Source: Paraburkholderia flava (lineage in GTDB: Bacteria; Pseudomonadota; Gammaproteobacteria; Burkholderiales; Burkholderiaceae). From it: 64,000 nt of DNA. The stretch is from contig NZ_SMRO01000002.1 of assembly GCF_004359985.1 (NCBI RefSeq), forward strand, positions 2,184,536 through 2,248,535, written 5' to 3'. A program made the position numbers and the translations under genes. The notes beneath the pieces were generated by a model. That model made no database searches and was not told the origin of the DNA. It saw nothing but the letters and a program-made list of their open reading frames with translations. Positions 1 through 64,000 of this stretch are shown piece after piece (the first letter of the stretch is position 1; every line of letters starts with the position of its first letter).

Positions 1-690
1 CGGTACGGACGTCCATCCAAGCACCGGCCCTTCGATCAGCACGCCGATCAACGCCCCAAGCCCGACGATCGCCGCAAGCTGCCCCGGCAGATCGAAGTGC
101 CGCGTCCGCGACGACACCGTACGATCGACCGACAACGTCAACCACAGCCCGACGATCCCGATCGGCACGTTGACGAAGAAGATGCTGCGCCAGCCGAGCA
201 GATGAATCAGCAGCCCGCCGACCAGCGGACCGGATGCCATTGCAACGCCACCGCAACCCATCCATACGCTGACCGCGGCCGCACGTTCGGAAGGCACAGG
301 ATAAGCGTCGTTGATCAGCGCGAGCGAACACGGCACGAGCAGCGCGCTACCGATGCCTTGCAACGCACGCGCTAACGTCAGCGTCGCGAGGTCGGGCGCG
401 AAACCGCACAGCACCGATGCGAGCACGAAGAGCGCAAGCCCCGCGAAGTAGACGTTGCGCGCACCGAGCCGGTCGCCTAGCGTGCCGCCCGTCATCAGCA
501 GACTCGCGAAGGTCAGCGTGTAGGCGTTGATGACCCACTGCAGCCCCGTGACGCTGCTGCTCAACGTGCTGCCGATTTCACGCAATGCAACGTTGACGAT
601 CGATGCGTCCAGCAGCACGACCGTGTAGCTGATCGATGTCGCGGCCAGCACGCGATGTGCGGTACTGCGTGTCGATACGAGCTCGGCCAC
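1..690 (-). CDS. DHA2-family MFS drug exporter (3' end missing)
   Basis: The first 230 codons of a multidrug MFS transporter; the C-terminal half lies beyond the left window edge. The protein is hydrophobic and carries hallmarks of the 14-helix DHA2 (EmrB/QacA) group: an early LLDASIVNVAL segment in helix 1, GGTLGDRLGARN in the loop after helix 2, LARALQGIGSALLVP in helix 4 and GWRSIFFVNVPIG near helix 6. I chose a GTG start at 690 because it lies two bases after the stop of the NTF2-like gene, which suggests translational coupling. No ATG fits the helix-1 boundary. It probably extrudes a toxic compound by proton antiport; the substrate cannot be told. Confidence 0.85.
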   Translation of the reverse strand, partial: MAELVSTRSTAHRVLAATSISYTVVLLDASIVNVALREIGSTLSSSVTGLQWVINAYTLTFASLLMTGGTLGDRLGARNVYFAGLALFVLASVLCGFAPDLATLTLARALQGIGSALLVPCSLALINDAYPVPSERAAAVSVWMGCGGVAMASGPLVGGLLIHLLGWRSIFFVNVPIGIVGLWLTLSVDRTVSSRTRHFDLPGQLAAIVGLGALIGVLIEGPVLGWTSVP

Positions 691-692
691 GA

Positions 693-1124
693 TCAGCGCG
701 CGTTGCCGTTGACGACGTTCATCAACGATTTGAATCCCACCCAGCCCCAGTACACGCGATGATGAACGATGAGCCCATCGGCCACGTCCATCACTTCGAC
801 GAGATCCACCTGATCGCCGTCCGGCGTCTCGCGTGGATATTCCCAGGTCAGCTGATGCCCGTTGGAAAAGAAGAGACCCGTTCGATACCAGCGCCCCAAA
901 CTATTCGGCAGCTTGCGCAGCCCTGCGTCGAAGAAGTCGCGAATCGCGGATTTGCCCCGCAGCACGCCGTCTGATTTTTCGGGCAAGGTCACGACGATCA
1001 ATGGCGTTTCGAGTATCGCATCGTCTGCATAGAGAGCGATCAAGCTCTCCAGATCGCGATCGACGACTGCGCGATGCCATTGCTCGTAGATGTGGAGAAT
1101 CGCGGGATCAGTGTGTGCGGTCAT
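693..1124 (-). CDS. NTF2-like (SnoaL-type) nuclear-transport-factor fold protein
   Basis: A 143-residue cytosolic protein that reads as a typical small alpha+beta cone: EQWHRAVVDRDLESLIALYA at the N-terminus, GKSAIRDFFDAGL in the middle and a strand-rich C-terminal half. The family includes isomerases, hydrolases and non-enzymatic binding proteins, so no reaction can be assigned. The open frame extends 37 codons further upstream, but that part has no family character; I start at MTAHTDPA. No strong Shine-Dalgarno is visible. The stop is two bases before the exporter's GTG, so the two are probably co-translated. Confidence 0.7.
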   Translation of the reverse strand: MTAHTDPAILHIYEQWHRAVVDRDLESLIALYADDAILETPLIVVTLPEKSDGVLRGKSAIRDFFDAGLRKLPNSLGRWYRTGLFFSNGHQLTWEYPRETPDGDQVDLVEVMDVADGLIVHHRVYWGWVGFKSLMNVVNGNAR

Positions 1125-1231
1125 GGCAAGAGGCGCTAAGGAGGAGATTGCATCCAGCTTAGACGCGCAACCGCTCCGGATGCTTCGACGCGGATCGAAG
1201 CATGAACCGCGCAATGAAGCCACCGCTCGTA

Positions 1232-1750
1232 TCACGCAGGTCCTGAACGCGCGAGCCGATAGCGAACATACCCCTCCGCATCAGGTCGCGCATCCGGCGC
1301 GCACCGCATGCCAAGTTTCTCCGCGACGCGCAGTGACGCCGCATTGCCCGACGCGATGCCCGCTACGATTTCATTCAGCCCCACCGTATCGAACGCGTGC
1401 CGCACGACCGCCAACGCGGCTTCGCTCGCGATACCGCGCCCCCACGTATCGCGCACGAGACGCCAGCCGATCTCCACATCGGGCCCCACCGCATCCTCCG
1501 GAATCAGCAGCACCCAGCCGACGAATCGCTCGGGCGCGTGTCGCTCGAAGATCGACCAGTAGCCGAGCCCGCGCGGATAAACCTGCGTCGTCCGCTCCTC
1601 GACGAAACGCCGATGCGCGACCGGGTCATGCCACGGCCCGGGAATGTGGCGCGTCACTTCGGGATCGCGATCCATCGCCATGCACGCATCGACATCATCG
1701 AGCGTGCGTGGACGCAGCAGCAGCCGCGCCGTACCCAGATGCGGCAACAT
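1232..1750 (-). CDS. GNAT-family N-acetyltransferase (RimJ/RimL type)
   Basis: A 172-residue acetyltransferase of the Acetyltransf_3 group. It begins with the typical TARLLLRPRTLDDVDA strand and helix. The acetyl-CoA pyrophosphate-binding motif is RDTWGRGIASEAA, followed by the late-family motif SGNAASLRVAEKLGM. The start at 1750 is preceded by GGGGAGG at eight-base spacing; an ATG seven codons upstream would place that Shine-Dalgarno inside the coding region, so I reject it. The acceptor (ribosomal protein, antibiotic or small molecule) cannot be read from the sequence. It lies about 110 bp upstream of the NTF2-like gene on the same strand. Confidence 0.85.
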   Translation of the reverse strand: MLPHLGTARLLLRPRTLDDVDACMAMDRDPEVTRHIPGPWHDPVAHRRFVEERTTQVYPRGLGYWSIFERHAPERFVGWVLLIPEDAVGPDVEIGWRLVRDTWGRGIASEAALAVVRHAFDTVGLNEIVAGIASGNAASLRVAEKLGMRCAPDARPDAEGYVRYRLARSGPA

Positions 1751-2018
1751 CGATAGAACCTCCCCAAACAAACATTACCGAATTCAAACAAAAATCCAAC
1801 AACATCAATACATAAATTACATCCATCGCACTTAAAACAAAACCGAAACGGGTCGGGACCAGGGATTACCACCGATAAGCTGCAATCCTCCATGCGTTTG
1901 CTTAACGGTCGGCGTACACTCGCTTCAAACTCAAACGGGGTAAGGCGGCACAGCGATACACAGCAACAAGCGGCCTTTCGTTCATCACGAAGAAACCGGA
2001 GACTCAGGAGAACAATCG

Positions 2019-3242
2019 ATGAGCTGGACTCGAGAACAACGAAACGTAACGATTGCCGCCTTTCTAGGCTGGACACTCGATGCATTCGATTTCTTTCTGA
2101 TGGTTTTCGTTCTGAAAGACATCGCGGCGGAATTCGGAACGGACATCAAAGCGGTCTCTTTCGGGATCATGTTGACGCTGATGGCGCGTCCCGTCGGGGC
2201 ACTGATTTTCGGCTGGCTCGCCGACAAGTACGGCCGTCGACCCACGCTGATGGTCAACATCGCGTGCTTCTCGTTACTCGAACTGCTGTCCGGTTTCTCG
2301 CCGAACCTCACCACCCTGCTCGTGCTGCGTGCGCTGTTCGGCATCGCGATGGGCGGCGAATGGGGCGTCGGCGGTGCACTGACGATGGAAACCGTGCCGC
2401 CCAAGTCGCGCGGCATCGTGTCGGGGCTGCTGCAGGCCGGCTACCCATGCGGCTATCTGCTCGCGTCGATCGTGTTCGGGCTGTTCTATCAATACATCGG
2501 CTGGCGCGGCATGTTCTTCGTCGGCGTGCTGCCGGCGCTGCTCGTGCTGTACGTGCGGGCACACGTGCCGGAATCTCCTGCGTTCAAGACGCTCGAGAAG
2601 AAGGTGCGTCCGGGTCTCATCGAAACGTTGAAGCACAACTGGAAGATGTCGCTGTACGCGATCATCCTGATGACCGCGTTCAACTTCTTCTCGCACGGCT
2701 CGCAGGATCTTTATCCGACGTTCCTGCGGATCCAGCATAAGTTCGATCCTCACACCATCCTGTGGATCTCCGTCGTGCTGAACATCGGCGCGATGGTCGG
2801 CGGTCTGTTCTTCGGCGCGCTGTCGGAGAAGATCGGCCGCAAGCGCGCGATCTGCATCGCCGCATTGATCGCGCTGCCGGTGATCCCGCTGTGGGCGTTC
2901 TCGAGCACGGCAATCATGCTCGCGGTCGGCGCGTTCCTGCTGCAGATCTCCGTGCAAGGCGCATGGGGCGTGATCCCTGTACATCTGAACGAAATCTCGC
3001 CGGATGAAATTCGCGCGACGTTCCCGGGTCTCGTCTACCAGCTCGGCAACCTGATCGCGTCGGTCAACGGACCGCTGCAGGCAGGCGTCGCCGAAGCGCA
3101 CGGCAACGACTACGCGACCGTGATGGCGACGGTGATCGGCATCGTCGCGGTCGTGATTGCGATATTGATCTGGTTTAGCCGTGAACGTCGCGGCATAGAT
3201 ATGACACAATCTGCAGAACAGGTTGTCGCGGCCATTCACTAG
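2019..3242 (+). CDS. MFS carboxylate transporter, SHS (lactate/sialate symporter) type
   Basis: A 407-residue, 12-helix inner-membrane permease. The signature after helix 2 is GWLADKYGRRPTL, with a second copy, GALSEKIGRKRA, between helices 8 and 9. The helix-1 sequence WTLDAFDFFLMVFVLKDIA and the segment GGEWGVGGALTMETVPPKSR resemble JEN/SHS proton symporters for lactate and related monocarboxylates; the exact substrate is inference. AGGAG at 2006-2010 precedes the ATG. The 268 bp upstream are AT-richer than the surroundings and hold the promoter region shared back-to-back with the acetyltransferase. A strong terminator follows, so it is a single-gene unit. Confidence 0.85.
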   Translation: MSWTREQRNVTIAAFLGWTLDAFDFFLMVFVLKDIAAEFGTDIKAVSFGIMLTLMARPVGALIFGWLADKYGRRPTLMVNIACFSLLELLSGFSPNLTTLLVLRALFGIAMGGEWGVGGALTMETVPPKSRGIVSGLLQAGYPCGYLLASIVFGLFYQYIGWRGMFFVGVLPALLVLYVRAHVPESPAFKTLEKKVRPGLIETLKHNWKMSLYAIILMTAFNFFSHGSQDLYPTFLRIQHKFDPHTILWISVVLNIGAMVGGLFFGALSEKIGRKRAICIAALIALPVIPLWAFSSTAIMLAVGAFLLQISVQGAWGVIPVHLNEISPDEIRATFPGLVYQLGNLIASVNGPLQAGVAEAHGNDYATVMATVIGIVAVVIAILIWFSRERRGIDMTQSAEQVVAAIH

Positions 3243-3273
3243 CCCGCCGACCGGAAGCAAAAAACCGGCGGGC
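3242..3273 (+). other. Inverted repeat after the MFS gene
   Basis: GCCCGCCG at 3242-3249 pairs with CGGCGGGC at 3266-3273 around an A-rich 16-base loop. It overlaps the last base of the MFS stop codon. There is no T-run, so it is more likely an mRNA-end stabilising hairpin than a terminator. Confidence 0.4.
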
Positions 3274-3312
3274 ACGACCTGCCGGACAACATTGCCAGCA
3301 TTTGCCATACGA

Positions 3313-3345
3313 GGCCGTTCCGACTCACGTCGGAACGGCCTTTTT
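3313..3345 (+). terminator. Intrinsic terminator of the MFS gene
   Basis: A perfect 12-bp stem (GGCCGTTCCGAC and its complement) with a TCAC loop is followed directly by five Ts at 3341-3345. It isolates the MFS transporter from the psrA-like gene downstream. Confidence 0.9.
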
Positions 3346-3452
3346 CGTCTGCGGTCCGGGATGCCTGCACAGTCGTGCGCCTCCCGCTTTTTAGAGGAGT
3401 CTATCCACACACAACGCTTGCTCGCTCGACCCTATCCTTTTTATCCTGAAAA

Positions 3453-3480
3453 AAACGGCTGTTTCAAATACTTATTTGAA
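3453..3480. promoter_or_regulatory. Two palindromic candidate PsrA operators
   Basis: AAAC-GGCT-GTTT at 3453-3464 matches the published PsrA consensus form (G/C)AAAC-N2-4-GTTT(G/C) in core and spacing. It abuts TTCAAAT-ACTT-ATTTGAA at 3463-3480, a perfect 7-bp inverted repeat. They lie 43-70 bp before the regulator's ATG. A weak -35/-10 pair (TTGCTC at 3418, TTATCC at 3441, 17-bp spacer) precedes them, so binding there would repress the regulator itself. The palindromes are seen; the PsrA link is inference from motif and protein family. Confidence 0.65.
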
Positions 3481-3522
3481 TCGCTTGTTTGCGGCTGGGC
3501 AACCGGCATTGGGAGACGCAAC

Positions 3523-4416
3523 ATGGCAGTTCGCACAACGGGCCGGCCCGCCGGCGACACGAAATCAAGAATCCTCGACGCAGCCGAAGCACTCTTCATC
3601 GAGTGCGGCTACGAGGCCATGTCGCTGCGGCAGATCACCTCGCGCGCTGAGGTCAATCTCGCCGCGGTCAACTATCACTTTGGCAACAAGGAAGCACTGA
3701 TCCACGCGATGCTCTCGCGCCGGCTCGACCGGCTCAACGAGGAGCGATTGAAACTGCTCGAACGCTTCGACGCGATGCTTGGCTCGCGTCTGACCTGCGA
3801 GCACGTGCTCGGCGCGATGTTCATTCCCGCGCTGCGGTTATCGCGCGAACCGCGGGTCGGGGGCAAGGCGTTCCTGCGTCTGCTCGGACGCGCATACACC
3901 GATCCGTCGTCGTTCATCCGCGATTTTCTGGGTGCGCACTACGCGTCGGTGGCCGTGCGGTTCTTCGACGCGTTCCAGCGTGCGCTGCCGCATCTGCCGC
4001 GCGAAGAACTCGGCTGGCGTCTGCACTTCGCGATCGGCGCGCTGTCGGGGGTACTCGCCGGCACGGACACGGAGAGCCTCATCTCCGAGTTCTCGCAAGG
4101 CAAGAACATGAACGACCTGCAACTGATCGCGCGGCTCGCGTCGCTGATGGTCGCGGCATTGAAGGCGCCGCAACCGGACGCAAACCAGCTCGCCGCGTTC
4201 GCGGCCGTCCTCGGCGATGCCGCTGACGGCACGCCGGACAGCGGCAGCACGCTCGCGTGTCCGATCGCGGCGGCTGCGATCGCGCAGACGGCGGTGCCGG
4301 TCGAACGCAGCAACGGCAGCGGTGGCAATAGCAACAGCGGCAACAGCAGCAATAGCACCAACAGTTCACCGGCGACCGAAAGCGTGACCGCACAGGTCGT
4401 GCACGGCACCGCGTGA
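3523..4416 (+). CDS. psrA: PsrA-like TetR-family regulator of fatty-acid degradation
   Basis: A 297-residue TetR repressor. The N-terminal helix-turn-helix (about residues 10-60) contains ILDAAEALFIECGYEAMSL, ITSRAEVNLAAVNYHFGNKE and ALIHAMLSRRL, very close to Pseudomonas PsrA, which represses beta-oxidation genes and is released by long-chain fatty acids. The start at 3523 has GGGAGA six bases upstream; a longer open frame from 3223 runs through the terminator and operators and is rejected. The protein is roughly 60 residues longer than typical PsrA because of a Ser/Asn/Gly-rich tail (for example SGGNSNSGNSSNSTN), probably disordered. The next genes form a fatty-acid oxidation operon, which supports the assignment. 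Confidence 0.8.
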   Translation: MAVRTTGRPAGDTKSRILDAAEALFIECGYEAMSLRQITSRAEVNLAAVNYHFGNKEALIHAMLSRRLDRLNEERLKLLERFDAMLGSRLTCEHVLGAMFIPALRLSREPRVGGKAFLRLLGRAYTDPSSFIRDFLGAHYASVAVRFFDAFQRALPHLPREELGWRLHFAIGALSGVLAGTDTESLISEFSQGKNMNDLQLIARLASLMVAALKAPQPDANQLAAFAAVLGDAADGTPDSGSTLACPIAAAAIAQTAVPVERSNGSGGNSNSGNSSNSTNSSPATESVTAQVVHGTA

Positions 4417-4423
4417 AACCGCA

Positions 4424-4527
4424 CTCGAACGGCACCCGAGCACGATCCTTGCGGTGTCGTTCGAGCCCGGCCTGAACAGCGACCGCGCGGTCGGGCGGCG
4501 GCGTCTACGTAGCAACATCGCGTAGAC
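4424..4527. other. Three inverted repeats between psrA-like and fadE-like genes
   Basis: The 260-bp gap holds three dyads: CTCGAACGGCAC at 4424-4435 with a near-complement at 4454-4465; the perfect palindrome CGACCGCGCGGTCG at 4480-4493; and GTCTACG at 4503-4509 with CGTAGAC at 4521-4527. None has a T-run and none matches the AAAC/GTTT PsrA core. They may be operators or transcript hairpins for fadE; the function is unknown. Confidence 0.4.
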
Positions 4528-4676
4528 CAACCGCCGATCGTGCCGGCCGTGCCGTCAAGGCCGGCCTGAACCAGACGACAGGCTTCGTGCCCGTCACAAC
4601 CCGAACACGCGCGCCGTCCGTCGTGGGGATGCGCTCGCCCGCAGAAACAGAGACAGGAACAGAAGGAGGAATCGTC

Positions 4677-7175
4677 ATGACGTGGTTCATCATTGCGCTC
4701 GTGGTCATCGGTGGGGCGTTGATCTATCGCCGGGCGCCGGCATCGTGGTGGCTGGCCTTCATGATCGTGTGGGTCGCGGCCGCGCATTGGCTGGGCGGCG
4801 CCGGTGGATTCGGCACGACGCTCCTCGCGATCGTCTTCGTGTTGCCCGCGCTCGTGCTCGCGGTCAAGCCGCTGCGTCGTGCGTGGCTGTCGCGGCGCGT
4901 ACTCGACGTGTTCCGCAAGATCCTGCCGGAGATGTCGCCGACCGAGCGCGATGCGATCGAAGCCGGCACGGTGTGGTGGGATGCCGCGCTGTTCTCCGGC
5001 CGACCGCACTGGGACACGCTGCTCGCGTACGGTCCCGTGACGCTCACGGCCGAAGAGCAATCGTTCCTCGACAACGAGACCGAGCGTCTGTGCGATCTTG
5101 CGAACGATTGGGAAAGCACCGCCGTGTGGCAGGACATGTCGCCGGAAGCGTGGCAGTACGTGAAGGAAAAAGGCTTTCTCGGGATGATCATTCCGAAGCA
5201 GTACGGCGGCAAGCAGTTCTCCGCGTACGCGCATTCGCAGGTCATCATGAAGCTCGCGACGCGCTGTTCGGCGGCGGCCGTCTCGGTGATGGTGCCGAAC
5301 TCGCTCGGACCCGCCGAGCTGCTGATGCACTACGGCACCGACGAGCAAAAGAACTACTATCTGCCCCGCCTCGCGCGCGGCGACGAGATCCCCTGCTTCG
5401 CGCTGACGAGTCCGTACGCGGGCTCCGACGCAGCCGCCATTCCCGACGTCGGCGTGGTCTGCAAAGGCACGTTCGACGGTCGCGAAACGCTCGGTTTTCG
5501 CGTGACGTGGGACAAGCGCTACATTACGCTCGGTCCGATCGCGACGGTGCTCGGTCTCGCGTTCCGCGTGCAGGATCCCGACCATCTGCTCGGTGGCGAC
5601 GACGAACCCGGCATCACCTGCGCGCTGATTCCGACGCGTCATCCGGGCGTGAACATCGGCCGGCGTCACTGGCCGCTAAACGCGGTGTTCCAGAACGGCC
5701 CGAACTCGGGCAAGGACGTCTTCATTCCGCTCGACTGGGTGATCGGCGGACGCGCGCAGGTCGGCAACGGCTGGCGCATGCTGATGGAATGTCTCGCGGC
5801 GGGTCGCGCGATCTCGCTGCCGTCGTCGAACGTCGGGATGGCGAAGATCGCGGTGCGCGGCACCGGTGCGTACGCTGCGGTGCGGCGTCAGTTCCGCACG
5901 GCCGTCGGCAAGTTCGAGGGCGTGCAGGAAGCGCTCGGCCGTATGGGCGGCAATCTCTATGTGATGGATGCCGCGCGTCGTCTGTCCGCGCATGCGGTCG
6001 ATCTCGGCGAAAAGCCGTCGGTGATTTCCGCGATCGCGAAGTATCACATCACCGAGCGCGCACGAAAGGTCATCAACGACGGCATGGACGTCGTCGCCGG
6101 CAAGGGCATCTGCATGGGCCCGTCGAACTTCCTCGCACGTGCGTACCAGCAGGTGCCGATCGCGATCACGGTCGAAGGCGCGAACATTCTCACGCGTTGC
6201 CTGATCATCTTCGGGCAAGGCGCGATCCGCTGCCATCCGTTTGTGCTGAAAGAGATGTCCGCCGTGCGCGAGACCGATCGCGCGAAAGCGCTGATCGATT
6301 TCGACGAAGCGTTCTTCGGTCACATCGCGTTCACGCTGTCGAACGTCGTGCGCAGTTTCGTCGATAGCGTGACCGGCGGCCTCCTGATCGCGAAGCCGCA
6401 GCGCGCGTACGCACCGCTCGTGCACTACTACCGCGCGGCGAGTCGGATCTCCACGGCATTCGCATTGCTCGCCGATGTATCGATGTTCGTGCTCGGCGGC
6501 GACCTGAAGCGGCGCGAGCGAATCTCCGGCCGACTCGGCGACGTGCTGTCGCAGCTGTACCTGATCTCGTCGACGCTCAAGCGCTTCGAGGACGAAGGCC
6601 GTCAGGAAGCGGACCTGCCGCTCGTGCGCTGGGGTGTCGAAGATTCGCTGTACCAGGCACAGCACGCACTCGACGGCGTACTCGCGAATTACCCGAACCG
6701 CGTCGCGGCAGCGCTTGTGCGCGTGCTCGCGTTCCCGTTCGGTTTGCCGCATCGCGAACCGTCCGACCAGCTCGGCACCGAGATCGCCGAATTGATGCAG
6801 ACGCCCGGCGCCGCACGCGACCGGTTGCTCTCGGATTCGTACATCCCGCCGGTCGAAATCGATGCGCTCGGTTATGGCGAACTGGTGTTCGCGCTGAACC
6901 CGCGCGTCACACAGATCGACCAGAAACTTCGCGAAGCGGTGAAGCGCGGCGAGATCGAACCGATGCCGCAGAGCCTCCCCGACCTCGCCGGCTGGACCGA
7001 CATCGCGCAGCAACGCGGCCTGATCGACGCGGACGAACGCAAGACGCTCGACGATTATGCGCATTACGGTGCGATGGTCGTGAAGGTCGACGACTTCGAT
7101 CAGGACTTCGGGATCCTCGGCGATCTGCAGCGCCGCAAGGAAGCACTCGACAAAGCGATGCAGCTTGCCGCATGA
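4677..7175 (+). CDS. fadE: FadE-type membrane-associated acyl-CoA dehydrogenase
   Basis: An 832-residue protein, close to the 814 of E. coli FadE. Residues 1-75 hold two or three hydrophobic segments (WFIIALVVIGGALIY, WWLAFMIVWVAAAHWLGG, LLAIVFVLPALVLAV), then the flavin-dependent dehydrogenase core, including FALTSPYAGSDAA near residue 240 and MECLAAGRAISLPSS near 375, and a long C-terminal domain of the DUF1974 type. It catalyses the first, FAD-dependent oxidation of fatty acyl-CoA, passing electrons to the membrane quinone pool through ETF. AAGGAGGA at 4663-4670 fixes the start at 4677; a frame extension to 4587 is unnecessary. It heads the beta-oxidation gene set. Confidence 0.92.
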   Translation: MTWFIIALVVIGGALIYRRAPASWWLAFMIVWVAAAHWLGGAGGFGTTLLAIVFVLPALVLAVKPLRRAWLSRRVLDVFRKILPEMSPTERDAIEAGTVWWDAALFSGRPHWDTLLAYGPVTLTAEEQSFLDNETERLCDLANDWESTAVWQDMSPEAWQYVKEKGFLGMIIPKQYGGKQFSAYAHSQVIMKLATRCSAAAVSVMVPNSLGPAELLMHYGTDEQKNYYLPRLARGDEIPCFALTSPYAGSDAAAIPDVGVVCKGTFDGRETLGFRVTWDKRYITLGPIATVLGLAFRVQDPDHLLGGDDEPGITCALIPTRHPGVNIGRRHWPLNAVFQNGPNSGKDVFIPLDWVIGGRAQVGNGWRMLMECLAAGRAISLPSSNVGMAKIAVRGTGAYAAVRRQFRTAVGKFEGVQEALGRMGGNLYVMDAARRLSAHAVDLGEKPSVISAIAKYHITERARKVINDGMDVVAGKGICMGPSNFLARAYQQVPIAITVEGANILTRCLIIFGQGAIRCHPFVLKEMSAVRETDRAKALIDFDEAFFGHIAFTLSNVVRSFVDSVTGGLLIAKPQRAYAPLVHYYRAASRISTAFALLADVSMFVLGGDLKRRERISGRLGDVLSQLYLISSTLKRFEDEGRQEADLPLVRWGVEDSLYQAQHALDGVLANYPNRVAAALVRVLAFPFGLPHREPSDQLGTEIAELMQTPGAARDRLLSDSYIPPVEIDALGYGELVFALNPRVTQIDQKLREAVKRGEIEPMPQSLPDLAGWTDIAQQRGLIDADERKTLDDYAHYGAMVVKVDDFDQDFGILGDLQRRKEALDKAMQLAA

Positions 7176-7229
7176 GTCGCCCACCGTGCACACTGACGTG
7201 ACTGAACCTCGCCGGCGGAACAACGGACG

Positions 7230-8651
7230 ATGAACGACTCCTACCTGAATTTCGTCAACTCGGCGTTCGGCGCGCGCCTCGCGCGCTCGCTCGGGCTGCC
7301 GAAACCCGAAGTGCTGCGCCGCTATCGCGAAGACAAGCCGGAATACGACGGCCTCGTCGCGGTCGGTGCAGGTACTGCGCCGCAATTACTCGACGCGCTC
7401 GCGGACGTTGTCGCGAGCACCGGTCTCACGAGCGTCGCGCACGAAAGCGCGGGGCTGTGGATTCCGCTCGCGAACCGCCACGGTCTGATGACCGGTCGCT
7501 TCGAGCCGGCCGAAAGCGGTTCATCCGCGCGCGTCGCGGCGCTCGTATTCGATGCAAGCGGCATCGACGACAGCGCGCAGCTCGATGCGCTTTACCAGTT
7601 CTTTCACGACACGCTGCGCTCGCTCGGCAAGTGCGGTCGCATCGTGGTCCTTGGGCGCACGCCTGAGACTTGCGATGAGCCTCGCCGCCATACTGCGCAG
7701 CGCGCGCTCGAAGGCTTGACGCGTTCGCTCGGCAAGGAAGCACGACGGGGCATCACGTCGAACCTGATCTATGTTGCGCCGCAGGCCGCGCATCGACTCG
7801 AAGGCACGTTGCGCTTCTTCCTGTCGCCGCGCTCGGCATATGTGTCGGGTCAGGTCGTGCGGATCGAATCTCAAGCGACTGAAGCGGACGTCGCGCTACC
7901 CGCGTCGTTCGACTGGACTCACCCGCTCGCCGGACGCCGAGCGGTCGTCACCGGCGCCGCACGCGGCATCGGCGCGGCAATCGCAAGCGTGCTCGCCGCG
8001 CAGGGCGCGCACGTGATCGGTATCGACATTCCGTCCGCGCACGATGCACTCGCGACGACGATGCGTCCGCTCAACGGCACCGCGCTCACGTTCGACATCG
8101 CCGCGCCCGATGCGCCTGCGCAGATCGCCGCCGCGCTCGACGAAAACGGCATCGACATCGTCGTGCACAACGCCGGCATCACGAAGGACAAGACCATCGC
8201 GAAGATGAGCGACGCCGCGTGGCACAGCGTGCTCGACATCAACCTCGGCGCGCAGGAACGCATCGACGATACGTTGCTCGCGGCCGGTACGCTGCGCGAC
8301 GGCGGACGGATCGTGTGCGTATCGTCGATCAGCGGCATCGCGGGCAATCTCGGGCAGACCAACTATGCGGCGTCGAAGGCGGGCGTGATCGGCCGCGTGC
8401 AGAGCATGGCGCCGCGTTTGCGCGAACGACGCATCACGATCAACGCGGTCGCACCCGGCTTCATCGAAACGCAGATGACCGCGAAGATTCCGCTCGCGAT
8501 CCGCGAAGCCGGCCGCCGGATGAATTCGATGAGCCAGGGCGGTCTGCCGGTCGATGTCGCACAGACCATCGCGTGGCTCGCGCAGCCGACATCGGCGGGC
8601 GTCACCGGACAGGTCGTGCGCGTATGCGGCCAGAGCCTGATCGGAGCGTGA
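7230..8651 (+). CDS. High-molecular-weight 3-oxoacyl reductase (FabG4-type SDR)
   Basis: A 473-residue short-chain dehydrogenase with an extra N-terminal domain of about 230 residues, as in mycobacterial FabG4 (HMW FabG). The N-terminal part is a Rossmann-like domain without a cofactor glycine motif. The C-terminal SDR domain has the nucleotide motif TGAARGIG (about 241-248), HNAG, and the catalytic Ser with Y379 and K383 in TNYAASK. It would interconvert 3-ketoacyl and 3-hydroxyacyl thioesters. In this context it may do the second oxidation of beta-oxidation, or the reverse reaction. The stop is two bases before the MaoC ATG. Confidence 0.88.
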   Translation: MNDSYLNFVNSAFGARLARSLGLPKPEVLRRYREDKPEYDGLVAVGAGTAPQLLDALADVVASTGLTSVAHESAGLWIPLANRHGLMTGRFEPAESGSSARVAALVFDASGIDDSAQLDALYQFFHDTLRSLGKCGRIVVLGRTPETCDEPRRHTAQRALEGLTRSLGKEARRGITSNLIYVAPQAAHRLEGTLRFFLSPRSAYVSGQVVRIESQATEADVALPASFDWTHPLAGRRAVVTGAARGIGAAIASVLAAQGAHVIGIDIPSAHDALATTMRPLNGTALTFDIAAPDAPAQIAAALDENGIDIVVHNAGITKDKTIAKMSDAAWHSVLDINLGAQERIDDTLLAAGTLRDGGRIVCVSSISGIAGNLGQTNYAASKAGVIGRVQSMAPRLRERRITINAVAPGFIETQMTAKIPLAIREAGRRMNSMSQGGLPVDVAQTIAWLAQPTSAGVTGQVVRVCGQSLIGA

Positions 8652-8653
8652 CG

Positions 8654-9568
8654 ATGAGCGAACCGTACGGCGCCGGACAAGACACGCAGCGCACGGAGCG
8701 CGCGAAGACCGTCGTCATAGAACGTCTTGCGCCGCCCTCGAAGCGTTATGCGCGCGCGCTGTCCGGCATCTTCAAGCGCGGCCGCGCGACGCAGTTGCCC
8801 GCGTTGCGTCTCGTGCGTCCCGCCGTGCCGCTGGAATACGCGGACATCGAACGCTACGCGCGTGTATGCGGCTTCATCCCCGAACACGGGATGCCGCTCA
8901 CCTACCCTCATCTGCTCGCGTTTCCGCTGCATCTGCAGATGCTGACCGAGCCGGCGTTTCCGTGGCCCGCGCTCGGGCTCGTGCATCTCGCGAACAGCGT
9001 GCGTCTGCGGCGACCGCTTTCGGCTGGCGACGTACTGCGCGTCGAAGTCGAATTCGGCGCGCTGCTGCAGCACGACAAGGGCCAGGCGTTCGTGCTGCAC
9101 TCACGCATGTACCGGCGCGGCGAAGCCGTGTGGGACGGCGACAGCGTGTACCTGAAACGCGGCATCCCCGCGCGCGGCACGGCGCTCGCGCCGCTCGAAC
9201 TGGATCGCGACGCGCTCGCGCGCCACGCGCGCTGGCAACTGCCCGCGCAACTGGGCCGCGACTACGCGCGCGTGTCCGGCGACTACAACCCGATTCACAT
9301 GAGCGCGCTATCGGCGAAGGCCTTCGGTTTTCCGCGCGCGATCGCGCACGGCATGTGGTCGCTTGCGCGCGCCGCCGCCGCGCTGCAACCACCGAAACCG
9401 CTCGCCGAAGCGTCGCTCGCCGCCGAATTCAAGCTGCCGATGCTGCTGCCCGGCGAAGCCTCGCTGTGGACCGCCGCGCCGTCGCTCGTCGAGCGCGAGT
9501 TCGAAGCACGCGACAAGACCGGCGACAAACCGCATCTGCGCGGCCGCTTTCAGTGGGTGCTTCAATGA
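8654..9568 (+). CDS. MaoC-family (R)-specific enoyl-CoA hydratase
   Basis: A 304-residue double-hotdog hydratase comparable to mycobacterial HtdX. The C-terminal hotdog carries the hydratase-2 signature GDYNPIHMSALSAKAFGFPR, with catalytic D210 and H215, then AIAHGMW. The N-terminal hotdog (about 60-160) lacks the catalytic pair, as is usual. It hydrates trans-2-enoyl-CoA to the R-3-hydroxyacyl form. The ATG follows the FabG stop by two bases; a frame extension back to 8219 overlaps FabG wholly and is rejected. Its R-stereochemistry fits a FabG-type partner better than a FadB-type dehydrogenase, so the operon could run an R-specific route. Confidence 0.88.
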   Translation: MSEPYGAGQDTQRTERAKTVVIERLAPPSKRYARALSGIFKRGRATQLPALRLVRPAVPLEYADIERYARVCGFIPEHGMPLTYPHLLAFPLHLQMLTEPAFPWPALGLVHLANSVRLRRPLSAGDVLRVEVEFGALLQHDKGQAFVLHSRMYRRGEAVWDGDSVYLKRGIPARGTALAPLELDRDALARHARWQLPAQLGRDYARVSGDYNPIHMSALSAKAFGFPRAIAHGMWSLARAAAALQPPKPLAEASLAAEFKLPMLLPGEASLWTAAPSLVEREFEARDKTGDKPHLRGRFQWVLQ

Positions 9569-9608
9569 AGGTGCTGCAATGAGCGATAACCATCCCAAGG
9601 AGACCCGC

Positions 9609-10910
9609 ATGCCCCTCTCGCCTCCCGCCGTGCGACGCGTCGCGATCATCGGCGGCAACCGGATTCCGTTCGCGCGCTCGAACACCGCGTACGCGACCGC
9701 GTCGAATCAGGACATGCTGACGTTCACGCTGCAAGGCCTGATCGACCGCTTCAACCTGCACGGCGAACGGCTCGGCGAAGTCGCAGCTGGCGCCGTCATC
9801 AAGCACTCGCGCGATTACAACCTCGCCCGCGAATCGGTTCTGTCGACGACGCTCGCGAAGGAAACCCCCGCATACGATGTGCAGCAGGCATGCGGCACCG
9901 GCCTCGAAGCCGCGATCCTCGTCGCGAACAAGATTGCGCTCGGGCAGATCGAAGCGGGCATCGCGGGCGGCGTCGATACGACGTCGGATGCACCGATCGG
10001 CGTGAACGAGCGGATGCGCAAGATCCTGCTCGAAGCGAATCGCGGTAAATCGACCGGACAGCGTGTCGGCGCATTGTCGAAGCTGCGGCCCGGCATGTTC
10101 TTCAAGCCGCTGCTGCCGCGTATCAGCGAGCCGCGCACGGGGCTGTCGATGGGCGAGCACTGCGAGCTGATGGCCAAGCGCTGGGGCATCTCGCGCGAGG
10201 CGCAGGACGTGCTCGCGTACGAGAGTCATCGGAAGCTGTCGGAAGCGTATGCACGCGGTTTTCTGAACGACCTGATGACGCCGTATCGCGGCGTCGCGCG
10301 CGACAACAACCTGCGCAGCGATCTCACGCTCGAAAAGCTTGCCAGCCTCAAGCCTGCCTTCGATCGCGATGCCGGCACGCTGACCGCCGGCAACTCGACA
10401 CCGCTCACCGACGGCGCATCGGCCGTGCTGCTCGCCAGCGAAGAATGGGCTGCCGCACGCGGCCTGCCGGTACTCGCGTACCTGAGCGCATCGGAGACCG
10501 CAGCGGTCGACTACTTCGACAAGAAAGAAGGCCTGCTGATGGCGCCCGCGTACGCGGTGCCGCGCATGCTCGCGCGCGTGGGTCTGACGCTGCAGGACTT
10601 CGATCTGTACGAGATTCACGAGGCGTTCGCCGCGCAGGTGCTGTGCACGCTCGAAGCATGGCAGGACGACGAATACTGCCGGACCACGCTCGGCCTGCCC
10701 GGCCCGCTCGGTCCGATCGATCGCGCGAAGCTGAACGTGAACGGCGGTTCGCTCGCGTCCGGTCATCCGTTCGCGGCGACCGGCGGACGACTCGTCGCGG
10801 GGCTCGCGAAAATGCTCGCGCAACTCGACAAGCCGGCCGGCACCGCACGCGGTCTGATCTCGATCTGCGCGGCGGGTGGTCAGGGCGTCGTCGCGATACT
10901 CGAACGTTAG
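9609..10910 (+). CDS. Acetyl-CoA C-acyltransferase (thiolase, FadI/FadA2 type)
   Basis: A 433-residue thiolase. The catalytic triad is visible: nucleophile C95 in QQACGTGLEA, H386 in GGSLASGHPFAATGG and C420 in CAAGGQG, with EIHEAFAAQ near 335. It cleaves 3-ketoacyl-CoA to acetyl-CoA and shortened acyl-CoA, the last step of the cycle. I take the start at 9609 because AAGGAGA lies five bases upstream; an ATG at 9579 would give ten more residues and remains possible. It is 10-40 bp after the MaoC gene. With FadE, FabG4-like and MaoC genes it forms the same set as the mycobacterial fadE5-fadA2-fabG4-htdX locus. Confidence 0.9.
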   Translation: MPLSPPAVRRVAIIGGNRIPFARSNTAYATASNQDMLTFTLQGLIDRFNLHGERLGEVAAGAVIKHSRDYNLARESVLSTTLAKETPAYDVQQACGTGLEAAILVANKIALGQIEAGIAGGVDTTSDAPIGVNERMRKILLEANRGKSTGQRVGALSKLRPGMFFKPLLPRISEPRTGLSMGEHCELMAKRWGISREAQDVLAYESHRKLSEAYARGFLNDLMTPYRGVARDNNLRSDLTLEKLASLKPAFDRDAGTLTAGNSTPLTDGASAVLLASEEWAAARGLPVLAYLSASETAAVDYFDKKEGLLMAPAYAVPRMLARVGLTLQDFDLYEIHEAFAAQVLCTLEAWQDDEYCRTTLGLPGPLGPIDRAKLNVNGGSLASGHPFAATGGRLVAGLAKMLAQLDKPAGTARGLISICAAGGQGVVAILER

Positions 10911-10926
10911 CGCCTGTTTATTCGCG

Positions 10927-10962
10927 CTGCGGCGGACCGTACCGTCAGAGTACGCGCCGCAG
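10927..10962 (+). other. Intercistronic hairpin before fadD
   Basis: CTGCGGCG at 10927-10934 pairs with CGCCGCAG at 10955-10962, with an inner GTAC/GTAC pairing. No T-run follows, so this looks like a partial attenuator or processing hairpin between the thiolase and fadD genes. Confidence 0.45.
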
Positions 10963-11010
10963 ACCGTGGAGTGCCGCACACGAATATGAACGAATGACCG
11001 GAGACAACCG

Positions 11011-12759
11011 ATGAACCAGCCCACGCAAGCGCAGCCCGCGACACAACCCGCGCCGAACACCGACGGCATCTGGTACGCGTCGTACCCACCCGACGTGCCG
11101 CACGACATCGACGTCAACCAGTACGAATCGATTCCGCAGTTCTTCGACGAATGCATCGAGCAGTTCCGCGAGCGCGTCGCGTACGTGAGCGTCGGATCGA
11201 ACCTCACGTATGGTGAACTGGGCCGCAAGGCGACCGCATTCGCCGCGTGGCTGCAGAAAATCGGCGTGAAGCCCGGCGACCGCGTAGCGATCATGCTGCC
11301 CAACACGTTCCAGTACCCGGTCGCGCTGTTCGGCACGCTGAAGGCCGGTGCGATCGTCGTCAACGTGAATCCGCTGTACACGGTGCGCGAACTCGCGCAT
11401 CAACTGAAGGACAGCGGCGCGCAGACCATCATCGTATTCGAGAACTTCGCGAAGACCGTCGAGGACGCGTTGCCCGGTACGCGCGTGCAGAACATCGTCG
11501 TCACGTCGCTCGGCGATCTGCTCGCCGACGGGCTGAACCTCAAGGGCAAGATGCTGAACTTCGTGCTCAAGCACGTGAAGAAGATGGTGCCGCCGTACAA
11601 CCTGCCGCAGGCGGTCAGGTTGCTCGATGCACTCGCCGAAGGCTACCGGCGCCCGCTCGAACCGGTGCGCCCCACGCACGGCGACCTCGCGTTCCTGCAA
11701 TACACCGGCGGTACCACCGGCGTCGCGAAGGGCGCGATGCTCACGCACCGGAACATCATCGCGAACCTGCTGCAGGCGAAGGAATGGTCCGCTGGACAAC
11801 TCACCGATGAAATCGAAACGGTGCTCACGCCGCTGCCGCTGTATCACATCTTCTCGCTGACGGTGAACGCGCTGATCTTTCTCGGGCTCGGCGGCAGGAA
11901 CATCCTGATCGCGAATCCGCGCGACACGAAGCGCGTGATGATGATCATCCGCAAGGAGAAATTCACCGGCATCACGGCGGTCAATACGCTGTACAACGCG
12001 TTCCTCGACAACGAGGAATTTAGGAAGCGCGACTTCTCGAACCTGAAGCTCGCGATGGCCGGCGGGATGGCCACGCAAAAGGCCGTCGCCGACCGCTTCA
12101 AGCAGGTCACCGGCAAACCGATCGTCGAGGGTTACGGGCTGACTGAATGCTCGCCGATCGTATCGATGAATCCGGTCGATCTGAAGAACATGCGCGACTT
12201 CGAAGGCTCGATCGGGCTGCCCGCGCCGTCCACGCATGTGCGCTTCAAGAAGGACGACGGCAGCTGGGCGAACGTCGGCGAAGCGGGCGAGCTGTGCGTG
12301 CAGGGTCCGCAGGTGATGAAGGGCTACTGGAACCGTCCGGAGGAAACCGCGAAGGTGTTCGACGACGAAGGCTGGCTCGCGACCGGCGATATCGGCGTGA
12401 TGGATTCGCGCGGCTTCATCCGGCTGATCGATCGCAAGAAGGACATGATCCTGGTGTCGGGCTTCAACGTCTATCCGAACGAAATCGAAGATGTGATCGC
12501 GATGCATCCGGACGTTCGCGAAGTCGCCGCAATCGGCATTCCCGACGATGCGCAGGGCGAACGCATCAAGGTGTTCGTCGTGTCGCGCAACCCGTCGCTG
12601 ACCGCCGACGCGGTAATCCAGCATTGCCGCAAGAACCTGACCGGCTACAAGGTGCCGAAGGTCGTCGAGTTCCGCGACGAGCTGCCGCAGACCAACGTCG
12701 GCAAGATCCTGCGGCGCGCGCTGCGCGACGAGGAACTCGCGAAGCATAACGCTGCCTGA
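11011..12759 (+). CDS. fadD: Long-chain fatty-acid--CoA ligase
   Basis: A 582-residue ANL-superfamily adenylate-forming enzyme. The P-loop-like AMP motif YTGGTTGVAKGAMLTHRN starts near residue 231. VEGYGLTECSP is the adenine-binding motif, ATGDIG (about 457) holds the ribose-binding Asp, LIDRKKDMILVSGFNVYP is the hinge/FACS motif, and the catalytic Lys is in VGKILRR near 564. It activates free fatty acids to acyl-CoA at the cytoplasmic face of the inner membrane and feeds the upstream enzymes. It is separated from the thiolase gene by 100 bp with a hairpin, so it may also have its own promoter. Confidence 0.93.
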   Translation: MNQPTQAQPATQPAPNTDGIWYASYPPDVPHDIDVNQYESIPQFFDECIEQFRERVAYVSVGSNLTYGELGRKATAFAAWLQKIGVKPGDRVAIMLPNTFQYPVALFGTLKAGAIVVNVNPLYTVRELAHQLKDSGAQTIIVFENFAKTVEDALPGTRVQNIVVTSLGDLLADGLNLKGKMLNFVLKHVKKMVPPYNLPQAVRLLDALAEGYRRPLEPVRPTHGDLAFLQYTGGTTGVAKGAMLTHRNIIANLLQAKEWSAGQLTDEIETVLTPLPLYHIFSLTVNALIFLGLGGRNILIANPRDTKRVMMIIRKEKFTGITAVNTLYNAFLDNEEFRKRDFSNLKLAMAGGMATQKAVADRFKQVTGKPIVEGYGLTECSPIVSMNPVDLKNMRDFEGSIGLPAPSTHVRFKKDDGSWANVGEAGELCVQGPQVMKGYWNRPEETAKVFDDEGWLATGDIGVMDSRGFIRLIDRKKDMILVSGFNVYPNEIEDVIAMHPDVREVAAIGIPDDAQGERIKVFVVSRNPSLTADAVIQHCRKNLTGYKVPKVVEFRDELPQTNVGKILRRALRDEELAKHNAA

Positions 12760-12803
12760 ACGGTTGTCGGCGGTTGTCTGCCATTCATTTCGGAGAACGT
12801 GCA

Positions 12804-13802
12804 ATGATGCACCCCCAGCATTCGAGGTTCCGCTTCACCGCGCTTTCGCTGCATTCGCTTCGGCTCACGAAACTGTGCGCGATGGCGAGCGCGCTCGCGC
12901 TCGTTACCGGGCTGACCGCGTACCCTGCGATCGCGCAGACCGCTGCATCGGCATCCGACAACGCGGCCGCCACCGCCACGACCGTGCCTGCCGACAGCAC
13001 CGCGCCTGTCTCCCCGCCGACCACGCCGCCCGCGCAGGTCGGCAAGCAGACACTCGATCAACAGGTGCACTGGCTGCGTCGCGCGGCGCAAAGCGGCATG
13101 CTCGAAAAGCTCGACGATGCGACGCTCGTGTCACTGTTCGAATCGCTCGATCCGCTCGCGGTACCGCGCTATATCCGCGAAGGTCCGAACGATTATCCGT
13201 CGTACGAGTTCACGATGTCGCGCCAGGAACGCATTCGCGGCGTGTGGCCCGACAAGCCCGACCACATGCTCGTGCGGATCGCGCACGACCCGCTGCGCGT
13301 GTACGCGAAGTGGTTGCCCGACGGTGCGCATGCGGGTCAGGAAATCATCTACGACGAGTCGAAGCGCACCGACGAAATGTACGGGCATCTGGGCGGCATG
13401 CTGAACATCATGCCGCTGTGGACATCGATCACCGGTTCGCTCGCGCGTGCGCAGTCGAATCACACGGTGCGCGATCTTGGTACCGCGTACGTCGCAGGCC
13501 AGTATCTGACTGAAGGCAAGAAGTATGGTGAAGCCGGCATCGCGCGGCCGATGCAGACCGAGGTGAAGACGATCGACGGCGTGCGCGTCGTCGCGTTCAC
13601 GTGGGAAACGCCGACCGGCAAGCCCGCGTTCTACGCGAAGAAGGAAACGCTTGGACTGGATCTGCGGCATCCGTGGTTCCGTACTGTCGAGTCTTATGAC
13701 AACGACGGGCGCATCTTCGAGAAGATCATCTTTGAATCGATTACGCCGAAGACGCTGGATGATGCGACGTTCGATCCGAAGAATCCGGCTTATAAGTTCT
13801 AG
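12804..13802 (+). CDS. DUF1571 family exported protein
   Basis: A 332-residue protein with a Sec signal peptide: a long basic N-region, then MASALALVTGLTAYPAIAQ, with predicted cleavage near residue 46. The mature protein starts with an Ala/Thr/Pro-rich linker. The DUF1571 body follows (YEFTMSRQERIRGVWPDKP, HMLVRIAHDPLRVYAKWLP); this family is likely periplasmic with a LolA-like fold. GGAGA at 12792-12796 supports 12804. It is 44 bp after fadD and in the same direction, so it may take part in envelope lipid traffic; that is inference only. Confidence 0.75.
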   Translation: MMHPQHSRFRFTALSLHSLRLTKLCAMASALALVTGLTAYPAIAQTAASASDNAAATATTVPADSTAPVSPPTTPPAQVGKQTLDQQVHWLRRAAQSGMLEKLDDATLVSLFESLDPLAVPRYIREGPNDYPSYEFTMSRQERIRGVWPDKPDHMLVRIAHDPLRVYAKWLPDGAHAGQEIIYDESKRTDEMYGHLGGMLNIMPLWTSITGSLARAQSNHTVRDLGTAYVAGQYLTEGKKYGEAGIARPMQTEVKTIDGVRVVAFTWETPTGKPAFYAKKETLGLDLRHPWFRTVESYDNDGRIFEKIIFESITPKTLDDATFDPKNPAYKF

Positions 13803-13872
13803 TTTTTCGATCACTGCCTGCACGTTGACGCGCGAGCCGCACACCTGTGCGCTCGCAAGCGTGCATGCATGC

Positions 13873-14310
13873 TCATCCGTTAGTCGTTTCGTCCGTCTGC
13901 GTATCGAAGCGGCGCGCATCCGTTTCGATCCAGACTTCGACCACCCCATCCCGCTGTATCGTCCGTTGCTCGATGCGATGCGAACTCGCGGCGAGCCGTG
14001 CCAGAACGAACGCATCCGACGCGCGTACGACGCCGACGAACGATGCCTCTTTGCCCGTGAGCCGTGGACCGAGTGTCGTATGCCACAGCATCCCGACATC
14101 GTCGCCGGTTTCGATAACCGGTAAACCTGCACGCGCAGCGAGACGCGCGAGTTCGCGTCCTCGCGCGAGATGCTCGTCTACCAGCACAAACGCAATGCCT
14201 CGCGATGCGTCTGCCTTCTTCGCGACGCCGTGCGCGTATGCTGGCCACGCATAATCAACGAGCGCCGCAAGCGGCACACCAGTGGCCATGACGAACGTGC
14301 GCCGTTTCAT
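13873..14310 (-). CDS. Exported hypothetical protein next to the flavoprotein
   Basis: A 145-residue protein starting MKRRTFVMATGVPLAALVDY, a twin-arginine-like N-terminus (only RR, no full Tat motif) with a short hydrophobic stretch. The body alternates strands and helices and contains IAFVLVDEHLARGRELARL and VGMLWHTTLGPRLTG; I do not recognise the family. GGAG eight bases upstream supports the start, while an extension to 14436 overlaps the flavoprotein gene and is rejected. It lies 40 bp downstream of the flavoprotein gene and is probably co-transcribed. There is no CXXCH motif, so it is not the cytochrome subunit expected beside a 4-cresol dehydrogenase. Confidence 0.6.
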   Translation of the reverse strand: MKRRTFVMATGVPLAALVDYAWPAYAHGVAKKADASRGIAFVLVDEHLARGRELARLAARAGLPVIETGDDVGMLWHTTLGPRLTGKEASFVGVVRASDAFVLARLAASSHRIEQRTIQRDGVVEVWIETDARRFDTQTDETTNG

Positions 14311-14350
14311 CGCGCCGACTCCATGCCGAGATACGCGCAACGTAAAGCGT

Positions 14351-15958
14351 TCACGTCGTCCCCCGCCGGTCCCGCCACGCGCGCGGCCAGATACCCTGCT
14401 TGCCCGGCGACAGAATGCCGGCAGGATCGAGCGCATCCTTGACCGTCTCCGACAAACGCAGCAGCGCGCCGTCGTTAAAACCGTACTGCGCGGCAGCTTC
14501 GTCCATGTACGCGAGATGCGTGCGGTACTGACCGTAACCGGCCGCCTGCGTGTCGCGCATCAGCACGCGCAGCAGATCGCCCGCGCGCTGCGTCTGACCT
14601 GCATCGTCGCGATCGAAAATCGCCGCGAAGATGTGATGCAGATGCCGCTCGCCTGCAGTGAAACCGCCGTAGTAGTCGAAGCCGTATTCGGCCGCGCGTG
14701 CCTTGATCATCGTGTACTGACGCATCGCGTCCTGACCCGTCGCGGGACACACAGGCGAAAAATCGACATGCGCACCCGAGCCACCCCGCCAGTCGAGCAT
14801 CCGAAACGCAGTCATCGCCGGAATGCCCGCGAGATTGCGATCGCCGCCGTCCTTCGGCAACGCATCGCCTTCGGCGTCGCCTCGATAACGCCGCGATGAA
14901 AACGACGCGCCCTGTATAGGCGAAAACGCACGTCGCACGCGCGCATCGCAGACGTCGAGCAAAGCGTCGTCGCCGTATAGCGCGTAATGCAGATTCCAGC
15001 GTCCCACGTGCAGCGCCGCGAGCATTTTGTCGATTGCGTCTTCCGGCATTGCGCCGGCACCGTCGTACCACCGGGTGCGCGTCGACAGCCCGGCCGCGCG
15101 ACGCAGACCGCCTTCGATCACCGCCTGATTGCGAATGGTCCCGTCGAGCCGCAGCGGCCGCAGCGTGTCGACGATCGCTTCGAGATCGCCTTCATTGCGG
15201 AACTGGATTTCGCCGAGCAGATACGCGGGCGGCGTGGGCATCAACCAGACGCCCATCTTCGTGACGACGCCGTAGTTCGACTGCATGAACATCGCATCGA
15301 ACGATGGGCCAAAACCGCCTTTGAACAACGCCCATGATGACGACGACGAAGATGCAGCGCTGCCGTCGAGTGCGCCCATGCCGGTCCGCACGACGCTGCC
15401 GTCCGCGAGCACGACTTCCATCCCGCACTGATGCGCCGCGTGGTCGCCATACGGCGTGTAGCCGAAGCCGCGCTCGAGCGTATTGCCGATCACGCTGCCC
15501 CAACCCGCCGCCGGCGGATCGACCCACAGTCGATAGCCATGCTGACGCAGATAAAGATGCAGATCGAAATAGCTGACGCCCGGCTCGACGATCGCGAATG
15601 CGAGCGTCTCGTCGACTTCGACGATGCGGTTCATCCGTTGCAGGTCGAGCACGACCGAGCCCGCGAGTCGCGGTGCGGCGCCGCCGTACGCGAGATTGCG
15701 GCCTGTCGATACGGTCCACAAAGGAATCTGCTGTTCGCGCGCGATGCGCAGAACCGCGCGGATCTCATCGACGGAAGCAGGCAGCAGCGCGGCCGATGCC
15801 GCACCGGATGAACCCGCGCCCGGTGCGAACGGATCACGATAGGCGTGCAGCGCGTCGTCGGAAGTCAGCACGTTCGATGCGCCGATTTCAGACGCCCACT
15901 GCGAGAGCGCGCGATCGAAGATCGCAGAGGAAACGCCGGGCGGCAGCATGCGGTTCAT
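14351..15958 (-). CDS. VAO-family FAD oxidase/dehydrogenase (4-cresol dehydrogenase flavoprotein-like)
   Basis: A 535-residue flavoprotein. The N-terminal PCMH-type FAD domain includes WTVSTGRNLAYGGAAPRL and GSVIGNTLERGFGYTPYGDH. The C-terminal cap has the 4-cresol/vanillyl-alcohol features YRTHLAYMDEAAAQY, KDALDPAGILSPGKQGIWP. Such enzymes oxidise 4-alkylphenols; the substrate here is inferred from the family only. GGAGA seven bases upstream fixes the start. The small Ser-rich insert GSAASSSSSSWALF is unusual. It follows the anti-sigma gene by about 90 bp on the same strand, so it may belong to the sigma operon. Confidence 0.85.
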   Translation of the reverse strand: MNRMLPPGVSSAIFDRALSQWASEIGASNVLTSDDALHAYRDPFAPGAGSSGAASAALLPASVDEIRAVLRIAREQQIPLWTVSTGRNLAYGGAAPRLAGSVVLDLQRMNRIVEVDETLAFAIVEPGVSYFDLHLYLRQHGYRLWVDPPAAGWGSVIGNTLERGFGYTPYGDHAAHQCGMEVVLADGSVVRTGMGALDGSAASSSSSSWALFKGGFGPSFDAMFMQSNYGVVTKMGVWLMPTPPAYLLGEIQFRNEGDLEAIVDTLRPLRLDGTIRNQAVIEGGLRRAAGLSTRTRWYDGAGAMPEDAIDKMLAALHVGRWNLHYALYGDDALLDVCDARVRRAFSPIQGASFSSRRYRGDAEGDALPKDGGDRNLAGIPAMTAFRMLDWRGGSGAHVDFSPVCPATGQDAMRQYTMIKARAAEYGFDYYGGFTAGERHLHHIFAAIFDRDDAGQTQRAGDLLRVLMRDTQAAGYGQYRTHLAYMDEAAAQYGFNDGALLRLSETVKDALDPAGILSPGKQGIWPRAWRDRRGTT

Positions 15959-16047
15959 TGCGTGGTCTCCGTGCGTGATTCGACGCGCGGCTCGACAAGA
16001 CCTGCGGCGCGCGGCAGACGGATCACCTCAACCACGTCATTCACGCC

Positions 16048-16848
16048 TTACTGCCACGTCTCAGGCCGCCCACCCAGCGCGCTGCACACATCGATCGCCA
16101 TCGAGCGCAGCTTGCCTTCCGAAACGGTTCCGGACAGCGCATAGCCCATCCGGTCGCTGACCCAGTAGAACGTGCGGCGATTGCCGTCGCGAAACAGGCG
16201 GAACACGGTCTCGTCCTTCGGAATGCCGGCGACGTACAGCGTCAGGCGTGCACCCGCGTCGTTCTCGTACATGAACTGCGCGGCGGGCCCCGCTTCGCCG
16301 GGCAGCAACCGCCCGCCGACGAGCGAATAGCCATACTCCTGCAGCGACGGCACCGACAGCGGACGGTTCAGCCGCTTCGACAGCCACGCAATCAGATGCG
16401 CCTCTTCGCTCGCGGCGACCTCGACCGGATGACGCTGCTCCGGCGAATAGACCGCATACGCGACGTCCGCGCGACGCGCGAGCGCCATCGTGTCGCCGCC
16501 CGTGCTGCCGATGATGCGCGGCCCCACCGTGCCGAGCGCGAGACCGAGCCCCGCGCCCACCGCGACCCAGCACGCGGCGAGCGCGACGCGCCGCCACGGC
16601 GACACGCGCGGACGCAGCACGACGAACGGCCGCGCATGCTCCGAGGGCTCGCCGCACAGCGCCTGCAAGGCGGACTTCTGCGCGCGCCACGACGCGACCT
16701 GCGCGGCGGCCAGCGGATCGGTCGCAACGCGCTCGCGGATTGCCGCGCGATCCGTCTCCGGCAACTCGCCGTCGACGAATGCCGACAGCGCGCGCAGCGC
16801 GGCATCGGCTGCGGGATCGGAATCGTGGTCGTGGTTGTCGTGGGTCAT
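16048..16848 (-). CDS. Membrane-bound anti-sigma factor
   Basis: A 266-residue protein with the layout of an ECF anti-sigma factor: an N-terminal cytoplasmic helical domain (ALSAFVDGELPETDR, VASWRAQKSALQAL), one transmembrane helix near residues 88-106 (LAACWVAVGAGLGLALGTV) and a periplasmic C-terminal domain of about 150 residues. The N-terminal domain lacks the Cys/His zinc-finger residues, so it is not a ZAS type. Its ATG overlaps the sigma stop codon (ATGA), which couples synthesis of the two in fixed ratio. The long open frame up to 17349 reads antisense to codon choice and is rejected. Confidence 0.85.
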   Translation of the reverse strand: MTHDNHDHDSDPAADAALRALSAFVDGELPETDRAAIRERVATDPLAAAQVASWRAQKSALQALCGEPSEHARPFVVLRPRVSPWRRVALAACWVAVGAGLGLALGTVGPRIIGSTGGDTMALARRADVAYAVYSPEQRHPVEVAASEEAHLIAWLSKRLNRPLSVPSLQEYGYSLVGGRLLPGEAGPAAQFMYENDAGARLTLYVAGIPKDETVFRLFRDGNRRTFYWVSDRMGYALSGTVSEGKLRSMAIDVCSALGGRPETWQ

Positions 16849-17375
16849 CGCGAAGTTCTCACTACTTTCAGCGCGGGCGATTTGCCGATCGGCCCTTCGT
16901 TGCCTTCCGCGAGCAGGCCGCGCATGTGCTCGCGCGCGCGGGAGAGTCGAGACATCACCGTGCCGACCGGCACACCGAGTGCGCTCGACGCCTCCTGATA
17001 CGTCAGTTCCTCCACGCAGACGAGCAGCAGTACCTCGCGCTGCTCGACCGGCAAACAATATAACGCGCGCTGCACGTCGCGCAGCACCAGACCGTCGACC
17101 TCGCCGCGCGGCGCTTCGAGCGTGCGCCACGGCGCGCTTTCGTCGTCGACGGCGATCTCGCGACGTACCCGCAACTGGTCGATGTACAGATGCCGCAAGA
17201 TCGTCAGCAACCACGCGCGCAGGTTGCTGCCCGGCCGGAACCCCGTCCAGCGAGACAACGCACGCTCCGCCGTGTCCTGCACTAAATCGTCCGCCCACGC
17301 GGGATCGCCCGTCAGCGCGCGCGCATAGCGGCGCAGCTGCGGGAGCCACCCGATCACTTCTGCTTCGAAGCTCAC
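16845..17375 (-). CDS. ECF RNA polymerase sigma factor
   Basis: A 176-residue group-IV sigma-70 factor. Region 2 is LVQDTAERALSRW to LRAWLLTILRHLYIDQLR. Region 4 is LPVEQREVLLLVCVEELTYQ with the HTH ASSALGVPVGTVMSRLSRAR. It directs polymerase to stress promoters when released by the anti-sigma factor encoded immediately downstream (4-bp overlap). The gene lies 73 bp after the small lipoprotein gene. A GGAATAA-N15-CGTT element at 17704-17729 may be its own target promoter. Confidence 0.92.
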   Translation of the reverse strand: MSFEAEVIGWLPQLRRYARALTGDPAWADDLVQDTAERALSRWTGFRPGSNLRAWLLTILRHLYIDQLRVRREIAVDDESAPWRTLEAPRGEVDGLVLRDVQRALYCLPVEQREVLLLVCVEELTYQEASSALGVPVGTVMSRLSRAREHMRGLLAEGNEGPIGKSPALKVVRTSR

Positions 17376-17448
17376 CCGGTCAGCGCTCCGGCGAACGCGT
17401 GACCGGACGCGCTGGTCACGTCAGGCCCGAGCGACATGTTGCGCATGC

Positions 17449-17583
17449 TCAGTACCCGCCGGTGCTGCCGCTCGAACTGCTGCCGCCGCCCGACGACATA
17501 TCGCCGCATGCGCTGACCGCAAGCGTCGACAGCGAGAGCGCGAGGATCGTCAGTAGCGTGGAAAGAAGGCGTTTCGTCTGCAT
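17449..17583 (-). CDS. Small Gly/Ser-rich lipoprotein
   Basis: A 44-residue peptide, MQTKRLLSTLLTILALSLS then TLAVSACGDMSSGGG. The lipobox is AVSAC, leaving a mature lipopeptide of only about 18 residues rich in Ser and Gly. AGGAGA six bases before the ATG gives a strong start; the open frame to 17814 in the same phase is not needed. It is the first gene of the sigma/anti-sigma unit. The role is unknown: it could be a target or sensor of the envelope stress circuit. Confidence 0.7.
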   Translation of the reverse strand: MQTKRLLSTLLTILALSLSTLAVSACGDMSSGGGSSSSGSTGGY

Positions 17584-17949
17584 GGTTCGTCTCCTGATAG
17601 GGGCGTCGTCGCGTGCCAATATGTCAGTGGTTCGCTCAACGCGTGGGGGAATCCGGAATCGCTCGGCCGTGTGGGCGACAGCGCCGCACTGCCATGTCCA
17701 ATGAACGGTCACGTCGGCCCTTTTATTCCGGACAGCATGCACTTTTTTGCGTCGGCCTTGAACCACGGCGGGTTCATGCTCGACCTGCCCATATTCGTCT
17801 GATTCGTAACTCAACGTTACACCGGGAAATTTTGAGATGCTTCCACGCCGACAAGCCGTTATAGTGGTCGAAAGTTCGCCAGCAGACGCGCACCTTGGCT
17901 ACAAGGGGTAGAATCCCGGCGAACCAACGTCTCTCAACCAGAATCGCCC
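17584..17949. other. Intergenic region between the ECF operon and hfq paralogue
   Basis: 366 bp without a supported gene, between divergent transcription units. It holds the candidate ECF promoter (minus strand) at 17704-17729. On the plus strand TATAGT at 17860-17865 could be the -10 of the hfq-like gene, but no good -35 sits at 17 bp. No repeats or RNA genes are recognised. Confidence 0.5.
17704..17729 (-). promoter_or_regulatory. Candidate ECF-type promoter
   Basis: On the minus strand GGAATAA (17729-17723) and CGTT (17707-17704) are separated by 15 bp, resembling GGAA(T/C)-N15-17-CGT promoters of many ECF sigma factors. It lies about 120 bp before the small lipoprotein ATG, facing the sigma/anti-sigma genes, as expected for autoregulation. 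The match is by eye. Confidence 0.45.
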
Positions 17950-18456
17950 ATGCCTTCCGCAGAATCGCATCCGCAAAACGACTTCATGAACGCAGCGCGC
18001 AAAGAACGAAAGCGCGTCGAGATTTACCTCGTCAACGGGATCCGTTTGACCGGGTGCATCGAGTCGTTCGACCAGTACCTGGTGATGCTGCGCACGCCCG
18101 TCGGGCTGCAAGGCATCTACAAGCGCGCCATCTCGACGATCCAGCTGGACACCGGCACGCGGCCGGGCCCGCGCACCGGCCGCCCGTCGCACGGTGAGCA
18201 CACCACGCGCGGACCGCACGGCTCGCGTGAACCGCGCGGGGATTCGCGAGATTCCCGTGATTCGCGCAGCGAACCGAGAGAACCGCGCGAGCCGCGTGAA
18301 TCGTACGGCTCGCACTCGTCCAGCGAACGCTCGGGTTCCGATGCGCCGGTCGTCGTCACGCGTCGTCGGCGCCTGTTCGGCACCGGCGGTGGCGACAACG
18401 GCGGCAACAGCAGTGGCAGCGGTGGTAACGGTGGTAACGGCGGCAGCCACGAATGA
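17950..18456 (+). CDS. Hfq paralogue with long disordered tail (Hfq2-like)
   Basis: A 168-residue RNA chaperone. Residues 9-62 form the Sm fold: [46 protein letters not shown]. In canonical Hfq the Sm2 motif is YKHAIST, so the proximal-face His is Arg here, and the N-terminal LQDPFLN is QNDFMN. The tail (about 70-168) is low complexity: Arg/Glu/Ser repeats ([15 protein letters not shown]), then RRRR and a Gly/Asn run. Burkholderia carry such a second Hfq. No good Shine-Dalgarno precedes the ATG; the first QNDF residues force this start. A terminator follows. Confidence 0.85.
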
Positions 18457-18463
18457 CCTGATG

Positions 18464-18489
18464 AGCCCGGCAGCACGTCCGGGCTTTTT
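18464..18489 (+). terminator. Intrinsic terminator of the hfq paralogue
   Basis: AGCCCGG (18464-18470), an eight-base loop, then CCGGGCT (18479-18485) runs into five Ts. It sits 8 bp after the stop codon. Confidence 0.9.
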
Positions 18490-18499
18490 CATTTTCCGG

Positions 18500-18727
18500 C
18501 TAGTCCACGGGCTCTTCGAGCCGCTGCAGTATCCGTTCGATCCGCATGCCCTGCTGCTGCGTCAGCTCGAACCCGCACTTCACCTCCAGCACCCGACGAC
18601 GCCAGTAACCGGCGTTCAGCGCGCGAATCATCGGCTGGCGCGTCGCCCACTCCAGATGCTCCAGTTCCGTCTCCACCATGTGCAACGCGTGCATGCGTCG
18701 CGCCTGTCCCGGCTTGTTCGTCTCCAT
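18500..18727 (-). CDS. Small conserved-looking cytosolic hypothetical protein
   Basis: A 75-residue charged, helical protein beginning METNKPGQARRMHALHMVE, with LEHLEWATRQPMIRALNAGY and WRRRVLEVKCGFELTQQQGM. I do not recognise a named family. An AGGA lies about ten bases upstream. The same frame stays open to 19318, but that part is rich in rare residues and crosses another small gene and a terminator, so I start at 18727. It ends just after the hfq terminator on the opposite strand. Confidence 0.6.
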   Translation of the reverse strand: METNKPGQARRMHALHMVETELEHLEWATRQPMIRALNAGYWRRRVLEVKCGFELTQQQGMRIERILQRLEEPVD

Positions 18728-18976
18728 GATCGTGAGATCCTGTTTGTATGTCGCTCCGGAAGGCGGCTGATGCCACCGTCGGCGCGACACTCGAAAGACG
18801 AAACATCCGCAACGCATTTTTAGGATATCCGTGGCGTCGTGTGGCACGGTGTGGTGTGGCGTACGCTGCGCCGGGATCGGCGCGAGGCGAGTCTGCAGGC
18901 GCTCCTTACATCGCGAGCTACGGCGCTGCCCCGCGTGCGCTATGCTGAACGCTGGCACTTCCCCACGGAGAGCGAC

Positions 18977-19138
18977 ATGTCCACAGCCCAGCCCAGAACG
19001 CCGGAGCCGGCCGAATCGGCGGATGAACGACTCGACGAAGCGCTGGAAGAAACCTTCCCGGCCAGCGACCCGATTGCGGTCGACCCCACCGAGCCGGCCA
19101 GGCCGGCTCCGTCGCCCGAGAAACGCAAGCCCGCGTAG
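18977..19138 (+). CDS. 53-residue ETFPASDP-motif protein
   Basis: A tiny acidic protein, MSTAQPRTPEPAESADERLD followed by EALEETFPASDPIAVDP and a Pro/Ala-rich basic end. The central motif (D-E-x-LEETFPASDP) recurs in small proteins of rhizobia and Burkholderiales; the function is unknown to me. GGAG at 18967-18970 precedes the ATG. A frame extension to 18839 adds Trp/Arg-rich non-family sequence and is rejected. A bidirectional terminator follows. Confidence 0.65.
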   Translation: MSTAQPRTPEPAESADERLDEALEETFPASDPIAVDPTEPARPAPSPEKRKPA

Positions 19139-19172
19139 CCCCTCGCGTCCTTTCTCTGCGCGCAAAAAAGAA

Positions 19173-19204
19173 AACCCCACACGGGCATCATCCCGTGCGG
19201 GGTT
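19173..19204. terminator. Bidirectional intrinsic terminator
   Basis: AACCCCACACGGG (19173-19185), loop CATCAT, then CCCGTGCGGGGTT (19192-19204): a 13-bp stem with one mismatch, flanked by A-rich sequence on the left and T-rich on the right. It ends the 53-residue gene and the converging DUF2968 transcript. Confidence 0.8.
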
Positions 19205-19253
19205 TCGTTTCTGTACCGGCTGACTCAAGCAACAGACGTCAGCGGCAATCCAG

Positions 19254-19985
19254 TCAGTTCGGCGGCAATCCGCTTTCCAGCTGACGCTGCAGCTCGCGCA
19301 CCTGACGCTGTGCAGCACGCAGCTGTTCCTGCGCGGCGGAGCGTTGCTGCGACAGCGCGACGGCCTGCGCCTGGTTCTGCTTCTGCTGGTCGGCGACGAT
19401 CGACTGCTGCTGACGCGCGACGTTCAGGTCCGCCTGCAGCCGGCTCGCGCGATCCTGCGACAGCGCGACCATCCGCTCGGTGAAGGCTTTCTGCGCTTCG
19501 AGCCGCGTGCGGCGGAGCTCGATGTCCGACAGTTGCATCGTCTGACGGACGAAGTCCTTGTAGATCATTTCGGCGCGCGTTTCATCCGAGGTCTTGATGA
19601 CCCGCCAGAAGTTTTTCTGCTGGAAGAGCGCGACGTAGTAGGTCATCTCCTTGCCGTAGAACAGCAGGCTCGCGCCGTAGCTGCCGTTGTACGTCGTGCG
19701 GAGTTCGCTCAGATCCGCGCCGCGGATCATCTGCTGCAACTCGGCGACGTTGCCGGCGGCGGACTGCTGGGCTTCGGCGGGTGTCAGCGCGGCGGACGAC
19801 GATTGAGCAGCCGCAGCCGCGGGCGCCGTCGACGGCAATGCCGTCGTGACGGACGGCTGCGCGACGACTGCGCCGGTGGCGCTTGCTGCACTATCGGGAA
19901 GGGCCTGGGCCTGTGCACCCTGCACACCGGTCAGCGCCACGAACGCTGCCAGCGCGAAATGTCGAAGTGTCGACTTATGGTCCAT
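19254..19985 (-). CDS. DUF2968 periplasmic coiled-coil protein
   Basis: A 243-residue protein with a Sec signal peptide (FALAAFVALTGVQGAQAQA, cleavage near residue 27), an Ala/Ser/Thr-rich linker, and a DUF2968 body: GNVAELQQMIRGADLSELRT, NGSYGASLLFYGKEMTYYVA. The C-terminal third (residues about 165-240) is a Gln/Ala/Arg-rich coiled coil. It is 54 bp downstream of the sigma-54 activator gene in the same direction and may be the last gene of the Tad transcript. The family is largely Burkholderia; its role is not known. Confidence 0.8.
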   Translation of the reverse strand: MDHKSTLRHFALAAFVALTGVQGAQAQALPDSAASATGAVVAQPSVTTALPSTAPAAAAAQSSSAALTPAEAQQSAAGNVAELQQMIRGADLSELRTTYNGSYGASLLFYGKEMTYYVALFQQKNFWRVIKTSDETRAEMIYKDFVRQTMQLSDIELRRTRLEAQKAFTERMVALSQDRASRLQADLNVARQQQSIVADQQKQNQAQAVALSQQRSAAQEQLRAAQRQVRELQRQLESGLPPN

Positions 19986-20039
19986 GTATGTCCTGCTTGA
20001 ACAGTTTTTGTTTTATGACAGCGTAGAACCGTCTCATTA

Positions 20040-21431
20040 TTACTCACTTTCGCGAGTTTCGGGCTCTTCATCAAAAATTTGGTATTTGCGCATTTTCTCC
20101 CACAACACCTTGCGGCTGATGCCGAGATACTGCGCGGTATCCTGGCGGCGCCAGCCGTTCGCGTCGAGCGCGGCAAGCACGCGATTGCGCTCCGCCATGT
20201 CCCACTTGCTGCGATCGACCAGCACCTCCGCCGCGCTCTCCGCCGGCACCGGCTGGGTGCTGCGCGCGAGCGCGAGCAGCCGGTGCAGCCGCGCGGCATC
20301 CCATGCGCCGATCTGCCGGACCGTCACACCGATGCGCTCCGCGAGATTGCGCAGCTCGCGCACGTTGCCGGGGAAGTAAGTATCGGCGACTGCATCGGCG
20401 AGCCAGTACGGAATGTCGGGTAGCTGCGCGAGACGATCAGCACCGACCACCGACGCGATGAACGCCTTGAAGATCGCGATCTTGTCGACGGCGCCCCGCT
20501 CTTCCAGCGACGGAATTTTCAGCTCGATCACTGCGAGCCGATAGTACAGATCGGCGCGGAACGTTCCGTCCTTGACGAGTTGCGGCAGATGTCGATTGGT
20601 CGCCGCGACGAGCCGGAAGTCGAGCTTGACGGGCGCGGCCGAACCGATGCGCGTCACCGCGCTGTCCTCGAGTACGCGCAGCAGCTTGACCTGCTGATAC
20701 AGCGGCAGATCGCCGATTTCGTCGAGGAACAGCGTGCCGCCGTCCGCCTGTTCGAAGTAGCCCTTGTGCGCGACCACCGCGCCCGTAAACGAGCCCTTCG
20801 AGTGACCGAAGAACAGCGACTCGAAGAGGCCGTCCGGAATCGCACCGCAGTTCACCGCGATGAACGGACCCTGCCCGTAGCGCGAATGTTTTTCGTGCAG
20901 CAGTTGCGCGATGCGTTCCTTGCCGACGCCGGTCTCGCCGTGCACGAGCACGCTCGTGTCGCAGTCGGCGAACGTATCGACTTCGTGCAGCAGCGCCTGC
21001 ATGCATTCCGAGTTCGCGACGAGCGCGCTCGACTCGAGCGTCTGCGCGCTGTGCGCGCGCAGTTGCAGCACGAGCTTCGAGATCATCCCGCGCAGTTCGG
21101 CGCAGGTGAAGTCGAGCGGCAGGATGTGCGAATACTCGGCGGGGTACGTCGACGGATCGTGATCGCGCGGTGCGGCGCCGACCCACACGACCGGCATGCC
21201 GTGCGCCGCCTGCCAGTCGCGCAGGATCAGCGCGCCGCTTTCGATCACCGACACGCTGATGATCGCGAGCGACGGACGCATCGCGGTCCGCTCGGGCGAG
21301 ATCGCGATATCGTCGGCACGGATCACCTCGACGTCGAAGCTCGCCATGCAGCGCGCGACCCGATCGACGATGTCGGCCTTGCCCTCCCAGACGTAGAGGT
21401 CGAGTTCTTCGATTTTGGTGGTGGTTCTCAT
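20040..21431 (-). CDS. Sigma-54-dependent activator with degenerate receiver domain
   Basis: A 463-residue enhancer-binding protein. Residues 1-125 look like a receiver fold but lack the phosphate-accepting Asp (the strand reads [13 protein letters not shown]). The AAA+ domain has Walker A GETGVGKE (about 160), the sigma-54 contact loop GSFTGA in place of GAFTGA, Walker [14 protein letters not shown] and the sensor regions. The C-terminal Fis-type HTH is [20 protein letters not shown]. It sits directly after tadG (10 bp). It should remodel sigma-54 polymerase at promoters such as 33603-33618; phosphorylation control is unlikely. Confidence 0.88.
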
Positions 21432-21441
21432 CGGGTGATTG

Positions 21442-23223
21442 CTAGTTGACCAGTTGCGGGACGCTGCAGGAGAGCGACAGATCAGTAACGTTGGCGACGC
21501 CGAGTTGGACGCCGAGCAGTTGCAGAAGGATTACGAGCAGTTGATTGAGTGGCGTCAATGCCGCTGTCAGAAGGTCGACTACAGCGTTCGTAATCGGTGC
21601 GAGCAGTAGGCCAAGGTTTATCGGGATGCCAAGCAGTCTCACTGTCAGCGAACTCGTCAATTGCAGGTTGAGTTGATTCAACGCATTCGCCAGCGCGAGT
21701 CCCACGTTGTTCGAATTCGGTGTCGCGCCGCTAACGAGTTGCGTGTTGCCGTCGAACACCTGGGTCTGCTGGCCTGGGGGCGCAATCGGCGCACTACCGC
21801 ACGCCGTCACGGAGACGAGGTTTCCCCCCAGAACGCCAATGAGCTGGGCAGGCTGACTGCAAGAGTTGCCGGACGTGCTACCCACGATGATGTTCGCAAT
21901 ACCTGGCGATGTTGAAATCGTTGATCGACTGGCGGCTCGTGTGGTCGCACATTGGGTCGACTGAAGCCAGGACTTTGCGTAAGCAACCTGAACGGTAAGC
22001 GGCAGTGTCACGTCCAGTACGCTGCCCAGCAGCGCGAACGAGCCGGTGTGACCGACGTCGACTTGCAGCGCCAACGAAATCTGCGCAGTCCGCGCCTGGG
22101 TACGCCAATCGTTGGTCGCCGGATTCAAGCCTGCCTCACCGATAGCGATCACCGGTGGCTGAATGACCTGCAAAGAAAGGTTTACACCCAGAAGACCGGG
22201 CACATTGATCCCGGCCCCAACGTTGATCGCCGGCTTGCCCACCTGAGCGATTTCGGCCGCGACGATCAATGCGTCGAGCGGATTGATCACCGCACTGAGC
22301 GCGGCCTGCGAATTGGCGAGGCTCAGCGTAATTACACCGTTGGCGCCACTACCCGCAGTCTGGCCCAGCGCGAACTTTGGTGTACCGGGAATGTTCAACG
22401 CGGTGATCGATTGCATTGCAGATTGCCCCGCCTGCAGCACGACGCTCGCGACTGTCGTCTGACTTAGTGCGGTCACCAGCAGCGACGCCAGTGAGCCCAC
22501 ATTAACTGGCACCTGCAGCAGCTGATCGACTGTCGCGACGTTTGCGGCAACCATCAGGTCACTCACCTTCACTCCGACATTTGCGAGCCCGCAATACGAC
22601 ACCGCCGAGAGGTTCAGACTGGTATTCAGCAGCGCGCCAAGCAGCCCGTTGATGACTCCCGCCTGCGCAACCCCAGCGGCAGTCGGAGTCCCATTCGACT
22701 GACACATCGAACCGCCGAGTGCGAACAGTCCAGTCGCGAGACTGAACGAGCCCACGTTCGTCGCCTGCGCCGTCGCCACTGCGCTCATCGGACGTGGCTG
22801 ACCGGCGAGGAAGAAGTACCGCACTGAACGACTGACTGTCACACGCGCGGCATTGATCGGCGTCGTAGTTGTCGAAAAATATGGACTCACCGTGCTGGCG
22901 CCCGGATCCCAACGACCGCACAGCACGGCTACCGTGCCGTCCGACGGCAGCCCATTCGCCGTCGCGTTCAATTGCGCGGACGTGGTCGCGGCGCCGCAGC
23001 CGCCCGCACTGCCGATCGTCGTGGCCGCTGCGGTCGCGGCAAGATCCGCTGTGCGCTGCAGATCGCGGCGTGCGAAATAGAAGTGGCCGACATCGATCAC
23101 GCCGAACGCCGCAACGGCAATACCGAACAGGATCGCAGCGAGCACAGCGATCGCGCCCTGCTGCTGCCGCCGCGCGCGGCGCGCATGCAGAGAGCGGCGA
23201 ACAGGTCGACGGAAAATAGACAT
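21442..23223 (-). CDS. tadG: TadG-like Tad pilus assembly protein
   Basis: A 593-residue protein with a basic N-terminus, then a [20 protein letters not shown] transmembrane helix (about residues 21-44), the hallmark of the TadG/TadE-like Flp-type pseudopilin family. [20 protein letters not shown] follows, as in DUF2134/TadG_N proteins. The large remaining part is Leu/Val/Ala/Thr/Gln-rich with few charges, consistent with a periplasmic beta-rich or repeat fold. The start at 23223 (MSIFRRP) lies one base after the DUF3613 stop. A frame extension upstream overlaps that gene and is rejected. Confidence 0.78.
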
Positions 23224-23224
23224 G

Positions 23225-23572
23225 TCAGTTCGACGGCGACAAACCGCTTCCGCTGCTGTTGCCACTACCTTGATTCACTGCCGAGCCATACAGATCCGGA
23301 ATCTTCGATTTGAACGATTCGATGTAGCGGTGATAGGCAAGTCCCGCCTCGTCGCCGAGCATCGGTTGCGCGGGCGATGCACTGGTCCGCTGCAGTTCGA
23401 GCCACCCCTTCGTCGCGTGGCCGATTTCGCTGGCATTCACTGGTCTGTCGGTCCGCACAACCGGTTGCGCATCGGTCTGCGCGTGAGCCGGCACAGCCGC
23501 AACTGCGCAAACCAACGTCACCGACGCGGCAACCGTGGCAAACGCGAATCCCTTCATTCTGTTGTTGTCCAT
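23225..23572 (-). CDS. DUF3613-type exported protein of the Tad locus
   Basis: A 115-residue protein, MDNNRMKGFAFATVAASVTL then VCAVAAVPAHAQ (signal cleavage near residue 32). The short mature part has ASEIGHATKGWLELQRTSAS and AGLAYHRYIESF, typical of DUF3613 proteins found in Tad clusters. GGGGGA before the second ATG (23572) decides the start over 23584. It fits between the TPR lipoprotein and tadG and is likely an accessory periplasmic factor. Confidence 0.72.
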   Translation of the reverse strand: MDNNRMKGFAFATVAASVTLVCAVAAVPAHAQTDAQPVVRTDRPVNASEIGHATKGWLELQRTSASPAQPMLGDEAGLAYHRYIESFKSKIPDLYGSAVNQGSGNSSGSGLSPSN

Positions 23573-23599
23573 CTCATCCCCCATTACTTCATCGGTCCG

Positions 23600-24451
23600 T
23601 CACTGCGCGAACCACTGCAGCAGACGCGGTGCCGTCTCGGACGCACGCGGCACGCTCGCAACCGGCCCGGTCGGTCCAGTCGTGCGCACGCCCTGCGGCA
23701 ACGGCACGTCGAGCACCTGCGCGCGTTTTGCCGCCGCTACCTTCACCGCGTCGGCACGGATCGCCGAGCGTACTTCCGGCGTCATCTTCTGTTGCGTCAT
23801 CAGTGCCTGTGCCTGATCGGCGTGTCCGTCCGCGAACAGGTACAGCACGACGTTGCTGATGATCCTGCGGTTGTTCTGATCGAGCTGCGCGGCCTTCATC
23901 AACGGCACACGGGCGCTACCAACGTTACCCGCCCGCAGTTCCGCATAACCGAGATCGGACAGCGTCGCGGCGTCGGTCGGCACGAGCTGCGCTGCGATCT
24001 GCAATTCCTGCACGGCCAGCCGGAAGTCGCCAGACTCGCCGGCGATCAGCCCAAGACCGCGATGCCCGCGCGCAGCCAGCGGTGTTTGCAGCAGTTGTCG
24101 ATAGTTCGCCGCGCTCGCGGCCGGCTGATCGGTCATCCGCAGCGCGTCAGCACGCAGCACGATCGTGTCGGGCGAAACGCCATACTGCTTTTCGTACGCG
24201 TCGATATGCGCGAGCGACGCGAAGTACAGTCCCTGCGTCTGCATCTGATCGATGAGGCCGAGATACATGCCCGGCGTATCGGGTGCGGGCTGCTTGTCGG
24301 CCTGCTGCATCATCGCCTGGCGTTCGGCCTGCGGGCCCACGCCATAGCCCGACTGGATCGACGAACACGCGCCTAGCAGCGCAAACGCGCACGCAGTGGC
24401 AGTACGGCCCGCGAGGCGCGCGACACGATCCGGAGCGAGGTCGAAGGTCAT
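23600..24451 (-). CDS. tadD: TadD-like TPR lipoprotein
   Basis: A 283-residue lipoprotein: hydrophobic TATACAFALLGACSS with lipobox LLGAC (Cys about residue 29), then TPR helices (APDTPGMYLGLIDQMQTQGL, GHRGLGLIAGESGDFRLAVQ, SDLGYAELRAGNVGSARVPL). In Tad systems TadD is an outer-membrane-anchored pilotin-like TPR protein that helps the RcpA secretin assemble. AAGGAAA precedes the ATG. It follows tadC by 10 bp. Confidence 0.85.
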   Translation of the reverse strand: MTFDLAPDRVARLAGRTATACAFALLGACSSIQSGYGVGPQAERQAMMQQADKQPAPDTPGMYLGLIDQMQTQGLYFASLAHIDAYEKQYGVSPDTIVLRADALRMTDQPAASAANYRQLLQTPLAARGHRGLGLIAGESGDFRLAVQELQIAAQLVPTDAATLSDLGYAELRAGNVGSARVPLMKAAQLDQNNRRIISNVVLYLFADGHADQAQALMTQQKMTPEVRSAIRADAVKVAAAKRAQVLDVPLPQGVRTTGPTGPVASVPRASETAPRLLQWFAQ

Positions 24452-24461
24452 CGTTGTTTCC

Positions 24462-25484
24462 TTACTTGTGCATCGACTTCAGCGCGTGCGTCACCGACAG
24501 CACGCCCGGCCCCGCCGTAATAATCAACAGCGCGGGCAGTAGCGTCAGGATCATCACGCCGGTCATCTTCACGGTCAGTCGACCGATGCGTTCACGCAGC
24601 ATCGCGCGCCTTGCCTCGCGCAAGCGGTCACCGAACTGCTTGAGCGGCTCCTGTACTGCGCCGCCGTGACGGTCCACTTGAATCAACAGTCGCACGATCG
24701 CGCGCAGGTCTTCGTTGTCATAGCTCGACGCCAACCGGTTCAGTGATTGTTCGCGCGTGCGGCCGGCCGCCAACTGCCGCTGAGCGATCTCGAGCTCGCT
24801 CGACAGGATCGGCAGCACTCCGCGAAAATCGCCGACTATCACCTGCAAGCTCTGATCGATCGACAACCCAACACCCTGCAGCAAACGCAGCAGGTCGACC
24901 AGCATCGGCAACTCGTCGACAACTGCGCGGCGGCGCCCGCCCGCGCGTTGCCGGATATACAGCTTCGGCGCCATGAAGCCGATCACGAGCGCGACGATCA
25001 GATACAACACGTAGCGCGGCCCGTCGACGTACACATGTGCGAACAGCCCGATCAGCACAGGCAATGCGATCGCGCACGCGATCCGTGCGATCAGGAAAAG
25101 CCCGCGCGTACGCGTGTCGACAAAACCGCATTGCTCGAGCAGCCGCCGGTCCTCGTCGGCGACGATCTGCCGCCCGAATGGTGTGTCCAGCCATCTCATG
25201 CCCGCATGGCCGAGGCGTTCAAACGTGCCGGCAAAACGCTGGGCCACCGTCTTGCCCGACGCCGGGTGACCGCCCTGGCCCGCTTGTGCCGCGGATTCCG
25301 CCGCGCCGGTCTGTGCACCGAGCGAGGCTGCGTGCACGACACGTCGGTCGAGGGCATGTGCGAGCGTGCGATCGCTACGCCGCTCCGCAGACAGCCGAAC
25401 GATCAACAACGCACCGAAGATCAGCAGCCCGAGCGCAAGCAGCGCGAGTGCAATGGCGGCAAGGTGGCGCGGTTCCATCGTCAT
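24462..25484 (-). CDS. tadC: TadC inner-membrane platform protein
   Basis: A 340-residue T2SSF/GspF-domain protein. An N-terminal TM helix (LAAIALALLALGLLIFGALL) is followed by helices at RIACAIALPVLIGLFAHV and YVLYLIVALVIGFMAPKLYI, a cytoplasmic helical domain with ELPMLVDLLRLLQGVGLSI and LLIQVDRHGGAVQEPL, and C-terminal TMs ending LTLLPALLIITAGPG. With TadB it forms the platform driven by the TadA ATPase. The start at 25484 overlaps the tadB stop as ATGA; a frame extension to 25580 is rejected. Confidence 0.9.
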   Translation of the reverse strand: MTMEPRHLAAIALALLALGLLIFGALLIVRLSAERRSDRTLAHALDRRVVHAASLGAQTGAAESAAQAGQGGHPASGKTVAQRFAGTFERLGHAGMRWLDTPFGRQIVADEDRRLLEQCGFVDTRTRGLFLIARIACAIALPVLIGLFAHVYVDGPRYVLYLIVALVIGFMAPKLYIRQRAGGRRRAVVDELPMLVDLLRLLQGVGLSIDQSLQVIVGDFRGVLPILSSELEIAQRQLAAGRTREQSLNRLASSYDNEDLRAIVRLLIQVDRHGGAVQEPLKQFGDRLREARRAMLRERIGRLTVKMTGVMILTLLPALLIITAGPGVLSVTHALKSMHK

Positions 25485-26503
25485 TTGCGCAACCTCGCGA
25501 GCCGGTACAGCAGCCATGCACCGAATGCCTGCAGGCCGACCGCCAGATACACCAGTTGCCGCCCCTCCGGGTCGTACCACATCGCACCGAAATACGCAGG
25601 GTTCGTCAGGATCAGGAAGCCGCCGATTCCGATCGGCAGCATCGCAAGCACAAACGACGACATCTTGGTCTCAGCGGTCATCGCGGTCAGCTCGCGCTCG
25701 GCCTGCTCGAGGTCGCGCATGAACGACGACATCCGGTCGAGCATCACGTCCGCGCGTCCGCCGTATTTCACCGACAGGCGCAGCACCGCGCCGATCAGCT
25801 CGAGCTCGCTCGCCCGATAGATCTGCGCGACGTGGTACAGCGCGCGATCGATCTCGACGCCGGTACGCAGCATCCGCGACACGTGGTCGAGACATTCGCG
25901 CAGTGGCGCTTCCGTGGTCTGCAGTGACGCCTGGAACGCCGCAGGCACGCTGTTGCCGAGCACGATCAGCCGCACAATGCCGTCGAGAAACAACGGCAAC
26001 TGACGCACGATCTGCTGGCGCCGTTTCGTCGTGCGCCAGGAGATTACGAAATAGAACACGAAGCCGCATACGGCAAGCATCATGCAGATAGCGAGCGCGC
26101 CGCCCGTCTGTCCTGCCCACACGCACAGGGCCAGCGTGACGAGCAACGCGAGCAGCGCCGGTATGCGTGCATGCGAGATGCCCGCGCGGCTCATCATGGT
26201 ATCGAACGCGAACATCGCGCGCGCGGTGAAATGGCGCCACTTGGCCTGCCACGGTGAATCGGCATCGGGTGCCTGCGGCGGCGTGAGCCCTGCGACGCCC
26301 GAATTTCGCGCCGCGCCCGGCGCAACAGCAGCCGGACGCGCCAGGCCCGCCACCCCCTGCTGCGCAGTCGCCATCCGGCTATCGATAAACCGCTCAGTCG
26401 TCACCTGCCCCTTGCGTTGCTCGCCCCGCCGCAAAACCAGCAGCGCACCCGCCGCGCACAACAGCGCGAGCGCGGCAAAGAGCAACGCGGCGACACTAGA
26501 CAT
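25481..26503 (-). CDS. tadB: TadB inner-membrane platform protein
   Basis: A 340-residue GspF-domain protein paired with TadC. It has an N-terminal TM ([20 protein letters not shown]), a Pro/Ala linker, a pair of TMs (LLALLVTLALCVWAG, ICMMLAVCGFVFYFVISW), a cytoplasmic T2SSF domain (RQLPLFLDGIVRLIVLGNSV, LSVKYGGRADVMLDRMSSFM) and C-terminal TMs. The ATG at 26503 overlaps the end of tadA by 8 bp; the open-frame ATG at 26560 lies well inside tadA and is rejected. Partner: TadA ATPase. Confidence 0.9.
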   Translation of the reverse strand: MSSVAALLFAALALLCAAGALLVLRRGEQRKGQVTTERFIDSRMATAQQGVAGLARPAAVAPGAARNSGVAGLTPPQAPDADSPWQAKWRHFTARAMFAFDTMMSRAGISHARIPALLALLVTLALCVWAGQTGGALAICMMLAVCGFVFYFVISWRTTKRRQQIVRQLPLFLDGIVRLIVLGNSVPAAFQASLQTTEAPLRECLDHVSRMLRTGVEIDRALYHVAQIYRASELELIGAVLRLSVKYGGRADVMLDRMSSFMRDLEQAERELTAMTAETKMSSFVLAMLPIGIGGFLILTNPAYFGAMWYDPEGRQLVYLAVGLQAFGAWLLYRLARLRK

Positions 26504-27848
26504 TGAAGCCTCCGCCGAACCCACCGCCAAAACCACCACCGCCAGCACCACTCTGTCCACCGCCCAACGCCTGACGGAAGCGCGCCAGCTTCGGCGAATG
26601 CGGATGGATGCCGAGCGATTCCCACTTGTCGATCTCTTCGCCGTCCTGCGTGGTCACCGGCTCATAGCGATACAGCTCCTGAGTCGCGATGATGTTGTCG
26701 GACAGACCCGTCACTTCGGTCACGGACAGAATACGGCGCCGGCCATTCGACAACCGCCCGATCTGCACGATGAAGTCGATCGCGTTCGCGATCTGCCGAC
26801 GCAAGCTCGACTCGGTGCCCTGAAAGCCCGCGAAGCCCGCAAGCATTTCGAGCCGGTACAGACATTCGCGCGGCGAACTCGCGTGCACCGTGCCCATCGA
26901 CCCATCGTGACCGGTGTTCATCGCCTGCAGCATTTCAAGCACTTCACCACCGCGCACTTCGCCGACGATGATGCGGTCCGGCCGCATCCGCAGCGTGTTG
27001 CGCAAAAGATCGCGGATCGACACGACACCGGTGCCGTCGAAACCACCTGGCCGGCTCTCGAGCCGCACGACGTGCGGGTGATTCAGCGACAGCTCGGCGG
27101 TATCTTCGATCGTGACGACGCGCTCGACTTCAGGAATGTGAAACGCAAGCGCATTGAGCAGCGACGTCTTGCCCGAACTCGTCCCACCCGACACGAGCAC
27201 GTTGCAGCGTGCCTGTACCGCGGCTTCGAGCAGCGCGCCGATCTCGGGGTTGTAGGTGCCGTTACCGAGCAGGTCGTCTGGCCGCAGCGGATCTTTGCGG
27301 AACTTCCGGATCGATACGATCGGTCCGTCGATCGACAGCGGTTCGATCACGACGTTGACACGTCCGCCGTCCGGCAGCCGCGCGTCGACCATCGGGTTCG
27401 ATTCGTCGAGCCGCCGGCCGATCGGTGCAAGGATGCGTCGCACGATCCGCAGCAGGTGCGCGTTGTCGGCGAAGCGCACCTGGATCTTCGCGAGGATGCC
27501 GTGACGCGACACGTACACGTCGTTGTAGCCGTTGACGAGAATGTCCTCGACAGCAGGATCGTTCAGCAGATCCTCAATCGGACCGAAGCCCGCGAGCTCC
27601 TTCGTCAACGCCTCGGCGATCAACCGCACTTCGCTCTCGTTGATCGGAATCCGGCGCAGCCTCACGAAGCTGTCCATTTCCAGGTCGACGAACTGGTTGA
27701 TCGCGCTGCGCGACCAGCGGCCGAACTCCGCGCCAAGTTCCTCGATACGCGTGAGCAGATGTTCGTGCGCCGCGTTCTTGATGTCCTGGAACTGCTGGCT
27801 ATGCGCGAATGCAGGCGCGTCGTCGGCAAATTCGATATCTTTTGCCAT
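26496..27848 (-). CDS. tadA: TadA/CpaF pilus assembly ATPase
   Basis: A 450-residue type II/IV secretion hexameric ATPase. The N-terminal domain carries [20 protein letters not shown]; Walker A is [15 protein letters not shown] (about 219-232), with an Asp box TIEDTAEL, Walker [15 protein letters not shown] and the His box [14 protein letters not shown]. It powers Flp extension (and probably retraction) from the cytoplasm. The C-terminus is a Gly-rich run ([14 protein letters not shown]), unusual for the family. It starts 3 bp after the tadZ stop. Confidence 0.95.
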
Positions 27849-27851
27849 CGT

Positions 27852-29093
27852 CTATGACCGCTTTGGTGAGGTTGGAATGAAACGCCTGAGCGCGTCGAGC
27901 GCAGCCCGGCTACGCGAGGACGCCGCGGCCTGCGCCGCGCCGCCCAGCCGTTCGACGAGCGGCTCCAGCGCGCGGATGTACGGATCGCGCGCGGCCGCGT
28001 CGGCCAGCAATTGCCCCTGGTTCGCCGCCTGCCCGAGTGCGACGCGCCGCTCGGGCAGCATCGCGAGCAGCGGCACTTCGAGCCGCTGCACGATCTGCGC
28101 GGCCGTCAGACTGAATTCCGGTTCGTACTTGTTGACGATGAGCCGGACGTTGTCCATCTCGATCGATTCTTCACGCAGCCCGTCGAGCACCGCCGCCGCC
28201 GATACGATCGACGCAACGCCCTGGTCGCAGACCAGCCACGTTTCGTCGGCGGCCTTCACGACCTGCGCGATGAACTCGTTGTTAGTAAACCCGCCGAGGT
28301 CGACGATCTGCTGATCGAAGAATGCACGCAGCCGGTTCAGCAGACTCACCGACGCGGAGTACGACACCTCGCGCATATCGGCGAGATTCGGCGGCAGCGT
28401 CGTCAACGCGAGCCCGCTCGCGTGCCGCGACAGCGCGGTGTGCACGAACGTCTGATCGAAGCGACGCAGATTGCGCACAGCCTCGACAAAACTGAACTCG
28501 CTGCGCGTATTCAGCAGCAGCGTGCCGTCGCCTTGCGGCAACCCGAGATCGAGCAGCGCGGCCTGACGGCCTTGCGGCGCATCGCGTCTTTGCAGCAGCA
28601 CCGCGAGATTCGCGGCGAGCGTGCTCACGCCCATGCCGACGCGGGCACCGAGCAGCGCGACGATGCGACCGTGACGGCTCACTGGCTCGACGAGGTTATC
28701 GATCGCCTGACGCGTGATGCGCAGCGCGTCTTCAGCCGGTGCGGACAGATCGATGAAATCGCGCACGCCGGCGCGCAGCGCAGCGAGCGCACTCTCCGGC
28801 TCGGTGAGCGAACCGACCGCGACGATCTGCATGCCCGGATAGGCTGTACGCGCCGCGCTTGCGGCGACACTTGCGGCGGCCGCACGGCCGCCCGAAAAGT
28901 CGATGAACACCACCGACGGATTCAGCGACGCGATCCGCTGCGTGAGCTGCGCGGGATCGAGCGTCGCCGCCTCGACGGCGCCGACCGCGACGAGCGTTCC
29001 CGCGAGCCAACGCACGTGCTCGTCCGCAAGCGAGGCGAACACGAAATAGTCGGTGATCGCGCGTTCAGTCAACGAATACGTTCTCGCGTTCAT
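27852..29093 (-). CDS. tadZ: TadZ/CpaE localisation protein (atypical ParA-like ATPase)
   Basis: A 413-residue protein with an N-terminal atypical receiver-like domain (1-130) and a MinD/ParA-like domain. The deviant Walker A reads GARVGMGVSTLAANLAV, in which the signature Lys is missing, as in several TadZ proteins. The switch region is LLDLGLPQGDGTLLLN. TadZ localises the pilus machine at the pole. GGAGGAAG before MNARTYS fixes the start; a frame extension to 29135 is rejected. Confidence 0.88.
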   Translation of the reverse strand: MNARTYSLTERAITDYFVFASLADEHVRWLAGTLVAVGAVEAATLDPAQLTQRIASLNPSVVFIDFSGGRAAAASVAASAARTAYPGMQIVAVGSLTEPESALAALRAGVRDFIDLSAPAEDALRITRQAIDNLVEPVSRHGRIVALLGARVGMGVSTLAANLAVLLQRRDAPQGRQAALLDLGLPQGDGTLLLNTRSEFSFVEAVRNLRRFDQTFVHTALSRHASGLALTTLPPNLADMREVSYSASVSLLNRLRAFFDQQIVDLGGFTNNEFIAQVVKAADETWLVCDQGVASIVSAAAVLDGLREESIEMDNVRLIVNKYEPEFSLTAAQIVQRLEVPLLAMLPERRVALGQAANQGQLLADAAARDPYIRALEPLVERLGGAAQAAASSRSRAALDALRRFIPTSPKRS

Positions 29094-29210
29094 GTTGAAC
29101 TTCCTCCGGCGGCAAAGGTTGCGTTGCCACCACATCGCCGAACGGGCTGCGCGCCGGTATGGCGGCGTAGCTCGTTCGAATCTGCTTCTGTTGCCATTGC
29201 TTGTGCGGCT

Positions 29211-30650
29211 TCATTTTGAAAATCCTGGCGCGGGGTCGCTCGAAAACACGCCACCAATGACTGAACCCCACACGTGTCCGTTGCGCTGTTCGCTCTGCTC
29301 GCCGGGTGTCGTCGGCAACGCAGCGCCCTTCGCGATCGGCGACACCAGATGCGGCGTCACGATGATCACGAGTTCCTTGTCGTTCTGCGAGTAGCTCAGT
29401 TGTTTGAAGAACGCCCCGATGATCGGCAGATCGCCTAGCAACGGCACCTTGTTCACGCTCGATACCGTCTCGCGATCGATCAAGCCACCGATCAGGAAAC
29501 TCTCGCCGTCGCCGAGTTCGACGGTGGTGTCGGTACGGCGCGTTGTGAGTGCCGGCACGGTGACGCCGTTGATCGTCACTGCGTTCGTGAAGTCGAGCTG
29601 GCTCGCTTCGGGCGCGATCTTCAGCGCGATGCGCTGCGGGCTCAACACGGTGGGCGTCAACGTCAGACCGACGCCGTATGGTTTGAACTGGATCGACGTC
29701 GTGCCGAGTCCTTGCGGCACCGGAATCGGAATCTCGCCACCCGCGAGGAAACTCGCGCTCTGCCCGGACAACGCGACAAGCGTCGGTTCCGCAAGCACCC
29801 GTGCAAGATTGTTACCTTCCATCAGACTCAGGTCCGCCGAGATGCCGTGCGTCGCCGAATTGAATACAAGGTTGAACGCGGAAGCGATCGGCGCCGTCGA
29901 CTGGAACTGCGGCTGCGCGCCGAACGTCGCGGAAGTCAGCGACGACGGCGAAAACGAACCAAACGTGAAGCCCCCGCTGCTCTTCAGGATATTCAGGCCG
30001 AGCTGCTTCAACACCTGACGGCTGAATTCCACGACGCGGACGTCGACCTGAACGACCGAACGCGTAGCGACGGTCGACGTGTCGTAGATCGTGCTGTTGT
30101 CGCCACCGCCACTTGCGCCCCCCGATCCACCGGAGTCTCCGCCCGACTTGCCGCCTGACGAACCCGCATCCTTGCCGCCCTTTAACGATGCACGCTGAGC
30201 TGCTTCGATCTGCGCAACCGCGACTGCACGCTGATGCTGCTCCATCGACGATGCCGAACCGGAGATCAATGCGGAATCGCCAAGCATCTTGACGTTCGGC
30301 GCACCAGGACCGAGCAGCGTACGCGATGCAGCAGTTACGACATTCACGGTGTACGCGAGCGGCGTATCAGTGCCGCGCTCCCACAGCATCAGGTTCGTGG
30401 TGCCCGGCGACTTGCCGATCAGCAGGACACCGCCCGCCTTGTCGCCCTTGATGATCAGCACGTCGGCGACGGTCGGATCGCCGATCGCGATACGACGCAG
30501 CGTGTGGCCGCTCGCGATCACCTGTTGGGAACCGACGACGATGTCGAGCGCCTGTGGCATGCCCGCGGCCTCGCCCGTCGAGCTGACGACGAACGATGCC
30601 GCTACCCACAGTGCCACCAACGCGACGTACTCGGAAATCCGTTTTCTCAT
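29211..30650 (-). CDS. rcpA: RcpA/CpaC outer-membrane secretin of the Tad system
   Basis: A 479-residue secretin. It has a signal peptide (VALVALWVAASFVVSSTGEA), an N-terminal secretin/BON-like domain (LDIVVGSQQVIASGHTLRRI, KAGGVLLIGKSPGTTNLMLW), a Gly/Ser/Lys-rich linker (residues about 155-190) and a C-terminal secretin domain with VPQGLGTTSIQFKPYGVGL and FLIGGLIDRETVSSVNKVPL, LLGDLPIIGAFFKQ. It forms the pore for the Flp pilus. An in-frame GTG at 30677 is possible, but it abuts its Shine-Dalgarno; I prefer ATG 30650. Confidence 0.9.
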   Translation of the reverse strand: MRKRISEYVALVALWVAASFVVSSTGEAAGMPQALDIVVGSQQVIASGHTLRRIAIGDPTVADVLIIKGDKAGGVLLIGKSPGTTNLMLWERGTDTPLAYTVNVVTAASRTLLGPGAPNVKMLGDSALISGSASSMEQHQRAVAVAQIEAAQRASLKGGKDAGSSGGKSGGDSGGSGGASGGGDNSTIYDTSTVATRSVVQVDVRVVEFSRQVLKQLGLNILKSSGGFTFGSFSPSSLTSATFGAQPQFQSTAPIASAFNLVFNSATHGISADLSLMEGNNLARVLAEPTLVALSGQSASFLAGGEIPIPVPQGLGTTSIQFKPYGVGLTLTPTVLSPQRIALKIAPEASQLDFTNAVTINGVTVPALTTRRTDTTVELGDGESFLIGGLIDRETVSSVNKVPLLGDLPIIGAFFKQLSYSQNDKELVIIVTPHLVSPIAKGAALPTTPGEQSEQRNGHVWGSVIGGVFSSDPAPGFSK

Positions 30651-30689
30651 GTTCTTGTAATGGCGTGTAACCGCCACTCCCTGAAGCTT

Positions 30690-31637
30690 CTATTGAGCGA
30701 CCGTCTCGGAACGCCCACCCCGTATCACTTCGATTCCTCCTCCCGAACGCGCGGCCCGCACGACCGGTGCCGCGACGTGCGTCGGAGCGACGGGCGTACG
30801 CGCATTGCCGGGTCCGCCTGCCAGCGAGTCGAGTGCGATGCCCGCGGCTGCGCGCGTGGAGTCGGTCGCTGTGCTGCCCAGACTCCCTCCTGCCTTGTCG
30901 CCGGGTGCGTGTATCGCGGTCTTGATCACCTCTGGTAGCGGTGGGAATGCGTTGGCATCGATTACATCGTCATCACGCGGATTACGTAATGCGAGCACGA
31001 GATGTCCTGACGCTTCGGCAAGTGTCACACGGTCGACGTCGGCGACCGGCATTGCAAGCACCGCCGTACGCACGAGGCCATTCGGATCGCCAGCACTATC
31101 GTTGCCGGCAGTCGCGTTGCCGAATGCGAGCACGCGCACCTTCGAGATCAGCAGACGTGCCTGGGTCTGCCCAATCTCGCCGGTACCCGCCATCGCGTTA
31201 TCGCGCTTCAATGTGAAGAACACATCGACGAGATTGCCAGGCCGCAGCCGGTTGCCGACCGCGTTGCCATCGTCGACACGCACAGCGAGCGCGCGTTCGC
31301 CGGGCTGGATCTGCTCTGCCATCCCCGACGACAGTTGGGCTTCGAGCACCGGCGAATCGGCACCGATGTCACCGGAGGGAATCCGTCCGACGAGTAGCGT
31401 CGGGTCCGTGAATGCGCCACCGGGATTGATTGGCAGCGACTGCACGCGCAGATCCTCCGCCGTGATCGGCTTACCGGCCGTTAGCGGATGCGCGGCGACG
31501 ACGACGGAATAGCTTGCCTGCGCCGTGGTCGCAGCAGGCGTAGGCGCCGGCTTGCGCGACAGCATCCACGCGAAGATGCCAAGCAGCAATGCCAGCAGGA
31601 TCAATACGCCTGCGAGGATCCGGGTCAGTTTCGGCAT
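30690..31637 (-). CDS. rcpC: RcpC/CpaB Flp pilus assembly protein
   Basis: A 315-residue periplasmic protein anchored by one N-terminal helix (ILAGVLILLALLLGIFAWML). The SAF/CpaB domain spans about residues 40-110 (VVVAAHPLTAGKPITAEDL), followed by the RcpC C-terminal region (RLRPGNLVDVFFTLKR, LVRTAVLAMPVADVDRVTLA). It is thought to link TadV-processed pilus parts to the secretin. ATG 31637 is preferred over a GTG at 31649. The C-terminal tail from about 240 is Ala/Gly/Thr-rich. Confidence 0.88.
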   Translation of the reverse strand: MPKLTRILAGVLILLALLLGIFAWMLSRKPAPTPAATTAQASYSVVVAAHPLTAGKPITAEDLRVQSLPINPGGAFTDPTLLVGRIPSGDIGADSPVLEAQLSSGMAEQIQPGERALAVRVDDGNAVGNRLRPGNLVDVFFTLKRDNAMAGTGEIGQTQARLLISKVRVLAFGNATAGNDSAGDPNGLVRTAVLAMPVADVDRVTLAEASGHLVLALRNPRDDDVIDANAFPPLPEVIKTAIHAPGDKAGGSLGSTATDSTRAAAGIALDSLAGGPGNARTPVAPTHVAAPVVRAARSGGGIEVIRGGRSETVAQ

Positions 31638-31728
31638 GATGGCCCGCACGATGAAGAGGCCCGCGCCGGCCGGCCGGTCGGCCGACGCGAACGAAGTAAC
31701 AACGGACAGCGGAAGGCGTGCGCGTTGG

Positions 31729-32223
31729 TCACAGTAGGGTCACAGGGTTGAGTTGAACAGTCGCGGTGCTAGTCAACGTGTTGGGGAGCACCAGATTAAA
31801 TAGCGGCAAGGTCGGCACGAGCGGATGGGTCGCGTAGTTGTAGGTCAGCGTGACCGTGATGCATTGCATCGTCGCGTCGAATGAACAGGCAGTCGGCGTC
31901 GGCGTGCAGGTCGAGTTGCCAATCAGCCCTGTGATCATATTGGTCGCAGTCGTGCATGCCGCCGCCGCACGCAGACCGACCGCCGCGGCTACAGTGGTTG
32001 CCTTCTGATAGTTCAGCGCGGCACGCGCACCCTCTTCGCTCGCAAGCGTCAGGTTCTGCTGCGCGACGAAGATCAGGCTGTAAGTGACGATCGCGTATAA
32101 CACTGTGAAGAACAGTGGAAACACCAGCGCGAATTCGACAGCCGTCGCGCCGCGTTGCGTGCGCCCGGAGACACCGCACTGCTGCGAGCGATGACGCGAG
32201 TGGCACATCGCGGCGTCTTTCAT
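31729..32223 (-). CDS. tadE: TadE-like pseudopilin
   Basis: A 164-residue protein with a positively charged leader and the TadE motif RGATAVEFALVFPLFFTVLY, followed by VTYSLIFVAQQNLTLASEEG. The Glu at +5 of the putative leader-peptidase site (G-A-T-A-V-E-F) is retained, so TadV could process it. The periplasmic part is Thr/Ala/Asn-rich with four Cys. GGAGGAGG six bases before the ATG gives the start at 32223, which overlaps the tadV stop by one base (TGATG). Confidence 0.85.
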   Translation of the reverse strand: MKDAAMCHSRHRSQQCGVSGRTQRGATAVEFALVFPLFFTVLYAIVTYSLIFVAQQNLTLASEEGARAALNYQKATTVAAAVGLRAAAACTTATNMITGLIGNSTCTPTPTACSFDATMQCITVTLTYNYATHPLVPTLPLFNLVLPNTLTSTATVQLNPVTLL

Positions 32224-32720
32224 CAAACACCTCCTCCGCTCGCGCGGATCGCAAGTAACGCGATCGCCGGTACGGACAGACATGCGGCGTAGGGTGTCGA
32301 GCGATGGCCTGCCACTTGGAACGTGCGCGCGCCCTGCTGTACCAGTGACGAGACGCGTGTACGCGTAATCACGAGCAGTGCGATCGCATGCACCGCCGCG
32401 ATCAGGCTCGCGACAATCCACAGCGTGAGCAATGCGTGAATGCCGCACCACGCACCAAGCACCGCAAAGACCTTGACGTCCGCGCCACCCATTACACCAA
32501 GCATGTAGAACGGCAGCAACGCGGCGAGACCGACGATCATGCCAGTCACTGCCTGCATTGGCGTAAGACCGAACGGACCGTGAAATAGAAATGCGCTCGC
32601 GAGCGCGGCAACGAGGCCGGCGGCGACGAGCGTGTTCGATACACGCCGGCTGCGACAGTCGCTAACCGCGACCGCCATCACCCAGGCAACGAACAGAAAG
32701 TTGCTGATTGAGGCACTCAT
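32223..32720 (-). CDS. tadV: TadV/CpaA prepilin peptidase
   Basis: A 165-residue polytopic aspartyl protease of the A24 type. The first catalytic Asp is D21 in VSDCRSRRVSN. The second is D81 in MLGVMGGADVKV, where the usual GxGD reads GGAD (Gly before Asp replaced by Ala). Five or six hydrophobic helices alternate with short loops. It cleaves the Flp and TadE-type leader peptides at the cytoplasmic membrane face. It lies between flp and tadE. Confidence 0.9.
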   Translation of the reverse strand: MSASISNFLFVAWVMAVAVSDCRSRRVSNTLVAAGLVAALASAFLFHGPFGLTPMQAVTGMIVGLAALLPFYMLGVMGGADVKVFAVLGAWCGIHALLTLWIVASLIAAVHAIALLVITRTRVSSLVQQGARTFQVAGHRSTPYAACLSVPAIALLAIRASGGGV

Positions 32721-32806
32721 ATCGGACTCGACGGGCAGGACAAAGCGTACGAGTCACAAAGGTAACTCGCACATCCAGCGTTAACACCGGTTGTCTCAAG
32801 GGCCTA

Positions 32807-32829
32807 GGGGCGCGATGGTATCGCGCCCC
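32807..32829 (-). other. Hairpin between flp and tadV
   Basis: GGGGCGCGAT, loop GGT, ATCGCGCCCC: a perfect 10-bp stem 17 bp after the flp stop. There is no T-run on the minus strand, so it probably stabilises or attenuates, keeping the pilin mRNA in excess over the machinery. Confidence 0.65.
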
Positions 32830-32845
32830 CAGACTATTCTGCCCG

Positions 32846-33034
32846 TTAGCTGCCGCCGCCTGCCGAAGTGGGGGTGAGGGCGTTGACGATACTGCTGAAC
32901 GTGGTGGAGAGTGCCTTTTCCACACCGCTGATCGACGACACGAGAACGACAGCGATCAACCCCGCGAGGAGGCCGTATTCGATGGCCGTAACCCCGTTGT
33001 TATCTCTCAGGAACGTAGTGATGAACTTTTTCAT
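32846..33034 (-). CDS. flp: Flp-family type IVb major pilin
   Basis: A 62-residue prepilin. After the leader MKKFITTFLRDNNG (cleavage G14/V15) comes VTAIEYGLLAGLIAVVLVSS, with Glu at mature +5 (E19) and Tyr20, the Flp signature. The short C-terminus ends Gly-rich (PTSAGGGS). Assembled by the TadABC machine into thin adhesive bundled pili. GAGGG lies before the ATG. It is the first gene of the Tad operon, with a long upstream region. Confidence 0.95.
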   Translation of the reverse strand: MKKFITTFLRDNNGVTAIEYGLLAGLIAVVLVSSISGVEKALSTTFSSIVNALTPTSAGGGS

Positions 33035-33415
33035 TTTAGCCCTCGGAACTTCATATATTCATTGTGGTTTGCAGACTGCTTCCAGCGCCAGGTTAGCGCG
33101 GTGGTTCTCTCATCCACCGGGCCGGTCCTCGCCTGATACACCGGAATTACCGCAGTCGGCCGTTGCTATGCAATAGAAATGTGGCCGTCTGTTCGATATC
33201 GCACCTCCCTCGTAACTTTGATGCTCTCAGGTTTTATAGCGTATCAATCATTTTTAAGCAATTATCCGACGCCCTGAGGCGCGTCATCGTTAGCTGAATA
33301 CGCATAACAAGGTTAACGCTTCGGCGTTGCGCACCGCACATAGGACTAACCATACGTTAGATTCGGCGCACTAATTAACCGTTTGAACCTGTCGTTTCAA
33401 GCATCGCGTCACCCC

Positions 33416-33461
33416 CGTTACGCGGCACTTCGTAACGCCGCACGCGGCCCGTTACGTTACG
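33416..33461. repeat. CGTTACG repeat cluster, candidate activator-binding sites
   Basis: CGTTACG at 33416-33422, CGTAACG (its complement) at 33431-33437, and two overlapping CGTTACG at 33450-33456 and 33455-33461. The extended forms CGTAACGCCGC (33431) and CGTTACGCCGC (33455) are direct repeats 24 bp apart. The cluster ends about 140 bp before the sigma-54 -24 element, a normal distance for an enhancer. Repeats are seen; the binding protein is inferred. Confidence 0.6.
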
Positions 33462-33602
33462 CCGCCTCCGCACACGCGTTCCGAATGCCGTTTTCGACGC
33501 TTCAGTTGCTTTAGCAAACACTCCACTGATTCCCCGCAAATGCACGCCCTGATTCGCCTGGCGGGTCGCGCAATGTAATTGCATGTCGACGGCCGAATGA
33601 AA

Positions 33603-33618
33603 TGGCACGGCTGTTGCA
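33603..33618 (+). promoter_or_regulatory. Consensus sigma-54 promoter
   Basis: TGGCACGGCTGTTGCA matches the -24/-12 consensus TGGCACG-N4-TTGC(A/T) at every defined position, with correct GG/GC spacing. Transcription would begin near 33630, about 40 bp before the ATG of the first repeat lipoprotein. The nearest sigma-54 activator gene is at 20040-21431 in the Tad cluster. Confidence 0.88.
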
Positions 33619-33667
33619 GAGAAAGGTGCGCGGTACCACCCAACTACACATGCGATGCGAGGGCGAC

Positions 33668-35380
33668 ATGAACATTCAAACGACTTATAACGGGTTCCGG
33701 ATAACGATCATTGCGGCCGCAGCTGCAGCGATGCTTTCTCTCAGCGCCTGCGGCGGCTCGGGCACGATCAGCCAGGGCACAGGCGGCAACGGCAGTGGTA
33801 GCGGTTCCGACGGCGGCACGCTCACGACGGGCGGCAACGGCACGGGTTCCGGCGCGACCGCAGGCAACGGCGGCGGCTCGGGCAGCGGAACGGGAACCGG
33901 CACTGGAACGGGTACAGGTGGTACCGGCGGCACGGGAACAGGCACGGGCACCACACCGGTTGCGAACGCAATCGGTACGGTGGTCGGCAACACAGGTAAC
34001 GTCGTCACGGATGTCGGCTCGACGGTGTCGGGCATCGGCAGCGTGATCGCTTCGCAGAATCTTCCGATCGTCAGTTCGGCAACCACGCAGGCCGCAGGCG
34101 GTGTCGTGCAGAGCGTTGGCTCCGCTGTGTCGACGCTCGGCAACGGCGTCGCGCAAGGTCTCGGACAACTCGGCACAGGTGGCAACGCGGTGGGCACGAC
34201 GGTGTCGAGCCTCGGCGGTGTCGTCAGCAATCTCGGCGGTGCGGTGTCGAAGACCGGCGATCTCGTCACGAGCCTCGGCAGCGGCCCGCTCGCTCCGCTC
34301 TCCGCATTGACCACGCCGCTCGGTGGCGTCGTCAACACACTCGGCGGTGCAGTGACGAACGCCGGCGGCACGCTTACCAATGTGCTGTCGACGGGTCCGG
34401 TGCAACAGATCACGTCGACGGTCAGCTCGGCCATCACGCCGATCACGTCGATGGTCGCGTCGACGACGCAGACCGTCGGCACCGTGACGGGTCTCGGCGC
34501 TCCGCTCAACGGTCTGCTCGGCACGATCGGCGGCGGCCTCGGCACGGCCGGCAAGCTGCTCGCATCGACGGGCGGCAATCCGGTCACGACGGGCCTCGGC
34601 AACGTCGTCACCGACACCGGCAAGATCGTCTCGTCGGCCGGCGGTCTGCTCGTCGGCGGTACTGCGGGATCGAATCCGCTTGCGCCGATCACCGGCATCC
34701 TCGGTGGCCTTGGCGGTCTGGGCGAAGGCACCAGCAGCGGCAGCGGCCCGCTCGCTCCGATCACCGGTCTGCTCGGTGGACTCACAGGCGGTTCCAGCAG
34801 CGGTAGCCCGCTCTCTCCGATTACAGGTCTTCTCGGTGGTCTCACCGGCGGCTCCAGTAGCGGCAACCCGCTCTCCCCGATCACCGGTCTTCTCGGTGGC
34901 CTCACTGGTGGCTCCAGCAGCGGCAACCCGCTCTCGCCAGTCACGGGTCTGCTCGGTGGCTTGACCGGCGGTAGCGGCAACAGCGGTGGTCCGCTCGCCC
35001 CGGTCACCGGCCTGCTCTCTGGCGTCACGGGTGCCTTGAGCGGTGTTGCAGGCGGCACGTCGGGTAGCGCGGGTGGTCCGCTCGGCCCGGTCACGGGTCT
35101 GCTCTCCGGCGTCACCGGTGCACTGAGTGGCGTTGCAGGCGGTACGTCGGGTAGCTCGGGCGGTCCGCTCGGTCCGGTGAGCGGTCTGCTGTCGGCGGTG
35201 ACGGGTGCACTCGGCGGTGTCGCGGCAACAGCCGCACCGGCCGCGACTGCATCGACGAACACCGTGGCATCGACCGGCATCTCCGCAACGAGCGGCAGCG
35301 GCGGCAGCTCGTCGAACCTGCTGGCTCCGGTGACGTCGCTCGTCGGCGGTCTGCTCGGCGCGCTCGGAGGCAAGAAGTAA
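33668..35380 (+). CDS. Gly/Leu-repeat surface lipoprotein 1
   Basis: A 570-residue lipoprotein. The signal ITIIAAAAAAMLSLSACGG ends in lipobox LSAC, with Gly at +2, so outer-membrane sorting is expected. A Gly/Ser/Thr linker (about 30-98) follows, then a region of Val/Gly/Thr/Leu repeats (VGNTGNVVTDVGSTVSGIGS) and C-terminal units like NPLSPITGLLGGLTGGSSSG. It is not collagen: there is no Gly-X-Y periodicity, although the label collagen-like is easily applied automatically. GAGGG before the ATG and a sigma-54 promoter about 50 bp upstream mark it as first gene of a three-gene set. Its paralogue is next door. The function is unknown; an adhesin or matrix role is inferred. Confidence 0.85.
   Translation: MNIQTTYNGFRITIIAAAAAAMLSLSACGGSGTISQGTGGNGSGSGSDGGTLTTGGNGTGSGATAGNGGGSGSGTGTGTGTGTGGTGGTGTGTGTTPVANAIGTVVGNTGNVVTDVGSTVSGIGSVIASQNLPIVSSATTQAAGGVVQSVGSAVSTLGNGVAQGLGQLGTGGNAVGTTVSSLGGVVSNLGGAVSKTGDLVTSLGSGPLAPLSALTTPLGGVVNTLGGAVTNAGGTLTNVLSTGPVQQITSTVSSAITPITSMVASTTQTVGTVTGLGAPLNGLLGTIGGGLGTAGKLLASTGGNPVTTGLGNVVTDTGKIVSSAGGLLVGGTAGSNPLAPITGILGGLGGLGEGTSSGSGPLAPITGLLGGLTGGSSSGSPLSPITGLLGGLTGGSSSGNPLSPITGLLGGLTGGSSSGNPLSPVTGLLGGLTGGSGNSGGPLAPVTGLLSGVTGALSGVAGGTSGSAGGPLGPVTGLLSGVTGALSGVAGGTSGSSGGPLGPVSGLLSAVTGALGGVAATAAPAATASTNTVASTGISATSGSGGSSSNLLAPVTSLVGGLLGALGGKK
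34741..34980 (+). repeat. Four tandem 60-bp coding repeats
   Basis: Units at 34741, 34801, 34861 and 34921 keep exact 60-bp register and encode the 20-residue unit PLSPITGLLGGLTGGSSSGN. Adjacent units differ at only a few bases, often synonymous, so copy number could change by slippage or recombination without breaking the frame. Confidence 0.9.
34985..35245 (+). repeat. Three tandem 87-bp coding repeats
   Basis: Units start at 34985, 35072 and 35159 and encode 29 residues each (GGPLGPVTGLLSGVTGALSG plus VAGGTSGSS). The third has diverged at its end. They follow the 60-bp units and share the PVTGLL core. Confidence 0.85.
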
Positions 35381-35522
35381 CGCCGGTCATCACAGGTACA
35401 GCCGGGATGCAGCGCGCCACGCCCGGCTGACCCGCACAAAGCACCGCGGTTCAAGGTGCACAGCGCAACGGCGCGCGGAGACCTTCCATCATTACGCCAG
35501 AAAACAGAAAGTGAGGAGCACC

Positions 35523-37049
35523 ATGTCCAACCAACGGCTCTCTATCTCTCACGCGGCTCGCGTGACGCTTGCATCGCTGCGTCTGCCGCTCAGCGCCATC
35601 GCGGTGGCATGCGTGCTCGCCGCGTGCGGCGGCAGCAGTGTCAACGCACCGCCCAGCGCGGGTGGCGGCAACACGACACCCCCGCCGAACAACGGCGGCG
35701 GCACCACGCCGGTCACGAACACAGGAACCGCCGGTGTCGTCACGACAGCAGCGAAGACGGTCAACGATCTCGGCAGCACGATCGGTTCGATCGCGATCCC
35801 GGGTCTCAGCCCGCAGGTCACGCAAGGGCTCGGCAACAGCGTGTCGGCCACGAGCAACACGCTGACGTCGCTCGCGAACACGGTCAGCAGCGGGCTCGGT
35901 CAGATCGGCACGACGGCGAATCCGGTCGGCACGACGGTCGCGGGACTCGGCTCGGTCGTCAGCACGACGTCGGGTGTCGTGCAGGGTCTCAGCACCACCG
36001 TCGCCGGACTCGGCACCGGCACGCTCGCGCCGCTGTCGCCGGTCACGACGCCGGTCGCCGGCCTGCTCAGCACGGTCGCGAACGGTGTCAACGCAGGCGG
36101 CACGACGCTCGGCAACGTGCTCGGCTCGGCACCGATCCAGCAGATCACGCAACCGATCAGCACCGCGATCACACCGATCGTGCAAACGGCCGGCCTGATC
36201 ACGCAGACGGTCGGCACGCAGACGGGTCTCGGTGCACCAGTCGGCGGTCTGCTCGCGCAGATCGGCGGCGCGGTGAAGTCGGCGGGTACGACGATCGGCG
36301 GCACGACGAACAACGTGCTCGGCGCGGACGTCGGCAACCTCGTCGGCTCGCTCGGCAACACGATCACCAACGCAGGCGGCCTCGTCAATCCGAATGGGCC
36401 GAACGGCGCTGCGCCGATCCCCGGTCTGATCACGAGCCTGCTCGGCAGCACGAGCGTGAGCGTCGCGAACGGTCCGCCGTCGAATAGCAATCCGTTGAGC
36501 CCGCTGCAAGGCGCGCTCGCGAGCCTCGGACTCGGCACCAACCCGCTCGGCTCGGTGACGTCGCTGCTCGGCGGCACGTCGGGCAGCAATCCGCTGAGCC
36601 CGGTCACGTCGTTGCTGGGTGGTCTGACGGGCGGTCTGTCGTCGAGCACCGGCGGCAGCAATCCGCTGGGTTCGATCACGTCGCTGCTCGGCGGCGCAAC
36701 GTCGGGTTCCGGCGGCAATCTGCTGAGCCCATTGACGTCGCTGCTGGGTGGTGTAACGTCGGGTGCGGGTGGCGGCAATCTGTTGAGCCCGGTGACCTCG
36801 TTGCTCGGCGGCGTAACGTCGGGCACGGGCACAGGTAGCAGCGGCTCGAACCCGCTCGGCGCTGTGACGGGTCTGCTGGGTGGTGTGACTGGTGGTTCGT
36901 CGGGTGGCTCGGCGGCAGGCGGTCTGCTGGCACCGATCACCGGCCTGGTAGGTGGGCTGACCGGCGCACTCGGCTCGGCAACGGGCTCGGGCACGACGAC
37001 TGGCGGTGGCTCGCTTCTGGGTGGTCTGCTTCCCGTAGCACACAAGTAA
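35523..37049 (+). CDS. Gly/Leu-repeat surface lipoprotein 2 (paralogue)
   Basis: A 508-residue lipoprotein; the signal ends AIAVACVLAACGGSS, lipobox LAAC, Gly at +2. A Pro/Asn/Gly linker is followed by a central region clearly homologous to lipoprotein 1: both contain TLAPLS or PLAPLS then TTP, both PIQQIT or PVQQIT then AITPI, and both TQTVGT then TGLGAP. C-terminal repeats read NPLSPVTSLLGGLTGG and NLLSPLTSLLGGVTSG. GAGGAG five bases before the ATG sets the start. It sits 142 bp after lipoprotein 1 and is probably co-transcribed. The pair arose by tandem duplication. Confidence 0.85.
   Translation: MSNQRLSISHAARVTLASLRLPLSAIAVACVLAACGGSSVNAPPSAGGGNTTPPPNNGGGTTPVTNTGTAGVVTTAAKTVNDLGSTIGSIAIPGLSPQVTQGLGNSVSATSNTLTSLANTVSSGLGQIGTTANPVGTTVAGLGSVVSTTSGVVQGLSTTVAGLGTGTLAPLSPVTTPVAGLLSTVANGVNAGGTTLGNVLGSAPIQQITQPISTAITPIVQTAGLITQTVGTQTGLGAPVGGLLAQIGGAVKSAGTTIGGTTNNVLGADVGNLVGSLGNTITNAGGLVNPNGPNGAAPIPGLITSLLGSTSVSVANGPPSNSNPLSPLQGALASLGLGTNPLGSVTSLLGGTSGSNPLSPVTSLLGGLTGGLSSSTGGSNPLGSITSLLGGATSGSGGNLLSPLTSLLGGVTSGAGGGNLLSPVTSLLGGVTSGTGTGSSGSNPLGAVTGLLGGVTGGSSGGSAAGGLLAPITGLVGGLTGALGSATGSGTTTGGGSLLGGLLPVAHK
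36486..36915 (+). repeat. Degenerate tandem repeats in lipoprotein 2
   Basis: About seven units of 16-24 residues share the core (N/L)PLSP(V/L)TSLLGG(V/L)TSG. Spacing is less regular than in lipoprotein 1, suggesting older divergence. Confidence 0.75.
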
Positions 37050-37068
37050 ATCGACAGAACCTGAGAGG

Positions 37069-37106
37069 ACGCCGCGTGCTCTATCGCTTCCCGGAGTACG
37101 CGGCGT
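37069..37106 (+). other. Inverted repeat before the TpsB-like gene
   Basis: ACGCCGCGT at 37069-37077 and ACGCGGCGT at 37098-37106, a perfect 9-bp dyad with a 20-base loop, between lipoprotein 2 and the pore gene. No T-run follows directly; perhaps a partial attenuator. Confidence 0.45.
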
Positions 37107-37211
37107 ATTTGCGTTGCCATGCACTACGAATCGATCGACAGATAAACGTTCGCGATCCAGCCGCAGAGACGGCATACTCGCATCACAAGAACGGCCAACG
37201 AGGGAAATCCG

Positions 37212-38912
37212 ATGAAACTCGGGTATAAAAAATGGACGCTGCTGTTCGCAGCAGTCGCCGCGGGGGCGGCGCATGCACAAAGCAGGCCGGCATTGACCGG
37301 CAACCCGGCGGGCGGCAATCCGATGGATTCGCTGCCGCAGATCAAGGCGCCGGACAAAGGACCCAGCGTGACCGTGCAGGTGCAGTCGCAACCACCGCAA
37401 CTGCAGGAATTGCTCGCTCGTCATCTGACGCCCACGAAGATCCAGATCGAGGGCGTGAAATCGATTTCCTTCGACGATGTCGCGAAGCGCTTCACGTCGC
37501 TCGTCGGCAAGGACATCACAATCGCGGAGCTGATCGAAGTCGCGAACGGCGTGACGAAGATGTATCAGGACCACGGCTACGCGCTGTCGTTCGCGTTCAT
37601 TCCGGCACAGACTTTCGATGACGGCGTCGTGCGCGTGACGATCGTCGAAGGCTATGTGTCGCTCGTCAAGATCACCGGCAAGCCGGGCGCGACCGAAGAC
37701 CGCATCCGCGCGTTCGCCGCGCATATCCAGGACGACCGGCCGCTGCATCGCGCGACGTTCGAACGCTATATCCAGGCGCTCGGTTTGCTGCCCGGCGTAA
37801 AGGTCGCGGCGAACGTGCCGCCGCCGACGACCACCGACGGTGCAACGACGCTCGAGCTGAACGTCACGCGCAAACCGTTCGACGTCGGCATGGGTCTCGA
37901 CTTCAATCACCCCGGCGTGCAGGGTCTGCTGACCGCGACTGAAAACGGTCTCACGTCGCTCGGCGAACAGTTGAGCGTGTCCGCGCTGCTGCCGAAGGGT
38001 CGTGACAACCAAACCTATCTCGCGGTGCATGGCGCGGTGCCGATCGGCAGCAACGGTCTGATCGCGAAGGTCGACGCGACGCACTATCGCGGCAATCCGG
38101 TCGACAACCCGGGCCTGCCCTCGTACGTACAACGCACGGTGGTCAACGATAAGGTCAGCGGTTCGCTTGCGTATCCGGTGATCCTCAGCAACTCGCAGAC
38201 GTTGATCGGCACGGCAAGCGCGTATGCATCGCGCGACCAGGACAGCTACAACAACCAGATCAACGGTCTGAACTTCGGCTTGCGATCGCAGGTACGCGTG
38301 CTGCAACTGCAGGCCGATTACGCGAACGTGCAGACGGGCCAGGTGCGCAAGGCGAGCTTGAATGTCGCAAAAGCATTCGACGTGCTCGGCGCGTCGAAGT
38401 CGTTCGACAGCAACATTCCTGGTCTCGCCGGCCAGAATCCGATCTCGCTGAATTTCGTGCGTACCGGTGCGAGTTTTTCGCAGAGCAACGAATGGCCGCT
38501 CAAGATCGGCACCGTCGTGTCGTTGATCGGTCAGTACAGCCCGAACTCGCTGCCGACCTCCGAACAGATCGCGTTCGGCGCGCAACGTTTCGCGCAGGGT
38601 TACGAGCCGGGCGAGGCATCGGGCGATTCGGGCTGGGGCGCATCGTTCGAAGTGAACCGGCCGATCGCGATCGGCTACACGTACCTGCAAACGTTCACAC
38701 CGTATGTGTCGTTCGACATGGCGCGCGTCTATCTGCACTCCGGCACACCGTCGCCGTCGAAACTCTCGTCGGTGTCGCTCGGTTTTCGGGTGACCGATGC
38801 GAAGTACTACAGCCTGGATCTGTCGGTGGCCAAACCGATCGCCGACGCGCCGGTCGAAAGCGCGTCGCGCAGCCCGCGTATCAACGCGGCGTTTTCCTAT
38901 CAGTTGAACTAA
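37212..38912 (+). CDS. TpsB/FhaC-like two-partner outer-membrane transporter
   Basis: A 566-residue outer-membrane protein: signal peptide (WTLLFAAVAAGAAHA, cleavage near 22), a linker, POTRA-type domain (about 75-155; DITIAELIEVANGVTKMYQD, FIPAQTFDDGVVRVTIVEGY), then a beta-barrel of alternating aromatic strands. At the loop-6 position where ShlB/FhaC proteins have VRGY/F, this has A461-Q462-G463-Y464 in RFAQGYEPGEASGDSGWG, so the invariant Arg is Gln. No filamentous-haemagglutinin-like TpsA gene lies nearby; the two repeat lipoproteins are the natural candidate clients. It is 162 bp after lipoprotein 2. Confidence 0.85.
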   Translation: MKLGYKKWTLLFAAVAAGAAHAQSRPALTGNPAGGNPMDSLPQIKAPDKGPSVTVQVQSQPPQLQELLARHLTPTKIQIEGVKSISFDDVAKRFTSLVGKDITIAELIEVANGVTKMYQDHGYALSFAFIPAQTFDDGVVRVTIVEGYVSLVKITGKPGATEDRIRAFAAHIQDDRPLHRATFERYIQALGLLPGVKVAANVPPPTTTDGATTLELNVTRKPFDVGMGLDFNHPGVQGLLTATENGLTSLGEQLSVSALLPKGRDNQTYLAVHGAVPIGSNGLIAKVDATHYRGNPVDNPGLPSYVQRTVVNDKVSGSLAYPVILSNSQTLIGTASAYASRDQDSYNNQINGLNFGLRSQVRVLQLQADYANVQTGQVRKASLNVAKAFDVLGASKSFDSNIPGLAGQNPISLNFVRTGASFSQSNEWPLKIGTVVSLIGQYSPNSLPTSEQIAFGAQRFAQGYEPGEASGDSGWGASFEVNRPIAIGYTYLQTFTPYVSFDMARVYLHSGTPSPSKLSSVSLGFRVTDAKYYSLDLSVAKPIADAPVESASRSPRINAAFSYQLN

Positions 38913-38925
38913 AGCCTCGTAGCGT

Positions 38926-38947
38926 CAGGCACGGTGATCCGTGCCTG
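38926..38947 (+). other. Hairpin after the TpsB-like gene
   Basis: CAGGCACGG, loop TGAT, CCGTGCCTG: perfect 9-bp stem 13 bp after the stop. There is no T-run, so a transcript-end stabiliser or Rho-assisted end is likely. Confidence 0.6.
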
Positions 38948-39105
38948 CTGATTAGAGGTTCCACTATCAAACTGGCGCAGCAGTTTCGCGCGAGTTTCAC
39001 GTATTCTGCCCGGACAGCTTGAAGACAGCACAAGGCATGGCGTTGCCCGAGACAACACGACGCCGCGCGACTACCATCGCGACGATTTTCTACCCGGAGG
39101 AAGAC

Positions 39106-39591
39106 ATGACGCATTTCACCCAGCGCGCCCGTTCGATGGTGCTCGGCACCGCAAAACACGCCGCGGTAGCGGGCGCCCTGCTCGTCTGCGCGGTCGCTGC
39201 GATGGCACAGACCGATACCCCCGTCGGCACGTGGCAAACCATCGACGACAACACCCATCAGCCGAAAGCACTCGTGCAGATCACGCAGGACGCGGACGGC
39301 TCGCTGTCCGGCAAGGTGATCAAGGGCCTGGGCCCGAACGATCAACCCGATCGCCGCTGCACCGCCTGCACCGACGCGCGCAAGGACCAGCTGATTCTCG
39401 GCATGACGATCATCAACGGGATGAAGAAGGACGGCGACGGCTGGGACAACGGCCAGATCCTCGACCCGGAAAACGGCAAACTCTACAAGTGCAAGATGCA
39501 CCTCGACGAAAATGGCCAGAAGCTGGTCGTGCGCGGGTATATCGGCATCTCGCTGCTCGGCCGTTCGCAGACGTGGAATCGCCAGCAGTAG
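39106..39591 (+). CDS. DUF2147 exported protein
   Basis: A 161-residue protein with a Sec signal (AAVAGALLVCAVAAMAQ, cleavage near 35) and a DUF2147 beta-barrel-like domain: VGTWQTIDDNTHQPKALVQI, LSGKVIKGLG, DRRCTACTDARK, GWDNGQILDPENGKLYKCKM, VVRGYIGISLLGRSQTW. These are usually periplasmic or secreted; the function is unknown. CGGAGGAAG at 39095-39103 fixes the start; an upstream ATG at 39037 in the same frame is not needed. Confidence 0.88.
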   Translation: MTHFTQRARSMVLGTAKHAAVAGALLVCAVAAMAQTDTPVGTWQTIDDNTHQPKALVQITQDADGSLSGKVIKGLGPNDQPDRRCTACTDARKDQLILGMTIINGMKKDGDGWDNGQILDPENGKLYKCKMHLDENGQKLVVRGYIGISLLGRSQTWNRQQ

Positions 39592-39708
39592 TCGTCGTTC
39601 CGAACGTTCGACCAGCGCGTACGCGGCGGCGCATCCGATTCTGAAAATGCGTTCGCCGGTGCGCCGCTTATCGACTTGCGCGACGTTTGCGATGTGACGT
39701 GTGCGAGG

Positions 39709-40173
39709 TCACATCGTCGGTAACGCGGTCACTAAAGGTAGCGGTGCCGGTAAGGACGCGGGCACTACGATAGCCGGTACGGATAACGAAAGAGCCGGCA
39801 CATTACGCGCTTCGATGTCACTGCCCGATTGCACACCTGTCGCATCTTTACGCGGAACACGCCGCCGCGTGCGCGCGCTCACCGTATGCAGCAACCCATG
39901 GCTCGCGACGCCGAACAGCGTCTCCAGTACCCGCTGCAGCACGCCCGATTGCAACCACAGCTTGAAGCGCCGATGACACGTCTGGTACGGCGGATACCGG
40001 CGCGGCATCGACGACCACGTCGCGCTGCTATAGATCACCCACAGCACGCCGTTGAGCACCGAGCGCGTATTCGCGAGCGGCCTGCCACGCATGTCACGTC
40101 TCGGCCGCAGTTCGGGAATCAGCGGGGCCACGCGCAGCCATTCTTCGTCGGTCATATCTCGATGCGGACTCAT
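39709..40173 (-). CDS. Isolated DUF4096 (IS5-type) transposase N-terminal protein
   Basis: A 154-residue protein. Residues 1-95 match the N-terminal DNA-binding part of IS4/IS5-type transposases (MTDEEWLRVAPLIPELRP, GRPLANTRSVLNGVLWVI, RYPPYQTCHRRFKLWLQSG, LQRVLETLF). The remaining 60 residues are Pro/Ala/Val-rich and show no DDE catalytic residues. AAAGGAG six bases upstream suggests it is translated. I found no terminal inverted repeats or target duplication, so it is a decayed or domesticated fragment rather than an active insertion sequence. Confidence 0.7.
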   Translation of the reverse strand: MSPHRDMTDEEWLRVAPLIPELRPRRDMRGRPLANTRSVLNGVLWVIYSSATWSSMPRRYPPYQTCHRRFKLWLQSGVLQRVLETLFGVASHGLLHTVSARTRRRVPRKDATGVQSGSDIEARNVPALSLSVPAIVVPASLPAPLPLVTALPTM

Positions 40174-40295
40174 GCGGATCTCCTTTGTCGGAACGATGAC
40201 AACGAAGATAGCGACGCATTCGCGCGCAGGACATCAGAACAATCCGAATCTCGAAATGGATTACGCTTATTTCGCTACGCCGCTTGATACCCCGC

Positions 40296-41393
40296 TTACG
40301 TGAGCGACGTATCGACGAGACGCCGTGGCGCGTCCAGATATTCCTTCGACTGCATCTCGACGATCCGCGAAACGGTCCGCGTGAATTCATTCGCCATCGG
40401 ACCTTCCACATAGAGTTGCTCGGGCGGCACAGCAGCCGACATCAGCAGCTTGACCTTGTGGTCGTAGAACACGTCGATGAGCCACGTGAAGCGGCGCGCT
40501 TCGGATTGCATCCGCGGTGTCATCTGCGGCACGCCCGACAGGATCACCGCGTGGAAGCGGCTCGCCAGCTCGAGATAGTCGTTCTGCGAGCGCGGACCGC
40601 CGCACAGCGTCGCGAAGTCGAACCACACGACACCGTCGGCACGCCGTAGCGCTTTCAGTTCGCGCTTCTCGATACGCAACAGCGGGCTTTCGTCAGGTAC
40701 CGCGGCGAGCCGCGCGAACGCGTCGCGCAACGCCTTGTCGGACGCTGCGCCGAGTGGCGTGTGATAGATCTCGACCTGCGCAAGCGTGCGCTGCCGGTAG
40801 TCGACGCCCGCGTCGACGTTGATCACGTCGAGCTTCGTCTTGATGAGCTCGATCGCGGGCAGCACGCGGTCGCGATGCAACCCGTCCGGATACAGCGTGT
40901 CCGGATCGTAGTTGGACGTCATCACGAACTGCACGCCGTTGTTGAACAGCCGGTCGAGCAAGCGATACAGGATCATCGCATCCGCGATGTCCGACACGTG
41001 GAATTCGTCGAAGCAGATCAGCCGGTAGCGCTTCGCGACACGGCGCGCGAGTTCGTCGAGCGGATCGGCCTGCCCTTTCAGCTCTTCGAGTTCGCGATGT
41101 ACCTCGCGCATGAATTCGTGAAAATGCAGCCGCGTCTTGCGCTGGATCGGCACGATCGTGAAGAAGCTGTCCATCAGGAAGCTCTTGCCGCGTCCGACGC
41201 CGCCCCACATGTAGATCCCGCGCGGCAGATCCGGATGAATGATCAGCTTCTTGAACGCGTTCGAGCGGCGCGACTTGTACTCGCTCCATTCGTCGTAGCA
41301 CCGCTGCAGACGGTCGACCGCCGCGCGTTGCGCCGGGTCCGACTGGTAGCCCCGTGTCTGCAGTTCGTTTTCGTAGTATTCGGTGACGTTCAT
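40296..41393 (-). CDS. zapE: ZapE (AFG1-like ATPase)
   Basis: A 365-residue P-loop ATPase that in E. coli acts at the division ring on FtsZ. Walker A is WGGVGRGKSFLMDSFF (about 57-72), Walker B LICFDEFHVSDIADAM, and FVMTSNYDPDTLYPDGLHRD holds sensor I. The length is usual. The start at 41393 (MNVTEYYE) is chosen because the extension to 41435 runs into the terminator hairpin of the odh operon. It is the first gene after that operon and can be read from its own promoter. Confidence 0.93.
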   Translation of the reverse strand: MNVTEYYENELQTRGYQSDPAQRAAVDRLQRCYDEWSEYKSRRSNAFKKLIIHPDLPRGIYMWGGVGRGKSFLMDSFFTIVPIQRKTRLHFHEFMREVHRELEELKGQADPLDELARRVAKRYRLICFDEFHVSDIADAMILYRLLDRLFNNGVQFVMTSNYDPDTLYPDGLHRDRVLPAIELIKTKLDVINVDAGVDYRQRTLAQVEIYHTPLGAASDKALRDAFARLAAVPDESPLLRIEKRELKALRRADGVVWFDFATLCGGPRSQNDYLELASRFHAVILSGVPQMTPRMQSEARRFTWLIDVFYDHKVKLLMSAAVPPEQLYVEGPMANEFTRTVSRIVEMQSKEYLDAPRRLVDTSLT

Positions 41394-41404
41394 CGTGCGG
41401 CCAG

Positions 41405-41443
41405 AAAAAAAGCAGGCGGGTGGGATCGAACCCACCCGCCTGC
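41405..41443 (-). terminator. Intrinsic terminator of the 2-oxoglutarate dehydrogenase operon
   Basis: GCAGGCGGGTGGG (41412-41424), loop ATCGAA, CCCACCCGCCTGC (41431-41443): a perfect 13-bp stem. On the minus strand it is followed by seven Ts (41411-41405). It separates lpdA from zapE. Confidence 0.93.
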
Positions 41444-41520
41444 GTCGTGATGCCGGATGCCGCCGGTGTGACCATCGGAGGCAACCGGTCGGCCGGACCG
41501 CGAAAGGTCCGGCGTGCGCG

Positions 41521-42951
41521 TTACATGTTCAGCGCGCGTTTGTCGACGGCGAGCGCGGCTTCGCGCATCACCTCGGACAGCGACGGGTGCGGGTGGCAGA
41601 TCCGGCCGATGTCTTCCGACGCCGCCTTGAACTCCATCGCGACCACGGCTTCGGCGATCAGATCGGACGCGTTCGCCGAGATGATGTGCACGCCGAGCAG
41701 CTCGTCGGTCTTCGCATCGGCGATCATCTTGACGAAACCGTCCGCCTTATTGATGCCGAGTGCGCGGCCGTTCGCCATGAACGGGAACTGGCCCGTCTTC
41801 ACTTCGCGGCCCTCGGCCTTCAGCTGCTGTTCCGTCTTGCCGACCCACGCGATTTCCGGTTCGGTGTAGATCACCCACGGAATGCAGTTGTAGTCGATGT
41901 GCGGCTTCTGGCCGTCGATCACTTCCGCGACCAGCACGCCTTCGTCTTCCGCCTTGTGCGCGAGCATCGGGCCACGCACCACGTCGCCGATCGCGTACAC
42001 GTTCGGCACGCTCGTCGCGCAGTGGTCGTCGACGTCGATGAAGCCGCGTTCGTTCGCCTTCAGACCGATCGCTTCGAGGCCGAGGTTGTCGGTGTTCGGC
42101 ACGCGGCCGATCGACACGATCAGGCGATCGGCGTCGAGCGTCTGCGCGTTGCCGTCCTTGTCCGTGTACGCGATCGACACGCCCTTGTCCGACGTCTTCA
42201 CTTCGCCGACCTTCACGCCGACGTGAATGTCGAGGCCCTGCTTCTTGAACTGCTTCGCGGCTTCCTTCGCGAGCGACTGGTCCGCCGCGCCGAGGAATTC
42301 CGGCAGCGCTTCGAGCACGGTCACGTCGGCACCGAGGCGGCGCCACACCGAACCGAGTTCGAGGCCGATCACGCCGGCGCCGATCACGGCGAGTTTCTTC
42401 GGCGTCGATTCGAAGCTCAGTGCGCCTTCGTTGTCGGCGACGATCTTGTTGTCGACCGGAATGTTCGGCAGATGACGCGCCTTCGAACCCGTCGCGATGA
42501 TCACGTTCTTCGCGGTGACGACTTCGGTATCGCCCTCGCCGCTCACTTCGATCTGCACGCCGGCGTCGGTGCGGCCGGTGAACTTGCCATGGCCCTTCAG
42601 CCACGTGATCTTGTTCTTGCGGAACAGGAACTCGATACCCTTCGTCATCTTCTCGACGATGCCGTCCTTGCGACCCATCATCTTCGCGATGTCGACCTGC
42701 ACATTCTCGACGCTGATGCCGTGGTCGGCGAGGTGGTGCGATGCATTCTCGAACTCTTCCGACGAAGCGAGCAGCGCCTTCGACGGAATGCAGCCGACGT
42801 TCAGGCAGGTGCCGCCGAGCTTCAGCGTGCCGGCCGGGTTCTTCCATTTCTCGATACACGCGACGCTCTTGCCGAGCTGCGCAGCGCGAATCGCCGCGAT
42901 ATAGCCGCCGGGGCCGGCGCCGATCACGACGACGTCAAATTCTTTGGACAT
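41521..42951 (-). CDS. lpdA: Dihydrolipoyl dehydrogenase, E3 of 2-oxoglutarate dehydrogenase
   Basis: A 476-residue flavoprotein disulfide reductase. FAD motif [17 protein letters not shown], redox disulfide [13 protein letters not shown] (Cys near 49 and 54), second FAD motif [12 protein letters not shown] motif [16 protein letters not shown]-terminal active base HPHPSLSE. It reoxidises dihydrolipoamide on OdhB, reducing NAD. AAAGGA lies five bases before the ATG. Last gene of the sucA-odhB-lpdA operon, before a strong terminator. Confidence 0.97.
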
Positions 42952-43034
42952 GACAATCCTTTCGATAACGGAGCAGCGCGCCGCCGTATTGCGTGGCGCG
43001 CGCCGCTCCGGTTCAAGCCGATGCGGGAGACAGG

Positions 43035-44312
43035 TTACAGATCGAGCAGCAGACGCGCCGGATCTTCGAGCGCATCCTTCATCGCGACGAGCGACAGCAC
43101 CGCTTCGCGGCCGTCGATGATCCGGTGGTCGTAGGACATCGCCAGATAGTTCATCGGGCGGATCACGATCTGGCCGTTCTCGACCACTGCGCGTTCCTTC
43201 GTCGCATGCACGCCGAGGATCGCCGATTGCGGCGGGTTGATGATCGGCGTCGACAGCATCGAGCCGAACACACCGCCATTCGAGATCGAGAACGTACCGC
43301 CGGTCATTTCTTCGATCGACAGCTTGCCGTCCTTCGCCTTCTGGCCGAATTCGGCGATCTTCTTCTCGATGTCGGCGAGGCTCATCTGATCCGCGTTGCG
43401 CAGGATCGGCACGACGAGGCCGCGCGGCGAACCGACGGCGATACCGATGTCGAAGTAGCCGTGATAGACGATGTCGTTACCGTCGATCGACGCGTTGACG
43501 AGCGGGAATTTCTTCAGCGCATGGACGGCCGCCTTCACGAAGAACGACATGAAGCCGAGCTTCACGCCATGTTCCTTCTCGAACTTGTCCTTGTACTTGT
43601 TGCGCAGATCCATCACCGGCGCCATGTTCACTTCGTTGAACGTCGTGAGGATGGCGTTGGTTTGCTGCGACTCGAGCAGACGCTCGGCGATACGCGCACG
43701 CAGACGCGACATCGGCACGCGTTGTTCCGGGCGGTTGTTCAGCCATGCGTCGGCCGATGCGGGCGCCTTGACGTCCGGCAGCGACGGCTTTGCAGCCTTC
43801 GGTGCAGCCGGTGCCGCTGCGGGTGCGGCCTTTGCGGCCGGTGCCTGACCTGCGCCCAGCACGTCGCCCTTCGTGATGCGACCGTCGCGGCCGGTGCCGG
43901 CGACGTCGCCCGACGACAGGTTCTGCTCGGCCATCAGCTTCGTCGCCGCCGGCGATGCCGCCGTGCTTGCACCGGCTGCAGCAGCCTGCGCCGCCGGATG
44001 CTGCGTCGCGGCCGGAGTCGACTCGGGTGCCGGCTTCACTTCGGCTTCGACAGCCGCTGCGCCTGCCTTGCCTTCCGTATCGATCTTCGCGATCACTTCA
44101 TCGGCAACAACGGTATCGCCGTCGTTGCGCACGATCTGCGCGAGCACGCCTGCCGACGGTGCCGGCACTTCGAGCACGACCTTGTCGGTTTCGAGTTCGA
44201 TGAGGATTTCGTCCTGGGCGACAGCTTCGCCCGGCTTCTTCTTCCACGTCAGCATGGTGGCTTCCGAAACCGACTCGGACAGCTGGGGGACTTTGACTTC
44301 AACAATAGCCAT
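43035..44312 (-). CDS. odhB: Dihydrolipoamide succinyltransferase, E2 of 2-oxoglutarate dehydrogenase
   Basis: A 425-residue E2. One lipoyl domain with the modified Lys in [14 protein letters not shown] (K43), an Ala/Pro linker, a peripheral-subunit-binding domain ([20 protein letters not shown], about 120-155), a second Ala/Pro linker, then the catalytic domain with [20 protein letters not shown] and the His-Asp motif [13 protein letters not shown]. It forms the core of the complex that makes succinyl-CoA. AGGAAA precedes the ATG. It lies between sucA and lpdA. Confidence 0.97.
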
Positions 44313-44416
44313 GTGATTTTCCTGAATACGTATCTGGAGACAACGAACCTTGAGCGGGCCGCCAGCCGTTCAATGCGCGCATGAAGAAAGTTTGGGGCGC
44401 ATTCCGGACGCGGCAC

Positions 44417-44439
44417 GGGAAAGCGCGCTGCGCTTTCCC
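44417..44439 (-). other. Intercistronic hairpin between sucA and odhB
   Basis: GGGAAAGCGC, loop GCT, GCGCTTTCCC: perfect 10-bp stem 17 bp after the sucA stop, no T-run. It probably sets relative mRNA stability of E1 and E2 messages. Confidence 0.65.
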
Positions 44440-44455
44440 GCTTCGGCTGTCGTGT

Positions 44456-47317
44456 TTATTTCGCGATCGATGCGCTCTTCAGACGCCCGAACGCACCTTC
44501 GATCAGCGCCTTCTGCTGCTCGTAGTGCTTCGCGTAGTAGCCGACCGCCGGCGAGGCCGATGCCGGACGACCGCTGTATGCCAGCTTCTGTCCGTCCTTC
44601 ATGCCTTCCTTCAGGTGGTGCTCGATGTAGAACCACGGGCCTTGATTCTGCGGCTCGTCCTGCACCCAGACCACTTCGGTCGCGTTGTCGTACTTCTTCA
44701 TTTCGGTTTCGAACTGCTTGTGCGCGAACGGATACAACTGCTCGATACGCACGATCGCGACGTCGTTCGCCTTCGCTTCGCGGCGATGCGCGACGAGGTC
44801 GTAATACACGCGACCCGAACACGCGACCACACGCTTCACCTTCTTCGCGTCGATCGCTTCGTCGGTCTCGCCGAGCACCGGCTGGAACGAACCCTTCGCG
44901 AGTTCCGACAGATCCGACACGGCTTCCTTGTGACGCAGCAGCGACTTCGGCGTGAAGACGATCAGCGGCTTGCGGAACAGGCGGATCATCTGGCGACGCA
45001 GCAGGTGGAAGACCTGTGCAGGCGTCGTGGGTTGCACGACCTGCATGTTGTGATCCGCGCACAGCTGCAGGAAGCGTTCGATACGCGCCGACGAGTGCTC
45101 CGGACCCTGACCTTCGTAACCGTGCGGCAGCAGCATCGTGAGGCCCGACACGCGGCCCCACTTCACTTCGCCCGACGAGATGAACTGGTCGATCACGACC
45201 TGCGCGCCGTTCACGAAGTCACCGAACTGCGCTTCCCACGCGACGAACGTGTTCGGTTCTGCAGTGGAGTAGCCGTACTCGAAACCGAGCACCGCTTCTT
45301 CGGACAGCACCGAGTCGATCACCGTGAACTTTGCCTGGCCTTCCGCGATGTTCTGCAGCGGCACGTACGTGCCGTCGTTCCAGCGCTCGCGATTCTGGTC
45401 GTGCAGCACCGAGTGACGGTGCGTGAACGTGCCGCGGCCCGAGTCCTGGCCGGTCAGACGAACCGCGTAACCGGAAGCGACCAGCGACGCGAACGCGAGA
45501 TGCTCGCCCATGCCCCAGTCGAGCTTCGATTCGCCGCGACCCATCGCGCGACGATCGTTGATCACGCGCTCGACGAGCGGGTGGACCTTGAAGTTCTCGG
45601 GGATCGTCGTGATGCGTTCGGCGAGGCGCTTCAGTTCGGCGAGCGGCACGGCCGTATCGGCGGCGTCGGTCCACTTGCGGTTCAGGAACGGCACCCAGTC
45701 GACTGCGTACTTGCTCTTGTAGTTCGACAGGACCGGATCGACCGTGTGGTGACCTTCGTCCATTGCGCGGCGGTACGCCTTCACGTATTCGTCCGCGTCT
45801 TCAGCGGTGATCACGCCTTGCTGCACGAGCTTTTCCGCGTACAGCGCGCGGGTGCCCGGGTGCTTCGCAATGGTCTTGTACATCAGCGGCTGCGTGACCG
45901 CCGGCGTGTCCTGCTCGTTGTGGCCCAGCTTGCGGAAGCAGATGATGTCGACGACGACATCCTTGTGGAACTGCATCCGGTAGTCGATCGCGAGCTGCGT
46001 CGCCAGCACCACGGCTTCGGGATCGTCGCCGTTCACGTGCAGCACCGGCGCTTCGATCATCTTCACAACGTCGGTGCAATACAGCGTGGAGCGCGCATCG
46101 CGCGGGTCCGACGTCGTGAAGCCGATCTGGTTGTTGATGACGATGTGCAGCGTGCCGTGCGTGCCGTAGCCGCGCGTCTGCGCGAGGTTCAGCGTTTCCA
46201 TCACGACGCCCTGACCCGCGAAGGCCGCGTCGCCGTGGATCTGCACCGGCAGCACTTGCAGGCCGTTCTCGTCGCCGCGACGGTCCATCCGCGCCTTCGC
46301 CGACCCTTCGACCACCGGGTTCACGATTTCGAGGTGCGACGGGTTGAATGCGAGCGACAGGTGAACCGGACCGCCTTCGGTCGCGATGTCCGACGAGAAG
46401 CCCTTGTGGTACTTCACGTCGCCGGCCGGCAGATCGTCGACGTGCTTGCCTTCGAATTCGGCGAACAGATCGGCGGGCATCTTGCCGAGCGTATTCACGA
46501 GCACGTTCAGACGGCCGCGGTGGGCCATGCCGATGACGATTTCCTGCACGCCGTTCGCACCTGCATGACGGACGACTTCGTCCATCGACGCGATGAAGCT
46601 TTCGCCGCCTTCAAGCGAGAAGCGCTTCTGGCCGACGTACTTGGTATGCAGGAAGCGCTCGAGACCTTCGGACGCGGTCAGGCGGTTCAGGATGTGCTTT
46701 TTCTTGTCGGCGGAGAAATTCGGCGTCGAGCGGATCGACTCGAGCTTTTCCTTCCACCAGCGCTTCTGTTCCGGATCGCTCAGGTACATGTACTCGGCAC
46801 CGATCGTGCCGCAGTACGTGTCGCGCAATGCCTTGACGATGTCCCGCAGCGACGCCTGTTCGAAACCGAAGTACAGGTTCGTCGTGTTGAACGTCTGGTC
46901 CATGTCGGCTTCGGTGAAGTCGTAGAACGCAGGTTCGAGCTCGGGGATATTCGGACGTTCGCGGCGCTTCAGGGGATCGAGATTGGCCCATTGCGAGCCG
47001 AGGAAGCGATAGGCGCCGATGAGGGACTGCACATACACCTGCTTGCGCGCGGTGGTGAGGTCTTCACCGCCGGCTCCGGCACGTGGCAGGAAAGCATTGG
47101 CTTTCGCGCGCTGGGCAAACGATTCGACGATCGGGCCATGGGCCACGTCGTTGGCACTGGTGCCATCCGATGCAGGGACGTTCTGCAACGCGTCGAAATA
47201 GCTGCGCCAGTTCTCGGGCACTGACGCCGGATTGTCGAGATACGCTTCGTACAGTTCTTCAACGTACGGAGCATTGCCGCCGAACAGATACGAGTTCAGC
47301 TGGAGTTGCTTCATCAT
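44456..47317 (-). CDS. sucA: 2-oxoglutarate dehydrogenase E1 component
   Basis: A 953-residue thiamine-diphosphate enzyme that decarboxylates 2-oxoglutarate and succinylates the OdhB lipoyl arm. It begins MMKQLQLNSYLFGGNAPYVE, with the N-terminal NWRSYFDAL typical of E1o. The ThDP region includes IGMAHRGRLNVLVNTLGKMP and GDAAFAGQGVVMETL; the transketolase Pyr domain (RLTGQDSGRGTFTHRHSVLH, LLPHGYEGQGPEHSSARIER) and a C-terminal OxoGdeHyase domain follow. AAGGTGAG six bases before ATG 47317 decides the start; the in-frame GTG at 47329 overlaps this Shine-Dalgarno. Confidence 0.97.
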   Translation of the reverse strand: MMKQLQLNSYLFGGNAPYVEELYEAYLDNPASVPENWRSYFDALQNVPASDGTSANDVAHGPIVESFAQRAKANAFLPRAGAGGEDLTTARKQVYVQSLIGAYRFLGSQWANLDPLKRRERPNIPELEPAFYDFTEADMDQTFNTTNLYFGFEQASLRDIVKALRDTYCGTIGAEYMYLSDPEQKRWWKEKLESIRSTPNFSADKKKHILNRLTASEGLERFLHTKYVGQKRFSLEGGESFIASMDEVVRHAGANGVQEIVIGMAHRGRLNVLVNTLGKMPADLFAEFEGKHVDDLPAGDVKYHKGFSSDIATEGGPVHLSLAFNPSHLEIVNPVVEGSAKARMDRRGDENGLQVLPVQIHGDAAFAGQGVVMETLNLAQTRGYGTHGTLHIVINNQIGFTTSDPRDARSTLYCTDVVKMIEAPVLHVNGDDPEAVVLATQLAIDYRMQFHKDVVVDIICFRKLGHNEQDTPAVTQPLMYKTIAKHPGTRALYAEKLVQQGVITAEDADEYVKAYRRAMDEGHHTVDPVLSNYKSKYAVDWVPFLNRKWTDAADTAVPLAELKRLAERITTIPENFKVHPLVERVINDRRAMGRGESKLDWGMGEHLAFASLVASGYAVRLTGQDSGRGTFTHRHSVLHDQNRERWNDGTYVPLQNIAEGQAKFTVIDSVLSEEAVLGFEYGYSTAEPNTFVAWEAQFGDFVNGAQVVIDQFISSGEVKWGRVSGLTMLLPHGYEGQGPEHSSARIERFLQLCADHNMQVVQPTTPAQVFHLLRRQMIRLFRKPLIVFTPKSLLRHKEAVSDLSELAKGSFQPVLGETDEAIDAKKVKRVVACSGRVYYDLVAHRREAKANDVAIVRIEQLYPFAHKQFETEMKKYDNATEVVWVQDEPQNQGPWFYIEHHLKEGMKDGQKLAYSGRPASASPAVGYYAKHYEQQKALIEGAFGRLKSASIAK

Positions 47318-47626
47318 TTTTACGCTCACCTTTCTTCGAGTTTCTCGAGAAATAGCGGGTTACTCAACCTTCCGCGACACGGCCTGACCGTTTGGCGGAT
47401 TGCGCGAATCAAGTCTGCTTGGAAGGACCTAAAACTGGCATCCGGGGAGCATAGCACAGAACCAATAGTGCCGACAGCGGAACACCGCCCCCGAAAGCCC
47501 GTCGCATCAGGCTTTCAGCGGATACGCAGCGCGCGAAGCGGAATGTAAAAAAGCCGCCCGAAGGCGGCTTTCTTTCGCGTCGATTCTCTCAAACCAGCCT
47601 GGATAACGCCGGTTTCAGGTTACCGA
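47318..47626 (-). other. Gap between typA and sucA
   Basis: 309 bp holding the typA terminator (47547-47573) at its typA end and, by position, the promoter of the sucA operon in the remaining 220 bp. I see no convincing -35/-10 pair and no gene. Confidence 0.6.
47547..47573. terminator. Intrinsic terminator of typA
   Basis: AAGCCGCC (47551-47558), CGAA loop, GGCGGCTT (47563-47570), with an A-run before and T-rich bases after, so it can work in both directions; on the minus strand it ends in six Ts. Confidence 0.88.
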
Positions 47627-49453
47627 TCAGTCGACCGCAGCTTCGCGGCTCGCGCGACGGCGCTCGTGTTCCTTCAGGTGACGCTTGCGCAGACGGATCG
47701 ATTGCGGCGTGACTTCGACGAGTTCGTCTTCGTCGATGAATTCGACCGCGTATTCGAGCGACATCTGGATCGCCGGCACGAGACGCACCGCTTCGTCGGT
47801 ACCCGACGCGCGCACGTTAGTCAGCTGCTTGCCCTTGATCGGGTTCACGACGAGGTCGTTGTCGCGGCTGTGAATGCCGATGATCATCCCTTCGTACAGC
47901 GCATCGCCCGGCTTCACGAACATGCGGCCGCGATCCTGCAGCTTCCACAGTGCGTAGGCGACGGCGGCGCCGTCGTCCTGCGAGATCAGCACGCCGTTGC
48001 GGCGCTCGCCGAGCGAGCCTTCGCGAACCGGCGCGTACTCGTCGAACACGTGACTCATCAGACCGGTACCACGCGTGAGCGTCAGGAATTCGCCCTGGAA
48101 GCCGATCAGGCCACGCGCCGGAATACGGTACTCGAGACGCGTGCGACCACGTGCATCCGACGCCATGTCGAGCATTTCGCCCTTGCGGCGACCGAGTTCT
48201 TCCATCACGCCACCCTGATGGGTGTCTTCGACGTCGACGGTCAGCAGTTCGTACGGCTCGTGCTTCACGCCGTCGACTTCATGAAGGACCACGCGCGGCC
48301 GCGACACGGCCATTTCGTAGCCCTCGCGGCGCATGTTTTCGATCAGGATGGTCAGGTGCAGTTCGCCGCGGCCCGACACTTCGAACACGGTTTCGTCGCC
48401 GGTTTCCTTCACGCGCAGCGCCACATTGTGGTTCAGCTCTTTCATCAGACGGTCGCGGATCTGGCGGCTCGTCACGAACTTGCCTTCCTTGCCCGCGAGC
48501 GGCGACGAGTTGACGAGGAAGTTCATCGTCAGCGTGGGTTCGTCGACGGTGATCATCGGCAGCGCTTCCGGCGCTTCCGGCGCGCAGATCGTCGCGCCGA
48601 TACCGACTTCCTCGATACCGTTGATCAGCACGATGTCGCCGGCTTCGGCCTGCTCGACCTGCACGCGCTCGAGGCCCTCGAACGACAGCACCTGGTTGAT
48701 CTTGCGGCTCAGGATTTCGCCTTCCGGACCAAAGCGGATCACGACCTGCTGACCCGGCTTGACACGGCCACGCGTGATGCGGCCGACGCCGATCCGGCCG
48801 ACGTAGGTCGAATAATCCAGCGACGTGATCTGCAGTTGCAGCGGACCTTCCGGATCGGCCGGACGCACCGGCACGTGTTCGAGAATTGCCTCGAACAGCG
48901 GACGCATCGTGCCTTCGCGCACGCTCGGATCGAGATCGGCATAACCGTTCAGGCCCGACGCGTAGACGACCGGGAAGTCGAGCTGCTCTTCGGTCGCGCC
49001 GAGCTTGTCGAACAGGTCGAATGTCTGGTTGATCACCCAGTCGATCCGCGCGCCCGGCCGGTCGATCTTGTTCACGACGACGATCGGCTTCAGGCCGAGC
49101 GCCAGCGCCTTCTTCGTAACGAAGCGGGTTTGCGGCATCGGGCCTTCGACCGCGTCGATGAGCAGCAGCACCGAGTCGACCATCGACAGCACGCGCTCCA
49201 CCTCGCCGCCGAAGTCCGCGTGGCCCGGCGTGTCGACGATGTTGATGTGCGTGCCTTCGTACGTGACGGCACAGTTCTTGGCGAGGATGGTGATGCCACG
49301 CTCTTTTTCGATGTCGTTCGAATCCATCACGCGTTCAGCAATCTGCTGATTCTCGCGGAAGGTGCCGGACTGGCGAAGAAGCTGGTCGACGAGCGTAGTT
49401 TTGCCGTGGTCGACGTGAGCGATGATGGCGATGTTGCGAAGGGCGCGGGTCAT
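47627..49453 (-). CDS. typA: TypA/BipA ribosome-associated GTPase
   Basis: A 608-residue translational GTPase. G1 [15 protein letters not shown] (about 11-25), switch region [10 protein letters not shown]3 [13 protein letters not shown]4 [10 protein letters not shown], then domains II, III and V (EF-G-like) and the TypA C-terminal domain ([20 protein letters not shown]). It assists 50S assembly and translation under stress or at low temperature. Start MTRALRN at 49453; a frame extension of 32 codons is not family sequence. It is followed by a terminator. Confidence 0.96.
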
Positions 49454-49679
49454 AAGAACCTGGGGAGTTAAGAGTGCGCCCTCTGCTTTTACTGCTGGAT
49501 GCCTGGGTTCGCGATTAACGAAGCGGAGGCCAACAAGCCCAAAGCGCACTTTTGGGAACCTGAAATTATAGCACGCCGGCGTGAACGATTCAGTATTTGC
49601 CCTAATGGGCCCGTCAGCACGCGCATTGCGCCGATTTTTCTTGAGACGTCAAAATTCCTTGCCTAAGCTGTAATAACAC

Positions 49680-49709
49680 TTGCCGCGTCAACTAACAGGG
49701 CCGTACAAT
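49680..49709 (+). promoter_or_regulatory. Candidate sigma-70 promoter of the marR-efflux operon
   Basis: TTGCCG (49680-49685), 18-bp spacer, TACAAT (49704-49709). The ATG is 35 bp downstream. The marR-type repeats overlap the spacer and the start region. Confidence 0.6.
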
Positions 49710-49725
49710 ACTGCTTAGTCAACTA
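49687..49725 (+). promoter_or_regulatory. Candidate MarR operator repeats
   Basis: GTCAACTA occurs at 49687-49694 and again at 49718-49725, 31 bp apart, about three helical turns. The second lies within TAGT-CA-ACTA (49716-49725), a small dyad. One copy overlaps the promoter spacer and the other the start region, as expected for autorepression by the MarR protein. Operator identity is inferred. Confidence 0.5.
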
Positions 49726-49744
49726 TTGCATTTGCACGGGCATC

Positions 49745-50260
49745 ATGACCGATCCGTCCCCTCCGCTCCCGCCGGAGATCAGCGAGTACCAGCTGGGCGA
49801 AAGCGTCGGCTACCTGATTGCACGCGTCCGCTCGACGATATCGAACATGGTGTCGCAACGCACGATGGCTGAACTGGGCATCACCAGTACGCAAGGCAGC
49901 ATCCTGTTCATGGTGGCGAGCGGAAAGTGTCTGCTGGCGGCTGAACTGGCGCGTGAATACGGGATCGACGCGAGCGCGGTCACGCGGCTTGTCGACCGGC
50001 TGGAGAAGCGCGGCCTGCTTACGCGGGTGCGCAGCTCCGAAGACCGGCGGGTCGTGCGCCTCGCGCTCACTACCGAGGGCCAGGATATCGCCGTACGCAT
50101 GCCAGCCATCTTTCAGGGCGTGCTGGACAACGTGCTCGGGGGCTTCACGCCCGAAGAAACAGGATTTCTCAAAAGCATGCTGCGCCGGATTCTCGTCAAC
50201 AGCGGCGAACACATGGGCTTAACCCGTGATACGGCAAGCAGTTCGGACAATAAGTCGTAG
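49745..50260 (+). CDS. MarR-family repressor of the efflux operon
   Basis: A 171-residue winged-helix dimer: LGITSTQGSILFMVASGK, LAREYGIDASAVTRLVDRLE (recognition helix) and the wing TRVRSSEDRRVVRLALT, followed by a helical C-terminus. It is the first gene before NodT-, EmrA- and EmrB-type genes, matching the EmrR-type arrangement, in which a phenolic or lipophilic ligand releases the repressor. The ligand cannot be predicted. The promoter and repeats described lie just upstream. Confidence 0.9.
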   Translation: MTDPSPPLPPEISEYQLGESVGYLIARVRSTISNMVSQRTMAELGITSTQGSILFMVASGKCLLAAELAREYGIDASAVTRLVDRLEKRGLLTRVRSSEDRRVVRLALTTEGQDIAVRMPAIFQGVLDNVLGGFTPEETGFLKSMLRRILVNSGEHMGLTRDTASSSDNKS

Positions 50261-50314
50261 CAAAATAATTGCAGTGTCCATTATCAATTCCACTCACACG
50301 CAAAGAGTCGAGCG

Positions 50315-51841
50315 ATGAAATCCCTTTCCCTGTCCGCGCCCGCACTGTCGCGCCGCAGCGCGATTGCCGCAGCAGTGGCCGCGCTCGCCCTCACGGGCTG
50401 CGCGAACTACTTCGGCATCAAGAGCGACAAGCAGATCTCGGGGCCGACACAGTACGAGTCCTCGCAGAGTCTCGCGGGCGCCGGCGGCCAGTGGCCGTCG
50501 CTCGACTGGGCAAACCAGTTCGGCGACCCGCAGCTGCCGAAGCTGATTACGGAAGCACTCGACGGCAATCCGTCGATCGCGCAGGCGCAGGCCCGTATCG
50601 CGAAGGCATCGTCGTATATCGAGAGTTCGCGCGCCGCGCTGCTGCCGAAGGTCCAGGGCAGCTACTCGTGGAACCGCGAGCTGTTCTCGTCGAACGCGCT
50701 GTACCCGCCTCCGTATGGCGGCACCTGGTATAGCGAAAACAACGTGCTCGCTAACGCGTCGTGGGACCTCGACCTGTGGGGCAAGAACCGTCAGCGTCTG
50801 GGCCAGGCCGTCTCGCAGACAAAGGCCGCCGAAGCCGACATGCAGCAGGCACGTGTGACGCTCGCTGCGTCGGTGGCACGTACGTACAACCAGCTCGCGC
50901 AGCTGTATTCGTTGCGCGACATCGCGCAACGCGAAATCGCGAACCGCCAGGACATCAGCCGGATCACGAACGGCCGTGTTTCGGCCGGTCTCGACACGAA
51001 CGTCGAGCGGGAAACCGCGAACGGCAACATCGCGACGACCCAGGCCAACCTGAGCGACCTGAACGGCCAGATCACCACGACCCGCTACCAGCTCGGCGCG
51101 CTGCTCGGCAAGGGCCCGGATCGCGGTTTGCAGATCGCGACGCCGGTACTGAACCCCGGCGGCATGGTCGCATTGCCGGACAACGTCCCCGCCGATCTCG
51201 TGTCGCGCCGCCCCGACCTCGTCGCTGCGCGCTGGCAGGTCGAAGCCGCAATGCATGACGTGAAGGAAGCGAAGGCCGAATTCTTCCCGGACATCAACCT
51301 CGCGGCCGGTTTCGGCTTCGACGCGTTCGGCTGGGGCCGCTTCCTGACTGCGTCGAGCCGTCAGATCCAGGCCGGCCCGGCCATCCATCTGCCGATCTTC
51401 GACGCCGGCGCGCTGCGCGCCCAGTTGAAGAGCCGTTATGCCGACTTCGACCTCGACGTCGCGAACTACAACCAGACGCTGATCAACGCGCTGTCGGACG
51501 TCGCGACACAGGTATCGACAATCCGCTCGATCGACCAGCAGTCGGGCGACGCGCAGCGTGCACTCGACGCATCGACGAAGGCGTATCAACTCGCAGTGAT
51601 CCGCTATAAGGCCGGGCTGTCGCCGCAGTTGCAGGTGCTGACCGCCGACCAGAACCGGCTCGCTGCCGAACAGACCGTGACCAATCTGAAGATGCGCCGC
51701 CGCGATCAGCAGATCGGTCTGATCTCTGCACTGGGCGGTGGCTTCGACGCCACGCAGACTGGCCTGACGGTACCGACGGACGGCAAGGCGGCACCGGGCG
51801 GTGCAGGGCCGACCGCGACGGCAACCCAGGCCGCGAATTAA
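50315..51841 (+). CDS. NodT-family outer-membrane efflux lipoprotein
   Basis: A 508-residue TolC-like channel. Signal with lipobox ALALTGCANYF (Cys near residue 29); two OEP domains, each with alpha-barrel helices: NPSIAQAQARIAKASSYIES and QARVTLAASVARTYNQLAQL, then RPDLVAARWQVEAAMHDVKE. DLDLWGKNRQRLGQAV is a conserved early strand. It is 54 bp after the MarR gene and provides the outer-membrane exit duct for the EmrAB pair. Confidence 0.93.
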   Translation: MKSLSLSAPALSRRSAIAAAVAALALTGCANYFGIKSDKQISGPTQYESSQSLAGAGGQWPSLDWANQFGDPQLPKLITEALDGNPSIAQAQARIAKASSYIESSRAALLPKVQGSYSWNRELFSSNALYPPPYGGTWYSENNVLANASWDLDLWGKNRQRLGQAVSQTKAAEADMQQARVTLAASVARTYNQLAQLYSLRDIAQREIANRQDISRITNGRVSAGLDTNVERETANGNIATTQANLSDLNGQITTTRYQLGALLGKGPDRGLQIATPVLNPGGMVALPDNVPADLVSRRPDLVAARWQVEAAMHDVKEAKAEFFPDINLAAGFGFDAFGWGRFLTASSRQIQAGPAIHLPIFDAGALRAQLKSRYADFDLDVANYNQTLINALSDVATQVSTIRSIDQQSGDAQRALDASTKAYQLAVIRYKAGLSPQLQVLTADQNRLAAEQTVTNLKMRRRDQQIGLISALGGGFDATQTGLTVPTDGKAAPGGAGPTATATQAAN

Positions 51842-51889
51842 TTCCACACACGCTTGAACGACAAGACAGAAAGAACCCGGAGCCCATCC

Positions 51890-53116
51890 ATGAGCACCCC
51901 TCAGCAACCTGCCGCAAGCGCACAACCGGCGAACAACGGCAAACGCAAACGGATGATGACGCTGCTCGTCATCGTGATCCTGATCGCCGCGATCGCGTAC
52001 GGCCTGTACTACTTCCTCGTCGCGCGCTTCCATGAAGACACCGACGACGCGTACGTGAACGGCAACGTCGTGCAGATCACGCCGCAAGTCACCGGCACGG
52101 TGATCGCCGTGAACGCAGACGATACGCAGACCGTGAAGATCGGCGACCCGGTCGTCGTACTTGACCCGGCCGACTCGCGCGTCGCGCTGCAGCAGGCCGA
52201 AGCGCAGCTTGCGCAGACCGTGCGCCAGGTGCGCGGTCTGTTCGCCGACGACAACCAGTATCAGGCGCAAGTCGCCGTTCGCCAGTCCGACCTGTCGCGT
52301 GCGCAGGACGATCTGCGCCGCCGGATGACGGTTGCGCAGACGGGCGCCGTATCGCAGGAAGAAATCTCGCACGCACGCGACGCAGTGAAAAGCGCGCAGG
52401 CCGGGCTCGACGCCGCGCAGCAGCAGCTCGCATCGAATCGCGCGCTGACCGCGAACACGACCATCGCCGATCACCCGAACGTGCTCGCCGCCGCCGCGAA
52501 GGTTCGCGACGCGTACCTCGCGAACGCGCGCAACACGCTGCCCGCGCCGGTCACCGGTTATGTCGCGAAGCGCTCGGTGCAGGTCGGCCAGCGCGTGTCG
52601 CCGGGCTCGCCGCTGATGGCGATCGTGCCGCTGAACTCCGTGTGGGTCGACGCGAACTTCAAGGAAGTGCAGCTGAAGTACATGCGCATCGGCCAGCCGG
52701 TCGAACTCACCGCCGACGTCTACGGTTCGTCGGTCAAGTACGAGGGCAAGGTCGTCGGCTTCTCGGCAGGCACGGGCTCGGCGTTCTCGCTGCTGCCGGC
52801 GCAGAACGCGACCGGTAACTGGATCAAGGTCGTGCAGCGTCTGCCAGTGCGGATCGCAATCGATCCGAAGCAGCTCGAACAGCATCCGCTGCGTATCGGC
52901 CTGTCGATGCAGGTCGACGTGACCATCAAGGACGAATCGGGCGGCGAACTCGGCAACGCGCCGAACACCGTCTACCAGACCGACGTATTCGCGAAGTACG
53001 GCGACGAAGCCGATGCGGAAATCGCGCGCATCATCGCGGCGAACGCGGGGCCGAACTCGGGCTTGCCGCAGAAGGCGGCGAGCGGTGACGCGAAGCCCGC
53101 CGCGAAGCTGATGTAA
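51890..53116 (+). CDS. EmrA/HlyD-type membrane-fusion protein
   Basis: A 408-residue periplasmic adaptor: TM anchor (MMTLLVIVILIAAIAYGLYY), biotinyl-lipoyl-like half-motif ITPQVTGTVIAVNADDTQTV, coiled-coil hairpin (about 105-205), the second half LPAPVTGYVAKRSVQVGQRV, and beta-barrel domain with VWVDANFKEVQLKYMRIGQP. The EmrA features are clear. GGAG lies nine bases before ATG 51890; the frame extension to 51854 is not needed. It bridges the NodT duct and EmrB-like pump. Confidence 0.93.
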   Translation: MSTPQQPAASAQPANNGKRKRMMTLLVIVILIAAIAYGLYYFLVARFHEDTDDAYVNGNVVQITPQVTGTVIAVNADDTQTVKIGDPVVVLDPADSRVALQQAEAQLAQTVRQVRGLFADDNQYQAQVAVRQSDLSRAQDDLRRRMTVAQTGAVSQEEISHARDAVKSAQAGLDAAQQQLASNRALTANTTIADHPNVLAAAAKVRDAYLANARNTLPAPVTGYVAKRSVQVGQRVSPGSPLMAIVPLNSVWVDANFKEVQLKYMRIGQPVELTADVYGSSVKYEGKVVGFSAGTGSAFSLLPAQNATGNWIKVVQRLPVRIAIDPKQLEQHPLRIGLSMQVDVTIKDESGGELGNAPNTVYQTDVFAKYGDEADAEIARIIAANAGPNSGLPQKAASGDAKPAAKLM

Positions 53117-53152
53117 GCGGCACAGCCGGTCAACGCAAAGGTTTTTCTACGC

Positions 53153-54718
53153 ATGGCTCAAGCTCAGGCGCAACTCCCTCACCCGCCGCTCGAGGGTGCG
53201 CAACTGGTGATCGGCACCATCGCGGTGTCGCTCGCCGTTTTCATGAACGTGCTCGACACGTCGATCGCGAACGTGTCGATCCCGTCGATCTCCGGCGATC
53301 TCGGCGTGTCGTCCGATCAAGGCACGTGGGTCATCACGTCGTTCGCGGTCGCCAACGCGATCTCGGTGCCACTTACCGGCTGGCTCACCGACCGTATCGG
53401 TCAGGTGCGACTGTTCATGGCGTCAATCGTGCTGTTCGTGATCTCGTCGTGGATGTGCGGTCTCGCGCCGACACTGCCGTTCCTGCTCGCGTCGCGTGTG
53501 CTGCAGGGCGCGGTGGCCGGTCCGATGATTCCGCTGTCGCAGACGCTGCTGCTCGCGAGCTATCCGCGCGCGAAGGCGCCGATGGCGCTGTCGATGTGGG
53601 CGATGACGACGCTGACCGCGCCTGTTGCAGGGCCGATTCTCGGCGGCTGGATTTCGGACAATATCTCGTGGCCGTGGATCTTCTACGTGAACATCCCGGT
53701 CGGCGCCGTCGCCGCGCTCGCTACGTGGATGATCTTTCGCAAGCGCGATTCGGTCGTGAAGAAAGCGCCGATCGACGGCGTGGGTCTCGCGCTGCTGATC
53801 ACGTGGGTCGGCTCGCTGCAGGTCATGCTCGACAAGGGCAAGGATCTCGACTGGTTCTCGTCGACCACGGTCGTCGTGCTTGCACTGACCGCCGTGATTG
53901 CGTTCGCGTTCTTCGTCGTGTGGGAGTTGACCGCGGAGCATCCGGTCGTCGACCTGTCGCTGTTCCGGCTACGCAACTTCACCGGCGGCACGGTTGCGCT
54001 CGCGATCGGCTATGGGCTGTACTTCGGCAATCTCGTGTTGCTGCCACTGTGGCTGCAGACCGACATCGGCTATACCGCAACCGACGCCGGTCTCGTGATG
54101 GCACCAGTCGGCCTGTTCGCGATCCTGCTGTCGCCGCTCACCGGCAAGATCCTGCCGCGCACCGACCCGCGCTATATCGCGACGGCATCGTTCCTGATCT
54201 TCGCTTTGATCTTCTGGATGCGCTCGCGCTACACGACGGACGTCGACGAGTTTTCGCTGATGCTGCCCACGTTGATCCAGGGCATCGGGATGGCGGGCTT
54301 CTTCATTCCGCTCGTGTCGATCACGCTGTCGGGACTGCCCGGCAATCGCATTCCGGCCGCATCGGGACTATCGAACTTCGTGCGGATCATGTGCGGTGGC
54401 ATCGGCACGTCGATCTTTCAGACTGCGTGGGACCATCGCACCACCATGCATCACGCGCAGCTGACCGAGCAGGCGAACGTGTACAACCCGGTGTTCACGC
54501 AATCCATGCAACAGATGCAGAACTCGGGCTTCAGTCAGTCGCAGGCACACGGCCTGTTCAACTCGATGGTCACACAGCAGGCGGCGCAGCTCGGCGTGAA
54601 CGATATATTCTTTATTTCTGCCGGCATTTTCGTCGCGCTGGTCGGGTTGATCTGGATCACCAAGCCCGAACGTGCGGGCGGCGGCGATGCGAGTGCGGCC
54701 GCGTCTGCGGCGCATTGA
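53153..54718 (+). CDS. EmrB-type DHA2 MFS drug exporter
   Basis: A 521-residue, 14-helix proton-coupled exporter. Helix-1 region MNVLDTSIANVSIPSISGDL, motif A GWLTDRIGQVRLFM, motif C-like APVAGPILGGWISDN with WPWIFYVNIPVGA. It lies 36 bp after the EmrA gene; AAGG is the only Shine-Dalgarno-like stretch. With the adaptor and the outer-membrane duct it forms a tripartite pump across the whole envelope. A strong bidirectional terminator follows. Confidence 0.95.
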   Translation: MAQAQAQLPHPPLEGAQLVIGTIAVSLAVFMNVLDTSIANVSIPSISGDLGVSSDQGTWVITSFAVANAISVPLTGWLTDRIGQVRLFMASIVLFVISSWMCGLAPTLPFLLASRVLQGAVAGPMIPLSQTLLLASYPRAKAPMALSMWAMTTLTAPVAGPILGGWISDNISWPWIFYVNIPVGAVAALATWMIFRKRDSVVKKAPIDGVGLALLITWVGSLQVMLDKGKDLDWFSSTTVVVLALTAVIAFAFFVVWELTAEHPVVDLSLFRLRNFTGGTVALAIGYGLYFGNLVLLPLWLQTDIGYTATDAGLVMAPVGLFAILLSPLTGKILPRTDPRYIATASFLIFALIFWMRSRYTTDVDEFSLMLPTLIQGIGMAGFFIPLVSITLSGLPGNRIPAASGLSNFVRIMCGGIGTSIFQTAWDHRTTMHHAQLTEQANVYNPVFTQSMQQMQNSGFSQSQAHGLFNSMVTQQAAQLGVNDIFFISAGIFVALVGLIWITKPERAGGGDASAAASAAH

Positions 54719-54756
54719 GTCGCATGCTGCCACGATAAACACGCGACGATAAAAAA

Positions 54757-54791
54757 GGCCGTGCTGCTTTCAAAAGCAGCACGGCCTTTTT
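54757..54791. terminator. Bidirectional intrinsic terminator between emrB-like and truB
   Basis: GGCCGTGCTGCTTT pairs perfectly with AAAGCAGCACGGCC around CA: a 14-bp stem, six As before and five Ts after. It ends both converging units, the efflux operon and the rimP-truB operon. Confidence 0.95.
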
Positions 54792-54832
54792 CTTTATCTC
54801 TATGCTCGCCGAAAATCCGGCAGGCTCAAAAA

Positions 54833-55789
54833 TCAACCTGCCGTGACGACCAGCCGTTCCGGCGCAAGCACCCCGCTCGCTATTCTCGCGACACCCAGCA
54901 GCCGGTTCTCCGCATCGTAGACGCGCACGCGCGGTACGTCGTCTTGCGACAGCGCGCTGCCTACCTCTTCCAGCCGCAGCCGCTGCCCTTGCAGGAAACG
55001 TCGCGTGGCGGTTTCGTCGAGGTGAACGGCGGGAAACGTCGACAGCAATGCATCGACGGGTTGCAGCCACGCGTCGCGCTCATCCGCCGTCGCATCGGAC
55101 AGCGCGTCGAGCGTGACGGCGTGTTCAAGCGTCAGTGCACCGACACCGGTCCGCCGCAACGCGACCAGATGCGCGCCGCAGCCGAGCGTCTCGCCGATAT
55201 CCTCGGCGAGCGTGCGCACATACGTGCCCTTGCTGCACGTGACGCGAAACGTCACGTCGGGCAACGCACACGCGAGCAGTTCGAGCTGATGAATCGTCAC
55301 GGCCCGGCCTTCGCGCTCGACGACCTGCCCTGCCCGCGCGTATTCGTACAACGGTTTACCGTCGCGCTTCAACGCGGAGTACATCGGCGGCACCTGCACG
55401 ATATCGCCGCGAAAACGCGCGAGCGCGGCCAGCACGTCGTGTTCATTGCAGCCGACGTCACGCGTTTCCACTGCTTCGCCTTCCGCGTCGCCGGTCGTCG
55501 TCCGGACACCGAGACGCATCGTCGCTTCATACGTCTTGTCCGCTTCGAGCAGATCCTGCGAAAACTTCGTCGCCTCGCCGAAACAGAGCGGCAGCAGACC
55601 CGACGCGAGCGGATCGAGCGTTCCCGTGTGCCCCGCTTTCTTCGCGAGATACAGACGCTTCGCACGAATCAGCGCGTCGTTGCTCGACAGTCCGATCGGC
55701 TTGTCGAGCAGCAGCACGCCGTCGAGCAACCGACGCGGGATGCGGGGACGCTCGGGTGCGCGCTCAGTTGCGCGTTTAGGTCCGGTCAT
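54833..55789 (-). CDS. truB: tRNA pseudouridine-55 synthase
   Basis: A 318-residue TruB. The catalytic Asp is in KKAGHTGTLDPLASGLLPLC; early motif GVLLLDKPIGLSSNDAL; GDIVQVPPMYSALKRDGKPL and the thumb-loop region; the C-terminal PUA-like segment LRLEEVGSALSQDDVPRVRV. It modifies U55 in the T-loop of tRNAs. The last gene of the rimP operon. The ATG has no clear Shine-Dalgarno; it lies 68 bp after rbfA. Confidence 0.95.
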   Translation of the reverse strand: MTGPKRATERAPERPRIPRRLLDGVLLLDKPIGLSSNDALIRAKRLYLAKKAGHTGTLDPLASGLLPLCFGEATKFSQDLLEADKTYEATMRLGVRTTTGDAEGEAVETRDVGCNEHDVLAALARFRGDIVQVPPMYSALKRDGKPLYEYARAGQVVEREGRAVTIHQLELLACALPDVTFRVTCSKGTYVRTLAEDIGETLGCGAHLVALRRTGVGALTLEHAVTLDALSDATADERDAWLQPVDALLSTFPAVHLDETATRRFLQGQRLRLEEVGSALSQDDVPRVRVYDAENRLLGVARIASGVLAPERLVVTAG

Positions 55790-55857
55790 GGTGTGGGGGG
55801 AATAAGAGAGTCCGGCGCGGTTGCGCGTAGCAACCGCGGTCCGGGAAAACGATGCGC

Positions 55858-56223
55858 TCAGTCGTCTTTCGCGCGACTGGCGTTCGCTTCGTCGATCAGG
55901 CGGGACATCTCGACCGCTTTCTCGATCGTCTTGTCGTAGTGGAAATGCAGCGTCGGCACCGTGTGGATGTGCAGTCGCTTGAACAACTGGTTATGCAGAT
56001 GGCCGGCCGCGTGAATCAGCGCTTCCAGCGTCTGCTGCGGATCGCCGGTCAGCGTCGTGAAGAAGATCTTCGCGTGCGCATAGTCGGGCGTGAGCTCGAC
56101 GCTCTGGATCGTGACGATGCCGATGCGCGGGTCTTTGACCTCGCGCAGAAGCTCGGACAGATCGCGCTGGATCTGATCCGCGATCTGCACGTTGCGATTG
56201 GGGGAGCTACGTTTCTTGGGCAT
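55858..56223 (-). CDS. rbfA: 30S ribosome-binding factor A
   Basis: A 121-residue KH-fold protein: [51 protein letters not shown] and [20 protein letters not shown]. It helps mature the 16S rRNA 5' end during late 30S assembly and cold adaptation. It follows infB with a hairpin between and precedes truB. Confidence 0.95.
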
Positions 56224-56293
56224 GGTGAATTCGTGTTCCGTTCGACCGGACAGCAGAGACGGCAGGTACGCGCCGCCGGCACAAAAACAAAAC

Positions 56294-56324
56294 GGGCGGA
56301 GCCGGGCAAGCGCCCGCTCCGCCC
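56294..56324 (-). terminator. Terminator-like hairpin between infB and rbfA
   Basis: GGGCGGAGC (56294-56302) pairs with GCTCCGCCC (56316-56324). On the minus strand it is followed by GTTTTGTTTTTG, a broken T-run. This looks like a partial attenuator that lowers rbfA-truB transcription relative to infB. Confidence 0.65.
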
Positions 56325-56343
56325 CGTGAGTTTCGCGCCGTAC

Positions 56344-59250
56344 TTACAGCGTACGCGCGACTTCGGTGACCTCGAAGACTTCGAACTGGTCGCCTTCCTG
56401 GATATCGTTGAAGTTCTTGATCGACATCCCGCATTCGAAGCCCTGACGGACTTCCTTCACGTCGTCCTTGAAGCGCTTCAGCGAATCGAGCTCGCCGGTG
56501 TGGATCACCACGTTCTCGCGCAGCACGCGCACCGACGACGTACGCTTGACGAGACCGTCCGTGACCATACAGCCCGCCACCGCGCCGATCTTCGGTACCT
56601 TGAAGACCTGACGGACTTCGACCATACCGGTCACGACTTCGCGCTTCTCCGGCGCGAGCATGCCGGACATCGCCGCCTTCACTTCATCTACCGCGTCGTA
56701 GATGATGTTGTAGTAGCGGATGTCGATACCGTTCGATTCCGCCAGCTTGCGCGCCTGCGCATCCGCGCGGGTGTTGAAGCCGATGATCACAGCCTTCGAA
56801 GCGGTCGCGAGGTTGACGTCGTTTTCGCTGATGCCACCCACCGCACCGTGCACGATCTGCACGCGCACTTCGTCGGTCGACAGCTTTTGCAGCGACTGTA
56901 CGAGCGCTTCCTGCGAACCCTGCACGTCGGCCTTGACGATAAGCGGCAGGTACTGCACTTCGCCTTCGCCCATCTGTTCGAGCATGTTCTCGAGCTTCGC
57001 GGCTTGCTGCTTGGCCAGCTTCACGTCGCGGAACTTGCCTTGACGGAACAGGGCGACTTCACGTGCCTTGCGTTCGTCCGGCATGACGATGACTTCTTCG
57101 CCAGCCTGCGGCACTTCCGACAGACCCTGGATTTCGACCGGAATCGACGGACCTGCCGACTTCGTCGGCTTGCCGGTTTCGTCGAGCATCGCTCGCACAC
57201 GACCGTACGCACTACCGGCCAGCACCACGTCGCCGCGGTTCAGCGTACCGGACTGCACGAGGATCGTCGCGACCGGGCCCTTGCCCTTGTCGAGCTTCGC
57301 TTCGATGACGAGACCCTTCGCCGGTGCGTCGACCGGTGCGGTGAGCTCGAGCACTTCGGCCTGCAGCAGCACGTTTTCGAGCAGATCGTCGATGCCCGCG
57401 CCGGTTTTCGCCGACACCGACACGAACGGCGATTCACCACCATACTCTTCCGGCACGACGCTTTCCGCGACGAGCTCCTGCTTCACGCGATCCGGATTCG
57501 CATCCGGCTTGTCGATCTTGTTGATCGCTACGACGAGCGGCACGCCGCCTGCCTTCGCATGCGCAATCGCTTCCTTTGTCTGCGGCATCACGCCGTCGTC
57601 GGCAGCGACCACCAGAATCACGATGTCGGTCGCCTTCGCGCCGCGTGCCCGCATCGCGGTGAACGCTTCGTGGCCTGGCGTATCGAGGAACGTGATGACG
57701 CCACGCGGCGTTTCGACGTGATACGCGCCGATGTGCTGCGTGATACCACCCGCTTCGCCCGCCGCAACCTTCGCGCGCCGGATGTAGTCGAGCAGCGAGG
57801 TCTTGCCGTGGTCGACGTGACCCATCACCGTGACAACCGGCGGACGCGGCAACGATTCCGCGTCGGAAACTTCTTCGCCTTCGACCAGCAGTGCTTCCGG
57901 ATCGTCCAGCTTTGCCGCGACTGCATGGTGACCCAGTTCCTCGACGATGATCATCGCCGTTTCCTGGTCCAGCATCTGGTTGATCGTCACCATCTGGCCG
58001 AGCTTCATCATCGACTTGATGACTTCCGAAGCCTTCACCGCCATCTTGTGCGCGAGGTCGGCAACGGTAATCGTTTCCGGCACGTGCACTTCGCGGACGA
58101 TCGGTTCGGTCGGCGCCTGGAATGTCGTATTCGCGTCCTGATGCTTGCCGCGACCCTTCGGACCACCGCGCCAGCCGCGATCGACGCCACCGCTCGTGTC
58201 GCCGCGCGTCTTGATACCGCGGCGCTTCGCTGCGTCGTCTTGCCAGCCGGCCTTGCCGCCTGGCTTCTTCTTGTCGCCCGCGCCTGCCGACGGAGCGGCC
58301 GTCGTCGTCGTGGTCGTCGTAGCCGGCTTCTTCGGCGCCGGACGCGTACCCGCTTCGCCCGCCGGACGCGCCGGCTTGTGCAGCGTGCCCTTCGCTTCGG
58401 CCGCCTTGGCAGCAGGTTGCTCGACCGGTTTCACCGGTTCGGGCGCCTTCACCTGCGCCTTGCGCGGCGTGTTCATCATTTCGCGGATCGCGCGAGCTTC
58501 GGCCTCGGCCGCCGCACGGCGACGCGTAATTTCCTGCTGTTCGGCGCGGGCTTTTTCGGACGCTTCGCGTGCGGCGTCTTCCGCCTTCTTCGCGGCTTCG
58601 CGTTGCGCGGCACGTTCGGCCGCAGCGCGTTGTTCGTCTTCCTGCTCGGGCTCGCGGGCCTCCGCTTCGACGGCTTCCGCCGCGAGTGCCTTCGCAGCCG
58701 CTTCAGCCGCGAGACGCTTCTTCGTCGCAGCTTCGTCTTCCGCGCGACGGCGTTCGGCTTCGGCCGCTTCCTCACGTGCACGACGGTCGGATTCTTCTCG
58801 CTCGAGAAGCTCCTGGCGCTCCTTCAGCTCCTGAGCCTGCTTCTCGAGCAGCTCCGCTTCATGACGCGCTTCTTCCTCACGACGCTGCAATTCAGCTTCG
58901 TCGACCTCAGCCACCTGAGCCGATGCTTCCGCTCCCTGCTCGGCCGCCTCATCGCGGCGGACGAACGTGCGCTTCTTGCGCACCTCGACCTGAATGGTAC
59001 GAGCCTTACCCGTCGAATCGGACTGCTTGATCTCCGACGTATGCCGTTTCGTCAGCGTGATCTTGCGCTTGTCTGCATCAGTCGAGCCGTGAGACTTGCG
59101 CAAGTGGTCGAGCAGACGCGCCTTGTCCGTTTCGGACAGGGTGTCGTCTTCGTTCGCTTTGGTCACGCCTGCGGCCTGCAGCTGCTCGAGCAGCACGCCT
59201 GCAGGCATTTTCAGTTCAGCGGCAAATTGGGCTACGTTGTTACTCGCCAT
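56344..59250 (-). CDS. infB: Translation initiation factor IF-2
   Basis: A 968-residue protein. Two N-terminal IF2_N-type modules ([20 protein letters not shown], about 1-60), a long charged and Ala-rich linker with alternating Lys/Glu runs, then the G domain with [14 protein letters not shown] (about 475), [15 protein letters not shown] and NKIDKP, and domains II-IV to the end. It brings initiator tRNA to the P site of the 30S subunit. AGAGGA lies before the ATG. An in-frame internal start may yield a shorter isoform, as known in E. coli, but I cannot place it. Confidence 0.96.
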
Positions 59251-59343
59251 TCATTCCTCTTAGTGCAAGGACCGATTCCTTGCGGTTAACATCGGTTCGT
59301 GCGGCCTCGCGGCCGCGTCAATTTAGTGGGCCATGGTCATTTC

Positions 59344-60819
59344 TCACTGGAACCAGTGTTCACGTGCTTTCATGATCAGTGCCTTGGCGGCTTCCTCGTC
59401 GATGCTGGTCATCTCAACCAGTTCGTCGACCGCCAGTTCCGCCAGATCGTCGCGAGTCTGGATCTGATGTTCGGCCAGCTTCGCGAGCAGGTCGGCATCC
59501 ATACCGTCAAGGCTCTTCAGATCGAGTGCGACATTCTCGACCTTTTCTTCGTTTGCGATCGCCATCGTCAGCAGTGCGTCACGCGCGCGGTTGCGCAGCT
59601 CGTGCACCGTGTCTTCGTCGAAGGCTTCGATCTCGAGCATCTCGTTGAGCGGCACATAGGCAATCTCTTCGAGGCTCGTAAAGCCCTCGTCGATCAGGAT
59701 GTCGGCGACTTCCTCGTCGACATCGAGACGCGCCATGAACAGGTCGCGCAGAATCCCGCGTTCCTGATTCTGCTTTTGCGCAGATTCGTCCGGCGTCATG
59801 ATGTTGATCTGCCAGCCGGTGAGTTCGCTGGCAAGACGCACGTTCTGGCCGCTGCGGCCGATTGCGACCGCCAGTTCGGTTTCGTCTACGACGACGTCCA
59901 TCGAATGCTTTTCTTCATCGACGACGATCGACTGGACGGCTGCCGGCGCGAGCGCACCGATCACGAACTGGGCGGGATCTTCCGACCATAGCACGATGTC
60001 GACGTTTTCGCCACCGAGCTCATTGCGCACTGCCTGCACGCGCGAACCGCGAATGCCGACGCAGGTGCCGATCGGGTCAATGCGCTTGTCGTACGCGACC
60101 ACGCCGATCTTCGCACGCACGCCAGGATCGCGTGCAGCCGCCTTGATTTCCAGCAGGCCCTGTTCGATTTCCGGCACTTCCATCTCGAACAGCTTCATCA
60201 GGAATTCGGGCGCGGTGCGCGACAGTTCGATCTGCGGACCGCGCGCGGTGCGATCGACCTTCGCGATATACGCACGCACACGATCGCCGACGCGCAGGTT
60301 TTCCTTCGGAATCAGCTGGTCGCGGCGCAGCAGCGCTTCGACGCGGCCCGATTCGACGATGAAGTTACCCTTGTCGAGACGCTTGACCGTGCCGGTCATG
60401 ATGTTTTCGCCACGCTCGAGGAAATCGTTCAGGATCTGCTCGCGTTCAGCGTCGCGCACCTTCTGCAGGATCACCTGCTTGGCGGCCTGCGCACCGATAC
60501 GGCCGAACTCGATCGACGGCACCGGTTCTTCAATGAAGTCGTCGAGTTGTGCGTCTGCCTTCTGCTCGCGTGCTTCGAACAGCAGGATTTCCTGGTCCGG
60601 CTCCTGCAGCCCGGCTTCGTCGGGAACGACGCGCCAGCGGCGATAGGTTTCGTGCTCTCCGCTTTCACGGTCGATATGGACGCGGATATCCGCGTCTTCG
60701 GCGAAGAGTTTCTTGGAGGCCGAAGCGAGCGCCGCCTCGAGAGCGGCAAATACGACGTCCTTGTCGACGTTCTTTTCGCGTGCCAGCGCATCCACCAGCA
60801 TCAACACTTCGCGACTCAT
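59344..60819 (-). CDS. nusA: Transcription elongation/termination factor NusA
   Basis: A 491-residue NusA with an N-terminal RNA-polymerase-binding domain ([20 protein letters not shown]), S1 domain ([20 protein letters not shown]), two KH domains ([40 protein letters not shown]) and two C-terminal acidic repeats (about 370-490; [20 protein letters not shown] and the [16 protein letters not shown] second copy). Pause, termination and antitermination factor. The ATG overlaps the rimP stop (ATGA). It is followed by infB after 93 bp. Confidence 0.96.
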
Positions 60820-61274
60820 TGTTTGCGGCTCCTAAAGTCAACTTTGGGGATCAGGCGGGCTTTATCGATATCCGCGAGCGTGAAATCGAGCATCGCGGCC
60901 CCTTCCTTCCCCTCAAATTCCAGACCGATCGTTTCGCCGTCCGGCGCATGCAGGATGCCCCGGTACGATTTCCGTCCGTCCAATGGCTTTTTCAATGTGA
61001 TCACCACTTCGCTGCCTGCGAAGCGTTCGAAATCCGCCAGTTTTTTCAGCGGGCGGTCGAGACCCGGCGACGACACTTCGAGCCGCTCGTATTCGATGTT
61101 TTCGACCGTCAGAACGTGCTGGAGCTGACGCGTGACCTTTTCGCAATCTTCAATCGCAATGCCGGCGGGCTGATCGATAAAGACGGTCAACATGCCGTGC
61201 CCGGTGCGCTCGAGATCGACGAGCTCGTAGCCGAGACCCGAGACCGTGGTTTCTATCAGTTCCGTCAAATGCAC
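60816..61274 (-). CDS. rimP: Ribosome maturation factor RimP
   Basis: A 152-residue protein starting [20 protein letters not shown]. The GTG at 61274 has AAGGGC six bases upstream and aligns with the family N-terminus; a TTG at 61304 gives ten more residues that are not family sequence. The N-terminal alpha/beta domain has [20 protein letters not shown], the C-terminal Sm-like domain [20 protein letters not shown]. It helps 30S assembly. The stop overlaps the nusA ATG. Confidence 0.92.
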
Positions 61275-61396
61275 AATGCGCCCTTTAAGATGTTCGCGCG
61301 GCAAGCCTCTGCGACCATCTCACCTCGCGGGCTGCGCGCCAAGCCGGCGCACGTATGGTGCTACCCGAGATGCCGAACCACGATGAATCGAGCGGC

Positions 61397-61421
61397 AAAA
61401 AAAAATGGGCTAAACGCCCAT
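61397..61421 (-). terminator. Intrinsic terminator after rluB
   Basis: ATGGGC (61405-61410), TAAAC loop, GCCCAT (61416-61421), with eight As on the plus strand giving eight Ts at the transcript end. It lies 300 bp beyond the rluB stop, so the transcript has a long 3' region or a separate short RNA. Confidence 0.85.
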
Positions 61422-61592
61422 CATCTTGTTGCCAGTGGTCGCACCTGAGCCGCACATAAAAAGCCGCACGCCCAGCGACTTCGTGATTTTAGCCTTTTTC
61501 CGCTGCAAACGCAAACCGCAGAAGGGCCGCCGATGCCCTTCGCCGTTCGATTTCGCGGGTTTCTTCGCGAGTTCACGGGGCTTTTTCGTCAT
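61410..61592 (-). CDS. Doubtful 60-residue basic ORF in the rluB 3' region
   Basis: It would encode MTKKPRELAKKPAKSNGEGH followed by a Lys/Arg/Gly-rich sequence with two Cys. No family is recognised, there is no clear Shine-Dalgarno, and its stop lies inside the terminator stem. Reported only because it fills a region between rluB and its terminator; it may equally be non-coding. Confidence 0.2.
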   Translation of the reverse strand: MTKKPRELAKKPAKSNGEGHRRPFCGLRLQRKKAKITKSLGVRLFMCGSGATTGNKMMGV

Positions 61593-61718
61593 CGCCCGCA
61601 GTTCGCAGAGGATGCTCGGCACGTGGCCTGTACAAACCTCGCATCGAGGCCGACTTGCCCCGCTCCCGTCAAGCGCGACTGCCGGCCACACGGCCGGCAC
61701 CTGGCCTGGCGCTCGTGT

Positions 61719-63524
61719 TCAGCGCCCGCGCGACCGGTTGCGAGGTGCGCCGCGCGGTGCACCGCCGTTGCGGCTACCGCCGCCGTTCGCGGCGTTCGGA
61801 TTGCCGCCCGTGCGATTACCGTTACCGCCGCTGCCGCCGCGATTTGCGCCAGGCGACCGGTTGCTACCGGTACCAGCATTGCCGCCCCCAGCCCGTGCGC
61901 CTGCGCCTGCGCGATTACCATTGCCCGACGGCGCCCGGTTGCCGTCGACGTCCCCGCGACCGCCGCGATTGCCGCCACGGTTGCCAGCGGGTCCACCGCC
62001 AAGGCCAGAACCTGCATTGCCGAGTGCGCCGAAACCGCCACCCGCGGCTCCACGCGGCCGGCCGCCCGGACGCCCGCGCGGCGTCTGTTGCTGATCGAAG
62101 CGACCGTGCGACATCAGCACCGGTTCGCGGTTGATGAAGCCCATCGACGTCTGCATCGGATCGGGTTGTTTGCGCTCAGGCGCGGCATTACGACCGCCCT
62201 TCTCTTCGGCGGGTGCCTTCAGGCCAACCGACGCGAGCAGGCTGCGCACCTGATTATCTTCGAGCTCTTCCCAGCGGCCGCGCTTCAAGCCTTTCGGCAG
62301 CGAGATCGGGCCGTGCCGCGTCCGGATCAGGCGACTCACCATCAGACCGACCGCCTCGAACATCCTGCGGACTTCGCGGTTGCGGCCTTCGGCCAACGCG
62401 ACGTGATACCAGTGGTTCGTCCCTTCGCCGCCGCCGTCGCGAATCCGCAGGAAATTCGCCGGGCCGTCGTCGAGCTCGACGCCGCGCAGCAGCTTCTGCC
62501 GCGAGCCTTCGGCGAGCTCGCCGACCACGCGCACCGCATACTCGCGCTCGACGCTATAGCGCGGGTGCATGAAACGGTTCGCCAGATCGCCCGAGGTGGT
62601 CAGCATCAGCAGACCTTCGGTATTGAAGTCGAGACGGCCGACCGCGAGCCACTTCGCGGTTTTCATCGGCGGGAGCTTGTCGAACACCGACGGGCGACCC
62701 TCGGGATCCGCGTGGCTCACGATTTCGCCGGTCGGCTTGTGATAGAGCAGTACGCGCGGCGGCTTGGTCTGCAGCTTGCGCTTCACCGGCTTGCCGTTGA
62801 TCCGGACCTGGTCGGTCGGCATGATCCGTTGGCCGATATGCGCCGGCTCACCGTTGACGGACACCCGCCCCGCGATGATCAGTTCCTCCATGTCGCGGCG
62901 CGAACCCATGCCGGCTTCTGCGAGGACTTTGTGGAGCTTCGGTGCGTCATCGTCCGGAGCGAGCACGCGTTTCGGCGCCTGTTCGCGACCCTTGCGCAGC
63001 ATCGGTGCGCGGACGCCGCCGGTCGTGCCATTGTCGGCGTCGAACGCCGGCGACGTGACGTAGGCAAACAGATCGTCCGGCGTCGCGTCGGCTGCCGGCG
63101 CTTCGGCACCGCGACGATTCTGCCGCGGCTGACCGCCTTCACGCGTCGCGTCGCGTGGCGCATCGTTGCCGCGCGGCTTGCCGCCTGCGTTGCGCCGCTG
63201 GCCCTTGGCGCCTGCGTCCTTGCGCGGCATCCGGACCTGCGCGACGACGACGCCGTCCGGCGGCGCCTCGGTCACAACCGGCGCCGGCTGCGCCTGCGCT
63301 CCGTCGGCGCTCTTCGCTTTCGCGCCGGCACGGCGGCGTGCGATCAGGCTGCGCGGCCCACGACGCAGACCTCGGCGCGGACGGTCTTCACCGTCTGCTT
63401 CCGGGGTCTGCGCCGCAGCGTCCGCTCCGCTAGCGGAGGTCTGCTGGGTATGCGTTTCGTCGGGGCGAGCAGGCGCTGCCGCGTGCTCGGATTCGGACGA
63501 ATCGGTATCGTGGGTATGTGTCAA
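61719..63524 (-). CDS. rluB: Large-subunit pseudouridine synthase RluB with long basic tails
   Basis: A 601-residue synthase, more than twice the E. coli length. Residues 1-195 are charged, Ala/Arg-rich and disordered. S4 domain [26 protein letters not shown]; catalytic domain with the Asp in [20 protein letters not shown] and [30 protein letters not shown]. The tail (about 455-601) is Gly/Asn/Arg-rich with many RGG-type motifs ([20 protein letters not shown]). It modifies U2605 of 23S rRNA in E. coli. A TTG start at 63524 is chosen because GAGG lies six bases upstream; a GTG or TTG further upstream lacks this. Confidence 0.88.
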
Positions 63525-63584
63525 AACAACCTCGAATGTCAGGTCGCGCGCCCGTTGCGGGCACGGCAAAAAAGTTCGGTTACG

Positions 63585-64000
63585 TCAGGCGCTGCGCGAG
63601 GCAGCCTCGTCGTCGCTCATCACGCCGTCGTCGTGAGCGGCTTTGCGGCGATGATCGTTATCGTCATGCGCCGCGTGGGTCGCGTCCGCTTGATCCGCTT
63701 CGGGAATCTCGGACTGCGCGTTCGAATCGGGTGCGGGCGTAGCCGGATCGGCGCTCGCCTCGCTTGCTTCGGGTGTCGCTTCCGGCATCTCGTCGGCGCC
63801 TTCTGGTGCGACAGCTGCGGCCGGCTCAGGTTCTGCCGGCGTTGCTACTTCGGCAGCAGATTCTTCTTCGCTCGCGACCTCGCTCACTGGCGCGGCCGGC
63901 GGCACCTCGCCTTCGAGCGCGGATGCGGCGGACTTCGTCGCATCGTCTTCATCGGTCCGTGCTTCAGGCGTCTCCTGCATATCGTGCGCTTCTTCCAGCG
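63585..64000 (-). CDS. scpB: C-terminal acidic tail of a probable ScpB (5' end outside window)
   Basis: The visible 138 codons are Ala/Glu/Pro/Asp-rich, with no domain (EARTDEDDATKSAASALEG, ASEEESAAEVATPAEPEP), and enter from the window edge through LEEAHD. In Burkholderia the gene upstream of rluB is scpB, which has such a tail; the identification rests on position and composition, not on the conserved winged-helix domain, which lies beyond 64000. It ends 60 bp before rluB and is likely co-transcribed. Confidence 0.55.
   Translation of the reverse strand, partial: LEEAHDMQETPEARTDEDDATKSAASALEGEVPPAAPVSEVASEEESAAEVATPAEPEPAAAVAPEGADEMPEATPEASEASADPATPAPDSNAQSEIPEADQADATHAAHDDNDHRRKAAHDDGVMSDDEAASRSA

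What the first reader, a model, noticed from the sequence alone, without database searches (positions are those of the whole stretch)
33416..38912. A sigma-54-controlled set of two repeat lipoproteins plus a divergent TpsB pore: candidate undescribed surface system
Two paralogous lipoproteins with Leu/Gly/Ser/Thr repeats are followed by an FhaC/ShlB-like pore with no haemagglutinin-type partner. The set faces away from a complete Tad locus and begins at a consensus sigma-54 promoter. Known two-partner systems secrete large TPS-domain proteins, not lipoproteins. Here the pore may surface-expose lipid-anchored repeat proteins, analogous in outcome to SLAM, by a different fold. The repeats could form fibres that work with Flp pili in adhesion or biofilm.
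Basis: partly seen in the sequence, partly recalled or inferred. Interest (0 to 1): 0.9.

Follow-up and report, generated by a model that had tools for sequence, protein, structure and literature searches.

The report
Pore paired with lipid-anchored repeat proteins
These bacteria keep an outer-membrane pore of the two-partner-secretion type together with lipid-anchored repeat proteins in genome after genome, and the pore likely carries those proteins to the cell surface, where they would help cells stick together; this would be an unrecognised way of displaying lipoproteins.

Summary
Observation confirmed. Two paralogous lipoproteins (33668-35380, 35523-37049) and a TpsB-type pore (37212-38912) follow an exact sigma-54 site and face away from a Tad locus. 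Both lipoproteins belong to Pfam Collagen_mid (PF15984), already described in B. cenocepacia as adhesin candidates (PMC10224339); one ortholog is found in vesicles and promotes autoaggregation (PMC10303873). That paper lists the pore ortholog BCAL1522 only as heme-related. New here: pore and Collagen_mid coincide in 78 of 78 family genomes carrying the domain (150 examined); 71 have neither, and the one pore-only genome has a stop inside the pore. In two genomes read at both places the genes are unlinked yet both kept. The 21 lipoprotein-linked pores tested form one branch (100/100) against 24 other TpsBs; 8 of 14 outside pores neighbour a TPS-domain gene, 0 of 16 clade pores do, and 4 of those 16 genomes lack the domain altogether. 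Sigma-54 sites precede 17 of 39 lipoprotein genes versus 0 of 453 others. AlphaFold makes Collagen_mid a helical bundle, neither collagen nor fibre. Most likely a lipoprotein-exporting variant of two-partner secretion; export itself is untested.

The parts
33603..33618 (+). sigma-54 (-24/-12) promoter-like site TGGCACGGCTGTTGCA, beginning 65 bases before the first lipoprotein start
   Evidence: exact match; conserved upstream of homologues
33668..35380 (+). lipoprotein A (570 aa): signal peptide with LSAC lipobox (Cys28), Gly/Thr/Ser linker, Collagen_mid domain, repeat tail
34061..34654 (+). Collagen_mid domain of lipoprotein A (residues 132-329), predicted helical bundle
34747..35220 (+). C-terminal tandem repeats of lipoprotein A (60- and 87-base units)
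   Evidence: pLDDT mostly below 50 there
35523..37049 (+). lipoprotein B (508 aa), paralogue; likely lipobox LAAC (Cys35)
35796..36389 (+). Collagen_mid domain of lipoprotein B (residues 92-289)
37212..38912 (+). TpsB-type outer-membrane pore (566 aa; POTRA domains and a beta barrel)
39106..39591 (+). DUF2147 protein, neighbour in part of the family only; not a core part
32846..33034 (-). Flp pilin, first gene of the divergent Tad locus
   Evidence: name from its sequence and place, recalled
21442..32720 (-). Tad locus (TadV/CpaA, TadE, CpaB, RcpA, TadZ, TadA, TadB, TadC, TPR protein, TadG)
   Evidence: Pfam for six of these ORFs (TadV, TadE, TadA, TadC, TPR protein, TadG); RcpA: PF13629 match at this place; CpaB, TadZ and TadB names recalled, conserved in order
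20040..21431 (-). sigma-54-dependent activator at the end of the Tad locus, likely acting on the 33603 site
   Evidence: PF00158, HTH_8; same place in 10 of 11 other Tad loci read

Best explanation
The locus encodes a TpsB-type pore that is present in every family genome found to carry Collagen_mid lipoproteins (78 of 78), and this pore likely exports those lipoproteins through the outer membrane, so that they would stay lipid-anchored while their repeat-bearing bodies face outward. Shown: the pairing, its retention in genomes where the genes are unlinked, the single pore branch, the missing TPS-domain partner, the lipobox, and conserved sigma-54 sites with a sigma-54 activator in the neighbouring Tad locus. 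Inferred: the lipoprotein goes by Lol to the outer membrane, its flexible Gly/Ser/Thr linker leaves the body free, the POTRA domains take up part of the Collagen_mid domain, the chain passes the barrel, and folding of the helical bundle outside holds it there. Usually one pore per genome would serve one to several lipoproteins in trans. The exposed proteins would promote cell-cell aggregation and adhesion alongside Flp pili, expressed when sigma-54 and the Tad-locus activator are active.
For: Co-occurrence: 78 of 78 family genomes with Collagen_mid have the pore at E<=1e-60, 71 of 150 have neither, 1 has a pore with an internal stop and no Collagen_mid match; 10 of 10 over cut-off among 300 of the order, pore at least 353 bits; 12 of 12 over cut-off among 299 of the phylum, pore at least 423 bits. 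The three samples share genomes. Adjacency: 36 of 46 fetched pore stretches have Collagen_mid within 5 kb; of the other 10, one pore lies at a contig edge, four have a divergent repeat lipoprotein nearby, five are of genus g5 with the pore apart. Unlinked but kept: G358 and G432 have lipoproteins at Tad and the pore elsewhere. One pore branch at 100/100 among 45 rows. TPS-domain gene beside 8 of 14 outside pores, beside 0 of 16 clade pores, and absent from 4 of those 16 genomes. 63 of 69 Collagen_mid domains have an in-frame lipobox signal upstream. Sigma-54 sites and activator. Fold nearest to CdiB and FhaC. Ortholog BCAL1524 is in outer-membrane vesicles and its deletion lowers autoaggregation (PMC10303873); BCAL1520, 1523, 1524 and Flp genes are induced together (PMC7970998).
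Against: Export was not tested in any text seen. Presence in vesicles does not prove surface exposure. The arginine of the L6 RGY motif, changed to Ala in a solved FhaC structure (3njt), is Gln here and is missing in 13 of 21 clade pores against 2 of 24 others, so the channel may work differently. Known two-partner passengers are often beta helices (PMC5422565 passages), whereas the model here is helical. Six of 14 outside pores also lack a TPS-domain neighbour, so that absence alone is not special. The partners in f25 and f41 have no Pfam match and are called by lipobox and composition only. Sigma-54 sites are missing at 15 of 39 lipoprotein genes even at 10 of 12 matches, including all five f54 loci. 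The species share ancestry, so the Fisher values overstate independence.
Confidence: 0.6

Rival explanations
1. The lipoproteins are periplasm-facing accessory subunits of the pore, as the Bam lipoproteins are of BamA, and the pore acts on some other cargo or on outer-membrane assembly.
For: Explains strict co-retention and the lipid anchor equally well; BamB is a lipoprotein partner of BamA (PMC4104836 passages).
Against: One to five matches per genome, of very different tail length, several far from the pore; long variable repeat tails; aggregation phenotype of one ortholog (PMC10303873).
Confidence: 0.17
2. Pore and lipoproteins are accessory parts of the Tad machine, for example holding or coating Flp pili at the outer membrane.
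For: At least two Tad proteins in 27 of 46 pore stretches, in several orientations; RcpA ortholog in 76 of the 79 family genomes with the pore, 78 of 150 overall; shared induction of Flp and lipoprotein genes (PMC7970998).
Against: G155 has pore and repeat lipoprotein but no RcpA-type match; no Tad hit in the stretches of f25, of three f54 genomes and of the g5 pores; G304 and G327 have the RcpA ortholog without the pore, and G425, G355 and G402 the reverse at that threshold.
Confidence: 0.13
3. The pore is an ordinary TpsB for an unlinked TPS-domain or heme-binding protein, and the neighbouring lipoproteins are unrelated passengers.
For: B. cenocepacia annotation 'heme utilization-related' for BCAL1522 (PMC10224339 table); the own genome has two TPS-domain proteins elsewhere, and 12 of 16 other clade genomes have at least one.
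Against: G177, G220, G192 and G118 have no TPS-domain match; one own TPS gene lies directly beside its own pore and the other on the same contig as the third pore, about 22 kb away; co-retention without linkage.
Confidence: 0.06

Closest known systems
Two-partner secretion (type Vb), FhaC/FHA and CdiB/CdiA
   Same: POTRA/ShlB pore with a barrel; best solved-structure matches are CdiB 6wim (E 1.3e-25) and FhaC 4ql0; partner encoded beside the pore in most loci read.
   Different: Partner is a lipoprotein with a predicted helical domain, no TPS domain; usually one pore for several partners; L6 arginine not kept here.
Bcc collagen-like proteins (BCAL1523, BCAL1524, BCAL2397, BCAM0695, BCAM1598)
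   Same: Same Pfam domain, lipoproteins, low-complexity flanks; in J2315 the order is BCAL1524, 1523 (both Bcc-CLP), 1522 (outer membrane), 1520 (putative lipoprotein) beside the flp operon (PMC10224339). That BCAL1522 is the pore's ortholog is inferred from this order and length; its sequence was not fetched.
   Different: That paper noted a possible operon but did not connect pore and lipoproteins in the passages and sections seen; its text has no 'ShlB' or 'two-partner'.
SLAM surface-lipoprotein translocon
   Same: Outcome proposed here: lipoproteins displayed on the surface by a dedicated outer-membrane protein.
   Different: Here a POTRA/ShlB protein with an FhaC/CdiB-like fold; SLAM's TPR-plus-barrel make-up is recalled, not tested.
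Collagen-like proteins with Gly-X-Y triple helix
   Same: Annotation name only.
   Different: Hydrophobic residues repeat at 3.5 and the domain is modelled as helices, block means of pLDDT 74-95 over residues 101-330.

Membership tests
Two-partner secretion (type Vb) | Pore with ShlB-type POTRA and ShlB/FhaC barrel | tested here: met
   (POTRA_2 67.9 bits, ShlB 45 bits, both over cut-off; Pfam finds one POTRA, the model shows a second POTRA-like unit); model pLDDT 79; best matches CdiB, FhaC. DSSP lists 17 strand segments of six residues or more from residue 223 on, so the count of 16 is approximate.
Two-partner secretion (type Vb) | Cognate TpsA with an N-terminal TPS domain | tested here: not met
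   no TPS domain in the partners, none near the clade pore in 16 genomes, none at all in 4.
Two-partner secretion (type Vb) | Arginine of the L6 RGY/F motif | tested here: not met
   Gln462 in the window; Arg kept in 8 of 21 clade pores and 22 of 24 others. The weight of this Arg is recalled; 3njt is an R450A FhaC structure.
Two-partner secretion (type Vb) | Pore exports the partner across the outer membrane | not testable with these tools
   Needs a surface-exposure assay with and without the pore.
Pfam PF15984 Collagen_mid / Bcc-CLP lipoproteins | Collagen_mid domain above Pfam cut-off and lipoprotein signal | tested here: met
   (219 and 201.2 bits, cut-off 31.1); lipobox (by pattern, no signal-peptide predictor was run).
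Collagen-like proteins | Gly-X-Y triple-helical fold | tested here: not met
   helical bundle model, 3.5-residue hydrophobic period in the domain.
SLAM translocons | TPR domain and SLAM-type barrel instead of POTRA | tested here: not met
   POTRA/ShlB; SLAM definition recalled.
Tad/Flp pilus system | Always encoded with Tad genes | tested here: not met
   G155 without an RcpA-domain match; pore away from Tad in several genera.
Sigma-54-controlled operon | -24/-12 site conserved upstream, with a candidate activator | tested here: met
   17 of 39 vs 0 of 453 at 11 of 12 matches; 24 of 39 vs 9 of 453 at 10; activator in 10 of 11 Tad loci. Not universal: none at the five f54 loci. Activator-to-site action untested.

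The most novel reading that the evidence does not exclude
A lipid-anchored branch of type V secretion: one Omp85-superfamily pore recognises a helical Collagen_mid domain and displays a whole set of scattered surface lipoproteins in trans, a second, independent solution to the problem that SLAM solves, with outside folding of a helical rather than beta-helical cargo as the pull.
Probability: 0.5. Interest if true: 0.86.

Novelty: new variant of a known kind. Interest (0 to 1): 0.74.

Why it matters
How lipoproteins reach the outer face of the outer membrane is an open question with few dedicated machines known (recalled). If true, a TpsB branch seen here in seven families of at least two orders would be such a machine, it would explain how the published collagen-like adhesin lipoproteins get out, and it would extend two-partner secretion to lipidated, TPS-free, helical cargo. 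The gene pair is small, occurs in an environmental laboratory strain (Cupriavidus metallidurans CH34: pore, two lipoproteins and Tad together), and gives a single clean test.

Tried and rejected
Considered and rejected: (1) repeats as beta fibres or collagen: the AlphaFold model of lipoprotein A is helical for residues 101-328 and mostly below pLDDT 50 in the tail; Foldseek found no PDB match at E<=0.001. (2) The lipoprotein-pore fused ORF of Ca. Burkholderia verschuerenii (P0001, L078) as fusion evidence: the ORF ends at 11326 while the pore match runs to 11422, so genome erosion is likelier. (3) Antisense ORFs over the lipoproteins that also score with the domain profile: taken as a composition effect. 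(4) DUF2147 as core part: no hit beside the pore in the named Caballeronia stretches, f7, f33, f4 or f54. (5) Acinetobacter hits in the protein search: they cover 9-19% of the query and carry no Pfam domain; taken as low-complexity matches.

Led nowhere: PDB sequence search for the lipoprotein (best E 0.034); paper searches on sigma-54 and Flp (listing only) and on the annotation phrase (25 of 66 listed, nearly all about human proteins).

Rows dropped: the tree skipped L057, L058, L059 and L065 (translation from the match start shorter than 350 residues), left out L062 and L063, and did not include the g5 pores; for G637 it holds the pore on C18, not the one on C42. The sigma-54 count covers 39 lipoprotein genes of 34 loci; L067, L073, L079, L082, L085, L095 and L180 were not in it. 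Its 453 control starts come from my own ORF caller. The lipobox misses are L079, L082, L085 (broken frames), L100 (runs off the stretch), L106 and L173 (unexplained).

Full report
WHAT IS THERE. The region holds, on the plus strand, an exact sigma-54 site (33603-33618), lipoprotein A (33668-35380), lipoprotein B (35523-37049), a pore (37212-38912) and a DUF2147 gene (39106-39591). The Tad locus starts with the Flp pilin (32846-33034) and runs away on the minus strand to a sigma-54 activator (20040-21431, PF00158 E 1.4e-63). Both lipoproteins match Pfam PF15984 Collagen_mid over nearly its whole length (positions 1-197 of 198). The pore carries POTRA_2 and ShlB. NCBIfam has no match for the lipoproteins and only weak BamA matches for the pore.

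THE PAIR IN OTHER GENOMES. Family sample, 150 genomes: Collagen_mid over cut-off in 78, pore at E<=1e-60 in 79; the 78 are all among the 79 and 71 have neither (recount). The one pore-only genome, G402, has a stop inside the pore frame. Within the window's own genus 8 of the 15 genomes listed have both and 7 neither. Order sample, 300 genomes: 10 over cut-off, all with the pore at 353 bits or more; one more genome (G057) has a sub-threshold match and no such pore; four more genomes have the pore (246-366 bits) without a Pfam match; the next pore-like protein scores 121 bits. Phylum sample, 299 genomes: 12 over cut-off, all with the pore at 423 bits or more, including five genomes of one family of another order (f54); of five genomes with sub-threshold Collagen_mid matches only G606 has a match to the pore model, on another contig; 18 further genomes have only more distant pores of 150-236 bits at E<=1e-40. 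The samples overlap and relatives are not independent.

DIVERGENT PARTNERS. In the four extra order genomes the pore still has a lipobox protein rich in Gly/Ser/Thr/Leu/Val/Pro repeats near it: L095 and L096 (f25, directly upstream), L097 (f25, two genes, one behind a sigma-54-like site, plus a non-lipobox repeat protein directly upstream of the pore) and L098 (f41, opposite strand, about 2.4 kb away).

UNLINKED BUT KEPT. In genus g5, five pore stretches were read and none has Collagen_mid within 5 kb (L172, L174, L176, L177, L179). In the two genomes read at both places, G358 and G432, the lipoproteins stay beside Tad (L175, L178). 13 g5 genomes listed have both genes; where the lipoproteins lie was not read in the other 11. 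This argues against mere hitch-hiking.

ONE PORE BRANCH, NO TPS PARTNER. In a maximum-likelihood tree of 45 pores the 21 lipoprotein-linked ones lie on one side of a branch with 100/100 support (the tool warns of long branches, most of all the own genome's two other pores). TPS-domain search in 30 genomes: of the 14 outside pores also used in the tree, a TPS-domain gene lies beside eight (G501, G515, G470, G522, G203, and, judged from the length of the open frame, G499, G480, G616); not beside those of G544 (5.6-kb contig), G546, G583, G615, G015 and G637, although other pores of G015 and G637 have one. In the 16 clade genomes none lies near the clade pore (nearest on the same contig about 190 kb), and G177, G220, G192 and G118 have none anywhere.

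LIPID ANCHOR AND ANATOMY. 63 of 69 non-overlapping Collagen_mid domains of at least 30 bits have an in-frame lipobox signal upstream; in the 42-row alignment A2 the Cys is invariant (rows were chosen with starts before a lipobox). The residue after Cys is Gly, Ser or Ala in 39 of 41 parsed rows and never Asp (two rows were parsed at an earlier Cys, one of them lipoprotein B, whose likely anchor is Cys35). The linker from Cys to the first predicted helix has a median of 73 residues in 41 rows, mostly Gly/Ser/Thr or Thr/Pro; two of these values are meaningless because the domain model was laid over the signal (L093, L094). The domain region has 6 charged residues in 230 (A) and 4 in 230 (B), with hydrophobics at period 3.5. 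AlphaFold: lipoprotein A mean pLDDT 63, block means 74-95 over residues 101-330, tail mostly under 50; pore mean pLDDT 79, residues 1-61 under 50, nearest to CdiB and FhaC.

CONTROL. Sites with at least 11 of 12 consensus bases lie within 300 bases upstream of 17 of 39 lipoprotein genes and 0 of 453 other gene starts; at 10 of 12, 24 of 39 against 9 of 453 (random 330-base windows: 0.5% and 2.1%); for lipoprotein genes away from the pore 0 of 8 and 5 of 8. The five f54 loci have none. The activator is at the end of the Tad locus in 10 of 11 loci read besides the window; the missing one is f54, which fits. The Flp pilin itself has no such site nearby (best 7 of 12).

TAD. At least two Tad proteins lie in 27 of 46 fetched pore stretches, divergent from the pore or on its strand. 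The RcpA ortholog occurs in 78 of 150 family genomes, 76 shared with the pore. G155 has no RcpA-domain match. Of the seven own-genus genomes without the pore, none has the RcpA ortholog though five have some RcpA-type domain.

LITERATURE SEEN. PMC10224339: outline, passages, sections 10 and 11. PMC10303873, PMC7970998, PMC2753556, PMC12724388, PMC5422565, PMC4104836: passages. Others: listings only. BCAL1522 occurs in one of four papers found by the locus tags. Searches that might have shown a lipoprotein TpsA partner or a pore-CLP link showed none in their listings: 15 of 29 listed; 0 papers; 15 of 18 listed; 'tpsa lipoprotein' and 'lipidated tpsa' at 0 in each; 1 paper, a review of autoaggregation, not read. 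The library holds open-licence PubMed Central papers only.

MECHANISM. Best reading: the pore exports the lipoproteins. Shown are association, descent, anchor and control sites; export, surface position and POTRA recognition are inferred. The lipid either stays in the inner leaflet with the linker through the barrel or moves to the outer leaflet; nothing here decides. The missing L6 arginine (13 of 21 clade pores) and the helical cargo are the main puzzles.

VERDICT. A new variant of two-partner secretion is the most economical account (0.6). It is not filed as a member, since the TPS-domain partner was tested and not met.

Noticed in passing
L165, L166, L168 (genomes G546, G583, G615): Another group of TpsB-like pores has no TPS-domain gene beside it; its partner is unknown and it may be a second TPS-free branch.
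   Followed up: no
L078 8642-11326; P0001: In Ca. Burkholderia verschuerenii lipoprotein and pore read as one open frame (888 aa record, named PE_PGRS); probably genome erosion.
   Followed up: partly
L104 8948-11026: A lipoprotein of the own genome away from the pore has a Thr-Pro linker of about 238 residues between Cys and the first predicted helix.
   Followed up: no
L107 8105-10585: A Collagen_mid lipoprotein away from the pore (G264) has its own relative of the Tad-locus sigma-54 activator beside it.
   Followed up: partly
L174 7311-10623: In a g5 genome the pore follows a gene that looks like a phosphosugar isomerase and a small lipoprotein that looks like a BON/DolP type (names recalled, not searched).
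   Followed up: no
window 39709-40173: Minus-strand ORF that looks like an IS5-type transposase piece (recalled, not searched); in B. cenocepacia a transposase gene (bcal1519) also flanks the operon (PMC10224339).
   Followed up: no
window 35451-38738: 1095-codon open frame on the minus strand under lipoprotein B and the pore; taken as a composition effect.
   Followed up: no
window 37317-37337 (pore residues 36-42): Many clade pores share an NP-x-D-x-LP motif near the mature N-terminus that is not seen in the other TpsBs aligned; the f54 pores and G155 depart from it.
   Followed up: partly
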